A stretch of 64,000 nucleotides of DNA from Stenotrophomonas indicatrix (GTDB lineage: Bacteria; Pseudomonadota; Gammaproteobacteria; Xanthomonadales; Xanthomonadaceae), in contig CP168152.1 in NCBI GenBank assembly GCA_041545745.1, positions 1 to 64,000 of the forward strand, written 5' to 3'. Both the position numbers and the translations under genes were made by a program. Under the pieces are notes generated by a model, which did no database searches, was not told the DNA's origin, and worked only from the letters and a program-made list of their open reading frames with translations. Shown here one piece after another: positions 1 to 64,000 of the stretch (its first letter is position 1; each line of letters begins with the position of its first letter).

Positions 1-1332
1 ATGGATGCCTGGTCACGTAGTCTCGAACGACTTGAGGCGGAGTTCCCGCCCGAGGATGTTCACACCTGGTTGAAGCCGCTGCAGGCCGACCTGCGCGCTG
101 ACAGCCTGGTGCTGTATGCACCGAATGCCTTCATTGTCGATCAGGTGCGCGAACTGTACCTGCCGCGGATCCGCGAGCTGGTCACCCACTTTGCCGGTTT
201 CGGCGACGTTTTTCTTGAAATCGGCTCGCGCCCGAGGCCCGTGGACGCGCAGATCGCGCCGGTTTCCAGCCATTCGGCGCAGGCCCCGGTGCAGCCGCAG
301 GTCCCGTTCGCCGGCAACCTGGACAACCACTACACCTTCGCCAACTTCGTCGAAGGCCGCAGCAACCAGCTGGGCCTGGCCGCAGCATTCCAAGCGGCGC
401 AGAAGCCGGGCGACCGCGCGCACAATCCGCTGCTGTTGTACGGGGGCACCGGCCTTGGCAAGACCCACCTGATGTTCGCCGCTGGCAACGCGATGCGTCA
501 GGCCAATCCGGGCGCCAAGGTGTTGTACCTGCGTTCGGAACAGTTCTTCAGCGCCATGATCCGGGCCTTGCAGGAAAAGACCATGGATCAGTTCAAGCGC
601 CAGTTCCAGCAGGTCGACGCCCTGCTGATCGATGACATCCAGTTCTTCGCAGGCAAGGACCGCACCCAGGAAGAGTTCTTCCACACCTTCAACGCGTTGT
701 TCGATGGCAAGCAGCAGATCATCCTGACCTGCGACCGCTATCCGCGCGAAGTCGAAGGCCTGGAAGCGCGCCTGAAGTCGCGTCTTGCCTGGGGCCTGTC
801 GGTCGCGATCGAGCCGCCGGACTTCGAGACCCGCGCTGCGATCGTGCTGGCCAAAGCCCGCGAACGTGGTGCCGAGATTCCCGATGACGTTGCGTTCCTG
901 ATTGCCAAGAAGATGCGCTCCAATGTGCGCGACCTCGAGGGCGCGCTGAATACCTTGACCGCCCGCGCCAATTTCACTGGCCGTGCGATCACCACCGAAT
1001 TCGCCCAGGAAACCCTGCGCGACCTGTTGCGCGCCCAGCAGCAGGCGATCAGCATTCCCAACATCCAGAAAACCGTTGCCGACTACTACGGGCTGCAGAT
1101 CAAGGATCTGCTGTCCAAGCGTCGGACCCGGTCGCTGGCCCGTCCGCGCCAGGTTGCCATGGCGCTGACCAAGGAACTGACCGAACACAGCCTGCCCGAA
1201 ATCGGCGACGCCTTTGCCGGTCGCGATCACACCACGGTGCTGCATGCCTGCCGGCAGATCCGCACCCTGATGGAAGCCGACGGCAAGCTCCGCGAGGACT
1301 GGGACAAGCTGATCCGGAAGCTGAGCGAATGA
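1..1332 (+). CDS. dnaA: Chromosomal replication initiator DnaA
   Basis: DnaA binds DnaA boxes and melts the origin in its ATP form. The 443-residue product has the family's usual layout: an N-terminal interaction domain, a variable linker near residues 80-105, an AAA+ core with Walker [10 protein letters not shown] (about 147-155) and Walker B LLIDDIQF (about 209-216), and the C-terminal box-binding helix-turn-helix with GRDHTTVLH (about 407-415). The ATG is base 1 of the window, so its promoter and any upstream rpmH lie outside. dnaN follows after a 276-bp gap holding two perfect DnaA boxes. Confidence 0.98.
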
Positions 1333-1400
1333 TGCACGTACGCCGATGAGGCGTCACCGCATAAAACGGTGCAGAATCCGGTAGCAAGCGCGGGACAGGG

Positions 1401-1444
1401 TGTGGATAAAAATGCCGTTGGATTTCGCGGAAGATTTATCCACA
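1401..1444. promoter_or_regulatory. Two inverted perfect DnaA boxes upstream of dnaN
   Basis: TGTGGATAA (1401-1409) is the reverse complement of TTATCCACA, and TTATCCACA itself lies at 1436-1444. Both match the consensus DnaA box exactly and point toward each other 26 bp apart. They lie in the dnaA-dnaN gap (1333-1608), which otherwise holds only AT-rich sequence before dnaN (around 1555-1590). They could regulate dnaN, titrate DnaA, or form one arm of a split origin. Confidence 0.8.
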
Positions 1445-1608
1445 GCTTTCCCCACCCCTTGGGGGCTGGTAATGCAGAGGGTTTCGAAGCCTGAAACCCT
1501 TTTGTTTACAAAGACTTAGCTGTGTTTTCCAGCGATTCTGGCTCTACCAGCACCACCAAGCTTTTGATTTATTCCACATTTTTTTAAAGCATAGGGGCAC
1601 GGAACCAC

Positions 1609-2709
1609 ATGCGTTTCACACTGCAGCGCGAAGCCTTTCTCAAGCCGTTGGCACAGGTCGTCAACGTGGTCGAACGCCGCCAGACCCTTCCGGTTCTGGC
1701 CAATTTCCTGGTGCAGGTGCAGAACGGCCAGCTGTCGCTGACCGGTACCGACCTGGAAGTGGAGATGGTGTCGCGGATCGCGGTTGAAGATGCCCAGGAC
1801 GGCGAAACCACCATTCCCGCCCGCAAGCTGTTCGAGATCATCCGGGCCCTGCCCGATGGCAGCCGGATCACCGTCTCGCAGACCGGTGACAAGATCACCG
1901 TGCAGGCAGGACGCAGCCGTTTCACCCTGGCCACCCTGCCCTCCAACGACTTCCCGTCGGTAGACGAGGTGGAAGCCACCGAGCGCGTTGCCATCGGCGA
2001 AGCCACCCTGAAGGAACTGATCGAGCGCACGGCGTTCGCGATGGCCCAGCAGGACGTGCGCTACTACCTCAACGGCCTGCTGTTCGACCTGCGCGGCGAT
2101 GCCCTGCGCACCGTCGCGACCGACGGTCATCGCCTGGCACTGTGCGAAACCGATCTGGCCAAGCCCAGCGGTTCCAAGCGCCAGATCATCGTGCCGCGCA
2201 AGGGCGTGACCGAACTGCAGCGTCTGCTGGAAAGCGGCGATCGCGAGATCGAGCTGGAAGTCGGCCGCAGCCACGTTCGCGTCAAGCGCGACGATGTCAC
2301 CTTCACCTCGAAGCTGATCGATGGTCGCTTCCCGGATTACGAGGCAGTGATTCCGATCGGTGCCGACCGTGAAGTGAAGGTCGACCGTGAAGCACTGCGC
2401 GCCTCGCTGCAGCGTGCCGCGATCCTGTCCAACGAGAAGTACCGCGGCATCCGCGTGGAAGTCTCGCCGGGCAACCTGAAGATCAGCGCGCACAACCCGG
2501 AGCAGGAAGAAGCCCAGGAAGAAATCGAAGCCGACACCACGGTCAGCGATCTGGCTATCGGCTTCAACGTGAACTATCTGCTGGATGCCCTCTCCGCGCT
2601 GCGCGACGAAGAAGTGATCATCCAGCTGCGCGACTCCAACTCCTCGGCGCTGGTACGTGAATCGAGCAGCGAGAAGTCGCGTCATGTGGTGATGCCGTTG
2701 CGTCTCTGA
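1609..2709 (+). CDS. dnaN: DNA polymerase III beta subunit (sliding clamp)
   Basis: The 366-residue protein forms the dimeric ring that tethers DNA polymerase III to its template. It starts MRFTLQREAFLKPL and ends with the conserved clamp C-terminus (HVVMPLRL). Its length matches the family and its position after dnaA is standard. A strong hairpin terminator at 2739-2770 follows 30 bp after the stop, so recF is probably not cotranscribed with it by simple read-through, unlike the layout in bacteria where recF abuts dnaN. Confidence 0.98.
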   Translation: MRFTLQREAFLKPLAQVVNVVERRQTLPVLANFLVQVQNGQLSLTGTDLEVEMVSRIAVEDAQDGETTIPARKLFEIIRALPDGSRITVSQTGDKITVQAGRSRFTLATLPSNDFPSVDEVEATERVAIGEATLKELIERTAFAMAQQDVRYYLNGLLFDLRGDALRTVATDGHRLALCETDLAKPSGSKRQIIVPRKGVTELQRLLESGDREIELEVGRSHVRVKRDDVTFTSKLIDGRFPDYEAVIPIGADREVKVDREALRASLQRAAILSNEKYRGIRVEVSPGNLKISAHNPEQEEAQEEIEADTTVSDLAIGFNVNYLLDALSALRDEEVIIQLRDSNSSALVRESSSEKSRHVVMPLRL

Positions 2710-2718
2710 CCTTCGCGT

Positions 2719-2734
2719 AGTTCCACGTGGAACA
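2719..2734. promoter_or_regulatory. parS: parS-like site 1
   Basis: AGTTCCACGTGGAACA matches the gammaproteobacterial ParB site TGTTCCACGTGGAACA at 15 of 16 positions (known consensus). It lies just after dnaN and before its terminator. It is one of four such sites within 2 kb, so a chance origin is unlikely. parA/parB themselves are not in the window. Confidence 0.85.
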
Positions 2735-2738
2735 CATG

Positions 2739-2770
2739 GACGCTCGGGATTCCCCGGGCGTCTTTTTTTT
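2739..2770 (+). terminator. Intrinsic terminator of dnaN
   Basis: A 10-bp stem (2739-2748 with 2753-2762, one G-U pair), the four-base loop ATTC and an eight-T tract (2763-2770). It is enclosed by two parS-like sites; the last T of the tract is the first base of the second site. Confidence 0.9.
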
Positions 2771-2785
2771 GTTCCACGTGGAGCA
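2770..2785. promoter_or_regulatory. parS: parS-like site 2
   Basis: TGTTCCACGTGGAGCA matches the ParB consensus at 15 of 16 positions. It begins on the last T of the dnaN terminator and lies 51 bp from site 1 (start to start). Confidence 0.85.
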
Positions 2786-2978
2786 TCGGTGCCGGATCTT
2801 TCTGGCACCTTCGGGCTTGTGGTTGATGAGAAGTTCCAGGCTTCCCCGCTCTCGCGTGGGATTCGCGCTGTCGTGGATCCAGCCGAGTAGTTCCAGCCCT
2901 GCAGGAATGCTGAGACCGCTTGGATGCGATCAGAGAGCGGTCTTTGAATCAGGCGACTTGCCCCGCATGCCGACCTCT

Positions 2979-3260
2979 CTGTCCACAGGCCTCGTTCGCG
3001 GAAAGTCTGGGCCTCCCTAGCTTCTAAATCTGGGTATAAATCAAAAGCTTGGTGGTGATGGTAGGGCCAGATTTCATGTAAAAGTAGGCTATGTTTTTGA
3101 GTTAAAAGAAGTTTATAGGGCTGAAACCCCCTGTATATAGGCCATCAAGCCTGGGGGGGAACCTGTGGATAGTTTTTACGCGAGGGAAAAGTGCCTTTTT
3201 TATCCACAGTTCGCCCACACCTTGTGTATAAGTCATACAGTCCCTCTGTGGATGGCGTGG
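2979..3260. other. oriC: Probable oriC core (dnaN-recF gap)
   Basis: The 926-bp gap between dnaN and recF (2710-3635) holds no convincing gene. At about 3017-3135 it has a markedly AT-rich stretch in an otherwise GC-rich genome, a possible unwinding element. Next to it are DnaA-box matches: one mismatch at 3164-3172 (reverse), perfect TTATCCACA at 3200-3208, TTATACACA type at 3223-3231 (reverse), and weaker ones at 3247-3255 and 2979-2987. The box cluster beside an AT-rich tract, together with the neighbouring parS sites, supports an origin. From about 3260 to 3635 only non-coding sequence before recF was seen. Confidence 0.75.
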
Positions 3261-3635
3261 AACGGGTGCTTCGAATTTCTTGAAATCTGTGGAACCTGGC
3301 AGGGCCGCTGTCAGCAGATTTCAAAGAATTTTCGGAGTACTGACGGCCACTGCGGCGCATCGCCAAGCCTGGCGCGCGTGCAAGGGCCGCCGGATTGCTG
3401 AAATCTGGGCCCCGTGAGCTTGGGCAGGCTGCTGGATTTGAACGATTTCGGCCGCTGTCCCATCGTCAGTCGCTGGCAGTCACACTCCCGATCACGTGAA
3501 ACATGTGTTCTCCGGCACCGCCAGGGCTCACTGATCGCGGGCCACGTCCAGCCATGACGGCTGGCTTGACCAATGCAGTAAGCTGGGTGATTCCCCGCCC
3601 CTCTACCGCCATGTGCGGATGGTCTGTCGCATCCC

Positions 3636-4730
3636 ATGCAGATTCGTCGTCTTGCCCTCCATCAATTGCGTCGATTCGATGCGGTGGAGCTGTCGCCCCA
3701 GCCAGGGGTGAATCTGCTGACCGGTGACAATGGCGCTGGCAAGACCAGCGTCCTTGAAGCGCTACATCTGATGGCCTATGGGCGGAGTTTCCGCGGGCGG
3801 GTACGCGACGGCCTGGTGCGTCAGGGCCATGAAGCGTTGGAAGTCTTCGTGGAATGGGACGAACAACGCGGTGATCTGCCCGCGCAGCGGCGAAAAGCGG
3901 GCCTGCGGCACAGTGGACAGGAGTGGAAGGGGCGCCTGGACGGCGAAGACGTCGCTCAGCTCGGCAACCTGTGTGCCGCTCTGGCGGTGGTCACCTTTGA
4001 ACCAGGTAGCCACGCCTTGGTGAGCGGTGGTGGTGAACCGCGCCGACGTTTCCTCGATTGGGGCCTGTTCCACGTGGAACCAGACTTCCTTTCCCTGTGG
4101 CGGCGCTATTCGCGAGCTCTGAAGCAGCGCAATGCCCTGCTCAAGCAAGGTGGGCCGTCGCGGATGCTCGATACGTGGGATCACGAGCTGGCCGAGGCGG
4201 GAGAGCCGCTGACCAGTCGTCGGCAACACTACCTGGAGCGGCTGCAGTCCCGGACGATCGCATTGGCCGAGGCGTTGGCTCCTCAGCTGGGAATTGTGGG
4301 CATGAACCTGAGCCCCGGCTGGCGTCGAAGCGAGGTTCCACTGGCCGATGCACTGTTGCTGGCGCGCGAACGCGACCGTCAGGCGGGTTACACCTCGCTG
4401 GGCCCGCACCGCGCAGACTGGAGCGTGGCGTTTCACAGCATTCCAGGCCGCGATGCGCTCTCGCGCGGCCAGGCCAAGCTCACCGCCCTCGCCTGTCTGC
4501 TGGCTCAGGCGGAGGATTACGCTGAGCAGCGCGGCGAGTGGCCCGTCATCGCGCTCGACGACCTGGCTTCGGAGCTGGATCGCACCCACCAGGCCCGGGT
4601 ACTGCACCGCTTGTTGGTGGCGCCGGCGCAGATATTCATCACCGCAACAGAAACGCCTGCGGCACTGGAGACGTTGAGCAACATCACCCGGTTCCACGTG
4701 GAACATGCACAGATCGTGGCTGTGCCATAG
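3636..4730 (+). CDS. recF: DNA replication/repair protein RecF
   Basis: RecF is an SMC-like ATPase that, with RecO and RecR, loads RecA at gaps. The 364-residue product shows Walker [10 protein letters not shown] (about 30-38), the ABC-type signature LSRGQAKL (about 275) and Walker [13 protein letters not shown] (about 304-315). The ATG at 3636 gives the canonical [14 protein letters not shown] start. Two parS-like sites are embedded in the coding sequence (4066-4081 and 4690-4705), both read as Phe-His-Val-Glu. gyrB follows after 112 bp. Confidence 0.97.
4066..4081. promoter_or_regulatory. parS: parS-like site 3 (inside recF)
   Basis: TGTTCCACGTGGAACC matches the ParB consensus at 15 of 16 positions. 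It lies in recF coding sequence, where the core reads Phe-His-Val-Glu. Confidence 0.8.
4690..4705. promoter_or_regulatory. parS: parS-like site 4 (3' end of recF)
   Basis: GGTTCCACGTGGAACA matches the consensus at 15 of 16 positions. It lies 25 bp before the recF stop codon's end and again encodes Phe-His-Val-Glu. Confidence 0.8.
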
Positions 4731-4762
4731 TGAGCACGGCAAGGCCGCTCAGCCCCGGCTGG

Positions 4763-7302
<2,540 letters not shown>

Positions 7303-7319
7303 CACAATCGGATGGCGGT

Positions 7320-7348
7320 CGGCGCGCGGGGAGGCGCGCCGGCTTTTG
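7320..7348 (+). terminator. Intrinsic terminator of gyrB
   Basis: An 8-bp GC stem (7320-7327 with 7334-7341), a six-base loop and a short T run (about 7344-7347). It begins 18 bp after the gyrB stop. Confidence 0.7.
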
Positions 7349-7369
7349 TCCCTTGATCGCAGGTAATCG

Positions 7370-8200
7370 ATGTCCGCTTCCGCCCCGGTTTCCGCTCCGC
7401 CGCCGGTCCCACCGGCTACTGCCACGCCCCGCGCGTCCTCGCCGCTGGCGGGCTTCTTCATCGATCTGGGAATCGCGACAGTCGCCTTGTTCGGTCTGAG
7501 TGTCGTCTGCGGGGCGATATGGGGGCTCTACCGCAGCCTGCAGATCAGCGCGGCCAATGCGCAAGGCGCTGCCGCCGGTGCTACCGCCTCTGTTGGCCAA
7601 CCCGGTGCGCTGGGGCAGATTCTGATGGCATTGATCGCCACCGGTGGTGCGGCCCTGCTGGTCTACTTCTGGCGACGCCCTGCCAATGCCGCCGAGCGCC
7701 AACATTCGCGCCAGGCTCTGCAGCGACCTTCCACCTGGGGCTGGACTCTGCTGGTCGCATTGCTGATCGTGCTGGGAAGCAACGGCATTGCCTTCCTTGC
7801 CAAGCAGATGGGCATCGAGCCGGTTCCCACCAATCTGGAACTGATGCAGAACGCGATCGCGCGCTTCCCTGTATTCCTGGCGCTGTTTGCAATCGTGCTG
7901 GCACCCGCCTACGAGGAACTGCTGTTCCGTCGCGTTCTGTTCGGGCGCCTCTGGCAGGCCGGGCGTCCATGGCTTGGCATTGTCCTCAGCAGCCTGGCCT
8001 TTGCCCTGGTCCATGAAGTGCCCGGAGTCAGCAAGAACTCCCTGCTCGGTACTGCCCAGCTATGGCTGGTCTATGGCGGCATGGGCGCTGCGTTCTGTTG
8101 GCTGTACCGCCGCACCGGCACCTTGTGGGCGGCGATCGCCGCACATGCACTGAACAATGCCGTGGCGCTTGCAGCCTTGGTGTTTTTCGGGGCAACGTAA
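7370..8200 (+). CDS. CPBP family intramembrane metalloprotease
   Basis: A 276-residue polytopic membrane protein with hydrophobic segments and the three CPBP (Abi, CaaX protease-like) motifs: YEELLFRRVLFG (EExxxR, about 182-190), FALVHE (about 210-215) and AAHALNN (about 256-262). Family members are membrane-embedded glutamate-type proteases, some of them linked to bacteriocin self-protection or sensing. The N-terminus is proline-rich. It stands alone after the gyrB terminator. Substrate unknown. Confidence 0.85.
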   Translation: MSASAPVSAPPPVPPATATPRASSPLAGFFIDLGIATVALFGLSVVCGAIWGLYRSLQISAANAQGAAAGATASVGQPGALGQILMALIATGGAALLVYFWRRPANAAERQHSRQALQRPSTWGWTLLVALLIVLGSNGIAFLAKQMGIEPVPTNLELMQNAIARFPVFLALFAIVLAPAYEELLFRRVLFGRLWQAGRPWLGIVLSSLAFALVHEVPGVSKNSLLGTAQLWLVYGGMGAAFCWLYRRTGTLWAAIAAHALNNAVALAALVFFGAT

Positions 8201-8271
8201 GGCTCTGTCCGCTTGACGAAAGATTAAGCCGACCCGTTACACACTGGGCTTCTGAACACGGGGGTGGGTCC

Positions 8272-9078
8272 ATGAAACAACTGCTGTTGGCTATCGTCAT
8301 CACCACTCTGGTCAGCGCCTGCGCGACCACCACTTCACCCACCGGCCGTCGGCAGATGGTGGGCGGTGTGTCGCAGGCACAGCTGGATCAGCTGGGTGCG
8401 CAGGCGTTCGCCGAAACCAAGCAGAAGGAGAAGATCAGCAGCGACGGCCGCCAGAACGGCTACGTGCAATGCGTGGTCAACGCGCTGGTCGCACAGTTGC
8501 CGCCTCAGTACCGTGGCGTACGGTGGGAGACGGCGGTGTTCGTCGACAAGGAACCCAATGCCTTCGCCCTGCCCGGCGGCAAGGTCGGGGTCAACACCGG
8601 CATCTTCAGTGTCGCCAAGAACCAGGATCAGCTGGCCGCGGTGATCGGCCATGAAATCGGCCATGTGATCGCCCGCCACCACGAAGAGCGCATCACCCGG
8701 CAGATGGGTGCGCAGACCGGATTGGCGGTGCTGGGGGCGTTGGCCGGCGCGTATGGCGGCGAAGGCGCGGCCAGCACGGTCAACCAGCTCGGCGGGATGG
8801 GGGCGCAGACGGCGTTCCTGTTGCCCGGCTCACGGACCCAGGAGAGCGAGGCTGACGTAATCGGTCAGCGGTTGATGGCAGAGGCCGGATTCAACCCTGC
8901 CCAGGCAGTCGATCTGTGGCAGAACATGATGGCCGCCAGTGGCGGTCGCAGCCCGCAATGGTTGTCCACGCATCCCGATCCAGCCAATCGGATCAGGGAG
9001 TTGCAGCGTGATGTACCGGCGCTCGGCCCCGTCTACCAGCAGGCCCAAGCCGCCGGACGCCGTCCAAAGTGTGGCTGA
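8272..9078 (+). CDS. M48 family metalloprotease lipoprotein
   Basis: A 268-residue zinc protease of the Oma1/LoiP type that probably acts on envelope proteins from the periplasm. It has a lipoprotein signal peptide with lipobox LVSAC (Cys about 17), the zinc motif HEIGH (about 127-131), the third-ligand region ESEAD and a conserved STHPDPANRI near the end. The start at 8272 gives the signal peptide directly; an in-frame extension back to 8062 overlaps the CPBP gene and is not credible. Likely outer-membrane quality control by family. Confidence 0.88.
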   Translation: MKQLLLAIVITTLVSACATTTSPTGRRQMVGGVSQAQLDQLGAQAFAETKQKEKISSDGRQNGYVQCVVNALVAQLPPQYRGVRWETAVFVDKEPNAFALPGGKVGVNTGIFSVAKNQDQLAAVIGHEIGHVIARHHEERITRQMGAQTGLAVLGALAGAYGGEGAASTVNQLGGMGAQTAFLLPGSRTQESEADVIGQRLMAEAGFNPAQAVDLWQNMMAASGGRSPQWLSTHPDPANRIRELQRDVPALGPVYQQAQAAGRRPKCG

Positions 9079-9209
9079 GTGCGCAGATTCATGCTGTATT
9101 GCAGCACATAAAACGATTTCTCACGCCATCTGTTTCTGATACGTTTGGCGGCTCAGATTTTTCTGACAGTCCGACTTTGCCGCTACCGGCGGTTCGATCG
9201 AGGTGAACG

Positions 9210-10397
9210 ATGATTTTCCGTAACCACAAAGCTGTGCTTTCCGTCCTCATCGCCACTGCCCTGACCGGCGCGGTGGTCACTGACGCGTTCGCGCAGTCCT
9301 CGCGTTCGTCCGAGCGTGGCAACCGCGGCGGCAAGCAGGCGAAGGCCGAAGTGCTGTTCCCGAACGCGACCCGCCAGGAACCGGCAGCGAAGTCGTCGGC
9401 CAAGCTGGGCAGCAAGCTGCAGAAGATGATTGACAGCTACAACAAGGAAAAGTTCCCGGAGACCCGCACGCAGGCCGACGAGATCCTGGCCGCCGAGGGC
9501 GCCAACGAGTACGACAAGTCGCTGGCCGCGCAGCTCGCCTCCCAGGCCGCCTACCAGACCGACGACACCGCCGCCGCTATCGCGTATCTGAAGCAGGTGC
9601 TGCAGTTCAACGGCCTGGACAACAACGGGCACTTCCAGTCGATGCTGATGCTGGGCCAGCTGCAGATCCAGGAAGACCAGACCGCCGAAGGCTTGGCGAC
9701 CTTGGACAAGTACTTCGCCGAGAGCAAGTCGACCAAGCCGGAAGAGCTGATCATCAAGGGCCAGGCGCTGTACCAGCTGGAGCGCTACCAGGAAGCGATC
9801 CCGGTGCTGAAGCAGGCCATCGCCGGCGCCGCCGAGCCGAAGGACAACTGGAACCAGCTGCTGATGGCCGCGCTGTCCGAAGCTGGCCAGACCGGTGAGG
9901 CCGTGCAGGCCGCCGAAGCGCTGGCTGCCAAAAACCCGAATGACAAGAAAGCGCAGCTGAACCTGGCCAACATGTACATGCAGGCCGACCAGATGCCGAA
10001 GGCCGCCGCGGTGATGGACAAGCTGCGCAGCAGCGGTCAGCTCACCGAAGAGCGCGAGTACAAGCAGCTGTACTCGATCTATGCCAACACCGAGAACAAG
10101 GAAAAGGACGTCATCGCGGTCATCAACGAAGGGTTGCAGAAGGGCATCCTGAAGCCGGATTACCAGGTCTACCTGGCACTGGCCCAGTCCTACTACTACT
10201 CCGACCAGGTGCCGCAGGCGATCGACGCGTGGCAGAAGGCCGCCCCGCTCTCCAAGGACGGTGAGACCTACCTGAATCTGGCACGCGTTTTGCACAGTGA
10301 AGGTCGTGTCCCGGAGGCCAAGCAGGCCGCCCAGCAGGCGCTGGCGAAGGGCGTGAAGAACCAGGCTGATGCCAAGAAAATCATCAACCTGAAGTAA
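9210..10397 (+). CDS. Exported tetratricopeptide repeat protein
   Basis: A 395-residue protein with an N-terminal signal peptide ending near AFAQSS (about 27-32), a basic stretch, then a long array of helical TPR-like repeats (for example YQLERYQEAIPVLKQAI and a last one around 350-385 with EGRVPEAKQAAQQALAKG). It is expected to be a periplasmic or secreted protein-binding scaffold. It precedes tonB in the same direction with a 143-bp gap, which suggests a role near the TonB complex, though cotranscription is unproven. No enzymatic motif seen. Confidence 0.8.
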   Translation: MIFRNHKAVLSVLIATALTGAVVTDAFAQSSRSSERGNRGGKQAKAEVLFPNATRQEPAAKSSAKLGSKLQKMIDSYNKEKFPETRTQADEILAAEGANEYDKSLAAQLASQAAYQTDDTAAAIAYLKQVLQFNGLDNNGHFQSMLMLGQLQIQEDQTAEGLATLDKYFAESKSTKPEELIIKGQALYQLERYQEAIPVLKQAIAGAAEPKDNWNQLLMAALSEAGQTGEAVQAAEALAAKNPNDKKAQLNLANMYMQADQMPKAAAVMDKLRSSGQLTEEREYKQLYSIYANTENKEKDVIAVINEGLQKGILKPDYQVYLALAQSYYYSDQVPQAIDAWQKAAPLSKDGETYLNLARVLHSEGRVPEAKQAAQQALAKGVKNQADAKKIINLK

Positions 10398-10471
10398 GTG
10401 GGAATAACGCCTGAACGCCTGCCCAGTTGATGCGCAAGCGCTCAGGATTGGTATAAGCTTGGAGGTTCCTG

Positions 10472-10480
10472 CGGTGTCAT
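10472..10480 (-). promoter_or_regulatory. ATGACACCG motif upstream of tonB
   Basis: The nine bases ATGACACCG (minus strand) lie 61 bp before the tonB start. The same nonamer recurs before genes of the uronate locus at 34-51 kb. A functional link is possible, but a single 9-bp match can arise by chance. Confidence 0.35.
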
Positions 10481-10540
10481 GCACCGCTGATCAGGGATCC
10501 CGCCCCCGGGATTCCGGCCCCACTATTGAGCTCTTGGCGC

Positions 10541-11209
<669 letters not shown>

Positions 11210-11216
11210 TGTGCCC

Positions 11217-11236
11217 GGGTGGCCGCCTGGCCACCC
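11217..11236 (+). terminator. Hairpin between tonB and exbB
   Basis: A perfect 8-bp stem (11217-11224 with 11229-11236) around a GCCT loop, 8 bp after the tonB stop. No T tract follows, so it may be an RNA-stabilising or partially terminating hairpin that sets tonB apart from exbB. Confidence 0.45.
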
Positions 11237-11303
11237 TCGCCTCCAGTTCGATTGTTTAGCTTAGCTACACCCTTTATCACCACACACAACAAAGGTAAGC
11301 GTC

Positions 11304-12065
11304 ATGCTGCAGGAAATTTTCATCGCCGCTGCTGCCGGGGGCAATCCGTCCAACGCCCTGTCGCAGATGGGCTTCGAGCACCTGATCCACGAAATGACCA
11401 CCAAGCCGGGTGATTTCGCGGTTTCCTGGGTCGTGCTGCTGACCCTTGTCATCATGTCGGCCATGTCCTGGTACTGGACCGTCATCAACATCTTCCGTGC
11501 TACCCGCCTGAAGAGCGCCGCCGATCGCGTCGTCAGCCTGTTCTGGGATACCCCGAACGCGCAGGACGCCATCCGTGCAATGGAAGAGCAGCCGGCGTCG
11601 GAGCCGTTCTCGAAGATCGCACTGGACGCTGCCCAGGCTGCTGCGCACCACCAGCGTGCTGAAGGCGGCGCTGTCGGCGGCGTGGGTGAGAACCTGAGCC
11701 GTTCGGAGTTCGTCGACCGCGCTCTGCGCCAGGCCGTGACCCGCGAAAGCAACAAGCTGCAGTCGGGCATGACCCTGCTGGCTACCGTCGGTGCAACCGC
11801 TCCGTTCGTCGGTCTGCTGGGTACCGTGTGGGGCATCTACGGCGCGCTGATCAAGATCGGTGCCACCGGCTCCGCTTCGATCGACGCCGTTGCCGGCCCG
11901 GTGGGTGAAGCACTGATCATGACCGCCATCGGTCTGTTCGTCGCGATCCCGGCCGTGTTCGCCTTCAACTTCTTCAGCAAGATCAACAGCGCGACCATCA
12001 GCAAGTTCGATACCTTCGCGCACGACCTGCACGACTTCTTCGCCACCGGTTCGCGCGTCCGCTAA
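11304..12065 (+). CDS. exbB: ExbB, TonB-system proton channel subunit
   Basis: A 253-residue MotA/TolQ/ExbB family protein with the usual three transmembrane segments (about 43-66, a pair in about 150-175 and 198-220) and the conserved GLLGTVWGIYGALIKIG loop. With ExbD it forms the proton-conducting motor that drives TonB in the inner membrane. It lies 95 bp after tonB, 56 bp before exbD. The AT-rich gap before it (about 11245-11290) may carry a promoter. Confidence 0.95.
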   Translation: MLQEIFIAAAAGGNPSNALSQMGFEHLIHEMTTKPGDFAVSWVVLLTLVIMSAMSWYWTVINIFRATRLKSAADRVVSLFWDTPNAQDAIRAMEEQPASEPFSKIALDAAQAAAHHQRAEGGAVGGVGENLSRSEFVDRALRQAVTRESNKLQSGMTLLATVGATAPFVGLLGTVWGIYGALIKIGATGSASIDAVAGPVGEALIMTAIGLFVAIPAVFAFNFFSKINSATISKFDTFAHDLHDFFATGSRVR

Positions 12066-12121
12066 TTGCGACGCGCTGTACCCGCGAGAACGTAGTCACC
12101 AAGATCTAGACGGAGCCCGTT

Positions 12122-12547
12122 ATGGCTTTCAGTAGTGGTAACAGCGGCGGCCCCATGGCCGACATCAACGTTACGCCCCTCGTGGACGTGATGCTGGTGC
12201 TGCTGATCATCTTCATCATCACGGCGCCGCTGATGTCCCACAAGGTCAAGGTGGATCTGCCGGAGGCCAACCTGGTCCAGAAGCCGGACGACACCAACGA
12301 CCGCAAGGGTCCCATCACCCTGGCAGTCAAGGAAGACGGTTCGATCTACTGGAACGACGAAGAGATCAACAAGCAGACTCTCGAGTCGCGCTTGGCGACC
12401 GCCGCCCAGCAGACCCCGCAGCCGCCGTTGAACCTGCGTGGTGACCGCACCACCAAGATGCGTGTCATCAATGAGATGACCAAGGTCGCGCAGGAACAGG
12501 GCATGCTGGACGTCGGCTTCGTGGCGACCAAAGAGAAGGGGCAATAA
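12122..12547 (+). CDS. exbD: ExbD, TonB-system proton channel subunit (copy 1)
   Basis: A 141-residue single-pass inner-membrane protein with the ExbD/TolR signature [18 protein letters not shown], including the channel aspartate (about 25), and a periplasmic domain. It is the first of two adjacent ExbD genes, separated by three bases. The first roughly 40 residues are nearly identical to those of the second copy, then the sequences diverge strongly, which points to an old tandem duplication with the membrane part conserved. Corresponds to exbD1 of Xanthomonas by position. Confidence 0.95.
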   Translation: MAFSSGNSGGPMADINVTPLVDVMLVLLIIFIITAPLMSHKVKVDLPEANLVQKPDDTNDRKGPITLAVKEDGSIYWNDEEINKQTLESRLATAAQQTPQPPLNLRGDRTTKMRVINEMTKVAQEQGMLDVGFVATKEKGQ

Positions 12548-12550
12548 GCC

Positions 12551-12964
12551 ATGGCATTCAGTAGTGGTGGTGGCAAAGGCCCCATGGCAGACATCAACGT
12601 CACGCCCCTCGTGGACGTGATGTTGGTGCTGCTGATCATCTTCATCGTCACCGCGCCGATCATGACGTACCCGATCGCCGTGGACCTGCCGCAGCGCGTG
12701 CTCAACCCACCGCCGCAGCTGGTCGAACCGCCGCCGCCGATCGAGTTGAAGATCGACGCCAGCAACCAGGTCTCGTGGAACAACAGCCCGATCGGTACGC
12801 ATGAACTGCAGCAGCGGATGGAGCAGGAGGTCCAGCGTGACCCGACCAACCAACCGGAACTGCGGATCGATGCCAGCCCGGATTCGGAGTACGACGTGAT
12901 GGCCAAGGTTCTGGCCGCCGCGAAGAATGCTCAGATGAAGAAGATCGGCTTCGTGCAGCAGTAA
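12551..12964 (+). CDS. exbD2: ExbD paralogue (copy 2)
   Basis: A 137-residue ExbD paralogue with the same [18 protein letters not shown] membrane signature, but a different, proline-rich periplasmic part. In Xanthomonas campestris an extra ExbD at this position (exbD2) is dispensable for iron uptake but needed for plant interactions and pectate responses (known literature, from memory). The gene here is three bases downstream of copy 1 and closes the operon before a strong terminator at 13006. Confidence 0.9.
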
Positions 12965-13005
12965 ATCGCTACACCGCAATACATCAGTCATGACGCGACT
13001 GCAGG

Positions 13006-13034
13006 CGCCCCTGGAAACAGGGGCGTCTTTTTTT
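13006..13034 (+). terminator. Intrinsic terminator of the tonB-exb cluster
   Basis: An 8-bp stem (13006-13013 with 13018-13025), a GAAA tetraloop and a run of seven Ts (13028-13034), 42 bp after exbD2. Confidence 0.92.
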
Positions 13035-13111
13035 GCGTGCTGGCGTCTTCCCAGCAACGACGTTGGCAATGAATGCCTCTGGCCGGTGCCTGTCCCCGCT
13101 ATGATCGGCGG

Positions 13112-14572
13112 ATGCTCGCCCTCTTCGATTCCGTGCGCCATTGGCTTGATGGCATCGCCCACCTGGGAACGATCCTGGCGGTGGCCTATCTGCTGTATCT
13201 GCTGGCGTTGACGGGCTGGATCATGCTGCAGAAGCGCGAGCCGGTGGCCACGCTGAGCTGGATCCTGTCGCTGGCGCTGCTGCCCTACCTCGGCCTCTTC
13301 ATCTACTACCTGCTGGGGCCGCAGAAGGTGAAGCGGCAACGGCTGCGGCGCGGGCGTGCGCGTTCGGGCATGGAGCACTACAGCGATGTCTGCCCGCCTG
13401 ATGCCGACTGCACCGAGCTTGCCAAGATCGCGCAGGCGACCACCGGGTTGGCGCCAAGCACCGCCACCGAAGTGACCTGGCTGGTCGACGGCGCGGCCAC
13501 CTATGCCGCGCTGCTGGAAGCGGTTGCGCAGGCGCGTGATCACGTGCATCTGGAGTACTACATCTTCAATCCCGACTACGCCGGCACCGCGTTGCGGGAT
13601 GCCTTGCTGGAACGGGCCAGCGTCGGTGTGCAGGTGCGGCTGCTGCTGGACGCGGTAGGCTCCTCCGCCGTGCGCCAGCGCTTCCTGCAGCCCCTGCTGG
13701 ATGCCGGTGCGGAAGTGGTCTGGTTCCATCCGCGGCAACTGCTGAAGCCATTCAAGCGACCCTGGTTGAACCTGCGCACGCACCGCAAGCTGGTGATCGT
13801 CGACGGCCGCCTGGCCTTCACCGGCGGAATCAACATCACCGACGACGAAGACGAAAGCCGCAACCCGAATGCATATCGCGATCTGCACATGCGCCTGCGC
13901 GGGCACGTGGTGCGCAGCCTGCAGCTGGTGTTTGCCGAGGACTGGCTGTACGCCAGTGGCCAGGACCACTCGCGGTTCGATATCGCCCGGCTGTGGCCGA
14001 GCGACATGGCCCTGCGCGGCGACGGCGCGATCGACGCGCAGGTGCTGGTCTCCGGCCCGGATTCGGGATGGGAGACGATCCACAGACTGCATGTGGCCGC
14101 CATCCAGGAAGCACGTGAGCGGGTCTGGCTGGTGACCCCCTACTTCGTACCCGGCGAAGCGGCGCGGATGGCGCTGACATCAGCAGCGCTCGGTGGCTTG
14201 GACGTACGCCTGCTGGTGCCGAAGATGAGCGACTCCTGGTTCGTCACCCAGGCCGCACGCTCCTACTTCGACGAACTGCTGCATGCGGGAGTGAAGATCT
14301 ATGAGTACGGTCCGCGCATGCTGCATACCAAGGCGTTCATCGCCGACGACGATGTCTGTATCGTCGGCAGCGCCAACTTCGATCACCGCAGCTTCCGCCT
14401 GAATTTCGAGCTGTCGATGATGATCAGCGACCGTGGCCGGGTAGCAGAACTGTCTACGTTGCTGCAGTCCGAGTTCGAGCGCGCCACCCGCGTACACGAC
14501 CAGGCAGGACGCTCGCTGTGGCTGCATCGGTTGCCCGAAGCCTTTGCGCGATTGGCCTCGCCGCTGCTGTGA
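13112..14572 (+). CDS. cls: Cardiolipin synthase
   Basis: Joins phosphatidylglycerol molecules to make cardiolipin in the inner membrane. The 486-residue product has two N-terminal membrane helices (about 10-65) and two phospholipase D HKD motifs, HRKLVIVDGRLAFTGG (about 223) and HTKAFIADDDVCIVGSANF (about 404). Start at 13112 (MLALFDSVRHW) was chosen because it gives the normal family length; an upstream in-frame ATG at 13073 would add 13 unlikely residues. A small membrane protein gene follows after 40 bp. Confidence 0.93.
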   Translation: MLALFDSVRHWLDGIAHLGTILAVAYLLYLLALTGWIMLQKREPVATLSWILSLALLPYLGLFIYYLLGPQKVKRQRLRRGRARSGMEHYSDVCPPDADCTELAKIAQATTGLAPSTATEVTWLVDGAATYAALLEAVAQARDHVHLEYYIFNPDYAGTALRDALLERASVGVQVRLLLDAVGSSAVRQRFLQPLLDAGAEVVWFHPRQLLKPFKRPWLNLRTHRKLVIVDGRLAFTGGINITDDEDESRNPNAYRDLHMRLRGHVVRSLQLVFAEDWLYASGQDHSRFDIARLWPSDMALRGDGAIDAQVLVSGPDSGWETIHRLHVAAIQEARERVWLVTPYFVPGEAARMALTSAALGGLDVRLLVPKMSDSWFVTQAARSYFDELLHAGVKIYEYGPRMLHTKAFIADDDVCIVGSANFDHRSFRLNFELSMMISDRGRVAELSTLLQSEFERATRVHDQAGRSLWLHRLPEAFARLASPLL

Positions 14573-14612
14573 GGCAGCGCTACACTGCGGCGGTGGCCCG
14601 GGGAGACTGACA

Positions 14613-14873
14613 ATGTACTGGCTGTACCTGCTGCTGGCGCTGGGCTGCTTCGCCTTTGCGTTGAAAACACCGAACATGGGGCTGATGTCACTGGCCCTGC
14701 TGGGCGCCCTCGCCTTCCTGCTGGCGTGGGTGCGCGGCCGTTACGTCGCACGCTTTGGCGACCTTCAGCGTGATCCGGCGACACTGGTGGACAGCGATGA
14801 ACTGCGGCGTCTGCGCGAACAGGCCAAGGTGGCTCCGGCCGATGGCAGCGACCCTCCCTCTTACTCCCCGTAG
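14613..14873 (+). CDS. Small membrane protein, unknown function
   Basis: An 86-residue protein with two adjoining hydrophobic segments (about 3-20 and 23-41), then a charged cytoplasmic tail (GRYVARFGDLQRDPATLVDS onwards). I do not recognise a family. ATG 14613 follows a GGGGAGA ribosome site. It sits between cls and pdxJ (9-bp gap to pdxJ), so it is probably cotranscribed with both. Confidence 0.7.
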   Translation: MYWLYLLLALGCFAFALKTPNMGLMSLALLGALAFLLAWVRGRYVARFGDLQRDPATLVDSDELRRLREQAKVAPADGSDPPSYSP

Positions 14874-14882
14874 TCCCGTTCC

Positions 14883-15626
14883 ATGACCCAGCTCAGCGTC
14901 AACGTCAACAAGATCGCCGTTCTGCGCAACTCGCGTGGCGGTGCCGAACCGGACGTGGTGCGTGCCGCCCAGGCCTGTCTGGATGCAGGGGCGCATGGCA
15001 TCACCGTGCACCCGCGGCCGGATCGCCGCCACATCACCGCCGAGGACGTGCTGGCACTGTCGGCGCTGACCCGCGCGCGGGGCGTCGAATTCAACATCGA
15101 AGGCAACCCGTTCGCGCCGCCGCGTGAAGGCTACCCCGGCCTGTTGCCGCTGTGCGCGCAGACGCGCCCGGAACAGGCCACGCTGGTTCCCGATGGCGAC
15201 GGCCAGATCACCTCCGACCATGGTTTCGACTTCGAGCGCGATGCGCAGCGACTGCGCCCGCTGGTGGCCGAGCTGAAGACAATGGGCTGCCGGGTGAGCC
15301 TGTTCGTGGATGCCGGCAACCCGCTGCTGGAACAGGCCGCCGATGTCGGCGCCGACCGCATCGAGCTGTACACCGGCCCGTATGCCGAGGCCCATGCTGC
15401 CGGCGACGCCCGGGCCATGCTGGAACTGTTCGCCACCGCCGCGCGCCGTGCACAGGCCGTCGGCCTGGGGGTGAATGCCGGGCACGATCTGTCGCAGGAC
15501 AACCTGCGTGACTTCCTGTCCGTTGTGCCCGAGGTGCTGGAGGTCTCGATCGGCCACGCCCTGATCGGCGAAGCCCTGTACGACGGCCTGGATGCCACGG
15601 TGAAGGGTTACCTGGCACTGCTGTAG
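14883..15626 (+). CDS. pdxJ: Pyridoxine 5'-phosphate synthase
   Basis: Condenses 1-deoxyxylulose 5-phosphate with 3-amino-1-hydroxyacetone 1-phosphate in the last ring-forming step of vitamin B6 synthesis. The 247-residue TIM-barrel protein has the family start [17 protein letters not shown], the [12 protein letters not shown] motif (about 41-52), [10 protein letters not shown] (about 198) and [13 protein letters not shown] near the end. Length is typical. It follows the small membrane protein by 9 bp. Confidence 0.96.
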
Positions 15627-15928
15627 CAGTGCATGGGACTGAACCCCGAAGACGTGCGGCAGGTCGCCGTATTCCGGCCTGGCATTCGCCCCTGTAACCG
15701 ATCTTCCCATCGCAGTTGCTGAGACACCCGTGGCCCATGCTGGGCCCGCCGCGGCGATAGCGCGTGCCCGGTCGCAAGCCACGGGTCGCAAGCCGCAGCC
15801 CTGTGGACAAGTCTGGGGTCAACATGCGGTCCTATGGGCCTGCGCGCCTACAGCTACGTGAATCCTGGCCGCTTGCGCTGCCTGTGGTTAGCAATAATAC
15901 TAATATTCCGTAACGGCCGGAGGGCAAC
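15627..15928. other. Intergenic region with possible promoter
   Basis: The 302-bp gap holds no convincing gene. Near its right end TTGCGC (15873-15878) and TAATAC (15895-15900), 16 bp apart in an AT-rich patch, may be the promoter of the radical SAM gene. A short direct repeat GGTCGCAAGCC occurs twice near 15770-15795. Confidence 0.4.
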
Positions 15929-17041
15929 ATGCAGCACCCCCCTCGCAACGCCCAGGCCGCCATCAAGGGCCGGGGTTCCACGTCCCACCTTGCCGGGCGC
16001 TTCGAAAGCACCGTCAGCGAGGCAGTGGACGATGGCTGGGCAGTGGACGAAAGCGAGGAGTTCCTCGCCCCGCGCCTGCGCACCGAAGTGCGTGCGGAGA
16101 CCGCGCGCAGCATCATCAGCCGCAACAACTCGCCGGACGTCGGCTTCAGCCAGTCGGTGAATCCGTATCGCGGCTGCGAGCATGGCTGTTCCTACTGCTT
16201 CGCGCGCCCCTCGCATGCCTATCTGAACCTGTCGCCTGGCTTGGACTTCGAGACCAAGCTGTTTGCCAAGACCAACGCGCCGCAACTGCTGCGCAAGGAA
16301 CTGTCGAAGCCGGGCTACGTGCCGCAACCGATCGCGCTGGGCATCAACACCGACGCGTACCAGCCGATTGAACGCAAGTTCAAGCTGACCCGTCAGCTGA
16401 TCGAAGTGATGCTGGAGACGAAGCATCCGTTCTCGCTGATCACCAAGAACGCGCTGGTCGAGCGCGATATCGATCTGCTTGCACCGCTGGCGGCGGAGAA
16501 CCTGGTCAGCGTGCATTTCTCGGTGACCTCGTTGGATCCGCACCTGTCGGCGAAACTGGAGCCGCGTGCCTCGGCACCCCATGCGCGCCTACGTGCGATG
16601 AAGCGCCTGCATGAAGCGGGCATTCCCGTCGGTGTGATGGTGGCGCCGGTGATTCCGTGGATCAATGACAGCGAACTGGAAGCTGTTCTGGAGGCTGCGC
16701 ACGATGCCGGTGCCAGTACTGCAGGCTACGTGCTGCTGCGCTTGCCGCTGGAAGTGGCGCCGTTGTTCCGCGACTGGCTCGATACTCATCATCCGGATCG
16801 CGCCGCGCACGTGATGAGCACCATCCAGCAGCTGCGCGGCGGCAAGGATTACGACAGTCAGTTCGGCACGCGCATGCGCGGGCAGGGCGTGTATGCGGAG
16901 CTGTTGAACAACCGCTTCAAGCTGGCGCGCAAGCGGCTGGGCTTCAACGCGCAGAACAGCCACTGGCCGAAGCTGGATTGCAGCCGGTTCGAGAAGCCGT
17001 TGCCGCCGAAGGTGGATACGCCGCAGGGCAGTCTGTTCTAG
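15929..17041 (+). CDS. PA0069-type radical SAM protein
   Basis: A 370-residue radical SAM enzyme with the cluster-binding motif in NPYRGCEHGCSYCFARPSH (CxxxCxxC, about 84-91) and the SAM-domain motifs GINTDAYQPIE and SLITKNALV. Related to the spore photoproduct lyase-like/PA0069 group found widely in proteobacteria, whose substrate is not known to me. The start follows a strong GGAGG 5 bp upstream. It converges with the 2OG oxygenase gene, with only 30 bp between stops. Confidence 0.88.
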   Translation: MQHPPRNAQAAIKGRGSTSHLAGRFESTVSEAVDDGWAVDESEEFLAPRLRTEVRAETARSIISRNNSPDVGFSQSVNPYRGCEHGCSYCFARPSHAYLNLSPGLDFETKLFAKTNAPQLLRKELSKPGYVPQPIALGINTDAYQPIERKFKLTRQLIEVMLETKHPFSLITKNALVERDIDLLAPLAAENLVSVHFSVTSLDPHLSAKLEPRASAPHARLRAMKRLHEAGIPVGVMVAPVIPWINDSELEAVLEAAHDAGASTAGYVLLRLPLEVAPLFRDWLDTHHPDRAAHVMSTIQQLRGGKDYDSQFGTRMRGQGVYAELLNNRFKLARKRLGFNAQNSHWPKLDCSRFEKPLPPKVDTPQGSLF

Positions 17042-17071
17042 GTAGCGGCGGTCACAGCGCGGTGCAACTGG

Positions 17072-17782
17072 TCAGCCGCCACCGAACAACTTCTGCGCAC
17101 TCTGGAACAGGATCCAGCTGGTGGCGATGAACTTGTCGCCCCCCTGCGGCCGATTCCCACGATGGGTATGAGTAAACGCCGTCGGCGCGATCAACAGACT
17201 GCCGGTACGCGGCGCGATCTTCCGGCCCTGGAACAGGAACTCGGTTTCGCCTTCGTCGAAGTCGTCGTTGAGATACAACGTCCACAGCAGGTGGCGGTGC
17301 AGCGTCTCGGCCTGCGCGTCCTTCGGGTACAGCTCGCAGTGCCAGTATGGGTAACCGCCCTCGCCCGCTGCGTACCACTGCAGGTTGATCGCGCCGGGGC
17401 GCAGGCAGGTGCGCGCCAGATCCGCGAGCTGCTCCGGCGCCATGTCGGGAAAATCCTCGGCCGACAGACGTCGCGGCTGGCCGTTGCTGTCCTGGATCTG
17501 CAACATCAGCGGCGCGATCAATGCCTGTGGATAACGGCGTAGATAAGTCTGCAGACCGGCAAAAACCGCCTGCTGCAGCTGCTGGTCCACATCCTGCCAG
17601 CCATCCACGCCGCTGATCCGCAGATCCTTGCTGTGCTTGAGTTCCGGGAACACACCGCTGCCCACTGCGCCGGGTTTCAGGCCCTGGCTTGCACGCATGC
17701 GCGCGACGATCGCAGCGCACACGTCGCTGGGGACGGCGTTGTGGATGACCTCGATGAAATCGACAGGGCCCGGCTCGTGCAT
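17072..17782 (-). CDS. 2OG-Fe(II) oxygenase family protein
   Basis: A 236-residue protein with features of the 2-oxoglutarate/Fe(II) oxygenase fold: the metal region PYWHCELYPK (His, plus an acidic residue two positions on), TLYLNDDFDEGETEF, and the distal HTHRGNRP with the second His and the 2OG-binding Arg (about 203-209). The proximal acidic ligand would be Glu rather than the usual Asp. Prolyl-hydroxylase-like overall; substrate unknown. A GAAGGAA ribosome site precedes the ATG. Confidence 0.75.
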   Translation of the reverse strand: MHEPGPVDFIEVIHNAVPSDVCAAIVARMRASQGLKPGAVGSGVFPELKHSKDLRISGVDGWQDVDQQLQQAVFAGLQTYLRRYPQALIAPLMLQIQDSNGQPRRLSAEDFPDMAPEQLADLARTCLRPGAINLQWYAAGEGGYPYWHCELYPKDAQAETLHRHLLWTLYLNDDFDEGETEFLFQGRKIAPRTGSLLIAPTAFTHTHRGNRPQGGDKFIATSWILFQSAQKLFGGG

Positions 17783-17890
17783 GCGTGCATTCCTTCGACG
17801 GCAAGGGCTTGATGGTGCCGTTTGCAGCTGCAGCTGTCACCCTGCGGTCATGTCATCAATCTGCCATGACCGCTATAGGGATGGCCGCTG

Positions 17891-18907
17891 TCAGACGCTC
17901 TTCGCGTCATGCTCCTGGTGATAACGCACGGCCTCGGCGACCTCTTCGCGCGAACCGAGGAACACCGGCACGCGCTGGTGCAGCTGGTCGGGTTGCACGT
18001 CGATGATGCGCTCGCGACCGGTCCAGGCAGCGCCGCCCGCCTGCTCCACCAGCAGGCCCATCGGGTTGGCTTCGTACATCAGGCGCAGCTTGCCAGCCTT
18101 GCCCGGTTCCTTCTTGTCCCACGGGTAGATGAAGATGCCGCCGCGGGTCAGGATGCGATGCACGTCGGCGACCATGCTGGCGATCCAGCGCATGTTGAAG
18201 TTCTTGCCGCGCGGGCCGTCCTTGCCGGCCAGCAGATCTTCCACATAGGCCTGCATCGGCGCTTCCCAGTGCCGCTGGTTGGACATGTTGATGGCGAACT
18301 CCTGGGTGGCCGCCGGGATCTGCATGTTCTCGGTGGTCAGCAGGAACTCGCCGGTTTCGCGGTCGAGGGTGAAAGCGTGGGTACCGTGGCCGACAGTCAG
18401 CACCAGCTGCGTGCTGGGCCCGTAGATGCAGTAGCCGGCGGCGATCTGCTTGCTGCCCGGCTGCAGGAAGGCGTCATCGCCAGGCAGTTCGACGTTGGTC
18501 GGGCAACGCAGCACCGAGAAGATGGTGCCGACGGAGACGTTGACGTCGATGTTGGAGCTGCCATCAAGGGGATCGAACAGCAGCAGGAAATCGCCACGCG
18601 GGTAGATGTCCGGCACCGGCTGGCTGTGGTCCATTTCCTCCGACGCACAGGCAGCGAGGTGACCGCCCCAGGCGTTGGCTTCCAGCAGGATCTCGTTGCT
18701 GATGACATCCAGCTTCTTCTGCGCTTCGCCCTGCACGTTGCCGGTGCCGGCCTCGCCGAGCACGCCACCGAGGGCGCCCTTGCTGACGGCGATGGAGATG
18801 CTGGTGCAGGCGCGGGCGACGACCGCGATCAGCTGGCGCAGGTCGGCGTTGATGCGGCCGGCGTGCTGCTGCTGGATCAGGAAGCGGGTCAACGAGGTAC
18901 GGGACAT
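17891..18907 (-). CDS. fbp: Fructose-1,6-bisphosphatase class I
   Basis: Hydrolyses fructose 1,6-bisphosphate in gluconeogenesis. The 338-residue product shows the metal-binding [14 protein letters not shown] and GGIFIYPWD motifs of class I enzymes. The start at 18907 ([14 protein letters not shown]) gives family length; the open frame extends upstream to 19516, but through non-coding repeat sequence. It fits with the neighbouring Entner-Doudoroff genes and lack of a need for phosphofructokinase in this group. Confidence 0.95.
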
Positions 18908-19032
18908 GGGCGGGCAGGTCTCGGCAACGGGGAAACGCCTATTGTCGCTGGTCTGACTTGCGCGTGGGTGAGCGGGGGAAGGCGTAATCGTTTCCAGAGG
19001 CGTTGCGGTCGTGGCGCCTTCCCTTCGTCGAG

Positions 19033-19142
19033 GCGCGGGGGAGGGGGAGACAATGCAGGACACGCTGCAAGTACGTCCATGTAAGCTCGATGGCGCCATC
19101 CATGGCGCCAACGGTCCTGCATTGCCTCCCCCTCCCGCGCGC
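19033..19142. repeat. 110-bp inverted-repeat element
   Basis: Arms of 29 bp (19033-19061 and 19114-19142) are inverted copies matching at 27 of 29 positions; they are purine-rich on one side (GGGGGAGGGGGAG-like). The centre holds further small palindromes built on GATGGCGCCATC and CATGGCGCCA. The transcript would fold into one long hairpin. This looks like a miniature mobile or REP-like element, different from the SMAG repeats. Confidence 0.7.
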
Positions 19143-19185
19143 TTCAGGGTGTGCCGCGAGCGCGGTGGGTGTGGCAAGGCAGGTG

Positions 19186-19216
19186 CAAAAACAAAGGCGC
19201 CTTGCGGCGCCTTTGT
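19186..19216 (-). terminator. Intrinsic terminator of the aminotransferase gene
   Basis: An 11-bp perfect stem (19191-19201 with 19206-19216), a four-base loop and, on the minus strand, a five-T tail (19186-19190). It starts about 24 bp after the stop of the minus-strand aminotransferase. The plus strand also has four Ts after the stem, so it may work both ways. Confidence 0.88.
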
Positions 19217-19239
19217 TTTCAAACCACTGGAGTGGTGCT

Positions 19240-20442
19240 TCAGCCCTTGGCGACGGTGGCCACGGCCTTGGCGACGTATTCCAGGTTGTTCTGGTTCAGC
19301 GCGGCCACGCAGATGCGGCCGGTGCCGACGGCGTAGATGCCGAACTCGTCGCGCAGGCGCTCGACCTGTTCGCGGCTCAGGCCGGAGTACGAGAACATGC
19401 CCGCCTGCTCGTTGATGAAGCCGAACTGCGGGGCGCCGGCGGCGGCCAGCTTCTCGACCAGGCCCTGGCGCAGGGCGTGGATGCGCTCGCGCATCTCGGT
19501 CAGTTCCTGCTCCCACATCGCGCGCAGTTCCGGGTTGGTCAGCACACCGGCAACCAGTGCAGCACCGTGGGTGGACGGGCTGGAGTAGATCGTGCGGATC
19601 ACGCGCTTGACCTGCGACTGCACGGCCTTGGCGTCAGCGGCGGTCGGCGCCACCATCGACAGCGCACCCACGCGCTCGCCATACAGCGAGAACGACTTGG
19701 AGTACGAGTTGGCGACGATGAAGCTGTCGATGCCGGCCTCGGCGATGATGCGCACCGCGGCGCCGTCCTGCTCGATGCCCTTGTCGAAGCCCTGGTAGGC
19801 CATGTCGATGAAGGGGAACAGCTGGCGGTCCTTCAGCAGCTGTGCGACCTGCTTCCACTGGCTGACGGTGAGGTCGGCGCCGGTGGGGTTGTGGCAGCAG
19901 GCGTGCAGCAGCACCACGGTGCCCGCTTCCAGCTTGCCCAGGTCGGCCAGCAGGCCGTCGAAGTTGACGCCATGGGTGGTCGGGTCGAAGTAGGTGTAAT
20001 CCACCACCTCGAAACCAGCGGCGCTGAACACCGCGCGGTGGTTTTCCCAGCTCGGGTTGCTCAGCGCGACGGTGGCGTGCGGCAGCAGCTTCTTCAGCAC
20101 GTCGGCGCCGACGCGCAGCGCACCGCTGCCACCGACGGTCTGTGCGGTGGTGACGCGGCCGGCAGCCAGCAGCGGCGAATCCTTGCCGAACACCAGCTCA
20201 CGGGTAGCCTGGGTGTATGCCGGCAGGCCATCGATCGGCAGGTAGCCGCGCGGTTTGGCTTCGTTGGCGAGCTGCTGCTCGATCTGCTTGACGGCGCGCA
20301 GCAGCGGAATGCGGCCGCTCTCGTCGTAGTAGATGCCCACACCCAGGTTGACCTTGGTCGGGCGGCTGTCGGCGTTGTACGCCTCGGTCAGGCCCAGGAT
20401 CGGGTCGCCTGGGACCAGTTCCACGTTTGCAAAGAAGGACAC
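19240..20442 (-). CDS. tyrB: Aromatic/aspartate aminotransferase
   Basis: A class I PLP aminotransferase of 400 residues acting on aspartate and aromatic amino acids. The motifs are [15 protein letters not shown] at the N-terminus, NPTGADLT (about 193), and [16 protein letters not shown], with the PLP lysine. I place the start at a GTG (20442), because it gives the typical [16 protein letters not shown] start and family length; no in-frame ATG fits. Whether tyrB or aspC is the better name cannot be settled by sequence alone. A strong terminator follows. Confidence 0.9.
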
Positions 20443-20613
20443 GGCGGTACTCGTTCGGTAGACGGAAAGGGGGAGGAATTGCGCCACGCGGCTTGCGGCC
20501 TGTCGGCCGAAACCGACCCATCGTAACAAAGCCAGCCGGGGCTGGCCGCCGCCATCGTCATCCGCCTGCCCGTACCATGGCGTGCGTTGCCGCCCGATCC
20601 ATCAACCTGAATC

Positions 20614-22728
20614 ATGAATCCCGCCGCACGACGTCATTGCCTGCCGCTGTCCGCCCTGCTGCTGTCGCCCTTGGCGGTGGCGGCCGCGCCCTCGCCGGCC
20701 GCCCTGCCGGCTGTGCAGGTGCAGGCTGCGCGGGTGCCGGGCGTGGATCCCTTTGCCCTGCCCGCCAGCCTGGATACGGTGTGGATCGACGCCGACCGTA
20801 CCGGCCCCAACGCGCAGCTGTCCGAGGCGCTGGGCGGGGTGCCGGGCCTGCTGGCCCGTGACCGGCAGAACTTCGCGCAGGACACCCAGCTGTCGATCCG
20901 TGGCTTCGGCGCCCGCTCGACCTTCGGCGTGCGCGGGGTGCGGGTGCTGATCGACGGCGTACCGGCGACCATGCCCGATGGGCAGGGCCAACTGTCGCAC
21001 GCCAGCCTGCTCGGTGCCGAGCGCATCGAGGTGCTGCGCGGGCCGTTCTCGGCGCTGTACGGCAATTCGTCCGGGGGCGTGCTGCAGGTGTGGAGCGCGC
21101 AGGGCCAGGCCGGTGACCCGTGGCGGGTGCGGGTGAATGCCGGCGCCGACAACACGCTCAGCGTCGGCGGGCAGCTGCGCGGGGCGGGAAAGGGCATCGA
21201 CTACAACGTGGCCGCCAACCATTTCAGCACCGACGGTTGGCGTGACCACAGCCGTGCGCGCCGCGAGTCGTTGAACGCGCGCCTGGGCACCGAGTTCGCT
21301 GGCGGCCGCCTGGAACTGCTGCACAACGCGCTGCACGCGCCCAACGCGCAGGACCCGCTGGGCCTGACCCGCGCGCAGGTGGCGGCCGATCCGCGCCAGG
21401 CCACGGCGGTGGCCCACCAGTACAACACCCGCAAATCAGTGCGCCAGCAGCAGGCCGGCCTGCGTTGGGCCCGTGAAGCCGGTGCGCAGCGCTGGCAGCT
21501 GATGGGCTATGCCGGGCAGCGCGCGGTGATCCAGTACCTGCCGATTCCGCCGGGACCGCAGGCCAACCCATTGCACGCCGGTGGCGTGATCGACCTGGAT
21601 AGCGGCTACGGCGGGCTGGACGCGCGCTGGGGCTGGAACGGCGATCTGTGGGGCCGCCCGCTGGATCTGGTAGTGGGCGTGAATGCCGATCGCCAGCGCC
21701 AGCACCGCACCGGCTATGAGAACTTCGTCGGCACCACCGTGGGGGTACGCGGCCGCCTGCGTCGCGACCAGATCGACATCGTGCAGAACGTGGACCAGTT
21801 CGCCCAGGCGTGGTGGCAATGGAGCCCGCGCTGGTCGCTGCTGGCCGGGGTGCGCCACAGCGCGGTGCGCTTCGAATCGGGTGATCGCTACATCGTCGGG
21901 CGCAACCCGGACGACAGTGGTCGCCGTCGCTACCAGGCCACCACGCCGGTGGCGGGTGTCAGCTTCGAGGCAAGCCCGCAGTGGCGCCTGCACGCGGCGA
22001 TCGGGCGTGGCTTTGAAACGCCGACATTCAACGAGCTGGGCTACCGCACCGACGGTCAGGCCGGGCTGGCGCTGGATCTTGCGGCCGCCCGCAGCCGCAG
22101 CCTGGAAGTGGGCAGCAAGTGGCACGCGCAGGATGGAAGACAGCTGGATATCAGCCTGTTCCGTGCAGATACCGACGATGAGTTGGCCGTTGCCAGCAAT
22201 ACCAACGGCCGCAGCACTTACCGCAACATCGGCCGCACCCGCCGCCAAGGTGTGGAGCTGCAGTACCGGCAGCCGTTGGCCGAACAGCTGGAGCTGCAGC
22301 TGGCCTGGACCTGGCTGCAGGCGCAAGTGCGCTCGTCCTACCTGGCCTGTGCGGCCAGCAACTGTGCCGTGCCCGACACCGTGGTTGCCGCCGGCAGCCG
22401 CCTCCCCGGCGTGCCCCGGCAGCAGGCGTATGCGCGCCTGCAATGGTCGCCGGGGGACTGGCAGTGGGCGCTGGAAGCTGCCGCCAGCAGCGACGTGGTG
22501 GTGAACGACATCGCCACCGAGCGCGCCCCGGGATACGCGCTGCTGAACCTGGAGGCCGGGCGCAGCTGGGGGCTGCAGGCCGGTGAGCTGCGTGCATTCG
22601 CGCGTATCGACAACGCGCTGGACCAGCGCTACATCGGCTCGGTGATCGTCAACGATGGCAACGGCCGGTTCTTCGAACCGGGGCCGGACCGCCGCGCCAG
22701 CGTGGGCCTGCAGTGGTCATGGCGCTGA
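20614..22728 (+). CDS. TonB-dependent receptor
   Basis: A 704-residue outer-membrane receptor: signal peptide (cut near residue 24-26), plug domain with DTQLSIRGFGARSTFGVRG and RIEVLRGPFSALYGNSSGG, then a beta-barrel ending in an aromatic residue pattern (RASVGLQWSWR). Plug and barrel resemble siderophore/metal-type receptors rather than the larger carbohydrate receptors, but the ligand cannot be named. It is divergent from the aminotransferase gene and closed by a REP dimer 4 bp after its stop. Confidence 0.9.
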   Translation: MNPAARRHCLPLSALLLSPLAVAAAPSPAALPAVQVQAARVPGVDPFALPASLDTVWIDADRTGPNAQLSEALGGVPGLLARDRQNFAQDTQLSIRGFGARSTFGVRGVRVLIDGVPATMPDGQGQLSHASLLGAERIEVLRGPFSALYGNSSGGVLQVWSAQGQAGDPWRVRVNAGADNTLSVGGQLRGAGKGIDYNVAANHFSTDGWRDHSRARRESLNARLGTEFAGGRLELLHNALHAPNAQDPLGLTRAQVAADPRQATAVAHQYNTRKSVRQQQAGLRWAREAGAQRWQLMGYAGQRAVIQYLPIPPGPQANPLHAGGVIDLDSGYGGLDARWGWNGDLWGRPLDLVVGVNADRQRQHRTGYENFVGTTVGVRGRLRRDQIDIVQNVDQFAQAWWQWSPRWSLLAGVRHSAVRFESGDRYIVGRNPDDSGRRRYQATTPVAGVSFEASPQWRLHAAIGRGFETPTFNELGYRTDGQAGLALDLAAARSRSLEVGSKWHAQDGRQLDISLFRADTDDELAVASNTNGRSTYRNIGRTRRQGVELQYRQPLAEQLELQLAWTWLQAQVRSSYLACAASNCAVPDTVVAAGSRLPGVPRQQAYARLQWSPGDWQWALEAAASSDVVVNDIATERAPGYALLNLEAGRSWGLQAGELRAFARIDNALDQRYIGSVIVNDGNGRFFEPGPDRRASVGLQWSWR

Positions 22729-22732
22729 AGCG

Positions 22733-22804
22733 GTAGTGCCGGCTACTGGCCGGCATCGCTCCGTGCAGGACTTCAGGAGGTTGCCGGCCAGCGGCCGGCA
22801 CTCC
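22733..22804. repeat. SMAG-type REP dimer
   Basis: A GTAG-headed palindromic unit (22733-22757) followed by an inverted unit (about 22780-22804), both built on TGCCGGC...GCCGGCA stems. It sits between the 3' ends of the receptor gene and the minus-strand small gene. Confidence 0.85.
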
Positions 22805-22836
22805 CCGTAAATCGGTGGCCTTGGCCGGCGTGGCGA

Positions 22837-23764
<928 letters not shown>

Positions 23765-23849
23765 CCGCACGGCCTGCACGTTGCCCACACGGTTGTTTCA
23801 CGGTGGCCGGCTGAAGCTGGCTACCCCTGCCGAAACCCAGGTGCGCATC

Positions 23850-24788
23850 ATGGCCCGTCCGATCTGGACCGGTACGCTTTCCTTCGGTCTGCTCAACGTA
23901 CCGGTCTCGCTGATGTCCGGTGAACGCAAGGTCGACCTGCACTTCCGCATGCTGGATTCGCGCGACCGCAAACCGATCCGCTTCGAACGGGTCAACGCGG
24001 ACACCGGCGAGGAAGTGCCGTGGAAGGACATCGTCAAAGCCTTCGAGTACGACAAGGGCAGCTACGTCGTGCTGGAGGAAGATGATATCCGTTCGGCGGC
24101 GCCGGAGAGCCATGAAACGGTGGAGGTGGAGACCTTCGTCGACGCCACGCAGATCGATCCACGCTACTACGAAAAACCCTATCTGCTGGTGCCAGGTAAA
24201 AAGGCCGAGAAAGGTTACGTGCTGCTGCGGGAAACACTGCGAAACACCGGCAAGGTTGGTATCGCACGGGTGGTGGTGCGCACGCGCGAGTATCTGTGCG
24301 CGGTGATGCCCAACGACGACGCACTGGTGCTGATGATCCTGCGTTATCCACAGGAACTGGTCGAGCCTGATGACTACAAGCTGCCCAGTGGAAAGCTCGC
24401 CGATTACCGCATCACCAGCAAGGAGACGGCGATGGCCGAGCAGCTGATCGAGTCGATGGCCGGGGATTGGGATCCGTCGCAGTACCACGATGAGTTCCGC
24501 GAACGCCTGCAGCAGGTGCTGAACAAGCGCATCAAGTCCAAGGGCGGCACGACGAAGGTAGAAGACGAGCCGGCACCGCGCGAAGATGCCACCACCAACG
24601 TGGTGGACTTCATGTCGTTGCTGCAGAAGAGCCTGGATGCCAACAAGCGCACGCCGGCAAAGAAGGCGACAGCGGGCAAGGCAGCGGCCAGGAAGACCGC
24701 GGCGAAGAAGGCACCGGCAAAGAAGGCGGCCAAGAAGGCGGCCAAGAAGGCCGCAAAGAAAACTGCCGCGCGACGCAAGGCAGGTTGA
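23850..24788 (+). CDS. ku: Non-homologous end-joining protein Ku
   Basis: Bacterial Ku homodimers encircle broken DNA ends and recruit LigD. The 312-residue product starts MARPIWTGTLSFGLLNVPV, has the conserved core region and DYKLPSGKLADYRITSKE, and carries an unusually clear Lys/Ala-rich tail (about 267-312, repeated AAKKAAKKA) that likely gives non-specific DNA binding. ATG at 23850 was chosen by homology; in-frame sequence extends upstream but with no Ku features. ligD follows three bases after the stop. Confidence 0.96.
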   Translation: MARPIWTGTLSFGLLNVPVSLMSGERKVDLHFRMLDSRDRKPIRFERVNADTGEEVPWKDIVKAFEYDKGSYVVLEEDDIRSAAPESHETVEVETFVDATQIDPRYYEKPYLLVPGKKAEKGYVLLRETLRNTGKVGIARVVVRTREYLCAVMPNDDALVLMILRYPQELVEPDDYKLPSGKLADYRITSKETAMAEQLIESMAGDWDPSQYHDEFRERLQQVLNKRIKSKGGTTKVEDEPAPREDATTNVVDFMSLLQKSLDANKRTPAKKATAGKAAARKTAAKKAPAKKAAKKAAKKAAKKTAARRKAG

Positions 24789-24791
24789 GCC

Positions 24792-27281
24792 ATGTCGTTG
24801 CATCAGTACCGGCGCAAGCGTCGGCTGGGCGGAGGCAGCGGGCAGACCCCCGAGCCGGATGACGCACCTGCACGGGGCAACCCGAAGCGGCGGCCGATCT
24901 TCGTGGTCCAATTGCACCACGCCAGCAGCCGTCACTACGATTTCCGCCTGGAAATGGATGGCGTGCTGAAAAGCTGGGCGGTGCCGAAAGGGCCGTCGCT
25001 ACGGGTGGGCGAGAAGCGCCTGGCGGTGGAGGTGGAAGATCACCCGCTGTCCTATGCCGGCTTCGAAGGTGATATTCCGGAAGGCCATTACGGCGCCGGC
25101 CACGTCGACGTGTTCGACCACGGCAGCTGGGCCTGCGAAGGCGATCCGCTGCAAGCACTGGCGGCCGGCAAGATCGACTTCGTGTTGCATGGACAGCGTC
25201 TGTCCGGTGGCTGGAAGCTGGTGCGCACGGCGATGAAGGGCCGCCAGGTGCAGTGGCTGCTGATCAAGCGCGACGACGCGCAGGCACGCGATGCGGAGGC
25301 GGACGATCTGCTGCACACGCCAGCGCGAACATCCGCGAAGACGTCCCGGGTTTCAGCGAAGAAGACGGCGCCAGCGCCACCCCGTGCGCCGCGTTCCGCG
25401 CCACCCCGCAAGGCCGATGCACGCTGGCATGCGCGCGCGCTGAAGCTGGACGGGGCGCGCGACAAAGACTACCCGCGCCAGTTCAAACCACAGCTCACTG
25501 ATCATCGCGACAGCGCACCGGACGGCGAGCGCTGGCTGCACGAGATCAAGTGGGATGGGTACCGGCTGCTGGCCGATCTGCACGAGGGCGACGTGGCGCT
25601 GCGCTCGCGCAATGGCCTGGACTGGACGGCGGATTTTCCCGAAGTGGTGCAGGCCGTACAGGCGCTGCCGGTACGCGATGCGCGCCTGGATGGGGAACTG
25701 GTAGTGCTGGACGACAACGGCCGCAGCGACTTCGCCGCGCTGCAGAGAGTGATCGACGGAAGCTCGAAACAACCGCTGCGTTACATCGTGTTCGACCTGC
25801 CGGGCGTGGCGGGGGTCGACATCAGCCGCGCACCGCTGCTGGAACGCAAGGCACTGCTGAAGGAGCTGATCGGCGACAAGCCGGGCACGCTGGCCTTCAG
25901 CGAGCACGTCATCGACCATGGCCCCGCCGTGTTCGAGGCCAGCGGCAAGGCGGGTTTCGAAGGCATCGTCAGCAAGCAGGTCGATGCGCCCTACGTGAAT
26001 ACCCGCGCACGCAGCTGGGCGAAAGTGAAGCACGAGGACACCGATGAGTTCCTGATCATCGGCCACACCGCGCCAAAAGGCTCGCGGGTGGGATTCGGTT
26101 CGCTGCTGCTGGCCACGCCGGACAAGGGCGGCCTGCGCTATGTCGGCCGGGTCGGTACCGGCTTCGACGACGAGAGTCTGCACGCGCTGTCGGCGACGCT
26201 CGTGCCGCTGGCGGTGAAGACAGCGGTGCTGCAGCTGCCGTCGCACGTACCGTTCCGTGCGGCCAGCGTGCGCTGGGTGAAGCCGGTGGCGGTGGCCGAG
26301 GTCGCGTTCCGCGGCTGGGGCAAGGAAGGATTGCTGCGCCAGGCCAGTTTCAAGCGACTGCGCAGTGACAAGAAGAAGGAGGACCTGGCGATGAGTGCAA
26401 CACCGGTCGACGACGGCGACGATGTGGCCATCACCCATCCCGAGCGCGTGGTGTTTGCGAAGAAGAAGCTCAGCAAGGGTGACGTTGCCGACTACTACCG
26501 GCAGATGGCGCGCTGGATCCTGCCGGAAATCAGTGGACGACCGCTGTCGCTACTGCGCTGTCCCGATGGCGTCGGCAAGGCCTGCTTCTTCCAGAAGCAC
26601 CATGGCCAGGGCCTGGGTGATGCGGTGCATGCGGTGCCACTGCAGCAGAAGAGCGGGCGCGAGGACTACGTCTATGTCGATGACGAGCGCGGCCTGCTGC
26701 AGCTGGTGCAGATGAACACCCTGGAACTGCATCCGTGGGGGGCGACGGTGGCCGATCCGGAGCATCCCGACCGGCTGGTGTTCGATCTTGATCCGGGTGA
26801 GGGCGTGAGCTGGGCCGACGTCAAGCGCGGTGCGCGCGATGTGCGCGATCGACTGCAGGAGACCGGGCTGCAGAGCTTTGTGCGGTTGTCCGGCGGCAAG
26901 GGCGTGCATGTGGTGGTGCCACTGCAACCTGCGGCGGACTGGGAGGACGCGAAAGCGTTCTGCGAAGCGTTCGCGCAGGCGATGGCCGAACAGGCGCCGG
27001 ACCGCTACGTGGCGACGATGAGCAAGGCCAAGCGCAGCGGCGTGATCTTCATCGACTGGCTGCGCAATACACGCGGCGCGACCAGCGTGTGTTCGTGGTC
27101 GCTGCGTGCGCGCGAGAACGCGGGTGTGGCGGTGCCGTTGCGCTGGGAGGAACTGGCGCGGGTGAGTGCTGCCGATGCGTTTCCGATGGACAAGGCGTTG
27201 GCACGGGCGAAGCGTTTGAAGGCGAATCCGTGGCAGGGAATCGACGCGTTGAAGCAGACGCTGCCGACGCTGAAGCGGTAA
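24792..27281 (+). CDS. ligD: Multifunctional DNA ligase LigD
   Basis: An 829-residue end-joining enzyme with domain order 3'-phosphoesterase, ATP-dependent ligase, primase-polymerase, as in Pseudomonas. Phosphoesterase: HHASSRHYDFRLEMDG (about 41-56) and VDVFDHGSW. Ligase: nucleotidyl lysine in EIKWDGYR (about 250-257) and EGIVSKQ. Polymerase: SLLRCPDGVGKACFFQKH and LVFDLDPGEG (about 660-668), with the metal-binding Asp pair. It is separated from ku by three bases. Its TAA stop lies in the head of a REP dimer. Confidence 0.96.
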   Translation: MSLHQYRRKRRLGGGSGQTPEPDDAPARGNPKRRPIFVVQLHHASSRHYDFRLEMDGVLKSWAVPKGPSLRVGEKRLAVEVEDHPLSYAGFEGDIPEGHYGAGHVDVFDHGSWACEGDPLQALAAGKIDFVLHGQRLSGGWKLVRTAMKGRQVQWLLIKRDDAQARDAEADDLLHTPARTSAKTSRVSAKKTAPAPPRAPRSAPPRKADARWHARALKLDGARDKDYPRQFKPQLTDHRDSAPDGERWLHEIKWDGYRLLADLHEGDVALRSRNGLDWTADFPEVVQAVQALPVRDARLDGELVVLDDNGRSDFAALQRVIDGSSKQPLRYIVFDLPGVAGVDISRAPLLERKALLKELIGDKPGTLAFSEHVIDHGPAVFEASGKAGFEGIVSKQVDAPYVNTRARSWAKVKHEDTDEFLIIGHTAPKGSRVGFGSLLLATPDKGGLRYVGRVGTGFDDESLHALSATLVPLAVKTAVLQLPSHVPFRAASVRWVKPVAVAEVAFRGWGKEGLLRQASFKRLRSDKKKEDLAMSATPVDDGDDVAITHPERVVFAKKKLSKGDVADYYRQMARWILPEISGRPLSLLRCPDGVGKACFFQKHHGQGLGDAVHAVPLQQKSGREDYVYVDDERGLLQLVQMNTLELHPWGATVADPEHPDRLVFDLDPGEGVSWADVKRGARDVRDRLQETGLQSFVRLSGGKGVHVVVPLQPAADWEDAKAFCEAFAQAMAEQAPDRYVATMSKAKRSGVIFIDWLRNTRGATSVCSWSLRARENAGVAVPLRWEELARVSAADAFPMDKALARAKRLKANPWQGIDALKQTLPTLKR

Positions 27282-27342
27282 TGCCAGCCGCCGGCCGGCA
27301 ACTGCAGGATCGCCCAGGTTGCCGGCCAGCGGCCGGCACTAC
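27278..27342. repeat. SMAG-type REP dimer overlapping the ligD stop
   Basis: A variant head GTAA (27278-27281) includes the TAA stop of ligD. The first unit runs to 27302; the inverted partner spans about 27318-27342 and ends with CTAC. It separates ligD from the convergent membrane protein gene. Confidence 0.8.
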
Positions 27343-27352
27343 CTGTATCCGG

Positions 27353-27742
27353 TCAGCGCGGATCGCGCGACGCGCGGCGACCGAACCACCAGCCCAACAA
27401 CAACTGCACCGGCAGTGAAACCAGCAGGCCGATGACGAACCAGTGTGGGAAATCGCCCCCCATCATCCACAGGCCATAACCCGCGCCGAGCACCAGCAAC
27501 GACCAGATCGAGGTGCCATGCGCACGTGGCCAGCACGGTGCGTAGTAGGTGGCAAAGGCAATGGCGGCGATGCCGCCGAGCACGGTGAATGCCAGGTCCC
27601 AGCCGAGCTGCGCCTCGCTTCCTGGTGTCATGCCCAGCAGCGATGGCAGCCAGCCAGCCGCACTGCTGACCAGGGTCAGCGCGAGCAGCGCGCCGATCAG
27701 GGCGAGCAGGGAGAGAAAGACGGTCTTGAGCGTGCCGGGCAT
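27353..27742 (-). CDS. Small polytopic membrane protein, unknown function
   Basis: A 129-residue protein with about four hydrophobic segments (near 5-30, 45-66, 78-95 and 102-122) and a basic C-terminus (GWWFGRRASRDPR). I do not recognise a family. Start at 27742 (MPGTLKTVFLSLL) is preferred because the 17 extra residues of the longer frame are basic and not membrane-like. The REP dimer of ligD lies immediately beyond its stop. Confidence 0.65.
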   Translation of the reverse strand: MPGTLKTVFLSLLALIGALLALTLVSSAAGWLPSLLGMTPGSEAQLGWDLAFTVLGGIAAIAFATYYAPCWPRAHGTSIWSLLVLGAGYGLWMMGGDFPHWFVIGLLVSLPVQLLLGWWFGRRASRDPR

Positions 27743-27846
27743 GCGAGCATTGTACGGCCGCCAGGCTGCCCGGCGCTGCCGGCAGATCGGCATGGCCGCC
27801 GTGCCCGTGGGAGAGGGAAACGGGCACGGCAGCCATGCACAGGGGG

Positions 27847-28875
27847 TCAGGCAGCGAAGTCGATCACCACGCGGCCTTCGATGGTGCCGGCGTGCATGCG
27901 CGCGAACACCTCGTTGACGTTCTCCAGGCGGTCGGTGCTGACCGTCGCGGCGACTTTGCCTTCGGCGGCGAACTGCAGCGATTCCTGCAGGTCCAGGCGG
28001 GTGCCGACGATCGAACCGCGCACGGTGACGCCGTTGAGCACCATGCCGAAGATGTCCAGCGGGAAGTTGCCCGGAGGCAGGCCGTTGAGCGAGACCGTGC
28101 CGCCGCGACGGACCATCCCCAGCGCCTGTTCAAAAGCCTTGGGCGAAACCGCGGTGACCAGTGCACCATGCGCGCCGCCGATTTCCTTCTTCAGGAACGC
28201 GGCCGGATCGGTGGTGCGCGCGTTGACGGTGACCTGCGCGCCCAGGCGCTTGGCCAGCGCCAGCTTGGCGTCGTCCACGTCCACCGCTGCAACGTTCAGG
28301 CCCATCGCGCGGGCGTACTGCACGGCCATATGGCCGAGCCCGCCGATGCCGGAAATGGCCACCCAATCACCGGGCTTGGTGTCGGTGACCTTCAGGCCCT
28401 TGTATACGGTGACGCCCGCGCACAGCACCGGCGCGATCTCCACGAAGCCCACTTCCTTCGGAAGCAGGCCGACATAGTTGGCATCGGCCAATGCGTACTC
28501 GGCGAAGCCGCCGTTGACCGAGTAGCCGGTATTGCGCTGCGTTTCGCACAGCGTTTCCCAGCCCCCCAGGCAGTGTTCGCAATGGCCACACGCCGAGTAC
28601 AACCAGGGGATGCCGACCCTGTCACCTTCCTTGATGTGCCCTACCCCGCCTCCCACGGCCACGACGTGCCCCACGCCCTCGTGACCGGGGATGAACGGCG
28701 GGTTCGGTCTCACCGGCCAGTCGCCCTCGGCGGCGTGCAGGTCGGTGTGGCAGACGCCACAGGCCTCGATCTTGACCAGCACCTCGCCCGCCCCCGGGCG
28801 CGGTACCACGACTTCCTCGATGACCAGCGGCTTGCCGAACTCACGGACGACGGCGGCCTTCATGGTTCTGTTCAT
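27847..28875 (-). CDS. adhP: Zinc-dependent alcohol dehydrogenase
   Basis: Oxidises primary alcohols with NAD+ (or reduces aldehydes). The 342-residue MDR protein has catalytic-zinc residues in [17 protein letters not shown] and PGHEGVG, the four structural-zinc cysteines in [15 protein letters not shown], and the Rossmann motif [13 protein letters not shown] (about 177). Start 28875 ([10 protein letters not shown]) follows GGAGAA. It lies 74 bp downstream of the aldehyde dehydrogenase gene on the same strand and is probably transcribed from the same sigma-54 promoter, giving a coupled alcohol-to-acid route. Confidence 0.93.
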
Positions 28876-28949
28876 GCGTGCTTCTCCGTAGTGCGCTTGC
28901 AGACAGGATGGCGCCGGCCCCATGCCCGCGCCTTGATCCCGATCAATCC

Positions 28950-30479
<1,530 letters not shown>

Positions 30480-30514
30480 GGCGGCTCCTGTGGTGAGCAT
30501 GGTGCATCCACAGG

Positions 30515-30531
30515 CGCAAAGACGATGCCAA
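30515..30531 (-). promoter_or_regulatory. Sigma-54 promoter for the dehydrogenase operon
   Basis: On the minus strand: TTGGCAT, five bases, then TTGCG. This matches TTGGCAC-N5-TTGCA with the exact GG-to-GC spacing, and two bases off consensus. Transcription would begin near 30503, about 25 bp before the aldehyde dehydrogenase ATG (30479). Confidence 0.85.
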
Positions 30532-30671
30532 CTCTGGCCTGCTGCGCTGCATCACGCCTTCATCGCCCGGCCGTCGGTCATCCTGTCGCGCACCCTGCGG
30601 CAGCGCAGCAGGCGCGGCCGTTGCAGGCCGACGCGGGGTGTGCTGTTAATCGGGACAGGTTCCGCAACAAC

Positions 30672-30688
30672 TGTCGCAATGTGCGACA
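30672..30688. promoter_or_regulatory. Activator-like palindrome TGTCGCA-N3-TGCGACA
   Basis: A perfect 7-bp inverted repeat with a 3-bp spacer. It lies about 150 bp upstream of the sigma-54 promoter and 14 bp before the activator's own start, the typical place for an enhancer site of an AcoR-like regulator that also controls itself. Confidence 0.7.
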
Positions 30689-30701
30689 CAGGAGGCTGTC
30701 G

Positions 30702-32552
30702 GTGTCCCCGCTTGCTCCCGATCCCCGCCTGGGAAGTGCCCGGCGCAGTTTCTTCGAGCGCGGCGCTGCTCCCGTCGGCGCGGTGCCCGAGGCGATCCTG
30801 CATTCCTGGCAACGCTGCCAACGGCACGGCCTGCTGGTGGATGCGCAGCCGGCCGCCGAACCACTGACCGACAACCGCCTGCGCGAACTGCGCCAGCGCC
30901 GCGAGCGCCTGTGGCGACAAGCGCGCCCGGAGCTGGATGGACTGGCTGCGGAAATGACCCAGAGCGGCAGCATCGTGCTGCTGACCGATGAAGACGGCTG
31001 GATCCTCGACGCCGAAGGCAGTGCCGGTTTCCTCGACAAGGCGGGCCGTGTCGCGCTGATGCCGGGCATGCGCTGGGACGAAGGCACGGTCGGCACCAAC
31101 GCGATCGGCACCGCGCTGGTCGACGGGCGTGCGCTGCAGGTGCGTGGCGGCGAGCACTACTTCGCCCCGCACGGCATCCTCACCTGTTCGGCCGTGCCGA
31201 TCCTGGACCCCTACGGGCAATGCCTGGGTGTGCTCGATGTGTCCGGCGACGCGCGGTTGCCACACGTGCACGCGCTGGCGCTGGTGCGGCAGGCGGTAGC
31301 GCAGATCGAGCACCGCGGTTTCGCCGACGGCCTGGCCGACTGCGAGCTGCTGCGCCTGCATCATCAGCCCGCGCTGCTGGGCAGTGCGCGCGAAGGCGTG
31401 CTCGGCTTCCGCGGCGGTCGCCTGGTCGCGGCCAATCGTGCCGGCCTTGCCTTGTTCGGGCTGGATCGCCAGGACATCGGCCGCACGCCATACGAAGCAT
31501 TGTTCGAACAGCCGCTGTCGCGCCTGGCCGATGACGGCGTGCTGCTTGATCGCCAGGGCCGTCGTCTGTACGGCGTGCACGAGGCCCGTGCGTCGCGACG
31601 CAGTGTGGCTACGCCTGGGCCGACCTCGCCGTTGCCGGTCCGTGCACAGGGACCACTGTTCGATACCGGGCAGCAACAGCAGCTGGCCACCGCAGGACGC
31701 GTGCTGCAGGCCGGGCTGCCGGTGCTGCTGCAGGGTGAGACCGGCACCGGCAAGGAAGTCTTCGCGCGGGAAGTGCACGCACGCAGCACGCGTGCGGGAA
31801 AGCCCTTCGTCGCGGTGAACTGCGCGGCGCTACCGGAAGGCCTGATCGAAGCAGAGCTGTTCGGCTACGAGGAGGGTGCCTTTACCGGTGCGCGCCGGCA
31901 GGGCAGCCCGGGCCTGCTGCGGCAGGCCGAGGGCGGTACGTTGTTCCTCGATGAGATCGGCGACATGCCGCTGGCGCTGCAACCGCGCCTGCTGCGCGTG
32001 CTGCAGGAACGCGAGCTGTCACCGCTGGGCGGCGGCAAGCCGGTGAAACTGGATTTCGCACTGGTCTGCGCCAGCCACTGCGAACTGCCGCAGGCGGTGG
32101 ATGCCGGTCGCTTCCGTGCGGATCTGTACTACCGCATCGCCGACCACGTGGTGACCCTGGCGCCGTTGCGGCAGCACCCCGATCGCGCTGCCGTGGTGGA
32201 TGCCCTGTGGCAGCAGCTGGGACAGGGCCATGCGTTGTCGGCGCAGACGCGCGCGACGCTGGCCGCCCATGCCTGGCCCGGCAACCTGCGCCAGCTGAGT
32301 GCCTGCCTGCGCACGCTGGCCGCACTGGCTGAGCCGGGTCAACCGGTGGGCGCGCAGCTGCTGCCCGCGGACGTGCGTGCTGGCACGTCCACCGCGCCAG
32401 CAGTGCCTGCCAGCGGGGCATTGGAGGAGATCGCCGAGGCGGCCATGCGCCAGACGCTGGCCGAATGCCTGGGCAACGTCAGCGCGGCCGCCAAGCGGCT
32501 GGGGATCAACCGCAGCACCCTGTACCGGCGGCTGGGTACGCCACGCGGCTGA
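30702..32552 (+). CDS. Sigma-54-dependent transcriptional activator (AcoR-like)
   Basis: A 616-residue bacterial enhancer-binding protein. The N-terminal part carries a GAF-type sensor ([15 protein letters not shown] and [15 protein letters not shown]), then an AAA+ domain with Walker A GETGTGKE (about 345), the sigma-54 contact loop GAFTGAR (about 393) and LFLDEIGDM, and a C-terminal Fis-type helix-turn-helix ([19 protein letters not shown]). No receiver domain, so it probably senses a small molecule such as an aldehyde. The GTG start at 30702 sits 6 bp after GGAGG. Divergent from its likely target operon. Confidence 0.92.
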
Positions 32553-32603
32553 GCGGATGCGCTGGCGCCGGGTCTGTGCCCGGCTCCAGCAGGGGCCGAG
32601 GGA

Positions 32604-33242
32604 TCAGCCCGCCAGCACCGCAGCCTCGCGCGCCAGGCGCTCGACGCTGTCCCAGTCTCGGGTCTGCATCAGTGCGGCGGTGGTCAGCCAAGAGCCGCCC
32701 ACGCACAGCACGTTGGGCAGATGCAGGAACTGGCTGGCGGTCTGCGCACTGATGCCACCGGTCGGGCAGAAGCGCACATCGCCGAACGGACCGTGCCACG
32801 CCGACAGCATCGCGGCACCACCGGCCTGCACCGCGGGGAAGAACTTGAAGGTATCCAGGCCATGTTCCAGGCCGACGATCAGCTCCGAACCGGTGGCCAC
32901 ACCCGGCAGGTAGGGCAGATCGGCATCGCGTGCGGCGGCATACAGCCGTGGGGTCGCCCCGGGCGACACCGCGAAGCGGCCGCCGGCCTGTTTCACCGCC
33001 TGCATCTGCGCGGCATCGAGCACGGTGCCGGCACCAATCACCGCATCCGGCACGGCGTCGACCATCGCCTTGATGGCTTCCAGCGCACGCGGCGTGCGCA
33101 GGGTCACCTCGATCACCGGCAGGCCACCACGGAACAGCGCCTGCGCGACCTGCACCGCATCGTCGATGTCATCGGGGGTGAACACCGGAATCACCGGTGC
33201 CAGTTTCAGTACCGCACGAACGCGTGGATCAGCGCCGGACAT
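32604..33242 (-). CDS. eda: KHG/KDPG aldolase
   Basis: Splits 2-keto-3-deoxy-6-phosphogluconate into pyruvate and glyceraldehyde 3-phosphate; last step of the uronate and Entner-Doudoroff routes. The 212-residue TIM-barrel protein shows PVIEVTLRTPRALEAI, AGTVLDAAQ and FFPAVQAGG (Schiff-base Lys before this, in LDTFKFFPA). Its ATG lies inside the 3' end of kdgK (14-bp overlap), so the two are translationally coupled. A second, edd-linked copy elsewhere in the genome is possible. Confidence 0.95.
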   Translation of the reverse strand: MSGADPRVRAVLKLAPVIPVFTPDDIDDAVQVAQALFRGGLPVIEVTLRTPRALEAIKAMVDAVPDAVIGAGTVLDAAQMQAVKQAGGRFAVSPGATPRLYAAARDADLPYLPGVATGSELIVGLEHGLDTFKFFPAVQAGGAAMLSAWHGPFGDVRFCPTGGISAQTASQFLHLPNVLCVGGSWLTTAALMQTRDWDSVERLAREAAVLAG

Positions 33243-34248
33243 CGAATCGCTCCTCGCCCATCAGGGCCAACACATCAGCTTCGCTGACGGGATTGAAATC
33301 GCCGGGAATGGAGTGCTTCAGGCCCCCGGCGGCCAGGCCGAAGCGCACGGTGGCGTCGGCATCGAAGGCGGACAGGATGCCATGCAGGATGCCTGCCGCG
33401 AAGGCATCACCACCGCCGATGCGGTCGACGATGCCCTGCAGCTGGCGTACCGGGGCCTGTGCGCGGGTGCCATCGCGGCCAAGCAGCAGCGCGCCCAGCG
33501 CATGGTGGTCCACGCTCAGCGTTTGCCGCTGGGTGCAGGCCAGCCATTGCAGCTGCGGGAACGCTTCGAACGCCGCCGCCGCCGCCGCTTCCACGCGCGC
33601 GACTAAGTCGGCTTGTTCGAAGCGCTGGCCGAGGATGACTTCGATATCGCGGTAATCGGCAAAGACGATGTCGGCCTGCGCGAACAGTTCGTGCAGGATC
33701 GCCTGCGCATCGCCGCCCCAGCGCTGCCACAGCTTCGGCCGGAAGTTGCCGTCGAAGGACACACGCACGCCCAGCGCACGCGCGGCGCGCGCTGCGGCCA
33801 GCGTGGCCTGCGCCACGTCCGGGCCCAGCGCCGGGCTGACCCCGGACAGGTGCAGCCACTGCGCGCCCTGCAGCAGTGCCGGCCAGTCGTAGTCGGTGGC
33901 GGTGCTGTTGGCGAATGCCGAATCGGCACGGTCGTAGACCACTTCACTGGCCCGTTGCACCGCGCCGGTGGTCAGGAAATACAGGCCCATGCGGCCGTCG
34001 GCATCTTCGCGCACGCTGCGCGTATCGACCCCATGCCGGCGCAGTTCGGCCAGCGCATGCGCGCCAAGCGCGTTGCCGGCGACGGTACTGACCATGGCCA
34101 CGTCATGTCCAAAACGGGACAGCGAGACAGCCACGTTCGCCTCGGCGCCACCGACGTGCACCTGCAGCTGCGGCGACTGCAGCAGCAGTTCGCGACCGGG
34201 TGCACCCAGGCGCAGCAGCAATTCCCCGAAACACACGATACGACCCAT
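33229..34248 (-). CDS. kdgK: 2-keto-3-deoxygluconate kinase
   Basis: Phosphorylates KDG to KDPG for Eda. The 339-residue PfkB-family sugar kinase has GGAEANVAVSLSRFG (about 33) and the catalytic DRIGGGDAFAAGI (about 287-299). ATG 34248 is preceded by AGGAG with 6-7 bp spacing; the longer frame upstream is rejected. It overlaps eda by 14 bp and is divergent from the receptor gene, sharing a 286-bp promoter region with two ATGACACCG sites. Confidence 0.95.
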   Translation of the reverse strand: MGRIVCFGELLLRLGAPGRELLLQSPQLQVHVGGAEANVAVSLSRFGHDVAMVSTVAGNALGAHALAELRRHGVDTRSVREDADGRMGLYFLTTGAVQRASEVVYDRADSAFANSTATDYDWPALLQGAQWLHLSGVSPALGPDVAQATLAAARAARALGVRVSFDGNFRPKLWQRWGGDAQAILHELFAQADIVFADYRDIEVILGQRFEQADLVARVEAAAAAAFEAFPQLQWLACTQRQTLSVDHHALGALLLGRDGTRAQAPVRQLQGIVDRIGGGDAFAAGILHGILSAFDADATVRFGLAAGGLKHSIPGDFNPVSEADVLALMGEERFDVRR

Positions 34249-34331
34249 TTTCTGCTCCTTCACGCGTGCCGCCCGCATGTGACACTGGGCGGCGTGGTAG
34301 TGGACCACGCGTGGGGCGTGGAATTGGCTAG

Positions 34332-34340
34332 CGGTGTCAT
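34332..34340 (-). promoter_or_regulatory. Candidate uronate operator, kdgK-eda promoter
   Basis: ATGACACCG on the minus strand, 84 bp before the kdgK start. It is one of a set of identical nonamers in front of genes of this locus. Confidence 0.6.
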
Positions 34341-34478
34341 TTCGATCCCGCCTGGCCTTGGCCTAAGCCTACCAAACTGTTGGAAGCATTGTCCTGCAAG
34401 CGTCTTGGAGACATTTCAGATCTGTTGCGGTGCAAGATGCCGGATCGGGAACGTGCTGTTAACGTCCGCCCTGACCAG

Positions 34479-34487
34479 CGGTGTCAT
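34479..34487 (-). promoter_or_regulatory. Candidate uronate operator, receptor promoter
   Basis: ATGACACCG on the minus strand, 48 bp before the start of the TonB-dependent receptor. The overlap with the 5' leader suits repression by a LacI-type protein. Confidence 0.6.
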
Positions 34488-34534
34488 CACGCTGAAACAG
34501 CCGCGATACCAGACCTTTGGGAGAGGGGAAAGGC

Positions 34535-37297
34535 ATGCATTCTCGGAACCATGAAAAAAAGACACCGGTTACCTTGCTCGCGTTGGCCGTCGCACTGGCC
34601 CTGGCAGGCAACGCCGGCGCGCAGCAGCAGAGCGCCAACCCGAACGCCACCGACCTGGATACGGTCACCGTCACCGGCTACCGCGCCAGCGTGGAGAAGG
34701 CGCTGGACATCAAGCGCGGCGAAGCCGGCGTGGTCGATGCCATCGTTGCCGAGGACATCGGCAAGTTCCCGGACCTGAACCTGGCTGAGTCGCTGCAGCG
34801 CATCCCGGGCGTGGTCATCACCCGCGAGGCCGGCGAAGGCCGCAACATCTCGGTGCGTGGCCTCGGCCCGGAATTCACCCGCGTGCGCATCAATGGCATG
34901 GAAGCGCTGACCACGGTCGGCGCCGGTGACCAGAGCGGCGGCACCAACCGCGGCCGTGGCTTCGACTTCAACGTGTTCGCCTCGGACCTGTTCTCGCAGC
35001 TGCTGGTGCGCAAGACTGCTTCGGCCGACGTCGAGGAAGGCTCGCTGGGCGCCACCGTCGATCTGCGCACCGCGCGTCCGTTCGACTACGACGGCTTCAC
35101 CTTCGCCGCCAGTGGCCAGGCCAGCTACAACGCGATGGCCGAGAAGGCCGACCCGCGCATTGCCGCACTGGTCTCCAACACCTTCGCCGATGGCACCTTC
35201 GGCGCATTGCTGTCGGTGGCCTATTCCGAGCGCCAGGCGCTGGAGGAAGGTTCCAACACCGGGCGCTGGGCCAACGGCCCGAGCAACGGCAACTTCGCCG
35301 CGTCCTCGCCGTTCGCCGCCGCGCGTGGCGCCAACGTGTTCCATCCGCGCTTCCCGCGCTACGTGCAGATGGAACACGAACAGAAGCGGCTGGGCGTAAC
35401 CGGTTCGCTGCAGTGGAAGCCGAACGACGCCACCGAGATCTCGCTGGATGCGCTGTACTCGAAGATCGATGCGACGCGCGACGAGCACTACATCGAAGCG
35501 ATCTCCTTCAGTCGCGGCGCCAATGCCAATGCGCGCCTGTCAGGCAAGCCGGCCACCATCGTCAGGAACGGAGAGATCCGCGACAACGCGCTGCTCTATG
35601 GCGAGTTCGACAATGTCGACATCCGCACCGAGAACCGCCACGACGAGTGGAGCACCGAGTTCAAGCAGATCGCGCTGAACGGCCAGCACCGCTTCGGCGA
35701 TGACTTCACCCTGTCCGGCAAGATCGGCATCTCGCGCTCCAAGCACGAGAACCCGGTGCAGACCACCGTCATCATGGACAAGTACGATGTCGACGGTTAC
35801 AGCTACGACTACCGTGGCAACAGCCGTGCGCCGATCCTCAACTACGGCATCGACCCGACCAATCCCAACGGCTGGGAACTGGCCGAGATCCGCCTGCGTC
35901 CGCAGTACGTGGACAACGACTTCGACACCGGCCAGATCGACTTCAACTGGAACATCAGCCCGGGCTTCCGCCTGAAGGGCGGCGTGCTGGCCAAGGACTA
36001 CACGTTCAAGACCGTCGAACTGCGCCGCGCCAGCGAACTGGCCGTGCCCAACTTCGCCGGCGGCAACAGGATCGTGCCGGCGGACCTGACCGAGCAGGCC
36101 GGACTGAAGGGCATCAACGGCAGTCCGTCCAACTGGGTCGTGCCGGACTTGGATGCGATCGCCGAACAGCTGGACATCTACAGCAACAGCGGCACCTTCG
36201 CCGTCGCCCCGCGTGCCAACAACGTGCGCAGCGTCGAAGAGAAGGACCGTGGCGCCTACCTGATGGGCGAGTTCTCCACTGAACTGGGCTCGCTGCCGCT
36301 GTCGGGCAACTTCGGCGTGCGCTACGTGCGCACCAAGCAGTCGTCCACCGGTCAGTCGACGTTGGCCAACGGCACCGTCGAAACGACGGTCAGCCGCACT
36401 TACGACGATACCCTGCCCTCGTTCAACCTGGTGGCCGAAGTCACCCCGGACTTCCTGATCCGGTTGGGTGCGGCAAAGGTGATGAGCCGCCCGGGGCTGG
36501 GCAGCCTGACGCCGGGCGCAACGGTGGCCGTGGCCGGTGGTGCGCGCACCATCTCCAGCGGCAACCCGGTGCTGGATCCGATCCGCGCAACCAATGTCGA
36601 CCTCGGCTTCGAGTGGTACTTCTCCGAAGGCGCGATGGCCGGCATCGGCCTGTTCTACAAGGACATCGAGAGCTTCGTGCAGACCACCCGCGAAGTGCGC
36701 CCGTTCAGCGACAGTGGCCTGCCCGCCTCGCTGCTGACTGGCACCGGTGCCTCACCCACCGATGACTTCACCTATACCAAGCCGGTCAACACCCCGGGCG
36801 GTGAACTGCACGGCGTGGAAGCCAACTACACCCAGCCCTTCACCTTCCTGCCGGGCAAGTGGGCCAACCTGGGCGTGCAGTTGAACTACACCTGGGTGGA
36901 ATCGAAGATCCAGTACATCAACGCGGCCGGGCAGCCGGTGATGAAGACCGACCTGACCGGCCTGTCGAAGTCGTCGTGGAACGCCACGCTGTTCTATGAA
37001 GGCGAGACGTTCGCCGGGCGCATCTCGGCCACCAACCGCGATGATTACCTGACCCAGGCACCGGGCCAGGAAACCGGCTTCAACCTCGATGGCTACCACG
37101 GCATGACCGGTACCACGGTGTTCGATGCGTCCATCCGCTACAAGATCAGCGACCAGCTGGAACTGAGCCTGGAAGGCATCAACCTGACCAACGAAGCCTC
37201 CGACGAGTGGGTGTACTCGCCGCTGACCGGTCGCCTGCCGCTGCAGTACACCGAGACCGGCCGCCAGTACCTGCTGGGGCTGCGCTACAAGTTCTGA
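34535..37297 (+). CDS. TonB-dependent receptor, carbohydrate type
   Basis: A 920-residue outer-membrane receptor with signal peptide (cut near AGAQQQ, about 30), plug domain (DIGKFPDLNLAESLQRIPGV, RNISVRGLGPEFTRVRINGM) and a 22-strand-type barrel ending YLLGLRYKF. The long plug with this 'NLAESLQRIPGV' motif is typical of the sugar-polymer receptors of Xanthomonads and Caulobacter. By context it should import pectic oligosaccharides. ATG at 34535 was preferred over an in-frame TTG 18 bp upstream. It is followed by the LamG protein gene, separated by a GC hairpin (37305-37332). Confidence 0.92.
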   Translation: MHSRNHEKKTPVTLLALAVALALAGNAGAQQQSANPNATDLDTVTVTGYRASVEKALDIKRGEAGVVDAIVAEDIGKFPDLNLAESLQRIPGVVITREAGEGRNISVRGLGPEFTRVRINGMEALTTVGAGDQSGGTNRGRGFDFNVFASDLFSQLLVRKTASADVEEGSLGATVDLRTARPFDYDGFTFAASGQASYNAMAEKADPRIAALVSNTFADGTFGALLSVAYSERQALEEGSNTGRWANGPSNGNFAASSPFAAARGANVFHPRFPRYVQMEHEQKRLGVTGSLQWKPNDATEISLDALYSKIDATRDEHYIEAISFSRGANANARLSGKPATIVRNGEIRDNALLYGEFDNVDIRTENRHDEWSTEFKQIALNGQHRFGDDFTLSGKIGISRSKHENPVQTTVIMDKYDVDGYSYDYRGNSRAPILNYGIDPTNPNGWELAEIRLRPQYVDNDFDTGQIDFNWNISPGFRLKGGVLAKDYTFKTVELRRASELAVPNFAGGNRIVPADLTEQAGLKGINGSPSNWVVPDLDAIAEQLDIYSNSGTFAVAPRANNVRSVEEKDRGAYLMGEFSTELGSLPLSGNFGVRYVRTKQSSTGQSTLANGTVETTVSRTYDDTLPSFNLVAEVTPDFLIRLGAAKVMSRPGLGSLTPGATVAVAGGARTISSGNPVLDPIRATNVDLGFEWYFSEGAMAGIGLFYKDIESFVQTTREVRPFSDSGLPASLLTGTGASPTDDFTYTKPVNTPGGELHGVEANYTQPFTFLPGKWANLGVQLNYTWVESKIQYINAAGQPVMKTDLTGLSKSSWNATLFYEGETFAGRISATNRDDYLTQAPGQETGFNLDGYHGMTGTTVFDASIRYKISDQLELSLEGINLTNEASDEWVYSPLTGRLPLQYTETGRQYLLGLRYKF

Positions 37298-37304
37298 GCA
37301 ACGC

Positions 37305-37332
37305 CGACGGCGTGCCACCCGGCACGTCGTCG
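37305..37332 (+). other. Hairpin between receptor and LamG gene
   Basis: A 12-bp stem with one mismatch (37305-37316 with 37321-37332) and an ACCC loop, 7 bp after the receptor stop and without a T tract. It could stabilise the receptor mRNA and lower expression of the downstream gene. Confidence 0.5.
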
Positions 37333-37433
37333 TTCGCCACGATCGCTGCTGCGCCGCAAGGTGCCGTCGCGGCGTGGCCTTGCTACGGTCCGGCGGCCCT
37401 TGCCGGCCGTCGCCCGTTGAAAGGAAACGCCTG

Positions 37434-40400
37434 ATGCCGCACCGCTCGACCCTGTCCCGCTGCCTGCTGCTCGCAGCGGCCCTGGCTGCCGGCCCCGCGA
37501 TGGCCGCTACCGATGCGCCCACGCTGCTGTTCCACGTCGATGCCGGCAAGGGGCTGGAGGCCGTGGTGGCGCACGGGGAAGCGGTGCCGAACTTCCGCGA
37601 CAAGGTCGACATCGTCGACGACGGAGCGCGCGGCAAGGCGATCCAGTGGCAGGACGACGGTGTGCTGGCCTGGGATGCGCCCGGCAACATCCTCGCCCAG
37701 CGCGGCACCCTCGCCTTCGACTGGCGCGCGCGCTATGCGGTGGGCGAAGCACCGTTCGTGATCTTCCGCGTCGGCTATGCCGACCACAGCAGCTGGGACA
37801 TGGCCTGGCTGCGCATCGACTGGAACGGGCACGGCTTCGATGCGTTCGTCACCGATGCGAACCTGGCACGCACGCGTGTGTCGTTCCGCATGGACACGCC
37901 GCCACGCGCGGACCAGTGGCTGCACCTGGCCTTCGCCTGGGATGAAGACCAGGGCGTGCGCCTGTTCGTCGATGGTCGCGAGGTGGCGCGTGTGCAGGCC
38001 AGCGGTGACTACGATGCAGCGCTGGACCAGCTCGGCCTGGCCGGACGGGTAATGGCGCCCTATCAGGTGCAGAGTCGCTACAACTTCCTGCGCGGCAGCG
38101 ATTTCCAGCACATCCGCGTGTACGACCGCATGCTTGACGCTGCGGCCGTCAGTGCGCTCGCGCGTGGCAAGGTCGTCACCAGCGCCGTTGCCAACGCTGC
38201 GGATGACCGTGCCTGGCTGCATCGCTTCGGCTGGGACGGAGTACCGCCACCGGCATTGACCGCCGCCAGCACGCGCATCCGCAAGATCGAATTCGCCGAT
38301 ACCCGCGACCTCAAGGCGTGGATGTGGAAGGCCACCGATGGCATCGCCGAGACCACCTGGCCGGGTGTCTACAACCGCTCGCGCCTGCCCGGCCGCAACG
38401 ACTACTTCCAGTTGCCGGACTGGAACACCTACGTGGAAGGTGGCCAGCATCTGGACCTGACCGTGCCCGCCGGCGAGACCGTCAACCGGGTGGAGATCCG
38501 CGGCGCGGCGTTCGGCACGCTGGCCCATGGCCGCGATGCGGCGCACGCCACGCAGGTGCTGGCGACGCGGCCCAAAGGTGTGGTGCGCAGCGTCGACGAT
38601 ATTCCGGCGCAGACCGGTGGCGTGCTGCGCTTCAGCAACGTTGAACAGGAAACGCCGATCCAGGAGATCTGGGCATATGACGTGAGCCAAGGCGCCGAGC
38701 CCGATGGCACGGTCAAACAGGCCTATGTCATCGACAGCCAGGCGTTGCCCGATTACACCAACCTGGACACGCTGCGCCGCTACATCGAGGGCCGCTACCC
38801 GGCGGCCGAACGCAGCACGGTGATGGCGCTGCCGAAGGGCGCAGGCTCGCGACGGCGCAGCGCCGACACGCTGCCGGCCCAGCCGAAGCCGATCGTGCAC
38901 GTGTTGATTCCCTCCGGCGTGGGTGATGCGCCGGCCAACCAGCCGTTGATCCGCAGCTGGGCCTACAGCTGGGAAAACATGCATGACGGGCTGGACGGCG
39001 TGGCCATCGACATCCCCACGCTGGACCTGCCGGCAACGCACGACGGCCTGATCCCGCTGAACATCCGCATCAAGGATCCGATCTGGCCGGCGCGCGACAT
39101 GATCGATGTTTCGGTCTCGGTGCAGCCCGGGCAGAAGCGCACGCTGTGGCTGGACCTGCGCGACCGCATCCTTACGCCCGACAGCCTGTGGCTGAGCATC
39201 GCCTCGGCTGCTCCCGGCTTCGATGCGGCGTCGCTGGATGGTGCACAGGTGCGGCTGGTGTTCAAGCCACGCGCCGATGCGATCAAGGAGCACGTGGCCG
39301 ACCGCTTCAACCAGGTGCGCGACAACTGGGGCTTCCTGGTGGAGGAACACACCACCTCCAAGCGCCAGCGCCTGTATGCGCGCGTCTACGCGGACCTGAG
39401 CGATCTGCTGCGGGTCGACCCGGATCACGAGCTGGGCCGGTTGTACTGGAACTACATCAGCTACAACAGCCAGGGCCGCCCGCCGTACACCGCGCCGGAG
39501 GTGCCCAAGGGGGTACCTGCATGGGCCTTCCACCAGGTGCAGGACCTGGCCCAGGTGCGGCAGTTCGTCGACTGGTGGATCGATCAGCGCCAGGTGGCCT
39601 ACGGCGATTTCGGTGGCGGCATCTCCGATGATTCCGACCTGACCCAGCAATGGCCGGGGCTGGCCCTGATGGGCGTGCAGCCGGACCGACTGAATGCCTC
39701 ACTGACTGCCTTGTCCGACGCGGTGTACCGCAATGGCATGTTCAGCAATGGCCTCAGCACCATCGAGACCGATGAGCTGCATTCCTACGAGGAAGGCATC
39801 AACACCAACAGCGCGATGCTCTACCTCAACTGGGGCGATCCACTGACCCTGGAACGATTGATGGAAACGGTGAAGGCGTTCGACGAGCGCATCATCCTGC
39901 GCAACCCGCAGGGTCATCTGCTGTTCTCCAGCAACTGGTTCGGTGGCAACAAGATTTACCGCGAACCGAACTGGCAGTGGCAGAAGCCGTATTCGTTCCC
40001 GGTGCTGCATCCGGCGTTCCTGCTGGGCCAGTACAACGCCGACCCGACCGGGCGCCGGCTGGTGATCGGCTTGGCCGATGGCTATCTGGCCCATGCCGGC
40101 AGCGACGACAAGGGCCGCTTCACCCTGCCCAACGAGATCAACTGGGCGACGGGTGAGACCCGTGGCGGCGAACTCAACAACGGCTCCGGCAGCGGCGACA
40201 CGATGCACACCTTCTGGGCGGCATGGCGCTGGACCGGTGATGCGAAGTACCTGCAGGCACTGGACTATCGCGTGCAGCGCGGCGGCCCCGGCGCGCTGGC
40301 CAACCTCGGCGAGAACTACGTGGAGGCGCTCGGCCGGCAGCAGGACTGGTACCCGCTGCTGACCGCCGATGCCGATGCCGGGAAGACCGGCTTCGCCAGC

Positions 40401-41237
40401 CTGATGGCCTGGCAGGCCAGCGGGGAACGCAAGTACATCGACGCACTGCATGCCGATGGCCTGCAGGCCAAGGTGCAACGTGCGTACATGAACACCGAGG
40501 GCCACTGGTGGTCCGACCGGGTGGAAGCGCCGAGCGAGTTCCTGCAGCGTGCACGGCTGGGTGGCATCGCCCTGAAGCGCAACCAGAGCTGGCCCGGGCA
40601 CACCGTCAGCTGGCGCTTCGATCGTGAAGGCGCGGCGGAACAGGTCGCACTGCTGGTGCATGCGCCCTCGCGCGAGCGCTTCACGGTCACCAGCCACAAC
40701 CTCGGCGCGCGCGTGATTGCCGCCGACATGACGGGTTGGAACGTGGCCAGCGGAACCTGGCGGGTGCGCAGTGGCGCGGATGGCGATGACGATGGCCGCA
40801 TCGACGGTACGCCGCGCGAGCGAACGGTGCAGCTGGAGACGAGTGCGTCGATACCGATGCAGTTCCAGCCAGGCCGCACCGAGGTATTCGAATTCGAGCG
40901 TGTGTCTGCGGGGACGCCGGTGGAAACACGCCCGGATCTGGGCGTGGGCCGTGGTGATGTACGTGTGGACGGGCGCCAGGTGCACGTGACCGTGCACGGC
41001 CTTGGGCATGTGGCCAGCGGCGTGGGCGTGGCGGTGCTGGAAGATGCGCGGGGCCGCGAGATCGTACGCACCGACGTGCCGGCGATGGCTGCACCGACTG
41101 ACCTGTTGCCGAAGACCGCAGTGGTGTCGTTGCCGTTGCCGGCCGGTGATCGCAGTGGCCTGCGCGTGCGTGTTGCACTGGCCGATGGCGGTGAGGAAGT
41201 GACGCGGCTCAACAATGTGGCGGACGTGCCGCGGTGA
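37434..41237 (+). CDS. Giant secreted LamG-domain protein, likely carbohydrate-active
   Basis: A 1267-residue protein with a clear signal peptide (cut near AMAATD, residue about 24). Residues about 25-245 look like a concanavalin/LamG fold (WRARYAVGEAPFVIFRVGY, WLHLAFAWDEDQGVRLFVDG). A beta-rich middle part follows, then about 620-1060 is tryptophan-rich and helical, suggestive of an (alpha/alpha) toroid as in many glycan lyases and hydrolases (TDELHSYEEGINTNSAMLYLN-like region, GSGSGDTMHTFWAAWRWTG). The C-terminus is again beta-rich. I do not recognise the family; a PL26-like exo-rhamnogalacturonan lyase is one untested possibility. It lies just after the carbohydrate receptor. Confidence 0.8.
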   Translation: MPHRSTLSRCLLLAAALAAGPAMAATDAPTLLFHVDAGKGLEAVVAHGEAVPNFRDKVDIVDDGARGKAIQWQDDGVLAWDAPGNILAQRGTLAFDWRARYAVGEAPFVIFRVGYADHSSWDMAWLRIDWNGHGFDAFVTDANLARTRVSFRMDTPPRADQWLHLAFAWDEDQGVRLFVDGREVARVQASGDYDAALDQLGLAGRVMAPYQVQSRYNFLRGSDFQHIRVYDRMLDAAAVSALARGKVVTSAVANAADDRAWLHRFGWDGVPPPALTAASTRIRKIEFADTRDLKAWMWKATDGIAETTWPGVYNRSRLPGRNDYFQLPDWNTYVEGGQHLDLTVPAGETVNRVEIRGAAFGTLAHGRDAAHATQVLATRPKGVVRSVDDIPAQTGGVLRFSNVEQETPIQEIWAYDVSQGAEPDGTVKQAYVIDSQALPDYTNLDTLRRYIEGRYPAAERSTVMALPKGAGSRRRSADTLPAQPKPIVHVLIPSGVGDAPANQPLIRSWAYSWENMHDGLDGVAIDIPTLDLPATHDGLIPLNIRIKDPIWPARDMIDVSVSVQPGQKRTLWLDLRDRILTPDSLWLSIASAAPGFDAASLDGAQVRLVFKPRADAIKEHVADRFNQVRDNWGFLVEEHTTSKRQRLYARVYADLSDLLRVDPDHELGRLYWNYISYNSQGRPPYTAPEVPKGVPAWAFHQVQDLAQVRQFVDWWIDQRQVAYGDFGGGISDDSDLTQQWPGLALMGVQPDRLNASLTALSDAVYRNGMFSNGLSTIETDELHSYEEGINTNSAMLYLNWGDPLTLERLMETVKAFDERIILRNPQGHLLFSSNWFGGNKIYREPNWQWQKPYSFPVLHPAFLLGQYNADPTGRRLVIGLADGYLAHAGSDDKGRFTLPNEINWATGETRGGELNNGSGSGDTMHTFWAAWRWTGDAKYLQALDYRVQRGGPGALANLGENYVEALGRQQDWYPLLTADADAGKTGFASLMAWQASGERKYIDALHADGLQAKVQRAYMNTEGHWWSDRVEAPSEFLQRARLGGIALKRNQSWPGHTVSWRFDREGAAEQVALLVHAPSRERFTVTSHNLGARVIAADMTGWNVASGTWRVRSGADGDDDGRIDGTPRERTVQLETSASIPMQFQPGRTEVFEFERVSAGTPVETRPDLGVGRGDVRVDGRQVHVTVHGLGHVASGVGVAVLEDARGREIVRTDVPAMAAPTDLLPKTAVVSLPLPAGDRSGLRVRVALADGGEEVTRLNNVADVPR

Positions 41238-41250
41238 CGCTTGGTTGCGA

Positions 41251-41838
41251 TCAGGACGCCTCGGTCTCCATCACCTTCACCCGGCGCTGGTACCAGCCGT
41301 CATCCAGCGGATCGAACACCGCGCTGCGCTCCATCACGCCCTGGTAGACGTGTACCGACACCGCTATGTCCTGATCGCTGGCGTTGCGCAGCGTGTGGTA
41401 TTCGTGCGGCGGGATCAGGCTGCCGGCGCTGCCGCGGAGCCCGTACAGCGTGTCCTGCGCGGCGAAGCGGTGACGCTCGCCACGCTGTTCGAGCAGCGCG
41501 TACGGGGTCACGATCAGCTCGCCCTGCCAGACCCCTTCCACGCACCACATCGCATCGTGGTCGTGCAGCGGCGTGCCCTGCCCCGGGCCCCAGCACATCG
41601 CAATCACGCTGTAGCCCAGCGTGGGGCTTCGATGCAGTTCGCGGCGCGCGTAATGGCCATCCACGGGACAACGTACGCAGGGTGGCAGGTCGATCAGTGG
41701 ATCGACGATGGCCTCGCGCAGCACCCGTTGCAGCGCACCGGTGATTGCCTGCGGATCGACCAGGCAGACGGCGGCATCAATTCCTGCAATCAAGCGCTCG
41801 CGGCCGGTGAACGGCGGTGGCGTGAACATCGCTTCCAT
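41251..41838 (-). CDS. Cysteine dioxygenase family cupin
   Basis: A 195-residue thiol-dioxygenase-like cupin with metal motif TPLHDHDAMWCVEGVWQGEL (about 89-108) and a third histidine in VSVHVYQG. CDO-type enzymes oxidise cysteine or related thiols. In this locus it may have another substrate, since it converges with the LamG gene and carries an ATGACACCG motif 44 bp upstream. Two ATGs are possible: 41838 or 41829, the latter with GGAAG nearby. Confidence 0.75.
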   Translation of the reverse strand: MEAMFTPPPFTGRERLIAGIDAAVCLVDPQAITGALQRVLREAIVDPLIDLPPCVRCPVDGHYARRELHRSPTLGYSVIAMCWGPGQGTPLHDHDAMWCVEGVWQGELIVTPYALLEQRGERHRFAAQDTLYGLRGSAGSLIPPHEYHTLRNASDQDIAVSVHVYQGVMERSAVFDPLDDGWYQRRVKVMETEAS

Positions 41839-41881
41839 GAACCGACTCTAGCCGAGGCGGGTTAACAGAATGTTTGCACCG

Positions 41882-41890
41882 CGGTGTCAT
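41882..41890 (-). promoter_or_regulatory. Candidate uronate operator, CDO-like cupin gene
   Basis: ATGACACCG on the minus strand, ending on the last base of the upstream esterase stop codon and 44 bp before the cupin start. Confidence 0.5.
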
Positions 41891-43512
41891 CACTGCGTGC
41901 CACGTTGCACGAACGGCACTTTTGCATAGAGCGCACGCTCTCCCGCGCGTGGATCGTCAACCATGCGGCTGTGCCGATCGAACAGCATCGTCTGCCGGTG
42001 CGGCAATGAATACGGGGCCCATTGCGGCATTCCTGCGTGATTCGGATCGCCGTTGCGCGCAAACGCAATCAGGGCATCGCTCATCGTCACCGCCAGTGCA
42101 ATGGCATCTTCACCACCGCCGGTGCGGGCACCGGGCAGGCCGGCGTTGTCGAACACCAGCGGAATATCCAGCGTGTGGAACGCGCGCAGACGTCCCTCTT
42201 CCACCGGTGACGGCCAATCGAGCTGGTAGGCCCAGGTCCGTGCGGCACCGGTTGTCTGCCGGGCGCGTGCTTCCAGCTCTTCCACCGCGCCGCGCCAGGA
42301 ACGGCCGGCCGTGGTGGCGGCAAAGAACACTTCCGACGGCGTGTAGTGCGGGTACAGGCGTCGATACTCTGCGATCACCACCGAGGGCAGAAGATCGACG
42401 AACTGCTGCTTCTGCAGCTGCGCCGGCAGACTCTCCCAGGTCAGCGTGAAGTTGGCGGGATCGTTGCCAAGGAAGGCGCGCGTCTCATCGCGGGTGTTGC
42501 CGATCACCATCGGAATCGACGCGGACTGCGCCGGTGCCTGTGGCCAGAACGGATGCACCGGCAGCACCACGTCATCCAGCACCGGGCCGAAGTACAGCGC
42601 GCTGCTTTCCACCCGCGAAGGATCGCGTGCGCGGGTGGCGGCCAGCAGGTCGGCCGCGGGCAAGCGCAGCAGCGCCCGCAGGTCGGGCGCGCCCACCGCA
42701 TCCATCGCAATCGAAGCCCGTTGCGCCGCCGCACGCGGACCGGCCGCGGTGACCTGCTGCCCGCTCATCGTCCACGCGCGCTGGAACAGGCCCTCCGCTG
42801 CGGGCATCGCCATCAGCGTGGCGATCTTGGCACCGCCACCGGATTGCCCGAACACGGTGATGTTGCCGGCATCGCCACCGAACACTGCGGCGTGCTCGTG
42901 CACCCACTGCAGCGCCTGCACCAGGTCGAGCTGGCCGACGTTGCCGGAGGCCGCATAACGCGGATCGCCCAGCGCACCCAGGTACAGGTAGCCGAAGGTG
43001 TTCAGACGATGATTGACGGTGACCACCACCACGTCGCCGCGTCGGCACAGCGCGCTGCCGTCGTACAGCGGGTCGCTGCCAGAACCGTTGTTGAAGCCGC
43101 CGCCATGCAGGTACACCAGGATCGGTCGCTTGCCGTTGTCGCCCAGTGCCGGCGTCCATACGTTGAGGAACAGGCAATCTTCGCTGCCCGGACCATCCGC
43201 CCCGGTCTGGGGCGCAGAGGCGGCGTATTCCAGGGCGTCGGCGATACCACGCCAGCCTGTCTCGCGGCGCGGCGGCTGGAATCGGTAGACCGCAGTGTCG
43301 GCGCCATATCGCAGGCCGCGGAACACGTGAACCCCCTGCTCGCGCTGGCCGCGCACGCGGCCGCCACGGACGCGCGCCACGATCTGCGTGTCATCGCGTG
43401 GTCCAGGCATCGCGGAAGCAGGAAGCGCTGCGAGGGTACCGGTGGCCAGCGCCCAGCGTGTACTGTCGAGCAGGAAACGGCGGCGCTGCAGGTCGGTCGT
43501 CCCTGCGTTCAA
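41890..43512 (-). CDS. Type B carboxylesterase, Tat-like export signal
   Basis: A 540-residue carboxylesterase/lipase (PnbA-like) with oxyanion motif HGGGF (about 136-140) and the nucleophile Ser224 in FGQSGGGAK, where most relatives have GESAG. The N-terminus (LQRRRFLLDSTRW) resembles a twin-arginine signal. The start is a TTG at 43512 overlapping the TGA of the upstream hydrolase (TTGA), with GGAGG 7 bp before it, so the two are translationally coupled. A longer ATG frame to 44136 is rejected. Likely deacetylates or de-esterifies pectic substrates. Confidence 0.85.
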   Translation of the reverse strand: MNAGTTDLQRRRFLLDSTRWALATGTLAALPASAMPGPRDDTQIVARVRGGRVRGQREQGVHVFRGLRYGADTAVYRFQPPRRETGWRGIADALEYAASAPQTGADGPGSEDCLFLNVWTPALGDNGKRPILVYLHGGGFNNGSGSDPLYDGSALCRRGDVVVVTVNHRLNTFGYLYLGALGDPRYAASGNVGQLDLVQALQWVHEHAAVFGGDAGNITVFGQSGGGAKIATLMAMPAAEGLFQRAWTMSGQQVTAAGPRAAAQRASIAMDAVGAPDLRALLRLPAADLLAATRARDPSRVESSALYFGPVLDDVVLPVHPFWPQAPAQSASIPMVIGNTRDETRAFLGNDPANFTLTWESLPAQLQKQQFVDLLPSVVIAEYRRLYPHYTPSEVFFAATTAGRSWRGAVEELEARARQTTGAARTWAYQLDWPSPVEEGRLRAFHTLDIPLVFDNAGLPGARTGGGEDAIALAVTMSDALIAFARNGDPNHAGMPQWAPYSLPHRQTMLFDRHSRMVDDPRAGERALYAKVPFVQRGTQ

Positions 43513-44492
43513 GGCGCGGCCTCCGTCGCCTGCAGCCAGCGTTGTGCCAGCAGCGGCCATACGGCCAGTGTCGAATCGGGCGGTATGCGCATGCCGAAGC
43601 CATGGCCACCATGGGCGAACAGATGCAGCTCGTGTTCGACACCCGCCTTGGCCAGCGCGTGCGCCATCACCTCGCTGTTGCGCACGCTGACCACGCGGTC
43701 GTCGTTGGCGTGGATCAGCAGTGTCGGCGGCATGTCCGCGCGTACGTGCTGCTGCATCGAATACTGCGCAGCCAGCGCCGCATCGGCCTGCTCGCCCAGC
43801 AGACGCCTGCGTGAGCCGCTGTGAGCATGCGGACCCATATCGATCACCGGATACACCAGCACCGCGCGTGCCGGACGCGCGCTGAGGCGGTCGATGGCAT
43901 CGCGCGGCGGGTAGATCGGCGCATCGAAGCTGATGGCCAGCCGTGCGGCCAGGTGGCCACCGGCGGAGAAACCCATCACCGACACGCTGTCGGCATCCAG
44001 CCTGCGCCGTGCGGCCTGGTCGCGCACCACGCGCAGTGCGCGCTGCGCGTCGGCCAGCGCCGCCTGGCGGTCGCGACCGGCCTGCGGCAGGCGGTAGCGC
44101 AGCACGAACAGGGTGTAGCCGGCACGGTCCACCCACTCCGGCACCAGCGCGCTGTCCTCCTTGTCGATCACCACGCGCTGGTAGCCGCCACCGGGAATCA
44201 CCAGCAGCGCGCGGCCGTTGGCACGGGCCGGCGTGTGTACCAGCAGATAGGGCGCATCGACCTGGTCGATGAAGCGATCGGGGTGGGCCGGATCATCGCT
44301 GCGCTCGACCACGCGGACCGGCCGCGCAGTGCCCGTTTCACCGGGGACCTGCCCGGCCGGCCACAGTGCCAGCTGCTCGCCAGCAAGTTCCTGGCCCAGG
44401 CGTTCGTCTGCGCGCAACGGCACATCGGCCGCAGATGCGGGGACGGTCAGCAGCAGACCTGACAGCAACAACAGCACACGGGGAAAACGCAT
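43509..44492 (-). CDS. Alpha/beta hydrolase, acetyl esterase-like
   Basis: A 327-residue exported hydrolase with signal peptide (cut near ASAAD, residue about 22), oxyanion loop IPGGGY (about 99-104), Ser176 in GFSAGGH, and the Asp-His region HANDDRVVS...HGGHGFG. The pattern resembles the acetylxylan and pectin acetyl esterases of the BD-FAE/Aes group. It is the first gene of a minus-strand pair with the carboxylesterase and is divergent from the hydratase-TRAP genes across a region with one ATGACACCG motif. Confidence 0.85.
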   Translation of the reverse strand: MRFPRVLLLLSGLLLTVPASAADVPLRADERLGQELAGEQLALWPAGQVPGETGTARPVRVVERSDDPAHPDRFIDQVDAPYLLVHTPARANGRALLVIPGGGYQRVVIDKEDSALVPEWVDRAGYTLFVLRYRLPQAGRDRQAALADAQRALRVVRDQAARRRLDADSVSVMGFSAGGHLAARLAISFDAPIYPPRDAIDRLSARPARAVLVYPVIDMGPHAHSGSRRRLLGEQADAALAAQYSMQQHVRADMPPTLLIHANDDRVVSVRNSEVMAHALAKAGVEHELHLFAHGGHGFGMRIPPDSTLAVWPLLAQRWLQATEAAP

Positions 44493-44572
44493 GGTGGGCA
44501 GGGCTCCAGCGGGGAGATGACAGAGTGGCCGAGGTCACCGGCAAGCGCTCGTGATGCGCTGCGGCTTGCGCG

Positions 44573-44581
44573 ATGACACCG
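44573..44581 (+). promoter_or_regulatory. Candidate uronate operator, divergent esterase/hydratase promoter
   Basis: ATGACACCG followed by GTTTAC, 69 bp before the hydratase start and about 80 bp upstream of the acetyl-esterase start. The site at 51220 is followed by GTTTCC, so the two share a longer 14-bp match (13 of 14). Confidence 0.65.
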
Positions 44582-44649
44582 GTTTACCATATACACCTCC
44601 TGCAGACGCTGTCGATGGGCAGTGCAACAACGCCAGAGGGAGACCGTTC

Positions 44650-45477
44650 TTGAGCAACGAACACGGCATACATGGGCAGACGCCGGCGCCGGACGATGCG
44701 GCCGCGATCGCCCACGCTTTCACCACCGCACGCCGCAGCGGCCAGGCCCTGCCCGGCTTCCCGGGCCTTGTCCCGCCTGACCTGGTGGCTGCCTACCAGG
44801 TGCAGGATCTGGCTATTGCCAGCTGGGGTGACCAAGTGGTGGGCTGGAAGGTCGGCTACATCGCCGCCGAGCGCCGCGATGCGTCCGGGGACGATCGCCT
44901 GCTGGGCCCGGTTTTCTCGCGTCAGCTGAAAAATGCTACCGGTGGAACAGTGGATATTCCGGTGTTCGTCGGCGGCTTTGGCGCGGTCGAGGCGGAGTAC
45001 GTGCTGGAGTTGTTGGAGGACGCTCCGACCGGACAGCTGCACTGGACCCCCGAGCAGGCTGAAGCGCTGCCGGCGCGCCTTTACATCGGTGTGGAAGTGG
45101 CCAGCAGCCCGCTGGCGACGATCAACGAACTCGGCCCGCGCGTGGTGGTGTCCGACTTCGGCAACAACAACGGCCTGGTGCTGGGGCCGGAGATTGCCGA
45201 TTGGACCGCCCGCGACGAAACCGACCTGCGTGCCGAAACCCTGATCGAGGGCGAGGTAGTCGGCACCGGCGGTGCGACCCGCCTGCCCGGCGGCCTGCGC
45301 GCGGCATATGCGTTCGCGTTGTCCCGTTCGGCACTGCGCGGCCGGCCATTGCAGCGGGGCGACCTGATCGCCACCGGCAACGCCACCGGCATCCATGACA
45401 TCACCGTGGGGCAGACGGCGCTGGTGCGGTTTGCCGGCTTCGGCGAAATTGCCTGCAGGGCCGTGCCGGCTGGGTGA
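44650..45477 (+). CDS. 2-keto-4-pentenoate hydratase-like FAH protein
   Basis: A 275-residue member of the fumarylacetoacetate hydrolase superfamily, MhpD-like, with GWKVGYIAAERR (about 58), the metal region GAVEAEYVLELL, the IGVEVASS segment and TGNATGIHDITVG near the end. By context it may act on a deoxy-keto acid made from uronate or rhamnose rather than on aromatic ring products. The start is a TTG at 44650 preceded by AGGGAGA. The TRAP transporter genes follow 39 bp later. Confidence 0.75.
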   Translation: MSNEHGIHGQTPAPDDAAAIAHAFTTARRSGQALPGFPGLVPPDLVAAYQVQDLAIASWGDQVVGWKVGYIAAERRDASGDDRLLGPVFSRQLKNATGGTVDIPVFVGGFGAVEAEYVLELLEDAPTGQLHWTPEQAEALPARLYIGVEVASSPLATINELGPRVVVSDFGNNNGLVLGPEIADWTARDETDLRAETLIEGEVVGTGGATRLPGGLRAAYAFALSRSALRGRPLQRGDLIATGNATGIHDITVGQTALVRFAGFGEIACRAVPAG

Positions 45478-45516
45478 CCGCCGCACGACCCGGTGAACAC
45501 GCGCGGGAGGGCGCAG

Positions 45517-46521
45517 ATGATCACACGACGACATTTCCTGGCCGGCGGCGCTGCTGCGCTGGCCACCCCGATGCTCGCGGCCTGTGGCCGCGGGCCCGCC
45601 AATGCCATCGATGGTGGCCAGCTGCTGACGGCTACCGACGTGCACGTGGCCGACTACCCCACCGTGACCGCGGTGAAGTGGATCGGCGAAACCCTGCAGC
45701 GCGAAAGCAACGGTCGCCTGCGCCTGCGGCAATACCATTCCGGCCAGCTCGGTCGCGAATCGGAAGCGATCGACATGGCCCGTTTCGGTGCCATCGACAT
45801 CACCCGCGTGTATGCCGGTGCATTGAACAACGCCTTCCCGCTGACCCAGGCACTGTGCCTGCCGTATGTGTTCGAGTCGGTCGCGCACCAGCGCGCCGCA
45901 CTGGATGGCGGCATCGCCGATGCGGTGCTGCGTGGTTTCGAGAGCCGCGACCTGGTCGGCCTGGCCATCTATGATTCCGGCGCGCGCTGCTTCTACAACA
46001 CCAAGCATCCGATCGTGCAGCCCGGTGATCTGCACGGGCTGAAACTGCGTGTGGCGTCCTCGGACATCTTCATCCAGCTGATGCGCCTGCTCGGCGCCAA
46101 CCCCACGCCGATGTCGTTGGGCGATACGTTCTCCGGCATGGAAACGCACATGATCGATGGCGCCGAGAACAACATGCGCAGCTTCCATTCCAGCCGGCAC
46201 TTCGAGGCCGCGCAGTACTGGTCGCAGAGCGATCACTCGTATGCGCCGGACGTGCTGCTGATGTCGCGCGCCAGCTTCGAGCGCCTGCAGCCGGCTGATC
46301 GCCAGCTGTTGCTGGAGACCGCGCGCGCCTCGGTGAAGGTGATGCGCGCGCAATGGGATGCGTCCGAAGATGCTGCGCGTCGCGCGGTGCTGGCCTCTGG
46401 CGTGAAAGCCAACGAGGTGGACCTGCCCGCATTCCACGCCGCCGCCCAGCCGCTGCTGCAGCAGTACCTGCAGCAATCCGAGCTGGCCGCACTGGTCGCA
46501 CGCATCCGCGCCGCTGCCTGA
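45517..46521 (+). CDS. dctP: TRAP transporter substrate-binding protein
   Basis: A 334-residue periplasmic DctP-family binding protein with a TRRHFLAGG twin-arginine-like signal and lipobox LAAC (Cys 23), then the family features RESNGRLRLRQYHSGQLG and the substrate-Arg region YNTKHPIVQPGDLHGLKLRV. Proposed ligand: uronate or unsaturated di-galacturonate, like the TRAP systems seen next to kdu genes. ATG 45517 follows GGGAGG. First gene of dctPQM. Confidence 0.9.
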   Translation: MITRRHFLAGGAAALATPMLAACGRGPANAIDGGQLLTATDVHVADYPTVTAVKWIGETLQRESNGRLRLRQYHSGQLGRESEAIDMARFGAIDITRVYAGALNNAFPLTQALCLPYVFESVAHQRAALDGGIADAVLRGFESRDLVGLAIYDSGARCFYNTKHPIVQPGDLHGLKLRVASSDIFIQLMRLLGANPTPMSLGDTFSGMETHMIDGAENNMRSFHSSRHFEAAQYWSQSDHSYAPDVLLMSRASFERLQPADRQLLLETARASVKVMRAQWDASEDAARRAVLASGVKANEVDLPAFHAAAQPLLQQYLQQSELAALVARIRAAA

Positions 46522-46531
46522 GGACACTGCC

Positions 46532-47068
46532 ATGACCGAGACGACGATTCCCGCCACCGGCCCCGGCCAGCGCCTGCTGGACCGCATCGCCGACTTCGCC
46601 ATCTACTTCGCCGTGGCTGCGCTGCTGGGGCTGGTGGTGGTGCAGGGCTGGCAGGTCTTCGCCCGCTATGTGATCAACGATTCACCCAGCTGGACCGAGC
46701 CGGTGACCCTGCTGCTGCTGGCCACGGCGATGAGCCTGGGCGCGGCCTGCGGCGTGCACACCAACCGCCACTTCGGCTTCTTCCTGCTGCACGCCTACAT
46801 GGGTGTCGGCCTGCGCCGGGCGGTGGATGTATTCACCCAGCTGGTGGTGGCGCTGTTGGGCGGCTTCATCGCGTTCTGGTCGGCCGACCTGCTGCTCGAT
46901 GGCATGGACATCAAGACCGCTGGCGCCAACCTGCCGCAGAGCATCAACTACCTGCCTCTGGCCGTGGGCGGCGCGCTGATGCTGCTGTTCGCGCTGAACC
47001 GTGCATGGAAAGCGCTGCAGGCCACGGCATCCGATGCCGACGCCGCCGACGCTGAAGGAGATCGTTGA
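46532..47068 (+). CDS. dctQ: TRAP transporter small permease
   Basis: A 178-residue four-helix DctQ protein with segments near 21-42, 55-74, 98-118 and 141-165 and the typical QVFARYVINDSPSWTEP region. It bridges the binding protein and large permease in the inner membrane. It starts 10 bp after dctP; dctM follows after 3 bp. Confidence 0.92.
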   Translation: MTETTIPATGPGQRLLDRIADFAIYFAVAALLGLVVVQGWQVFARYVINDSPSWTEPVTLLLLATAMSLGAACGVHTNRHFGFFLLHAYMGVGLRRAVDVFTQLVVALLGGFIAFWSADLLLDGMDIKTAGANLPQSINYLPLAVGGALMLLFALNRAWKALQATASDADAADAEGDR

Positions 47069-47071
47069 TCC

Positions 47072-48355
47072 ATGGGCATCACCATCCTGTTCTCTGTTTT
47101 CGCTGCGCTGCTGCTGCTGGGCGTGCCGGTGGCCTACGCGTTGGCCGCCGCTGCGCTGGCCACCCTGCTCTATCTGGACATCCCCAGCATCGTGCTGGTG
47201 CAGCAGATCTCCGCCGGTACTGGTTCGGCCTCGTTGATCGCCATTCCACTGTTCATCTTCGCTGGCGAGATCATGATGCGCGGCGGCATCTCCGAACGCC
47301 TGATCGCCCTGGCGTCATCGCTGGTCGGGCGCTTGCGCGGCGGCCTGGGCCAGGTATCGATCCTGTCCTCGCTGTTCTTCGGTGGTGTATCCGGCTCGGC
47401 CATCGCCGATGTGTCGGCAGTGGGCGGCACGATGATTCCGCAGATGGTCAAGCGTGGCTACGACCGCGATTTCGCGGTGAACGTCAGCATCACGGCCGCG
47501 CTGGTGGCGCTGCTGGTGCCGCCATCGCACAACCTGATCCTGTTCTCGGCCGCTGCCGGTGGTGGCCTGTCGATCGCCGACCTGTTCGCCGCAGGCATCG
47601 TGCCGGCGCTGCTGATGACGCTGGCGCTGATGATCACCGGCTATGTGGTCGCGCGTCGCCGGGGGTATGGCGTGGAAGTGTTCCCGGGCTGGCGCGCGGT
47701 ACTGCTGCGCATCGTCTCCGCCCTGCCCGGCCTCGGTCTGGTGGCGCTGATCTTTGTCGGTATCCGCGCCGGCATCTTCACTGCAGTGGAGAGCGCGGCC
47801 ATCGCCGTGGTCTACGCCCTGCTGGTCACCACCGTGCTGTACCGGCAACTGCGCTGGCGCGAGTTCTTCGACACCGTCGTCCATGCCGCACGCAGCACCG
47901 GCGTGATCCTGTTCGTGATCGCAACCGCAGCGGTGTTCGGCTGGCTGCTGGCCTACCTGCAGGTGCCTGCGGTGGCGGTGGACTTCCTGCAGTCGTTCGC
48001 GCACAGCCAGTGCATGGTGCTGCTGATGATCGTGGTGATGCTGTTGCTGCTGGGCACCTTCATGGACCTCGCACCGTTGATCCTGATCTGCACGCCGATC
48101 TTCCTGCCGGTGGCCAGGGCCTATGGCATCGACCCGATCCACTTCGGCCTGGTGCTGGTGCTGGCCGGCGGCCTCGGACTGGTCACGCCACCCGTGGGCT
48201 CGGTGCTGTTCATCGGCACTGCCATCGGCAAGATCAGCGTCGGGCAGAGCATGCGCACGATCTGGCCATTCTGGTTCGCCGCGCTGGGCGTACTGCTGAT
48301 CGTCACCTTCTTCCCAGCGCTGTCGCTGTGGCTGCCCGCCACGCTGCGCGCCTGA
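47072..48355 (+). CDS. dctM: TRAP transporter large permease
   Basis: A 427-residue polytopic DctM protein forming the cation-coupled uptake channel. It is nearly all membrane-embedded and has the conserved FFGGVSGSAIADVSAVG region (about 107-122), LVPPSHNLILFS, and GLGLVTPPVGSVLF. The length is typical of this family. It completes the DctPQM importer and is followed by the GH43 gene after 17 bp. Confidence 0.95.
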   Translation: MGITILFSVFAALLLLGVPVAYALAAAALATLLYLDIPSIVLVQQISAGTGSASLIAIPLFIFAGEIMMRGGISERLIALASSLVGRLRGGLGQVSILSSLFFGGVSGSAIADVSAVGGTMIPQMVKRGYDRDFAVNVSITAALVALLVPPSHNLILFSAAAGGGLSIADLFAAGIVPALLMTLALMITGYVVARRRGYGVEVFPGWRAVLLRIVSALPGLGLVALIFVGIRAGIFTAVESAAIAVVYALLVTTVLYRQLRWREFFDTVVHAARSTGVILFVIATAAVFGWLLAYLQVPAVAVDFLQSFAHSQCMVLLMIVVMLLLLGTFMDLAPLILICTPIFLPVARAYGIDPIHFGLVLVLAGGLGLVTPPVGSVLFIGTAIGKISVGQSMRTIWPFWFAALGVLLIVTFFPALSLWLPATLRA

Positions 48356-48372
48356 TGACCGGAGGCAATCCC

Positions 48373-49962
48373 ATGACACCGATGCTGCGCCGCGCTGCTG
48401 CAACTGCCCTGCTTGGCCTGATGCTGGCTGCGCTGCCCGCACTGGCTGCCGATCCCGTGCCTGCGCAGTGGAAGCGCGGCATCGAGCACCAGCGCCAGGC
48501 TGACCTCGGCAATGGCACCTTCCTCAACCCGGTGCTGGCCGGTGACAGGCCCGATCCGTCGGTGCTGAAGGACGGCGACGACTACTACCTCACCCTGTCC
48601 TCGTTCGATGCCTACCCCGGCCTGCCGATCTGGCACTCGCGCGACCTGGTGAACTGGCAGCCGCTCGGCCATGCGATCACGCAGAACGTGGGCGCGATCT
48701 GGGCGCCGGACATCGTCAAGCACCAGGGCCGCTACTTCATCTACTTCCCGGCGCGCACCGGTGAGCGCCGCAGCAACTTCGTGGTCTGGGCCGATGACAT
48801 CAAGGGTCCCTGGAGCGCGCCGATCGACATCGGCCTGGGCGGCTACATCGATCCCGGCCACGCGGTGGGTGAAGACGGAAAGCGCTACCTGTTCCTCAGT
48901 GGTGGCGATTATGTGCAGCTGGCCGATGACGGCCTGAGCGTGGCGGGTACGCCGAAGCATGTGTACGACGGCTGGCGCTACCCGGAAAGCTGGGACGTAG
49001 AGGCCTACGCCCAGGAAGGGCCGAAGATCCACTTCCGCGATGGTTGGTACTACATGACCACCGCAGTGGGCGGCACCGCCGGCCCGCCGACCGGGCACAT
49101 GGTGATCACCGCACGCTCGCGCTCGATCCACGGCCCGTGGGTGAACGCGCCGAACAACCCGATCATGCGCACGCAGTCCGCCGCCGAACCGTGGTGGTCG
49201 CGCGGCCACGCCACGGTGATCGAAGGCACCGACGGCCGTTGGTGGATGATGTACCACGGCTACGAAAACGGCTTCTGGACGCTGGGCCGGCAGGCGCTGC
49301 TGGAGCCGATCGAATGGACCACCGATGGCTGGTTCGTGGCCAAGGGCGGTGATCTTGGGCAGCCGCTGCGCAAGCCATCGGGCAGCGCGCTGACGCCGCA
49401 CGGGATGGCCCTGTCCGATGATTTCAACGGCCGTACGCTGGGCCCGCAGTGGGCGTTCTTCAACCCGGCGGTGGATGAATACCGGCGCCTGCGTTTCAGC
49501 GGCGACGGGCTGGTGCTGCAGGGCAAGGGCAGCACGCCGCGCGATGCCTCGCCGCTGACCACCATCGCCGGCGACCCGGCCTACCAGTTCGAGGTGCAGA
49601 TGGAGATCGCCCCCGGCGCGGTCGGCGGTGCGCTGCTGTTCTACAGCGACCGCCTGTACGTGGGCGTGGGCAGTAACGGCGAGCAGTTCGTCATGCACCG
49701 CTACGGCGAGGAGCGCCCCACCCGGCTGGCGGCCAGTGCCAAGGGCGGCCGGCTCTGGCTGCGGGTGACCAACAACCGCCACATCGTCACCATCCATTCC
49801 AGTGCCGATGGCCAGACCTGGCAGAAGTATCCGGTTCAGATGGAAGTGTCCGGTTACCATCACAATGTGGCCGGCAAGTTCCTGGCACTGAAACCGGCGC
49901 TGTATGCGGCCGGCAACGGTGCGGTAACCTTCCGCAGCTTCCGCTATCGCGCGCTGGACTGA
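48373..49962 (+). CDS. Glycoside hydrolase family 43 enzyme
   Basis: A 529-residue exported GH43-type enzyme with signal peptide (cut near ALAADP, about 26) and a five-bladed propeller containing catalytic base Asp61 in DRPDPSV, Asp113 in WAPDI and proposed acid Glu215 in EGPKIHF. The C-terminal beta-sandwich (about 345-529) is an accessory domain. Most relatives are arabinofuranosidases, xylosidases or galactosidases; here a role on arabinan or galactan side chains of pectin fits. The start follows GGAGG. Its first nine coding bases are ATGACACCG. Confidence 0.9.
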   Translation: MTPMLRRAAATALLGLMLAALPALAADPVPAQWKRGIEHQRQADLGNGTFLNPVLAGDRPDPSVLKDGDDYYLTLSSFDAYPGLPIWHSRDLVNWQPLGHAITQNVGAIWAPDIVKHQGRYFIYFPARTGERRSNFVVWADDIKGPWSAPIDIGLGGYIDPGHAVGEDGKRYLFLSGGDYVQLADDGLSVAGTPKHVYDGWRYPESWDVEAYAQEGPKIHFRDGWYYMTTAVGGTAGPPTGHMVITARSRSIHGPWVNAPNNPIMRTQSAAEPWWSRGHATVIEGTDGRWWMMYHGYENGFWTLGRQALLEPIEWTTDGWFVAKGGDLGQPLRKPSGSALTPHGMALSDDFNGRTLGPQWAFFNPAVDEYRRLRFSGDGLVLQGKGSTPRDASPLTTIAGDPAYQFEVQMEIAPGAVGGALLFYSDRLYVGVGSNGEQFVMHRYGEERPTRLAASAKGGRLWLRVTNNRHIVTIHSSADGQTWQKYPVQMEVSGYHHNVAGKFLALKPALYAAGNGAVTFRSFRYRALD

Positions 49963-50000
49963 GCGCGCGCTGGAATCCCCAGGCTTATCGGGTTCACTAC

Positions 50001-51059
50001 ATGTCAGTGCGCAACAAGAACGATGCCGCTACGCCGGCATTGGCAAAGGGCAAGGCAGCCACGATCAATGACATCGCGCGACTGTCGGGTGTATCCAAGA
50101 AAACGGTTTCAAGGATCATCAACAACTCGCCGCTGGTGCGCAAGGACACGCGCGACAAGGTGGAAGCGTTGATGCGCGAGGTCGGTTACAGCCCCGACCC
50201 GCTGGCCCGTGGCCTGGCCTTCCGCCGCTCGTTCCTGATCGGCATGGTCTACGACAACCCCACCGCGCAGTACATCGTGGACATGCAGTACGGCGCGCTG
50301 GATGCGCTGCGTGGCTCCAGCTTCGAACTGGTGGTGCACCCCTGCGACAGCCGCAGCCCGGGCTACATCGACGGCGTGCGCCGCTTCGCCCAGCAGCAGA
50401 AGCTGCATGGGGTGATCCTGGTGCCGCGTGCGTCCGAAGACCAGGCACTGGCGGACATGCTGGACGAGATCGGCTGCCGCTTCACCCGCGTGGCTGCGCT
50501 GCCGCTGGATGAAACCTCGCAGATGGTGGTCACCCACGACCGCGATGGTGCCGCTGAAGCCGCTGACTACCTGCTCTCGCTTGGCCACCGCGATATCGCC
50601 CTGGTGACCGGCCCGAGTGCCTACCGCTCGGCGCACGAACGCACCGCCGGCTTCATCGAGGCGCTGTCGCAGCGTGGCATCGAGCTGCCGAAGGACCGCA
50701 TCATCGAGGCCGGCTACACCTTCGAATCCGGTGTGGCCGCCGCCGAGAAACTGCTGCTGGGCAAGCGTCGGCCGACCGCGATCTTCACCGGCAACGACGA
50801 AATGGCGGCCGGTGTCTACAAGGTCGCGCTGCGTGCCGGCATCAACATACCGCGCCAGTTGTCGATCATCGGCTACGACGACAGCCCGCTGGCCTCGCGC
50901 CTGTGGCCGTCGTTGACCTCGGTGCGCCGGCATACCCGCGATACCGGCCGCACCGCTGCGGCCATGCTGATCCAGCCCGAAGGCCAGCCCGCGCTGCAGA
51001 TCGCCAGCGTGCGTCCGCACCTGATCGTGCGCGATTCCTGCCAACCGCCGGAGGACTGA
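50001..51059 (+). CDS. LacI-family transcriptional regulator
   Basis: A 352-residue LacI/GalR repressor with an N-terminal helix-turn-helix (TINDIARLSGVSKKTVSRI, about 21-39), hinge helix (SPDPLARGLAFRRS) and a sugar-binding-protein-like core ending IIGYDDSPLASRLWPSLTSV. It lies between the GH43 and kduI genes and is the only obvious regulator inside the uronate locus, so it is the best candidate to bind the ATGACACCG motifs. The ligand is probably a KDG-like intermediate or a uronate (inference). Confidence 0.93.
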   Translation: MSVRNKNDAATPALAKGKAATINDIARLSGVSKKTVSRIINNSPLVRKDTRDKVEALMREVGYSPDPLARGLAFRRSFLIGMVYDNPTAQYIVDMQYGALDALRGSSFELVVHPCDSRSPGYIDGVRRFAQQQKLHGVILVPRASEDQALADMLDEIGCRFTRVAALPLDETSQMVVTHDRDGAAEAADYLLSLGHRDIALVTGPSAYRSAHERTAGFIEALSQRGIELPKDRIIEAGYTFESGVAAAEKLLLGKRRPTAIFTGNDEMAAGVYKVALRAGINIPRQLSIIGYDDSPLASRLWPSLTSVRRHTRDTGRTAAAMLIQPEGQPALQIASVRPHLIVRDSCQPPED

Positions 51060-51064
51060 TTCCA

Positions 51065-51151
51065 AAGGAATCAGTCCTGTAGGTCGCCAGCTTGCTTGCG
51101 ACGCGTCCAGAAGGAATCAGTCCTGTAGGTCACGACCGTTGGTCGTGACAC
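51065..51151. repeat. Direct repeat pair with GTAG hairpins
   Basis: The 21-bp sequence at 51065-51085 is repeated exactly at 51111-51131 (46-bp period). Each copy leads into a palindrome beginning GTAGGTC: one imperfect (GTCGC...GCGAC, 51083-51102), one perfect (GTCACGAC...GTCGTGAC, about 51129-51149). They resemble divergent SMAG-type REP units. They begin 6 bp after the LacI gene stop. Confidence 0.7.
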
Positions 51152-51219
51152 TCCACCCGCCCCTCCCCCATCGATCGCACCCTGCCGATGCCGTCCAACC
51201 GCCATCGTGCAGCGCAAAA

Positions 51220-51228
51220 TGACACCGG
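51220..51228 (+). promoter_or_regulatory. Candidate uronate operator, kduI-kduD promoter
   Basis: ATGACACCG followed by GTTTCC, 77 bp before kduI. A likely -10 (TAGAAT, about 51241-51246) stands just downstream, so a bound repressor would cover the promoter. Confidence 0.65.
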
Positions 51229-51256
51229 TTTCCTGTCTAGCTAGAATCGACCGTGA

Positions 51257-52153
<897 letters not shown>

Positions 52154-52233
52154 GCACTGACAGGCCACCGCGCACGCTGTGCGGTGGTCGCTTGCCTGCA
52201 TCACGCACGCCTCTACCAAGGAACGCATACGCA

Positions 52234-52989
52234 ATGACCAATCCCTTCAGCCTGGAAGGAAAAGTCGCTCTGGTAACCGGTGGCAATACCGGCCTGGGCC
52301 AGGGTATCGCGGTGGCACTGGCTGCCGCCGGCGCCGATGTCGCGGTGGCCGGCATCGCCCCGCCCACTGAAACCATCGAGAAGATCTCCGCGCTGGGCCG
52401 CCGCTGCCTGGCCATCGAAGCCAACCTGATCAGCATCGAGCCGGTCGAGCGCGTGGTGCGCGAAACCATCGAGGGCCTCGGCAGGCTGGACATCCTGGTC
52501 AACAACGCCGGCCTGATCCGTCGTGCCGATGCGGTGGACTTCAGCGAGCAGGACTGGGACGACGTGATGAACGTCAACATCAAGTCCGCCTTCTTCATCT
52601 CGCAGGCCGCCGGCCGCCACTTCATCGAACAGGGCAGCGGCAAGATCATCAACATCGCCTCGATGCTGTCGTTCCAGGGCGGCGTCCGCGTGCCGTCGTA
52701 CACCGCCAGCAAGAGCGGTATCGCCGGCATCACCCGCTTGCTGGCCAACGAATGGGCCGGCAAGGGCGTGAACATCAACGCGATCGCGCCGGGCTACATG
52801 GCCACCGACAACACCGCCGCGCTGCGCGCCGATGCAGACCGCAACAAGGCGATTCTGGAGCGCATTCCGGCCGGCCGCTGGGGCAACCCGGAAGATCTGG
52901 CGGGAGCGGCGGTGTTCCTGGCTTCGTCGGCGTCGGACTACATCAACGGCGCAGTGCTGCCGGTCGATGGCGGTTGGCTGGCGCGGTAA
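52234..52989 (+). CDS. kduD: 2-dehydro-3-deoxy-D-gluconate 5-dehydrogenase
   Basis: KduD reduces 2,5-diketo-3-deoxygluconate to KDG, the substrate of KdgK. The 251-residue short-chain dehydrogenase has the nucleotide motif GGNTGLG (about 16-22), NNAGLIRRA, and the catalytic YTASK pair; it ends INGAVLPVDGGWLAR. It forms a pair with kduI on the same strand. A REP dimer follows 14 bp after the stop. Confidence 0.95.
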   Translation: MTNPFSLEGKVALVTGGNTGLGQGIAVALAAAGADVAVAGIAPPTETIEKISALGRRCLAIEANLISIEPVERVVRETIEGLGRLDILVNNAGLIRRADAVDFSEQDWDDVMNVNIKSAFFISQAAGRHFIEQGSGKIINIASMLSFQGGVRVPSYTASKSGIAGITRLLANEWAGKGVNINAIAPGYMATDNTAALRADADRNKAILERIPAGRWGNPEDLAGAAVFLASSASDYINGAVLPVDGGWLAR

Positions 52990-53002
52990 AGCGCGGTCTT
53001 GG

Positions 53003-53078
53003 GTAGTGCCGGCCGCTGGCCGGCATCCAGGCGATGTTTCCACTGTTCATGAAGTTGCCGGCCAGCGGCCGGCACTAC
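53003..53078. repeat. SMAG-type REP dimer between kduD and acetylesterase
   Basis: A GTAG-headed unit (53003-53027) and an inverted partner (about 53054-53078, ending CTAC), each built on GTGCCGGC-like stems. The second unit ends only 12 bp before the acetylesterase ATG (53091), so it replaces the usual ribosome-binding region. Confidence 0.85.
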
Positions 53079-53090
53079 CGGGGCCCGGCC

Positions 53091-54188
53091 ATGCGGAAGC
53101 TGTTGCTGCTGTTGCTGCTGTCGTGCACCGCCGCGCATGCGGCACCGGTACGGCTGTTCATCGCCGGTGATTCCACTGCGGCCGAATACGGGCCCGAGCG
53201 TGCGCCGCAGGCCGGCTGGGGCCAGGCGCTGCAGAGCTACCTGGATCCGGCACGCATCGAAGTGCGCAACCATGCAAAGGGCGGGCGCAGCACGCGCAGC
53301 TTCATCGACGAAGGGCGCCTGGATGCGATTGCCGCCGAACTAGGCCGTGGCGATGTGCTGCTGATCCAGTTCGGCCACAACGACGCGAAGTTTGAAGATC
53401 CCACGCGCTACACCGATCCGGAAAGCGACTATCCACAGCTGCTGATGCGTTACGTGCAGGTGGCGCGTGACAAGGGCGCCACACCGGTGCTGGTCACGCC
53501 GGTGGCGCGGCTGCTGTACGACTTCGGTTCGCTGCTGGATACGCACGCGCGTTACACGCTGGCCATGCAGCAGCTGGCCGCGCGCGAGCACGTTGCGCTG
53601 ATCGACCTCAACGACCGCAGCACACGATGGATCCGCGCGCTGGGCGAGCAGGGCGCACGCCCGTACTTCCTGTTCGTGCCCGAGCAGAACAAGGCCGATG
53701 GCACGCACTTCAGCGCGGCCGGTGCCACTGCGGTGGCGTGCCTGGTGCTGCGCGAGGCGGTGCAGGTGTTACCGACGCTGCAACCGGCGCTGGTACGCGA
53801 CATCGACTGCGATGTGATGGATGCAGGGCAGGGCGGCGATCCTGCGCGACGCTCGCAGGTGGTGCACGAAGACACGCTGGCGCGCGCGCAAGCGGGCCCG
53901 CACGGCGGCGCCGGGCCGACCACGGCGTATCCGTTCTTCGCCGATGCGCAGGGCCTGCCATTCGTGCTGCGCAAGCGTGTGCTGCACAAGGGCGCGGGCA
54001 TCGGCCTGCATCCGCAGCACAAGGACGAGATCTATTACATCGTGAGCGGGCAGGGCAGCTATGTGCTGGATGGAAAGCAGCATGATGTGCGGGCCGGTCA
54101 TGCGCTGCTGACGCGCAAGGGCAGCGCGCATGCGCTGCAACAGGTGGGCGAAGAGGATCTGGTGGTGCTGCTGGTCTACCCACGTTGA
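53091..54188 (+). CDS. Rhamnogalacturonan acetylesterase fused to cupin
   Basis: A 365-residue exported protein. After the signal peptide (cut near AHAAP, about 17) comes an SGNH/CE12-type hydrolase with block I AGDSTAAEY (about 25-33), GGRSTRSF, GHND (about 98-101) and DGTHF (about 203-207), matching rhamnogalacturonan acetylesterases. Residues about 270-365 form a separate cupin (LHPQHKDEIYYIVSGQGSY). I have not seen this fusion in the common CE12 enzymes. It is the last plus-strand gene of the uronate locus. No clear Shine-Dalgarno precedes the ATG because a REP dimer lies there. Confidence 0.88.
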   Translation: MRKLLLLLLLSCTAAHAAPVRLFIAGDSTAAEYGPERAPQAGWGQALQSYLDPARIEVRNHAKGGRSTRSFIDEGRLDAIAAELGRGDVLLIQFGHNDAKFEDPTRYTDPESDYPQLLMRYVQVARDKGATPVLVTPVARLLYDFGSLLDTHARYTLAMQQLAAREHVALIDLNDRSTRWIRALGEQGARPYFLFVPEQNKADGTHFSAAGATAVACLVLREAVQVLPTLQPALVRDIDCDVMDAGQGGDPARRSQVVHEDTLARAQAGPHGGAGPTTAYPFFADAQGLPFVLRKRVLHKGAGIGLHPQHKDEIYYIVSGQGSYVLDGKQHDVRAGHALLTRKGSAHALQQVGEEDLVVLLVYPR

Positions 54189-54233
54189 ATGCCGGGTACG
54201 CCAGCCGAGCGTGGCTCGGATCTAATCTACAGG

Positions 54234-54890
54234 TCAGGGCTGCAGCGGTTCCGCGCCGAAATGCAGCAGACCCAGCCGGGCAAGATCTTCCGGACGGGCG
54301 TAGTACTCGTCTTCGAACGCCTCCAGCGCCTGCTGCTCGTCTTCGCTCATCGCGCCGTACAGGTCGGTCAGTTCCCTGATCGCCGGGGCGTCTTCCAGAC
54401 GATCCAGCAGCCCGCGCATGCCCGCCAGGATCGCGTGCGTCTGTCTTGCGCCCATCGCCTGCAATGCGCGCAGCGCCAGCTGGCAGGTGGGGTCGCCCCA
54501 GTTGCACAGGAACTGCATGAAGCCGCCGTTGTTGATGTCTGCTTCCATGCGCCACAGCGCGACCAGCTGCTGGTCTTCGTCAGACAGCGCATCGAGCGAC
54601 CAGGCATGCGATTGCAGGCGGGCGAGGGCGGCTTCATAGCGGTCATCCCACACCTGGTTCGGAACATCGACCACGCCGCGCTCCTGCGCCGGCAGCAGCG
54701 CCGGCCAGTTCACGCCCAGTCCGTCGGCGGTGGTGACCCACTGCGCACGTTGTTCGGCCGTGGCTTCAAACAACGCAGGCGCCCAGCGCAATGGCTGTCG
54801 GGTGTGGCGGCCATCGGCCAGGGTCAACAGGACGAAGTCTTCGTTGAAGGCAACGTCGGTAACCCGCAGGTCGGTAAACACATCGGTCAT
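54234..54890 (-). CDS. DUF2442/DUF4375 domain protein
   Basis: A 218-residue soluble protein. The first 70 residues resemble DUF2442 (VAFNEDFVLLTLADGRHTRQPLRWAPAL); the rest resembles DUF4375 (EADINNGGFMQFLCNWGD, acidic C-terminus with ALEAFEDEYYARPEDLA). Neither domain has an assigned function that I know of. It converges with the acetylesterase gene. A hairpin terminator of phhA lies upstream of its start. Confidence 0.75.
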   Translation of the reverse strand: MTDVFTDLRVTDVAFNEDFVLLTLADGRHTRQPLRWAPALFEATAEQRAQWVTTADGLGVNWPALLPAQERGVVDVPNQVWDDRYEAALARLQSHAWSLDALSDEDQQLVALWRMEADINNGGFMQFLCNWGDPTCQLALRALQAMGARQTHAILAGMRGLLDRLEDAPAIRELTDLYGAMSEDEQQALEAFEDEYYARPEDLARLGLLHFGAEPLQP

Positions 54891-54928
54891 GGCCCGCAGG
54901 ATACCGGAGGCCTGAACCAGGCCCCTTA

Positions 54929-54959
54929 AACTTCAAAAGCTGCAGATGCTTTTGAAGTT
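54929..54959 (-). terminator. Hairpin downstream of phhA
   Basis: A perfect 12-bp stem (54929-54940 with 54948-54959) with a seven-base loop, 23 bp after the phhA stop on the minus strand. The following T run is weak. Confidence 0.65.
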
Positions 54960-54981
54960 CAGCCGGACCTCTGCTGCCTAC

Positions 54982-55875
54982 TCACACATCCCCACCATCA
55001 GCCCAGCCTTCGCCCGTACCGGCCTGGAACACGCGGTCCTCGCCCTGCACATCGCCCGCCGGCAGGTGCGCCTGGCCGGCCAGTGCGGCGTAGATCGGGG
55101 TGAAGTCCGGCGATGTCGCCTGCATCAGCTGTTCGAAGCTGTCGATGACGAAGTAGGTCTTCTGGAAAGTGTCGATGCGGTAGCGCGTGCGCATGATCCG
55201 CTGCAGGTCGAAACCGATGCGGTTCGGTGCCGCCGACTCCAGCGAGTACAGCGATTCGCCCTTCGACGAGACGATGCCGGCACCGTAGATGCGCATGCCT
55301 TCGGGCGTGTCGATCAGGCCGAACTCCACCGTGTACCAGTACAGGCGGGTCAGGTTCTGCAGCGCCTCGGGGCCGATCGCGTGCGCTTTGACGCCACCAC
55401 GGCCGTACGCCTCCATGTAGTTGGCGAACACCGGGTTCATCAGCAGCGGCACGTGGCCGAACAGGTCGTGGAACAGATCCGGTTCGGCGATGTAGTCGAT
55501 CTGGTCGGGGCGGCGGATCCACCAGGTGACCGGGAAACGGCGGTTGGCCAGGTGATCGAAGAAATCCAGCTCCGGCAGCAGGCCTTCCACGCCCACCAGT
55601 GTCCAGCCGGTGGCCGCACCGAGCACTTCGTTGAGCTGGTCGAAGCGCGGGATCATGTGCGCGCTCATGCCCATTTCGTCCTGTGCATCCAGGAATTCCT
55701 GGCAGGCGCGGCCGACCAGCAGCTCGCGCTGGCGCTGGTACAGCGTGCTCCAGGTAGCGTGATCGTCGGCGGTATAGGTGTCCCACGGCTGCTCGACGAG
55801 CGCGGTGGTGTACACCGGCACGTAGCCCTTGTCGGTCTGCTGGTGTTCGACGCGGCGGGGCTGGGCGAGGTCCAT
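54982..55875 (-). CDS. phhA: Phenylalanine-4-hydroxylase
   Basis: An iron- and tetrahydropterin-dependent enzyme that converts phenylalanine to tyrosine. The 297-residue product has iron ligands His136 and His141 in FHDLFGHVPLL and Glu184 in YTVEFGL, all at the expected positions for the bacterial monomeric enzymes. It faces an AsnC-type regulator across 125 bp with three inverted repeats. phhB was not seen in the window. Confidence 0.96.
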   Translation of the reverse strand: MDLAQPRRVEHQQTDKGYVPVYTTALVEQPWDTYTADDHATWSTLYQRQRELLVGRACQEFLDAQDEMGMSAHMIPRFDQLNEVLGAATGWTLVGVEGLLPELDFFDHLANRRFPVTWWIRRPDQIDYIAEPDLFHDLFGHVPLLMNPVFANYMEAYGRGGVKAHAIGPEALQNLTRLYWYTVEFGLIDTPEGMRIYGAGIVSSKGESLYSLESAAPNRIGFDLQRIMRTRYRIDTFQKTYFVIDSFEQLMQATSPDFTPIYAALAGQAHLPAGDVQGEDRVFQAGTGEGWADGGDV

Positions 55876-55919
55876 GGAAGACTCCTTGACGGGATACCGT
55901 TGATGCTAGGGCAGGGGGC

Positions 55920-56000
55920 GCGCAACAGGGTTGCAAAAGTTGCGCGGATCAGCCGCCTTGGCGCAATATCATTGCGTACTCACCATGTTGCGGGGCAACA
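55920..56000. promoter_or_regulatory. Three inverted repeats in the phhA-AsnC promoter region
   Basis: GCGCAAC (55920-55926) with GTTGCGC (55939-55945); CGCAAT-ATC-ATTGCG (55962-55976); TGTTGC-GGG-GCAACA (55986-56000, ending at the regulator's ATG). All three contain a GCAA/TTGC core, a form expected for Lrp/AsnC sites, and the last one would cover the regulator's own ribosome-binding region. Confidence 0.6.
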
Positions 56001-56483
56001 ATGGCCGGAGAAGTCCAGTTCGATCGCACGGATATACGTCTGCTGGCCGAAATCCAGCGTGATGGTCGCGCCACCAACGCCGAGCTGGCGACACGGGTGA
56101 ACCTGTCGCCGTCGGCCTGCCTGCGTCGCTTGCAGCGGCTGGAAAGCGAAGGGGTGATCGTCGGCTATGGCGCGCGCCTGGAGCCGCGCCGGCTCGGCTT
56201 GGGGCTGCAGGCCTTCGTGCGCGTGCAGCTGGAAAAGCATGACCAGGCCGCGATCGGGCACTTCGTCGACAGCGTGCAGGCCTGGGATGAAGTGGTGGCC
56301 TGCCACGCCCTGACCGGCGACATGGACTACCTGCTGCATGTCTATGTGCGCGATCTGGAGCACTTCTCGCGTTTCCTGCTGGACAGGCTGCTCAACGCCG
56401 GTGGCGTGGCCGACGCCAATTCCAGCTTCGTGCTGCGCACGGTGAAGGGTTTCCAGGCATTGCCGTTGTCGCAGCTTGAATGA
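56001..56483 (+). CDS. Lrp/AsnC-family regulator
   Basis: A 160-residue feast/famine regulator with a helix-turn-helix (NAELATRVNLSPSACLRRLQRLE, about 26-47) and an AsnC ligand domain (RVQLEKHDQ, CHALTGDMDYLLHVYV, about 75-118). Divergent from phhA, so probably the phenylalanine- or tyrosine-responsive controller of phhA and of itself. The ATG follows a short palindrome with GGGG in its loop, the only Shine-Dalgarno-like sequence. Confidence 0.92.
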   Translation: MAGEVQFDRTDIRLLAEIQRDGRATNAELATRVNLSPSACLRRLQRLESEGVIVGYGARLEPRRLGLGLQAFVRVQLEKHDQAAIGHFVDSVQAWDEVVACHALTGDMDYLLHVYVRDLEHFSRFLLDRLLNAGGVADANSSFVLRTVKGFQALPLSQLE

Positions 56484-56587
56484 GCGGGGCGCCGTGATGT
56501 TTGACGGCGCGCGTGCACTGGCCGAGCATCGTGCCCCGCGGCGGCCGTCAACATGCAGGCAGCGCAGTGATTCCTTCTGGCTCCGGC

Positions 56588-58591
56588 ATGTCTGATACCC
56601 CATCCTCGACGTCTTCCCTGGTGTTCCTTCCGCTGCGCGAGCAGAGCCTGCTGCGGCACCTGACCGACGGCACGGCGCCGGACACCCCGCTGGAGCAGGC
56701 CGGCCTGCTGGTGGCCATGCTGTGTCGCCGGCAGAAGCAACCGGCCGCCCAGCTGCAGCGCGTGCTGCACGATGCCTGTGCGTTGTTCGCTGCGGATGAT
56801 GGCCATGCTGCGCAGGCGCAGCTGGCGGCCGCTGCTGGACAGGACGCGCGTGCGCTGGAGGCCTGGCTGGGCGTGCTGGCCGCGCAGGACGTGCTGCTGG
56901 CACCGGACGAAGTGATGGAGGCGGTGCTGGCCGTGTCGCCGCACGCATATCCCGGCGCAGACTTCCAGGCGGCCTGCAGGATCACCCTGGAAGAGCACAC
57001 CATCCATTTCCCGGCGACATCGCTCGCCGAAGGCGATGACGAAGACGCCGGCGATGACGAACAGACGACGCACGCGACGCAGCACAACGGCCTGTTCACC
57101 TCCGAACAGGCACGCGTGCTGCGCGCGATCGCGGCCAATCCCGATGAGCTGATCGACCTGCAGGCCTATGCCGGCACCGGCAAGGGCCATCTGGTGCTGG
57201 CACTGTTGCAGGCACGCCCGGGCCGCTACACCTACGTGGCGCCCACGCGTGGCCAGGTCGAGGCATTCCGCGCGCGGCTGCCGGCTGACGCCGGCACGCG
57301 CCTGCTGACCCAGATCGAGTTCGCCAACGCGATCGCCCGCCACGCTGCCGCCAACGGCCTGACCGGCGGCTTCGTACCGACCTACCGGCAGAGCACGCTG
57401 ACCCTGCGCGAAGCGGCTGCCCGCCTCGGCTTGCCAGCCATCGGCACGCGCCGGCCGGACCAGGTGCTGATGATCGCCCTGGAAGCCATCAACCGCTGGT
57501 GCGCATCGTCAGCGCCGAACCTGCAGGCTTGGCATTTCCAGCGCTCGCTGGCCGCAGCGCAGCTGGAAGCCACGCCGTTCATCGCGGCGGCGGAGTTCGT
57601 CTGGCGCTGCATGTTCGATGCGGTCGTTCAGAAGGGCGGCTGCCTGCGGCTGGATGCCGGGCATATCGGCAAATGGCTGGCGCTGCGTGGCGTGCCGCTG
57701 CCGGTGTCGCTGGGCATGGTGCTGGTCGATGAGGCGCACGATCTCAGCCCGGCATGGAAACAGCTGCTGGCTACCCACGCGCCCGGCGTGGTCAGCCTGG
57801 GCGATCCGCATCAACGGCTGAGCGGACGCGTACAGCGCTGGTCATCGGCGAAAACGCTGGAGATGCACCAGTCGGTGCGCCAGGGGCGCCAGGTCGATGC
57901 GCTGGTCAACCAGTCGCTGGCGCTGGACGATCTCGGCGAGCCGGCACCGTTCATGGGGGCCAGCGACCGCGCCACCGGCCTGCGCCGCTATGACGACTGG
58001 TCGGTGGTACCCAGCACCGGCGCACGCGTGTACGGCAGCCTGTGGCGGATGCTGCTGGAAGCCAACGAGTTGGTCGCCCGCAGCGCACGCGTGCATCTGC
58101 ATCCGGCGTCGCGGCAGGCGCTGTTGAAAGAGGTGGATGGCCCGATCGACGCATGGCGCAGCGCCGCCGCGGGCGGCCCCGGACAACGCTGGGAAAGCTT
58201 CGTGCAGGTCTGCGCCAAGCGTGGACAGGCGGACATTCCCGCGCTGTTTGCCGGTGGCTTCGATGCTGCAGCGTTGCAGCGCCTGCTCGGGCAACTGGTC
58301 GATGCGGACGGGGCCAGCATCGTGCTGTGCCTTGCCCAGCATGCCAAGAACCTGCAGTTCGCCACCGTGTCCATGGCGCCGTGCTGCTTCGACAGCGGTC
58401 ATGATGCGCGGGCGCTGCACAGCCCGGTGCGCGCCGCCTATGTGGCGATCACCCGTGCCCAGCAGCAGCTGTGGCTGCCGGGGGACGCGATGGAGCAGCT
58501 GCAGCTGAGCGCACAGCGGCATGACCGGGCGGTGGATGAGCGGCGCCGGCAGCGACGCCTGGCCAGTGGTTACCCATCACCGCGGCGCTGA
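56588..58591 (+). CDS. Superfamily 1 helicase-like ATPase
   Basis: A 667-residue protein with UvrD/Rep-like motifs: I, AYAGTGKGH (about 193-201), where the usual Thr/Ser after Lys is Gly; II, LVDEAHDLSPAW (about 379); III-like VVSLGDPHQRLSG; and VI, VRAAYVAITRAQQQLWLPG (about 612). The first 170 residues are unrelated to helicases and acidic near 155-170. Probably a DNA-repair or RecD-like helicase, perhaps with altered nucleotide chemistry. ATG 56588 (MSDTPSSTSS) is the first sensible start. Confidence 0.8.
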   Translation: MSDTPSSTSSLVFLPLREQSLLRHLTDGTAPDTPLEQAGLLVAMLCRRQKQPAAQLQRVLHDACALFAADDGHAAQAQLAAAAGQDARALEAWLGVLAAQDVLLAPDEVMEAVLAVSPHAYPGADFQAACRITLEEHTIHFPATSLAEGDDEDAGDDEQTTHATQHNGLFTSEQARVLRAIAANPDELIDLQAYAGTGKGHLVLALLQARPGRYTYVAPTRGQVEAFRARLPADAGTRLLTQIEFANAIARHAAANGLTGGFVPTYRQSTLTLREAAARLGLPAIGTRRPDQVLMIALEAINRWCASSAPNLQAWHFQRSLAAAQLEATPFIAAAEFVWRCMFDAVVQKGGCLRLDAGHIGKWLALRGVPLPVSLGMVLVDEAHDLSPAWKQLLATHAPGVVSLGDPHQRLSGRVQRWSSAKTLEMHQSVRQGRQVDALVNQSLALDDLGEPAPFMGASDRATGLRRYDDWSVVPSTGARVYGSLWRMLLEANELVARSARVHLHPASRQALLKEVDGPIDAWRSAAAGGPGQRWESFVQVCAKRGQADIPALFAGGFDAAALQRLLGQLVDADGASIVLCLAQHAKNLQFATVSMAPCCFDSGHDARALHSPVRAAYVAITRAQQQLWLPGDAMEQLQLSAQRHDRAVDERRRQRRLASGYPSPRR

Positions 58592-58618
58592 ACGCGGCGG
58601 CCGTTCAAGCGCCGCGCG

Positions 58619-59611
58619 TCAGCACTTTTCCTTGCGGCCCATCAGCTTGCCCAGGCGCGAAGGCTCGTCGCACTTGGGCGCCGCCACCGGTGCCGGTGCC
58701 AACGCCGCGGCACGGGCCTTCTGCAGCTGCTGGATCTTGGCGCGGATCTGCGGCATCGCCGCCATCGCGGCCTTCTCGCCTTCCAGGATAGCCGTGCCAC
58801 GCTGGCTGAAATCGGCCGCACCGATGTCCAGCACCTTCGGCCGGATCACGATGTCCGCGCGTGCCAGTTCCTGCTCGCCCAGGCGCTGGCCCATGATCGA
58901 GATCGACTGGTTGACGATGCCGAGCATGCCGGTCGGCGCCTTGCCGCTGGCCTTGCTGGAGATGTCCACGGCGATCACGAACTCGGCACCGAGCTGTCGT
59001 GCGGCATCCACCGGTACCGGGCTGACCACGCCGCCGTCGATGTAGTTGCGGCCACCGATCTTCACCGGCTCGAACACGCCGGGGATGCTGCTGGAAGCGC
59101 GTACCGCCTGGCCGACGTTGCCGCGCACGAAAATCGAACGCTCGCCGGTTTCCAGCTGGGTGGCGACGGCAGCGAATGGCTTCTTCAGGCGCTCGGCCGG
59201 GCGGTTGGCCACCTGTTCGTTGACGTAGTCCTGCAGCTTCTGGCCCTGCACCAGGCCACCGGAAAACAGGCGTACGTCGCGGATGCTGGCTTCATCCAGC
59301 GCCACCGCCTTGCTCTGCATCTGGAAGGCGTCCATGCCGCTGGCATACAGCGCGCCGACCACGCTGCCGGCACTGGTGCCGGACACCACCACCGGTTCGA
59401 AGCCGTTGGCCTCGAGCATCTTGATCACGCCGATATGCGCAAAGCCCTTGGCCGCGCCGCCGCCGAGCGCGATGCCGATCTTCACCGGCTTGGCCTGCGG
59501 CACCAGGGTGGGCTGTGCGGGCGGGGTGGGGCGGACCTCTTCACCACCGCAGCCGGCCAGCAGGCCGAACAGGGCGACGGACAGCAGCACACGGGGGCGG
59601 AACAGGCTCAT
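58619..59611 (-). CDS. Patatin-like phospholipase lipoprotein
   Basis: A 330-residue lipoprotein (lipobox LLAGC, Cys21) with patatin features: oxyanion GGGAAKG (about 50-56), nucleophile Ser80 in GTSAG, and the catalytic Asp in YIDGGVVSP. It likely hydrolyses membrane phospholipids or acyl esters in the envelope, similar to the RssA/NTE group. Its C-terminus is Ala/Pro-rich and then basic. It converges with the helicase-like gene. Confidence 0.88.
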   Translation of the reverse strand: MSLFRPRVLLSVALFGLLAGCGGEEVRPTPPAQPTLVPQAKPVKIGIALGGGAAKGFAHIGVIKMLEANGFEPVVVSGTSAGSVVGALYASGMDAFQMQSKAVALDEASIRDVRLFSGGLVQGQKLQDYVNEQVANRPAERLKKPFAAVATQLETGERSIFVRGNVGQAVRASSSIPGVFEPVKIGGRNYIDGGVVSPVPVDAARQLGAEFVIAVDISSKASGKAPTGMLGIVNQSISIMGQRLGEQELARADIVIRPKVLDIGAADFSQRGTAILEGEKAAMAAMPQIRAKIQQLQKARAAALAPAPVAAPKCDEPSRLGKLMGRKEKC

Positions 59612-59721
59612 CGGCAGTGCGCTCGCGGCGCCGGGTTCAGGAAAGGGCGCCAGCATACCGAAGGCGTGGCAGGCCGGGCAGGGTGGGGCGGCTCCCCATT
59701 CATGAAATCACCTGCCGCCTG

Positions 59722-59786
59722 GTAGTGCCGGCCGCTGGCCGGCAACCTGGGCATCCCAGCAGCTGCCGGCCAGCGGCCGGCGCTAC
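59722..59786. repeat. SMAG-type REP dimer
   Basis: A GTAG-headed unit (59722-59746) and its inverted partner (about 59762-59786, ending CTAC), between the patatin gene start and the AIM24-like gene stop, both minus strand. Confidence 0.88.
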
Positions 59787-59809
59787 CAGCCATCCAGCCG
59801 CCGGCCCAC

Positions 59810-60814
59810 TCAGCCCAGCAGCGAACTCTCGCCGCGGCTCTTGCCGCCGCCCTGCGGCGCGGCCATCCACATGCGGCCGGCCAGACGCGAGAACGGCAGC
59901 GACTGCAGCCAGACCTTGCCCGGCCCGGTCAGGGTGGCCAGGAACACGCCCTCGCCACCGAACAGCACGCTTCGGATGCCTTTGACCCGGCGCACGTCCA
60001 TGTCCACGCTCGGGTGGTAGGCGACGATGCAGCCGGTATCGACGTCCAGGCGCTCGCCGGCAGCCAGCTCACGCTCGACCACGCAGCCGCCGGCATGGAT
60101 GAACACCCAGCCGTCGCCCTCCAGCTTCTGCATGATGAAGCCCTCGCCACCGAACAGGCCGGTCATGATCTTGCGCTGGAACTGCACGCCGATCTGCACG
60201 CCGCGCGCGCCGGCCAGGAAGCTGTCCTTCTGGCAGATCAGGCGCCCGCCGTGCTGGTCCAGCTTCATCGCCAGCACAGTACCGGGATAGGGCGCGGCGA
60301 AAGCGACCTTGCCGCGGCCCTGGCCGGTCTGCGTGTAGACGGTGGCAAACAGGCTCTCACCGGTCAGCACGCGCTTGCCGGCGGCCATCACCTTGTCCAT
60401 GAAACCGCTGCCCTGGCCACCGCGTGCGCCGCCGCCGAAGACGGTATCCATCTGCACCGAAGCGTCCTTGAACATCAGCGCGCCGGCCTCGGCCACCGCA
60501 CCTTCGCCGGGATCCAGCTCGATTTCCACGAACTGCATTTCATGGCCGACGATGCGGAAGTCGATGCGGTCGGCGCGGCCACCGGTTGACGCTGTTGCGA
60601 CTGCCGGGGTGGCTGCGGGCATCGGCGGCGGAACTGCCGTGCCGGTGCCGGCCTGCTGCAGGGCGACGATTTCGGACACTGGTGTCCACCCTGTCATGCC
60701 CTGGCACCAGGCCAGCGCGCGTGGATTGGCCTGGGCGAAGCGGCGCGCAGCCTCCTCGTCGAACGGACCGACACGGTCGGCCTGGCCGGGAGCATGGAAG
60801 TACCACTGGGTCAT
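59810..60814 (-). CDS. AIM24/TIGR00266 family protein with GYF-like domain
   Basis: A 334-residue protein. The N-terminal 60 residues resemble a GYF_2 domain (QWYFHAPGQADRVGPFDEEA, GMTGWTPVSEI). After a Pro/Ala linker, residues about 95-320 match the AIM24/TIGR00266 fold, with ALMFKDASVQM, GGEGFIMQKLEGDG and LFGGEGVFLATLTGPG. The biochemical role of this family is unknown. The C-terminus is Gly/Ser-rich. ATG 60814 (MTQWYFHAPG) is chosen over a longer frame. Confidence 0.82.
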   Translation of the reverse strand: MTQWYFHAPGQADRVGPFDEEAARRFAQANPRALAWCQGMTGWTPVSEIVALQQAGTGTAVPPPMPAATPAVATASTGGRADRIDFRIVGHEMQFVEIELDPGEGAVAEAGALMFKDASVQMDTVFGGGARGGQGSGFMDKVMAAGKRVLTGESLFATVYTQTGQGRGKVAFAAPYPGTVLAMKLDQHGGRLICQKDSFLAGARGVQIGVQFQRKIMTGLFGGEGFIMQKLEGDGWVFIHAGGCVVERELAAGERLDVDTGCIVAYHPSVDMDVRRVKGIRSVLFGGEGVFLATLTGPGKVWLQSLPFSRLAGRMWMAAPQGGGKSRGESSLLG

Positions 60815-60973
60815 CGCAGCAGGTCCGTTGCGGGGGAAAACCTCGAGTCTAGCGGCAGCTTCCGGCGGTGCGCGAGGCGGCCATGAACGATCGGCATTTG
60901 CGAGGGAGGTGCTGTATTGCAACAATTATCTGGTAGCGCCGTTTTACCACCCCTCCAAACACAGCCTACCGCC

Positions 60974-63244
60974 ATGTCTCCGACCCGTACTTCCCGTGGC
61001 CGCTCTCCGGTCGCGCGCCCGCTCGTTGTCGCTCTTTCCGCCCTGCTGCCGCTGGTAGCAGCCGCCCAGGAAACCCCCGCCGCCAAGGATCCGGTCGCCC
61101 TCGATGCGCTGCAGGTGACTGCACAGCGTCGCGTCGAGAACGCCAAGGACGTGCCGGTTGCGATCAGCGCGATCCAGGGCGAAAAGCTCGACGTGCTCGG
61201 TTCGGCGGGCGATGACATCCGCTTCCTTGCTGCGCGCGTGCCGAGCCTCAACATCGAGTCTTCCTACGGCCGTGCCTTCCCGCGCTTCTACATCCGCGGC
61301 CTGGGCAACACCGATTTCGACCTCAACGCATCGCAGCCGGTCTCGCTGGTGTACGACGATGTGGTGCAGGAAAGCCCGCTGCTGAAGGGCTTCCCGCTGT
61401 TCGACCTGGCCGGTGTGGAAGTGCTGCGTGGTCCGCAGGGCACTCTGTTCGGGCGCAACACCCCGGCCGGCGTGGTCAAGTTCGATTCGGCGCGTCCGTC
61501 ACAGGATGCCGATGGCTACGTTCGCGTGGGCTATGGCAGGTACAACAGCTGGAACGTGCAGGGCGCCTACGGCGGCCCGCTGACCGACCGCTGGTCCGCA
61601 CGCGTGTCGGCCATCTACCAGCGTCGTGACGACTGGGTCGACAACACCCATGCCGGTGCGCCCAACAGCGGCTTCGAAGGCTATGACGAAGCCGCCGGCC
61701 GCGTGCAGTTCCTGTACGAAGGCGATGATTTCGAAGCGCTGTTCAACCTGCACAAGCGCAAGCTCAACGGCACCGCCCGCCTGTTCCGCGCCAACATCAT
61801 CGAGAAGGGCGGCAACGCGCTGGTCGAGAACTTCGACCGCGACAAGGTCGCCAATGACGGCGTCAACTTCTCCGACCTGGAAACCTGGGGCGGCAGCGCG
61901 CGCCTGCAGTGGAACCTCGGTTCGGTGACCCTGCATTCGATCACCGGTTACGAGACCGCCGAATCGCTCAACCGCGGCGACATTGACGGCGGCTACGGCG
62001 CTGCGTTCCTGGGTGCAGGCAACTCCGGCCCGGGCCTGATCCCGTTCCCGTCCGAGTCGGCCGACGGCCTGCCGCACCACCGCCAGTGGACCCAGGAATT
62101 CCGCGTGGAATCCAACGAATGGGGCCGCTTCGACTGGCAGGCCGGCGTCTTCTATTTCGATGAAGACGTCACCATCAACAATTTCAACTACGACTCGCTG
62201 ACCCCGGGCAACCCGCAGACCGGCCACGTGGTGCAGCAGCAGCGCAACAAGGCGTGGGCGGTGTTCGCCTCGGGTGACTTCGACGTCACCGACCGCTTCA
62301 AGCTGCGTGCCGGCGTGCGCTACACCCAGGACAAGAAGGACTTCAGCGCCAGCGTACTGCAGCAGACCCCGGGCGGTACGCCGGTCAGCGGCCCGTACCT
62401 GGCCAACACCGACGTCAACGACGTCAGCTGGGATGTCAGCGGCGTGTACAAGCTGACCGACAACGTCAACGCTTACGCCCGCGTGGCCAAGGGTTTCCGT
62501 GCGCCGTCGATCCAGGGCCGCCTGGCCTTCGCGCCGGGCCTGTCGCAGGCCGATTCGGAGAAGGTGATCTCCTACGAGGCCGGCATCAAGGCCGACCTGT
62601 TCGACCGTCGCGCACGCCTGGGCTTCAGCGTGTTCCGCTACGATGTGGACGGCCAGCAGCTGATCGCCGTCGGCGGCGGCAACAACACCGCCACCCTGCT
62701 CAACGCCGACAAGACCATCGGCCAGGGCGTGGAGCTGGACCTGGAGGCCTACCTGGCCGACAACGTCCTGCTGACCTTCGGCAGCAGCTACAACGACACC
62801 GAGATCAAGGACAAGAACCTGGCGGTGGCGATCTGTGGCGGCGGCTGCACCATCACCGACCCGACCACGGTCATCAATGGCGGCACCTACGCGCTGGTCA
62901 ACGGTAATCCGCTGCCGCAGGCACCGAAGTGGATCCACAACGCCACCCTGCGCGTGGGCTTCCCGCTCAGTGATGGCAGCGAGCTGTATGCCTACACCGA
63001 CTGGGCCTACCGCAGCGCGGTCAACTTCTTCATCTACGAGTCGCCGGAGTTCCGTGGCCGCAGCTCGCTGGAAGGTGGCCTGCGCCTGGGCTACAACTGG
63101 GATTACGGCCAGTACGACGTGGCCGTGTTCGGCCGCAACCTGACCAACCAGACCCGCGTGGTCGGCGCGATCGACTTCAACAACCTGACCGGCTTCCTCA
63201 ACGAGCCGCGGACCTGGGGCGTGGAGTTCACCGCGAAGTTCTGA
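60974..63244 (+). CDS. TonB-dependent receptor
   Basis: A 756-residue outer-membrane receptor with signal peptide (cut near VAAAQE, about 30), plug motifs ALQVTAQRRVENAKDVP, FYIRGLGNTDFDLNASQ and VEVLRGPQGTLFGRNTPAG, and a barrel ending with TWGVEFTAKF. The plug belongs to the large group of receptors for siderophores and small organic ligands; ligand unknown. Two cysteines in the barrel (CGGGC) could form a disulfide. ATG 60974 is preferred over an in-frame TTG at 60917. It ends with a strong terminator. Confidence 0.92.
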   Translation: MSPTRTSRGRSPVARPLVVALSALLPLVAAAQETPAAKDPVALDALQVTAQRRVENAKDVPVAISAIQGEKLDVLGSAGDDIRFLAARVPSLNIESSYGRAFPRFYIRGLGNTDFDLNASQPVSLVYDDVVQESPLLKGFPLFDLAGVEVLRGPQGTLFGRNTPAGVVKFDSARPSQDADGYVRVGYGRYNSWNVQGAYGGPLTDRWSARVSAIYQRRDDWVDNTHAGAPNSGFEGYDEAAGRVQFLYEGDDFEALFNLHKRKLNGTARLFRANIIEKGGNALVENFDRDKVANDGVNFSDLETWGGSARLQWNLGSVTLHSITGYETAESLNRGDIDGGYGAAFLGAGNSGPGLIPFPSESADGLPHHRQWTQEFRVESNEWGRFDWQAGVFYFDEDVTINNFNYDSLTPGNPQTGHVVQQQRNKAWAVFASGDFDVTDRFKLRAGVRYTQDKKDFSASVLQQTPGGTPVSGPYLANTDVNDVSWDVSGVYKLTDNVNAYARVAKGFRAPSIQGRLAFAPGLSQADSEKVISYEAGIKADLFDRRARLGFSVFRYDVDGQQLIAVGGGNNTATLLNADKTIGQGVELDLEAYLADNVLLTFGSSYNDTEIKDKNLAVAICGGGCTITDPTTVINGGTYALVNGNPLPQAPKWIHNATLRVGFPLSDGSELYAYTDWAYRSAVNFFIYESPEFRGRSSLEGGLRLGYNWDYGQYDVAVFGRNLTNQTRVVGAIDFNNLTGFLNEPRTWGVEFTAKF

Positions 63245-63269
63245 TGCGGTTGCAGCAGTGATGCAATGA

Positions 63270-63304
63270 AGAAGGGCCGGCGCAATGCCGGCCCTTCTGT
63301 TTTC
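63270..63304 (+). terminator. Intrinsic terminator of the last receptor gene
   Basis: A perfect 12-bp stem (63270-63281 with 63287-63298), a five-base loop and TTTT at 63300-63303, 26 bp after the receptor stop. Confidence 0.85.
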
Positions 63305-63314
63305 ACCGCAAGCG

Positions 63315-63339
63315 GTAGTGCCGGCCGCTGGCCGGCAAC
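63315..63339 (+). repeat. Single SMAG-type REP unit
   Basis: One GTAG-headed palindrome in the region between two convergent genes; no inverted partner lies close by. Confidence 0.8.
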
Positions 63340-63357
63340 GTTCAATCCGGTGCGCGC

Positions 63358-64000
63358 TTACAGCGCGCTCTGCGGGCGCACCTTCAGTACCGCGTTCTCG
63401 GTGGCGCAGTCGCGGCTGGAATGCAGGCCGGCCTTGCGCGCGGCAGCGATTTCCCTGCGCGCGGCAAGCAGATCGCTGTTGAACGCCGCGCTGTCATGCA
63501 GGCGGGCTACGGCGGCGGCGCCCATGAAACGGCCTTCGAGGATGTCGCTCTGCCAGTGCACGTTGCACACCAGGCGGCTCTCGCCGTAGTTGCGGCCGCG
63601 TGCCTGAATGGCATCGGCGCGGTCCGGTGCGATCTCCGACAGGATCAATGCCCATGCCCAGCCGATCGAGGTGTGGCCGGACGGATAGGAACCGTTGCTG
63701 CGCAGCCCCTCCTCATCCTTCGGCGAGCAGGTCGGCTCGCCGTTGACCATGAACGGACGCGGGCGCTTGTACGTGTTCTTGGCAGCCTTGGTAGCCGCAC
63801 TGGCATCGATGCGGCTGCGCTCCAGCAGGCGGTACAGGGCCGGGGTCTTCACTGCATCGACGTCGATGTCGGCGGCGCAGGAAAAGTGGTTGGCGCCTTC
63901 CGGGAAGCCCAGTTCGGCATCGACACTTGCCTGGGCGAAACGCGGGCTGCCGCGCAGCGCACGTGCCTCGCGGCTGACCTGCTCATCCAGCGCGAAGGCG
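63358..64000 (-). CDS. Class A (PhoN-like) acid phosphatase, 5' end missing
   Basis: A PAP2-superfamily non-specific phosphatase. Visible C-terminal part shows the three conserved blocks: KNTYKRPRPF (KX6RP), SYPSGHTSIGW, and SRLVCNVHWQSDI. Reading the minus strand onward to base 64000 keeps an open frame (for example FPEGANHFSCAADID), so the start and signal peptide lie outside the window. It is probably periplasmic and releases phosphate from organic esters. Convergent with the last receptor gene. Confidence 0.88.
   Translation of the reverse strand, partial: AFALDEQVSREARALRGSPRFAQASVDAELGFPEGANHFSCAADIDVDAVKTPALYRLLERSRIDASAATKAAKNTYKRPRPFMVNGEPTCSPKDEEGLRSNGSYPSGHTSIGWAWALILSEIAPDRADAIQARGRNYGESRLVCNVHWQSDILEGRFMGAAAVARLHDSAAFNSDLLAARREIAAARKAGLHSSRDCATENAVLKVRPQSAL

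Follow-up and report, generated by a model that had tools for sequence, protein, structure and literature searches.

A secreted LamG protein with a predicted (α/α)6-type toroid in a uronate locus of Stenotrophomonas indicatrix, a candidate enzyme of pectic uronide use

A secreted protein of 1267 residues, referred to below as the giant, is encoded in a uronate locus of the window (the whole stretch of 64,000 nucleotides that was analysed). We read it as a member of an enzyme family so far uncharacterised, with a role in pectic uronide use and, most likely, unsaturated uronate as its product. The giant is probably an enzyme of uronide use; a lyase is given rather less than an even chance, a Δ-uronyl hydrolase a clearly smaller one, and another type of uronide hydrolase is improbable. 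β-Elimination is preferred over Δ-uronyl hydrolysis as the route to unsaturated uronate. The earlier note had proposed an undescribed polysaccharide depolymerase, possibly PL26-like; what was retained from that proposal is a toroid protein of enzyme-like character and no assigned family, in a uronate (pectin-type) locus of a genome without any of the tested pectin depolymerases, and the PL26 likeness was given up.

The reading frame is a real gene as judged by its translation, with a coding GC3 of 0.85 and the sequence AAAGGAA preceding the ATG; an alternative in-frame GTG start at 37374 would extend the protein by 20 residues. A normal-looking Sec signal (MPHRSTLSRCLLLAAALAAGPAMA, about residues 1–25) was predicted, which gives a mature protein of about 137.5 kDa. 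The ORF translation and this signal confirmed the secreted protein of the earlier description, and its placement directly behind the TonB-dependent receptor was confirmed by a gap of 136 bp from the receptor stop codon. The features are listed in Table 1.

Table 1. Genes of the locus and domains of the giant (window coordinates)
Feature	Coordinates	Strand	Basis
KDPG/KHG aldolase (Eda)	32604..33242	-	PF01081
Sugar kinase of the PfkB type, taken to be KDG kinase (KdgK)	33229..34308	-	PF00294
TonB-dependent receptor	34535..37297	+	Pfam domains
Giant LamG/CBM32/(α/α)6-toroid protein	37434..41237	+	ORF, Pfam, homologues, AlphaFold2
LamG domain, residues about 30–245	37521..38168	+	PF13385 and conservation
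CBM32-like β-sandwich, residues about 281–417	38274..38684	+	AlphaFold2
β domain ahead of toroid, residues about 440–612	38751..39269	+	AlphaFold2
Predicted (α/α)6-type toroid, residues about 613–1044	39270..40565	+	AlphaFold2, VIA, conservation
β-sandwich behind toroid, residues about 1058–1159	40605..40910	+	AlphaFold2
C-terminal domain, probably Ig/CARDB-like, residues about 1165–1267	40926..41234	+	AlphaFold2 strands; type inferred
Carboxylesterase type B, start uncertain	41890..43500	-	PF00135, PDB relatives
Secreted BD-FAE/α-β hydrolase esterase	43509..44492	-	PF20434
TRAP transporter DctP-DctQ-DctM	45493..48355	+	Domain matches
GH43 with GH43_C2 domain, start approximate	48382..49962	+	Domain match, PDB relatives
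LacI regulator	50001..51059	+	Domain match
KduI, 5-dehydro-4-deoxyuronate isomerase	51305..52153	+	PF04962; NF002091, 409.9 bits
KduD-type short-chain dehydrogenase	52234..52989	+	SDR families, start context
SGNH acetylesterase (CE12-like) with C-terminal cupin	53034..54188	+	PDB matches, Cupin_2

The LamG front, confirmed by Laminin_G_3 (PF13385; residues 126–239, 32.7 bits, cut-off 27.6), was the only Pfam match of the giant above cut-off; NCBIfam gave no match and the PDB sequences nothing convincing apart from LamG. The view that no family could be assigned stood for Pfam, including its PcRGLX domains, and for NCBIfam. A segment at residues 412–466, overlapping the start of the pre-toroid β domain, matched Baseplate_J (PF04865) at 15.9 bits; this is below the cut-off of 21.1, and a phage baseplate J identity was dropped for that reason. 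Two AlphaFold2 models (pLDDT 87–89), with LamG outside the modelled part, gave in order a CBM32-like sandwich, a β domain, an (α/α)6-type toroid, a β-sandwich and an Ig-like tail, so that the structure prediction called for earlier placed the toroid between β domains. The CBM32-like module has the discoidin-like β-sandwich fold in the predicted structure. One relative (P0277) carries PF07705, which we take to be CARDB, and the tail may be of the Ig/CARDB-like type. The giant contains 42 tryptophans, and an alignment of 298 sequences shows 27 of them to be kept in 98.5% or more; together with the helical hairpins predicted by AlphaFold2 at about residues 613–1044, which were paired with toroids by VIA, they lend support to the Trp-rich helical centre from which a toroid had been suggested. 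The most conserved block of 50 residues lies inside LamG (residues 101–150, mean 0.94).

Structural neighbours of the toroid in VIA were GH76, GH88/GH105 and epimerase barrels at 6–11% identity (best 50 rows), the best being hydrolases and epimerases. No PL catalytic domain appeared in the best 50 rows of each model search, which excludes nothing; alginate lyases entered the rows of one search through their CBM32. Foldseek returned complement proteins and other poor multi-domain matches for the whole model and, for the module alone, only two matches at E <= 0.001, each with a TM score of 0.22 or less, and these results were set aside; PL15 Atu3025 was reached only at E 7.7e-3 (TM 0.17, rmsd 28.8), a match without meaning. 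Invariant in the toroid are GGGxxDDxD (727–735), D780, H783, E786 and D1028-R1029. Across 51 distant rows, each under 47% identity, 30 polar residues of the toroid (613–1044) are kept in at least 97% (13 Asp/Glu, 6 Arg, 5 Gln, 2 Tyr and one each of His, Asn, Ser and Thr). No tyrosine is invariant in its conserved loops, Y785 being present in 48 of the 51 rows. As judged from the alignment, so many invariant charged residues may mark an active site; the kept polar residues would suit a hydrolase as well as a lyase, and their catalytic roles are putative.

The order of β domain, toroid and β domain that PL26 (PcRGLX/YetA) has is predicted for the giant too, but the giant had no PcRGLX match at E <= 1 and its profile (A3) aligned by HHalign with three PL26 proteins at a probability of only 0.2% (E 0.3), a weak test with three rows. 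A true PL26 is a separate gene in one giant-bearing genome (G279), and a PL26 identity was rejected at the sequence and profile level. GH88/GH105 share the (α/α)6 barrel with the predicted toroid but show 6–10% identity to the giant in structure alignments and have chains of 332–397 residues, in contrast to 1267 with LamG, CBM32-like and β domains; Glyco_hydro_88 did not match at E <= 1 and HHalign with five GH88/105 proteins gave a probability of 0.2%. Invariant Asp/Glu are present in the toroid and may or may not occupy the places of the catalytic Asp pair of GH88/GH105. The GH76 α-mannanases also have the barrel fold predicted for the toroid, but their Pfam model did not match at E <= 1, the identity is 10% and the locus is one of uronate, not mannan. 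Counted along the linear ranges from the start of the alignment, Asp-Asp comes after about 26 residues in the giant and after about 85 in GH76, so the two Asp pairs are probably not equivalent. Neither the Pec_lyase (PL10) profile at E <= 1 nor the Pfam models of the toroid families PL8, 12, 15, 17, 21 and 39 matched the giant; in its relatives PL10 is a separate gene nearby. The CBM32 of the alginate lyase AlyQ is among the known modules most like the CBM32-like module; CBM32 ligands vary, and the likeness therefore does not name the ligand of the giant.

Of 8000 candidates that were scored, 1871 were homologues of the giant at E <= 1e-3; relatives occur under the names Sphingomonas, Caulobacter, Acidobacteriota and Opitutus, and Stenotrophomonas rhizophila also has the gene. 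The matches listed with a name are called LamG/ConA-like, baseplate-J-like or hypothetical, and P0031 is labelled a baseplate J protein. LamG-free members are not claimed, since in a length-filtered homologue search with inspection of the sequence starts several matches were fragments or had starts called within or after LamG. Among the titles and abstracts listed in searches of the open literature (subscription papers and preprints being outside this scope), none dealt with the family.

Genes of KduI and KduD type were found in the locus as previously described, and the absence of a recognised lyase was upheld for the ORFs scanned with Pfam (29 of the 133 of at least 150 aa). The PDB relatives of the GH43 protein are GH43 arabinofuranosidases/xylosidases, and those of the SGNH esterase include YxiM (1.1e-22) and rhamnogalacturonan acetylesterase (2.4e-12). 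A KdgF-like nature of the esterase's cupin, which if real would be a sign of unsaturated monomer, was dropped: KdgF structures and 'pectin degradation protein' were reached only at E 0.43–0.73, and the top match was a different cupin (3e-8). Genome-wide, models for PL1, PL10, PL22 and PL26 and for GH28, GH88/105 and UxaC found no match, and KduI, KduD, KDG kinase and aldolase are present. One ORF at 3.49 Mb of contig C1 is recognised by the Alginate_lyase model and by Hepar_II_III_C as well and may be read as a PL17, such enzymes matching both. The Kdu branch, whose input is unsaturated uronate, is thus the only one recognised with the entries tested, and this input has to come from some source.

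Relatives of the window neighbours were sought in 80 giant loci from named genomes and were found for the TonB receptor in 77, the KDG kinase in 74, PL10 pectate lyase in 30 and pectin methylesterase in 22 (all 22 with PL10). The giant is thus not the sole lyase candidate in those 30 loci; of the 52 loci whose flanks exceed 9.5 kb on each side, 33 lack PL10. Xanthomonas hortorum (L079) has the order KdgK-TBDR-TBDR-PME-PL10-giant, PME and PL10 being confirmed by Pfam, and Novosphingobium (L121), where kduD is annotated, groups KduI, KduD, a sugar kinase, a carboxylesterase, a TonB receptor and GH43 with the giant. Within the genus, KduI was present in 22 of 27 genomes with the giant and in none of ten without; this co-occurrence is partly linkage, because in 17 of the 22 they share a contig and are no more than 20 kb apart. 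Five of the 27 have neither KduI nor UxaC. Some distant relatives sit outside uronate loci: none of 16 neighbour queries matched within 10 kb of the giant in Nitrospirillum (L096, L099) or a Caulobacter-type locus (L019), and no uronate genes are annotated near it in Asticcacaulis (L120) and Sphingomonas (L122). In X. campestris pv. campestris polygalacturonate induced XCC0120, a TBDR gene that precedes PME and pectate lyase genes and is a putative counterpart of the window receptor, and the part of the account consulted mentions no LamG giant at this pectin CUT locus (XCC0120-XCC0122; PMC1790865).

The fold neighbours GH88 and GH105 would agree with a toroid that hydrolyses unsaturated uronyl oligomers by analogy with these families and frees terminal Δ-galacturonate, the pectin being cut by PL10 (in the relatives) or by the lyase of a neighbouring organism. 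This is rather unlikely: profile similarity to GH88 was absent (probability 0.2%), the genome itself and the 33 well-flanked loci lack a PL10 to feed the giant, and LamG and CBM32-like modules would fit a polymer better than a dimer. A hydrolase that attacks some other portion of pectin, or a glycan occurring with it (a side chain, acyl-shielded galacturonan or RG-I), and releases saturated sugars is distinctly unlikely, given the probably unlike placement of the Asp pair in GH76 and the KDG-kinase relatives, which point to uronate.

Two modules of binding type, an adjoining receptor and a conservation maximum within LamG would also suit a glycan-binding protein without enzymatic activity, at the surface or in the periplasm, that passes oligomers to the TonB receptor; against the invariant charged residues of the toroid across the distant rows, this is very unlikely. 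The best explanation, put forward tentatively, is a multi-modular (α/α)6-barrel enzyme that yields unsaturated uronate by exolytic β-elimination. The analysis itself shows the gene, its predicted domain layout, the locus, the conservation and the lack of any match to the enzyme models tried; we infer the catalysis, the substrate (galacturonan, acetylated or methylated), the exo mode and the lyase chemistry. The giant would be secreted to the periplasm or the exterior and docked on polymer or oligomer by its LamG and CBM32-like modules; the esterases of the locus would remove acyl groups, and the toroid would free 4,5-unsaturated uronate, preferably exolytically and by β-elimination. The TonB receptor together with the TRAP porter would take up the products, to be catabolised by KduI, KduD, KDG kinase and KDPG aldolase.

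It is doubtful that the giant and its homologues form a new family of polysaccharide lyases, with a single multi-modular exo-pectate lyase converting galacturonan directly to unsaturated monomers; if true, pectin growth would proceed by the Kdu branch alone, without the tested classical pectinases, GH88/105 and uronate isomerase. Either a lyase or a Δ-uronidase would close the gap from polymer to KduI where the tested families are absent and would add one more family to CAZy. The giant belongs to an enzyme-like family of well over a thousand homologues that is tied to pectin genes in plant-associated Xanthomonadaceae.

The open reading frame of the giant protein, in a window that forms the start of contig C1 (genome 4.66 Mb), encodes 1267 residues with a Sec-type signal peptide. 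A single Pfam domain was recognized, LamG (PF13385, residues 126–239, 32.7 bits), and 136 bp separate the gene from that of the TonB-dependent receptor upstream; an earlier note's claims of a LamG-like front and of a place directly behind the receptor are both borne out. A Baseplate_J match was sub-threshold in Pfam, NCBIfam gave no match and PDB sequence searches returned only 4qvs, weakly (E = 0.0064, LamG region), and a chance match to a ribosomal protein. The PL26-like identity raised in the same note was rejected by sequence.

Features of the giant locus in the window
Feature	Position	Strand	Remark
GAF and sigma-54 activator regulator	30015–32552	+	upstream of the aldolase
KDPG aldolase and PfkB kinase		−	upstream side of the TonB receptor and giant
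TonB receptor			followed by the giant gene
Giant gene	37434–41237	+	
Cysteine dioxygenase type I (PF05995)	41251–41838	−	convergent, right after the giant gene; no uronate tie seen
Two esterases		−	after the giant gene
TRAP transporter, GH43, LacI, KduI, KduD, SGNH–cupin esterase			beyond the two esterases
SGNH acetylesterase, C-terminal cupin fused	53034–54188	+	the SGNH–cupin esterase of the preceding row

The SGNH–cupin esterase is related to rhamnogalacturonan acetylesterase; the similarity of its cupin to KdgF was not significant. The fusion is worth a look for sitting in a uronate locus.

Among 8000 scored candidates, 1871 homologues of the giant protein were found at E ≤ 1e-3, the closest named ones being from Stenotrophomonas (96 and 92% identity), very probably the genus of the window's organism. 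The gene was present in 27 of 61 genomes in the relatives set (own genus 27/37, outside it 0/24), in six of 398 genomes sampled across the phylum and in 397 of 461 candidate stretches of the named-genome collection. The best 80 of these 397, used for locus comparison, were mainly from Stenotrophomonas, Xanthomonas, Pseudoxanthomonas and Luteimonas, and also from Rhodanobacter, Nitrospirillum and Sphingomonas. A search with the module (residues 432–1165, the predicted toroid plus adjoining β domains) gave relatives named Acidobacteriota, Edaphobacter, Pyrinomonadaceae and Opitutus at 42–44% identity to it. One locus filed as Bacillus subtilis SK7B5 (L042, JAHREJ010000056.1) carries the giant at 78% identity among Stenotrophomonas-like neighbours; this assembly is probably contaminated.

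Neighbours in these best 80 loci were searched by tblastn (E ≤ 1e-15, at least half of the query covered) in flanks reaching at most 10 kb either way; both flanks exceeded 9.5 kb in 52 loci. Relatives were found of the TonB receptor in 77 loci (identity at least 38%), KDG kinase in 74 (at least 49%), BD-FAE in 40, carboxylesterase in 39, DctP in 37, PL10 in 30 (at least 37%), aldolase in 27, GH43 in 25 and pectin methylesterase in 22, all 22 of which also contain PL10; KduD was found in six and KduI in three (often outside the flank). The nearest recognized gene upstream of the giant was the TonB receptor in 49 loci, PL10 in 26, KduI in one and none in four. In X. hortorum (L079) kinase, two receptors, pectin methylesterase, PL10 and giant are consecutive, with the methylesterase and PL10 confirmed by Pfam; such neighbours are a homogalacturonan-type gene set. 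For X. campestris, PMC1790865 describes induction by polygalacturonate of a TonB receptor gene upstream of pectin methylesterase and PL genes. A BNR_2/BT_1020-like β-propeller gene follows the GH43 gene in another locus (L022:4108–5427, genome G091) and has relatives in 7/80 loci.

KduI acts after an unsaturated monomer. It was present in 22 of 37 genus genomes, namely 22/27 giant-bearing and 0/10 giant-free ones. Models of PL1, PL10, PL22, PL26, GH28, GH88/105 and UxaC had no match in the own genome, and KduI is therefore the one recognized there among the uronate entries tested; the giant protein is the best placed candidate to supply its unsaturated monomer. Across the genus, UxaC occurred in 2/37 genomes, PL1 in 1/37, PL10 in 8/37 (all giant-bearing), and PL22 and GH28 in 0/37 each. 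Weak partial GH88 matches, barely above the cut-off once neighbouring pieces were summed, occurred in 5/37: four in giant-bearing genomes without KduI (G004, G016, G020 and G025; in a 675–934-residue frame elsewhere in the genome) and the fifth in giant-negative G028. Another lyase-type frame of the own genome, at 3.49 Mb, matches both Alginate_lyase and Hepar_II_III_C; a possible orthologue, Smlt2602 of S. maltophilia, is described in PMC4765187 as an alginate-specific exolytic lyase.

Several observations weigh against this proposed role of the giant protein. Giant and KduI lie less than 20 kb apart on one contig in 17/22 genomes, so their association is partly linkage, and KduI and UxaC are both absent from 5/27 giant-bearing genus genomes. 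Two Nitrospirillum loci and one Caulobacter-type locus yielded no match to any of the 16 neighbour queries. The Asticcacaulis giant (45.8% identity) has no uronate gene annotated within 18 kb, its flanks holding TonB receptors and a GH28-related gene, and the 16 kb flanks in Sphingomonas R1 contain other sugar genes and none for uronate. Novosphingobium keeps the uronate gene set with the giant. The substrate may thus vary across the family, or catabolism may be encoded away from the giant. On the Asticcacaulis plasmid (L120), DUF2278, SUMF1-type and Dyp-type peroxidase genes come immediately after the full-length relative. The gene next to the Novosphingobium giant on its downstream side encodes a second, small LamG protein (L121:19738–20421).

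Conservation was derived from 298 aligned sequences (222 database proteins, the window's own included, and 76 locus ORFs). The most conserved block was LamG residues 101–150 (0.94), which is odd for a mere binding module. The LamG part exceeds the toroid in conservation, which suggests that it shapes the active site or some essential interface. The module was aligned with 123 relatives; the 51 with identity to it below 47% (40–47%) were counted and the 72 nearer rows left out. Asp732, Asp733, Asp735, Asp780, His783, Glu786, Asn868, Asp1028 and Arg1029 were invariant in all 51, as were Tyr671 and Tyr939; position 785 was Tyr in 48. At 30 polar toroid positions conservation reached at least 97% (13 Asp/Glu, six Arg, five Gln, two Tyr and one each of His, Asn, Ser and Thr). 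In the first of two AlphaFold2 models, Asp732–Asp735 are predicted near a helix start, Asp780, Glu786, Asp1028 and Arg1029 in loops, His783 in a short helical turn and Asn868 at a helix end.

This residue set does not discriminate between lyase and hydrolase chemistry. A lyase is our first, tentative prediction for the chemistry; a Δ-uronyl hydrolase comes second and is rather unlikely. No description of the family was found in the open-access literature searched. The giant proteins are a real, widespread enzyme-like family, tied in its core lineages to the use of pectin-type uronides.
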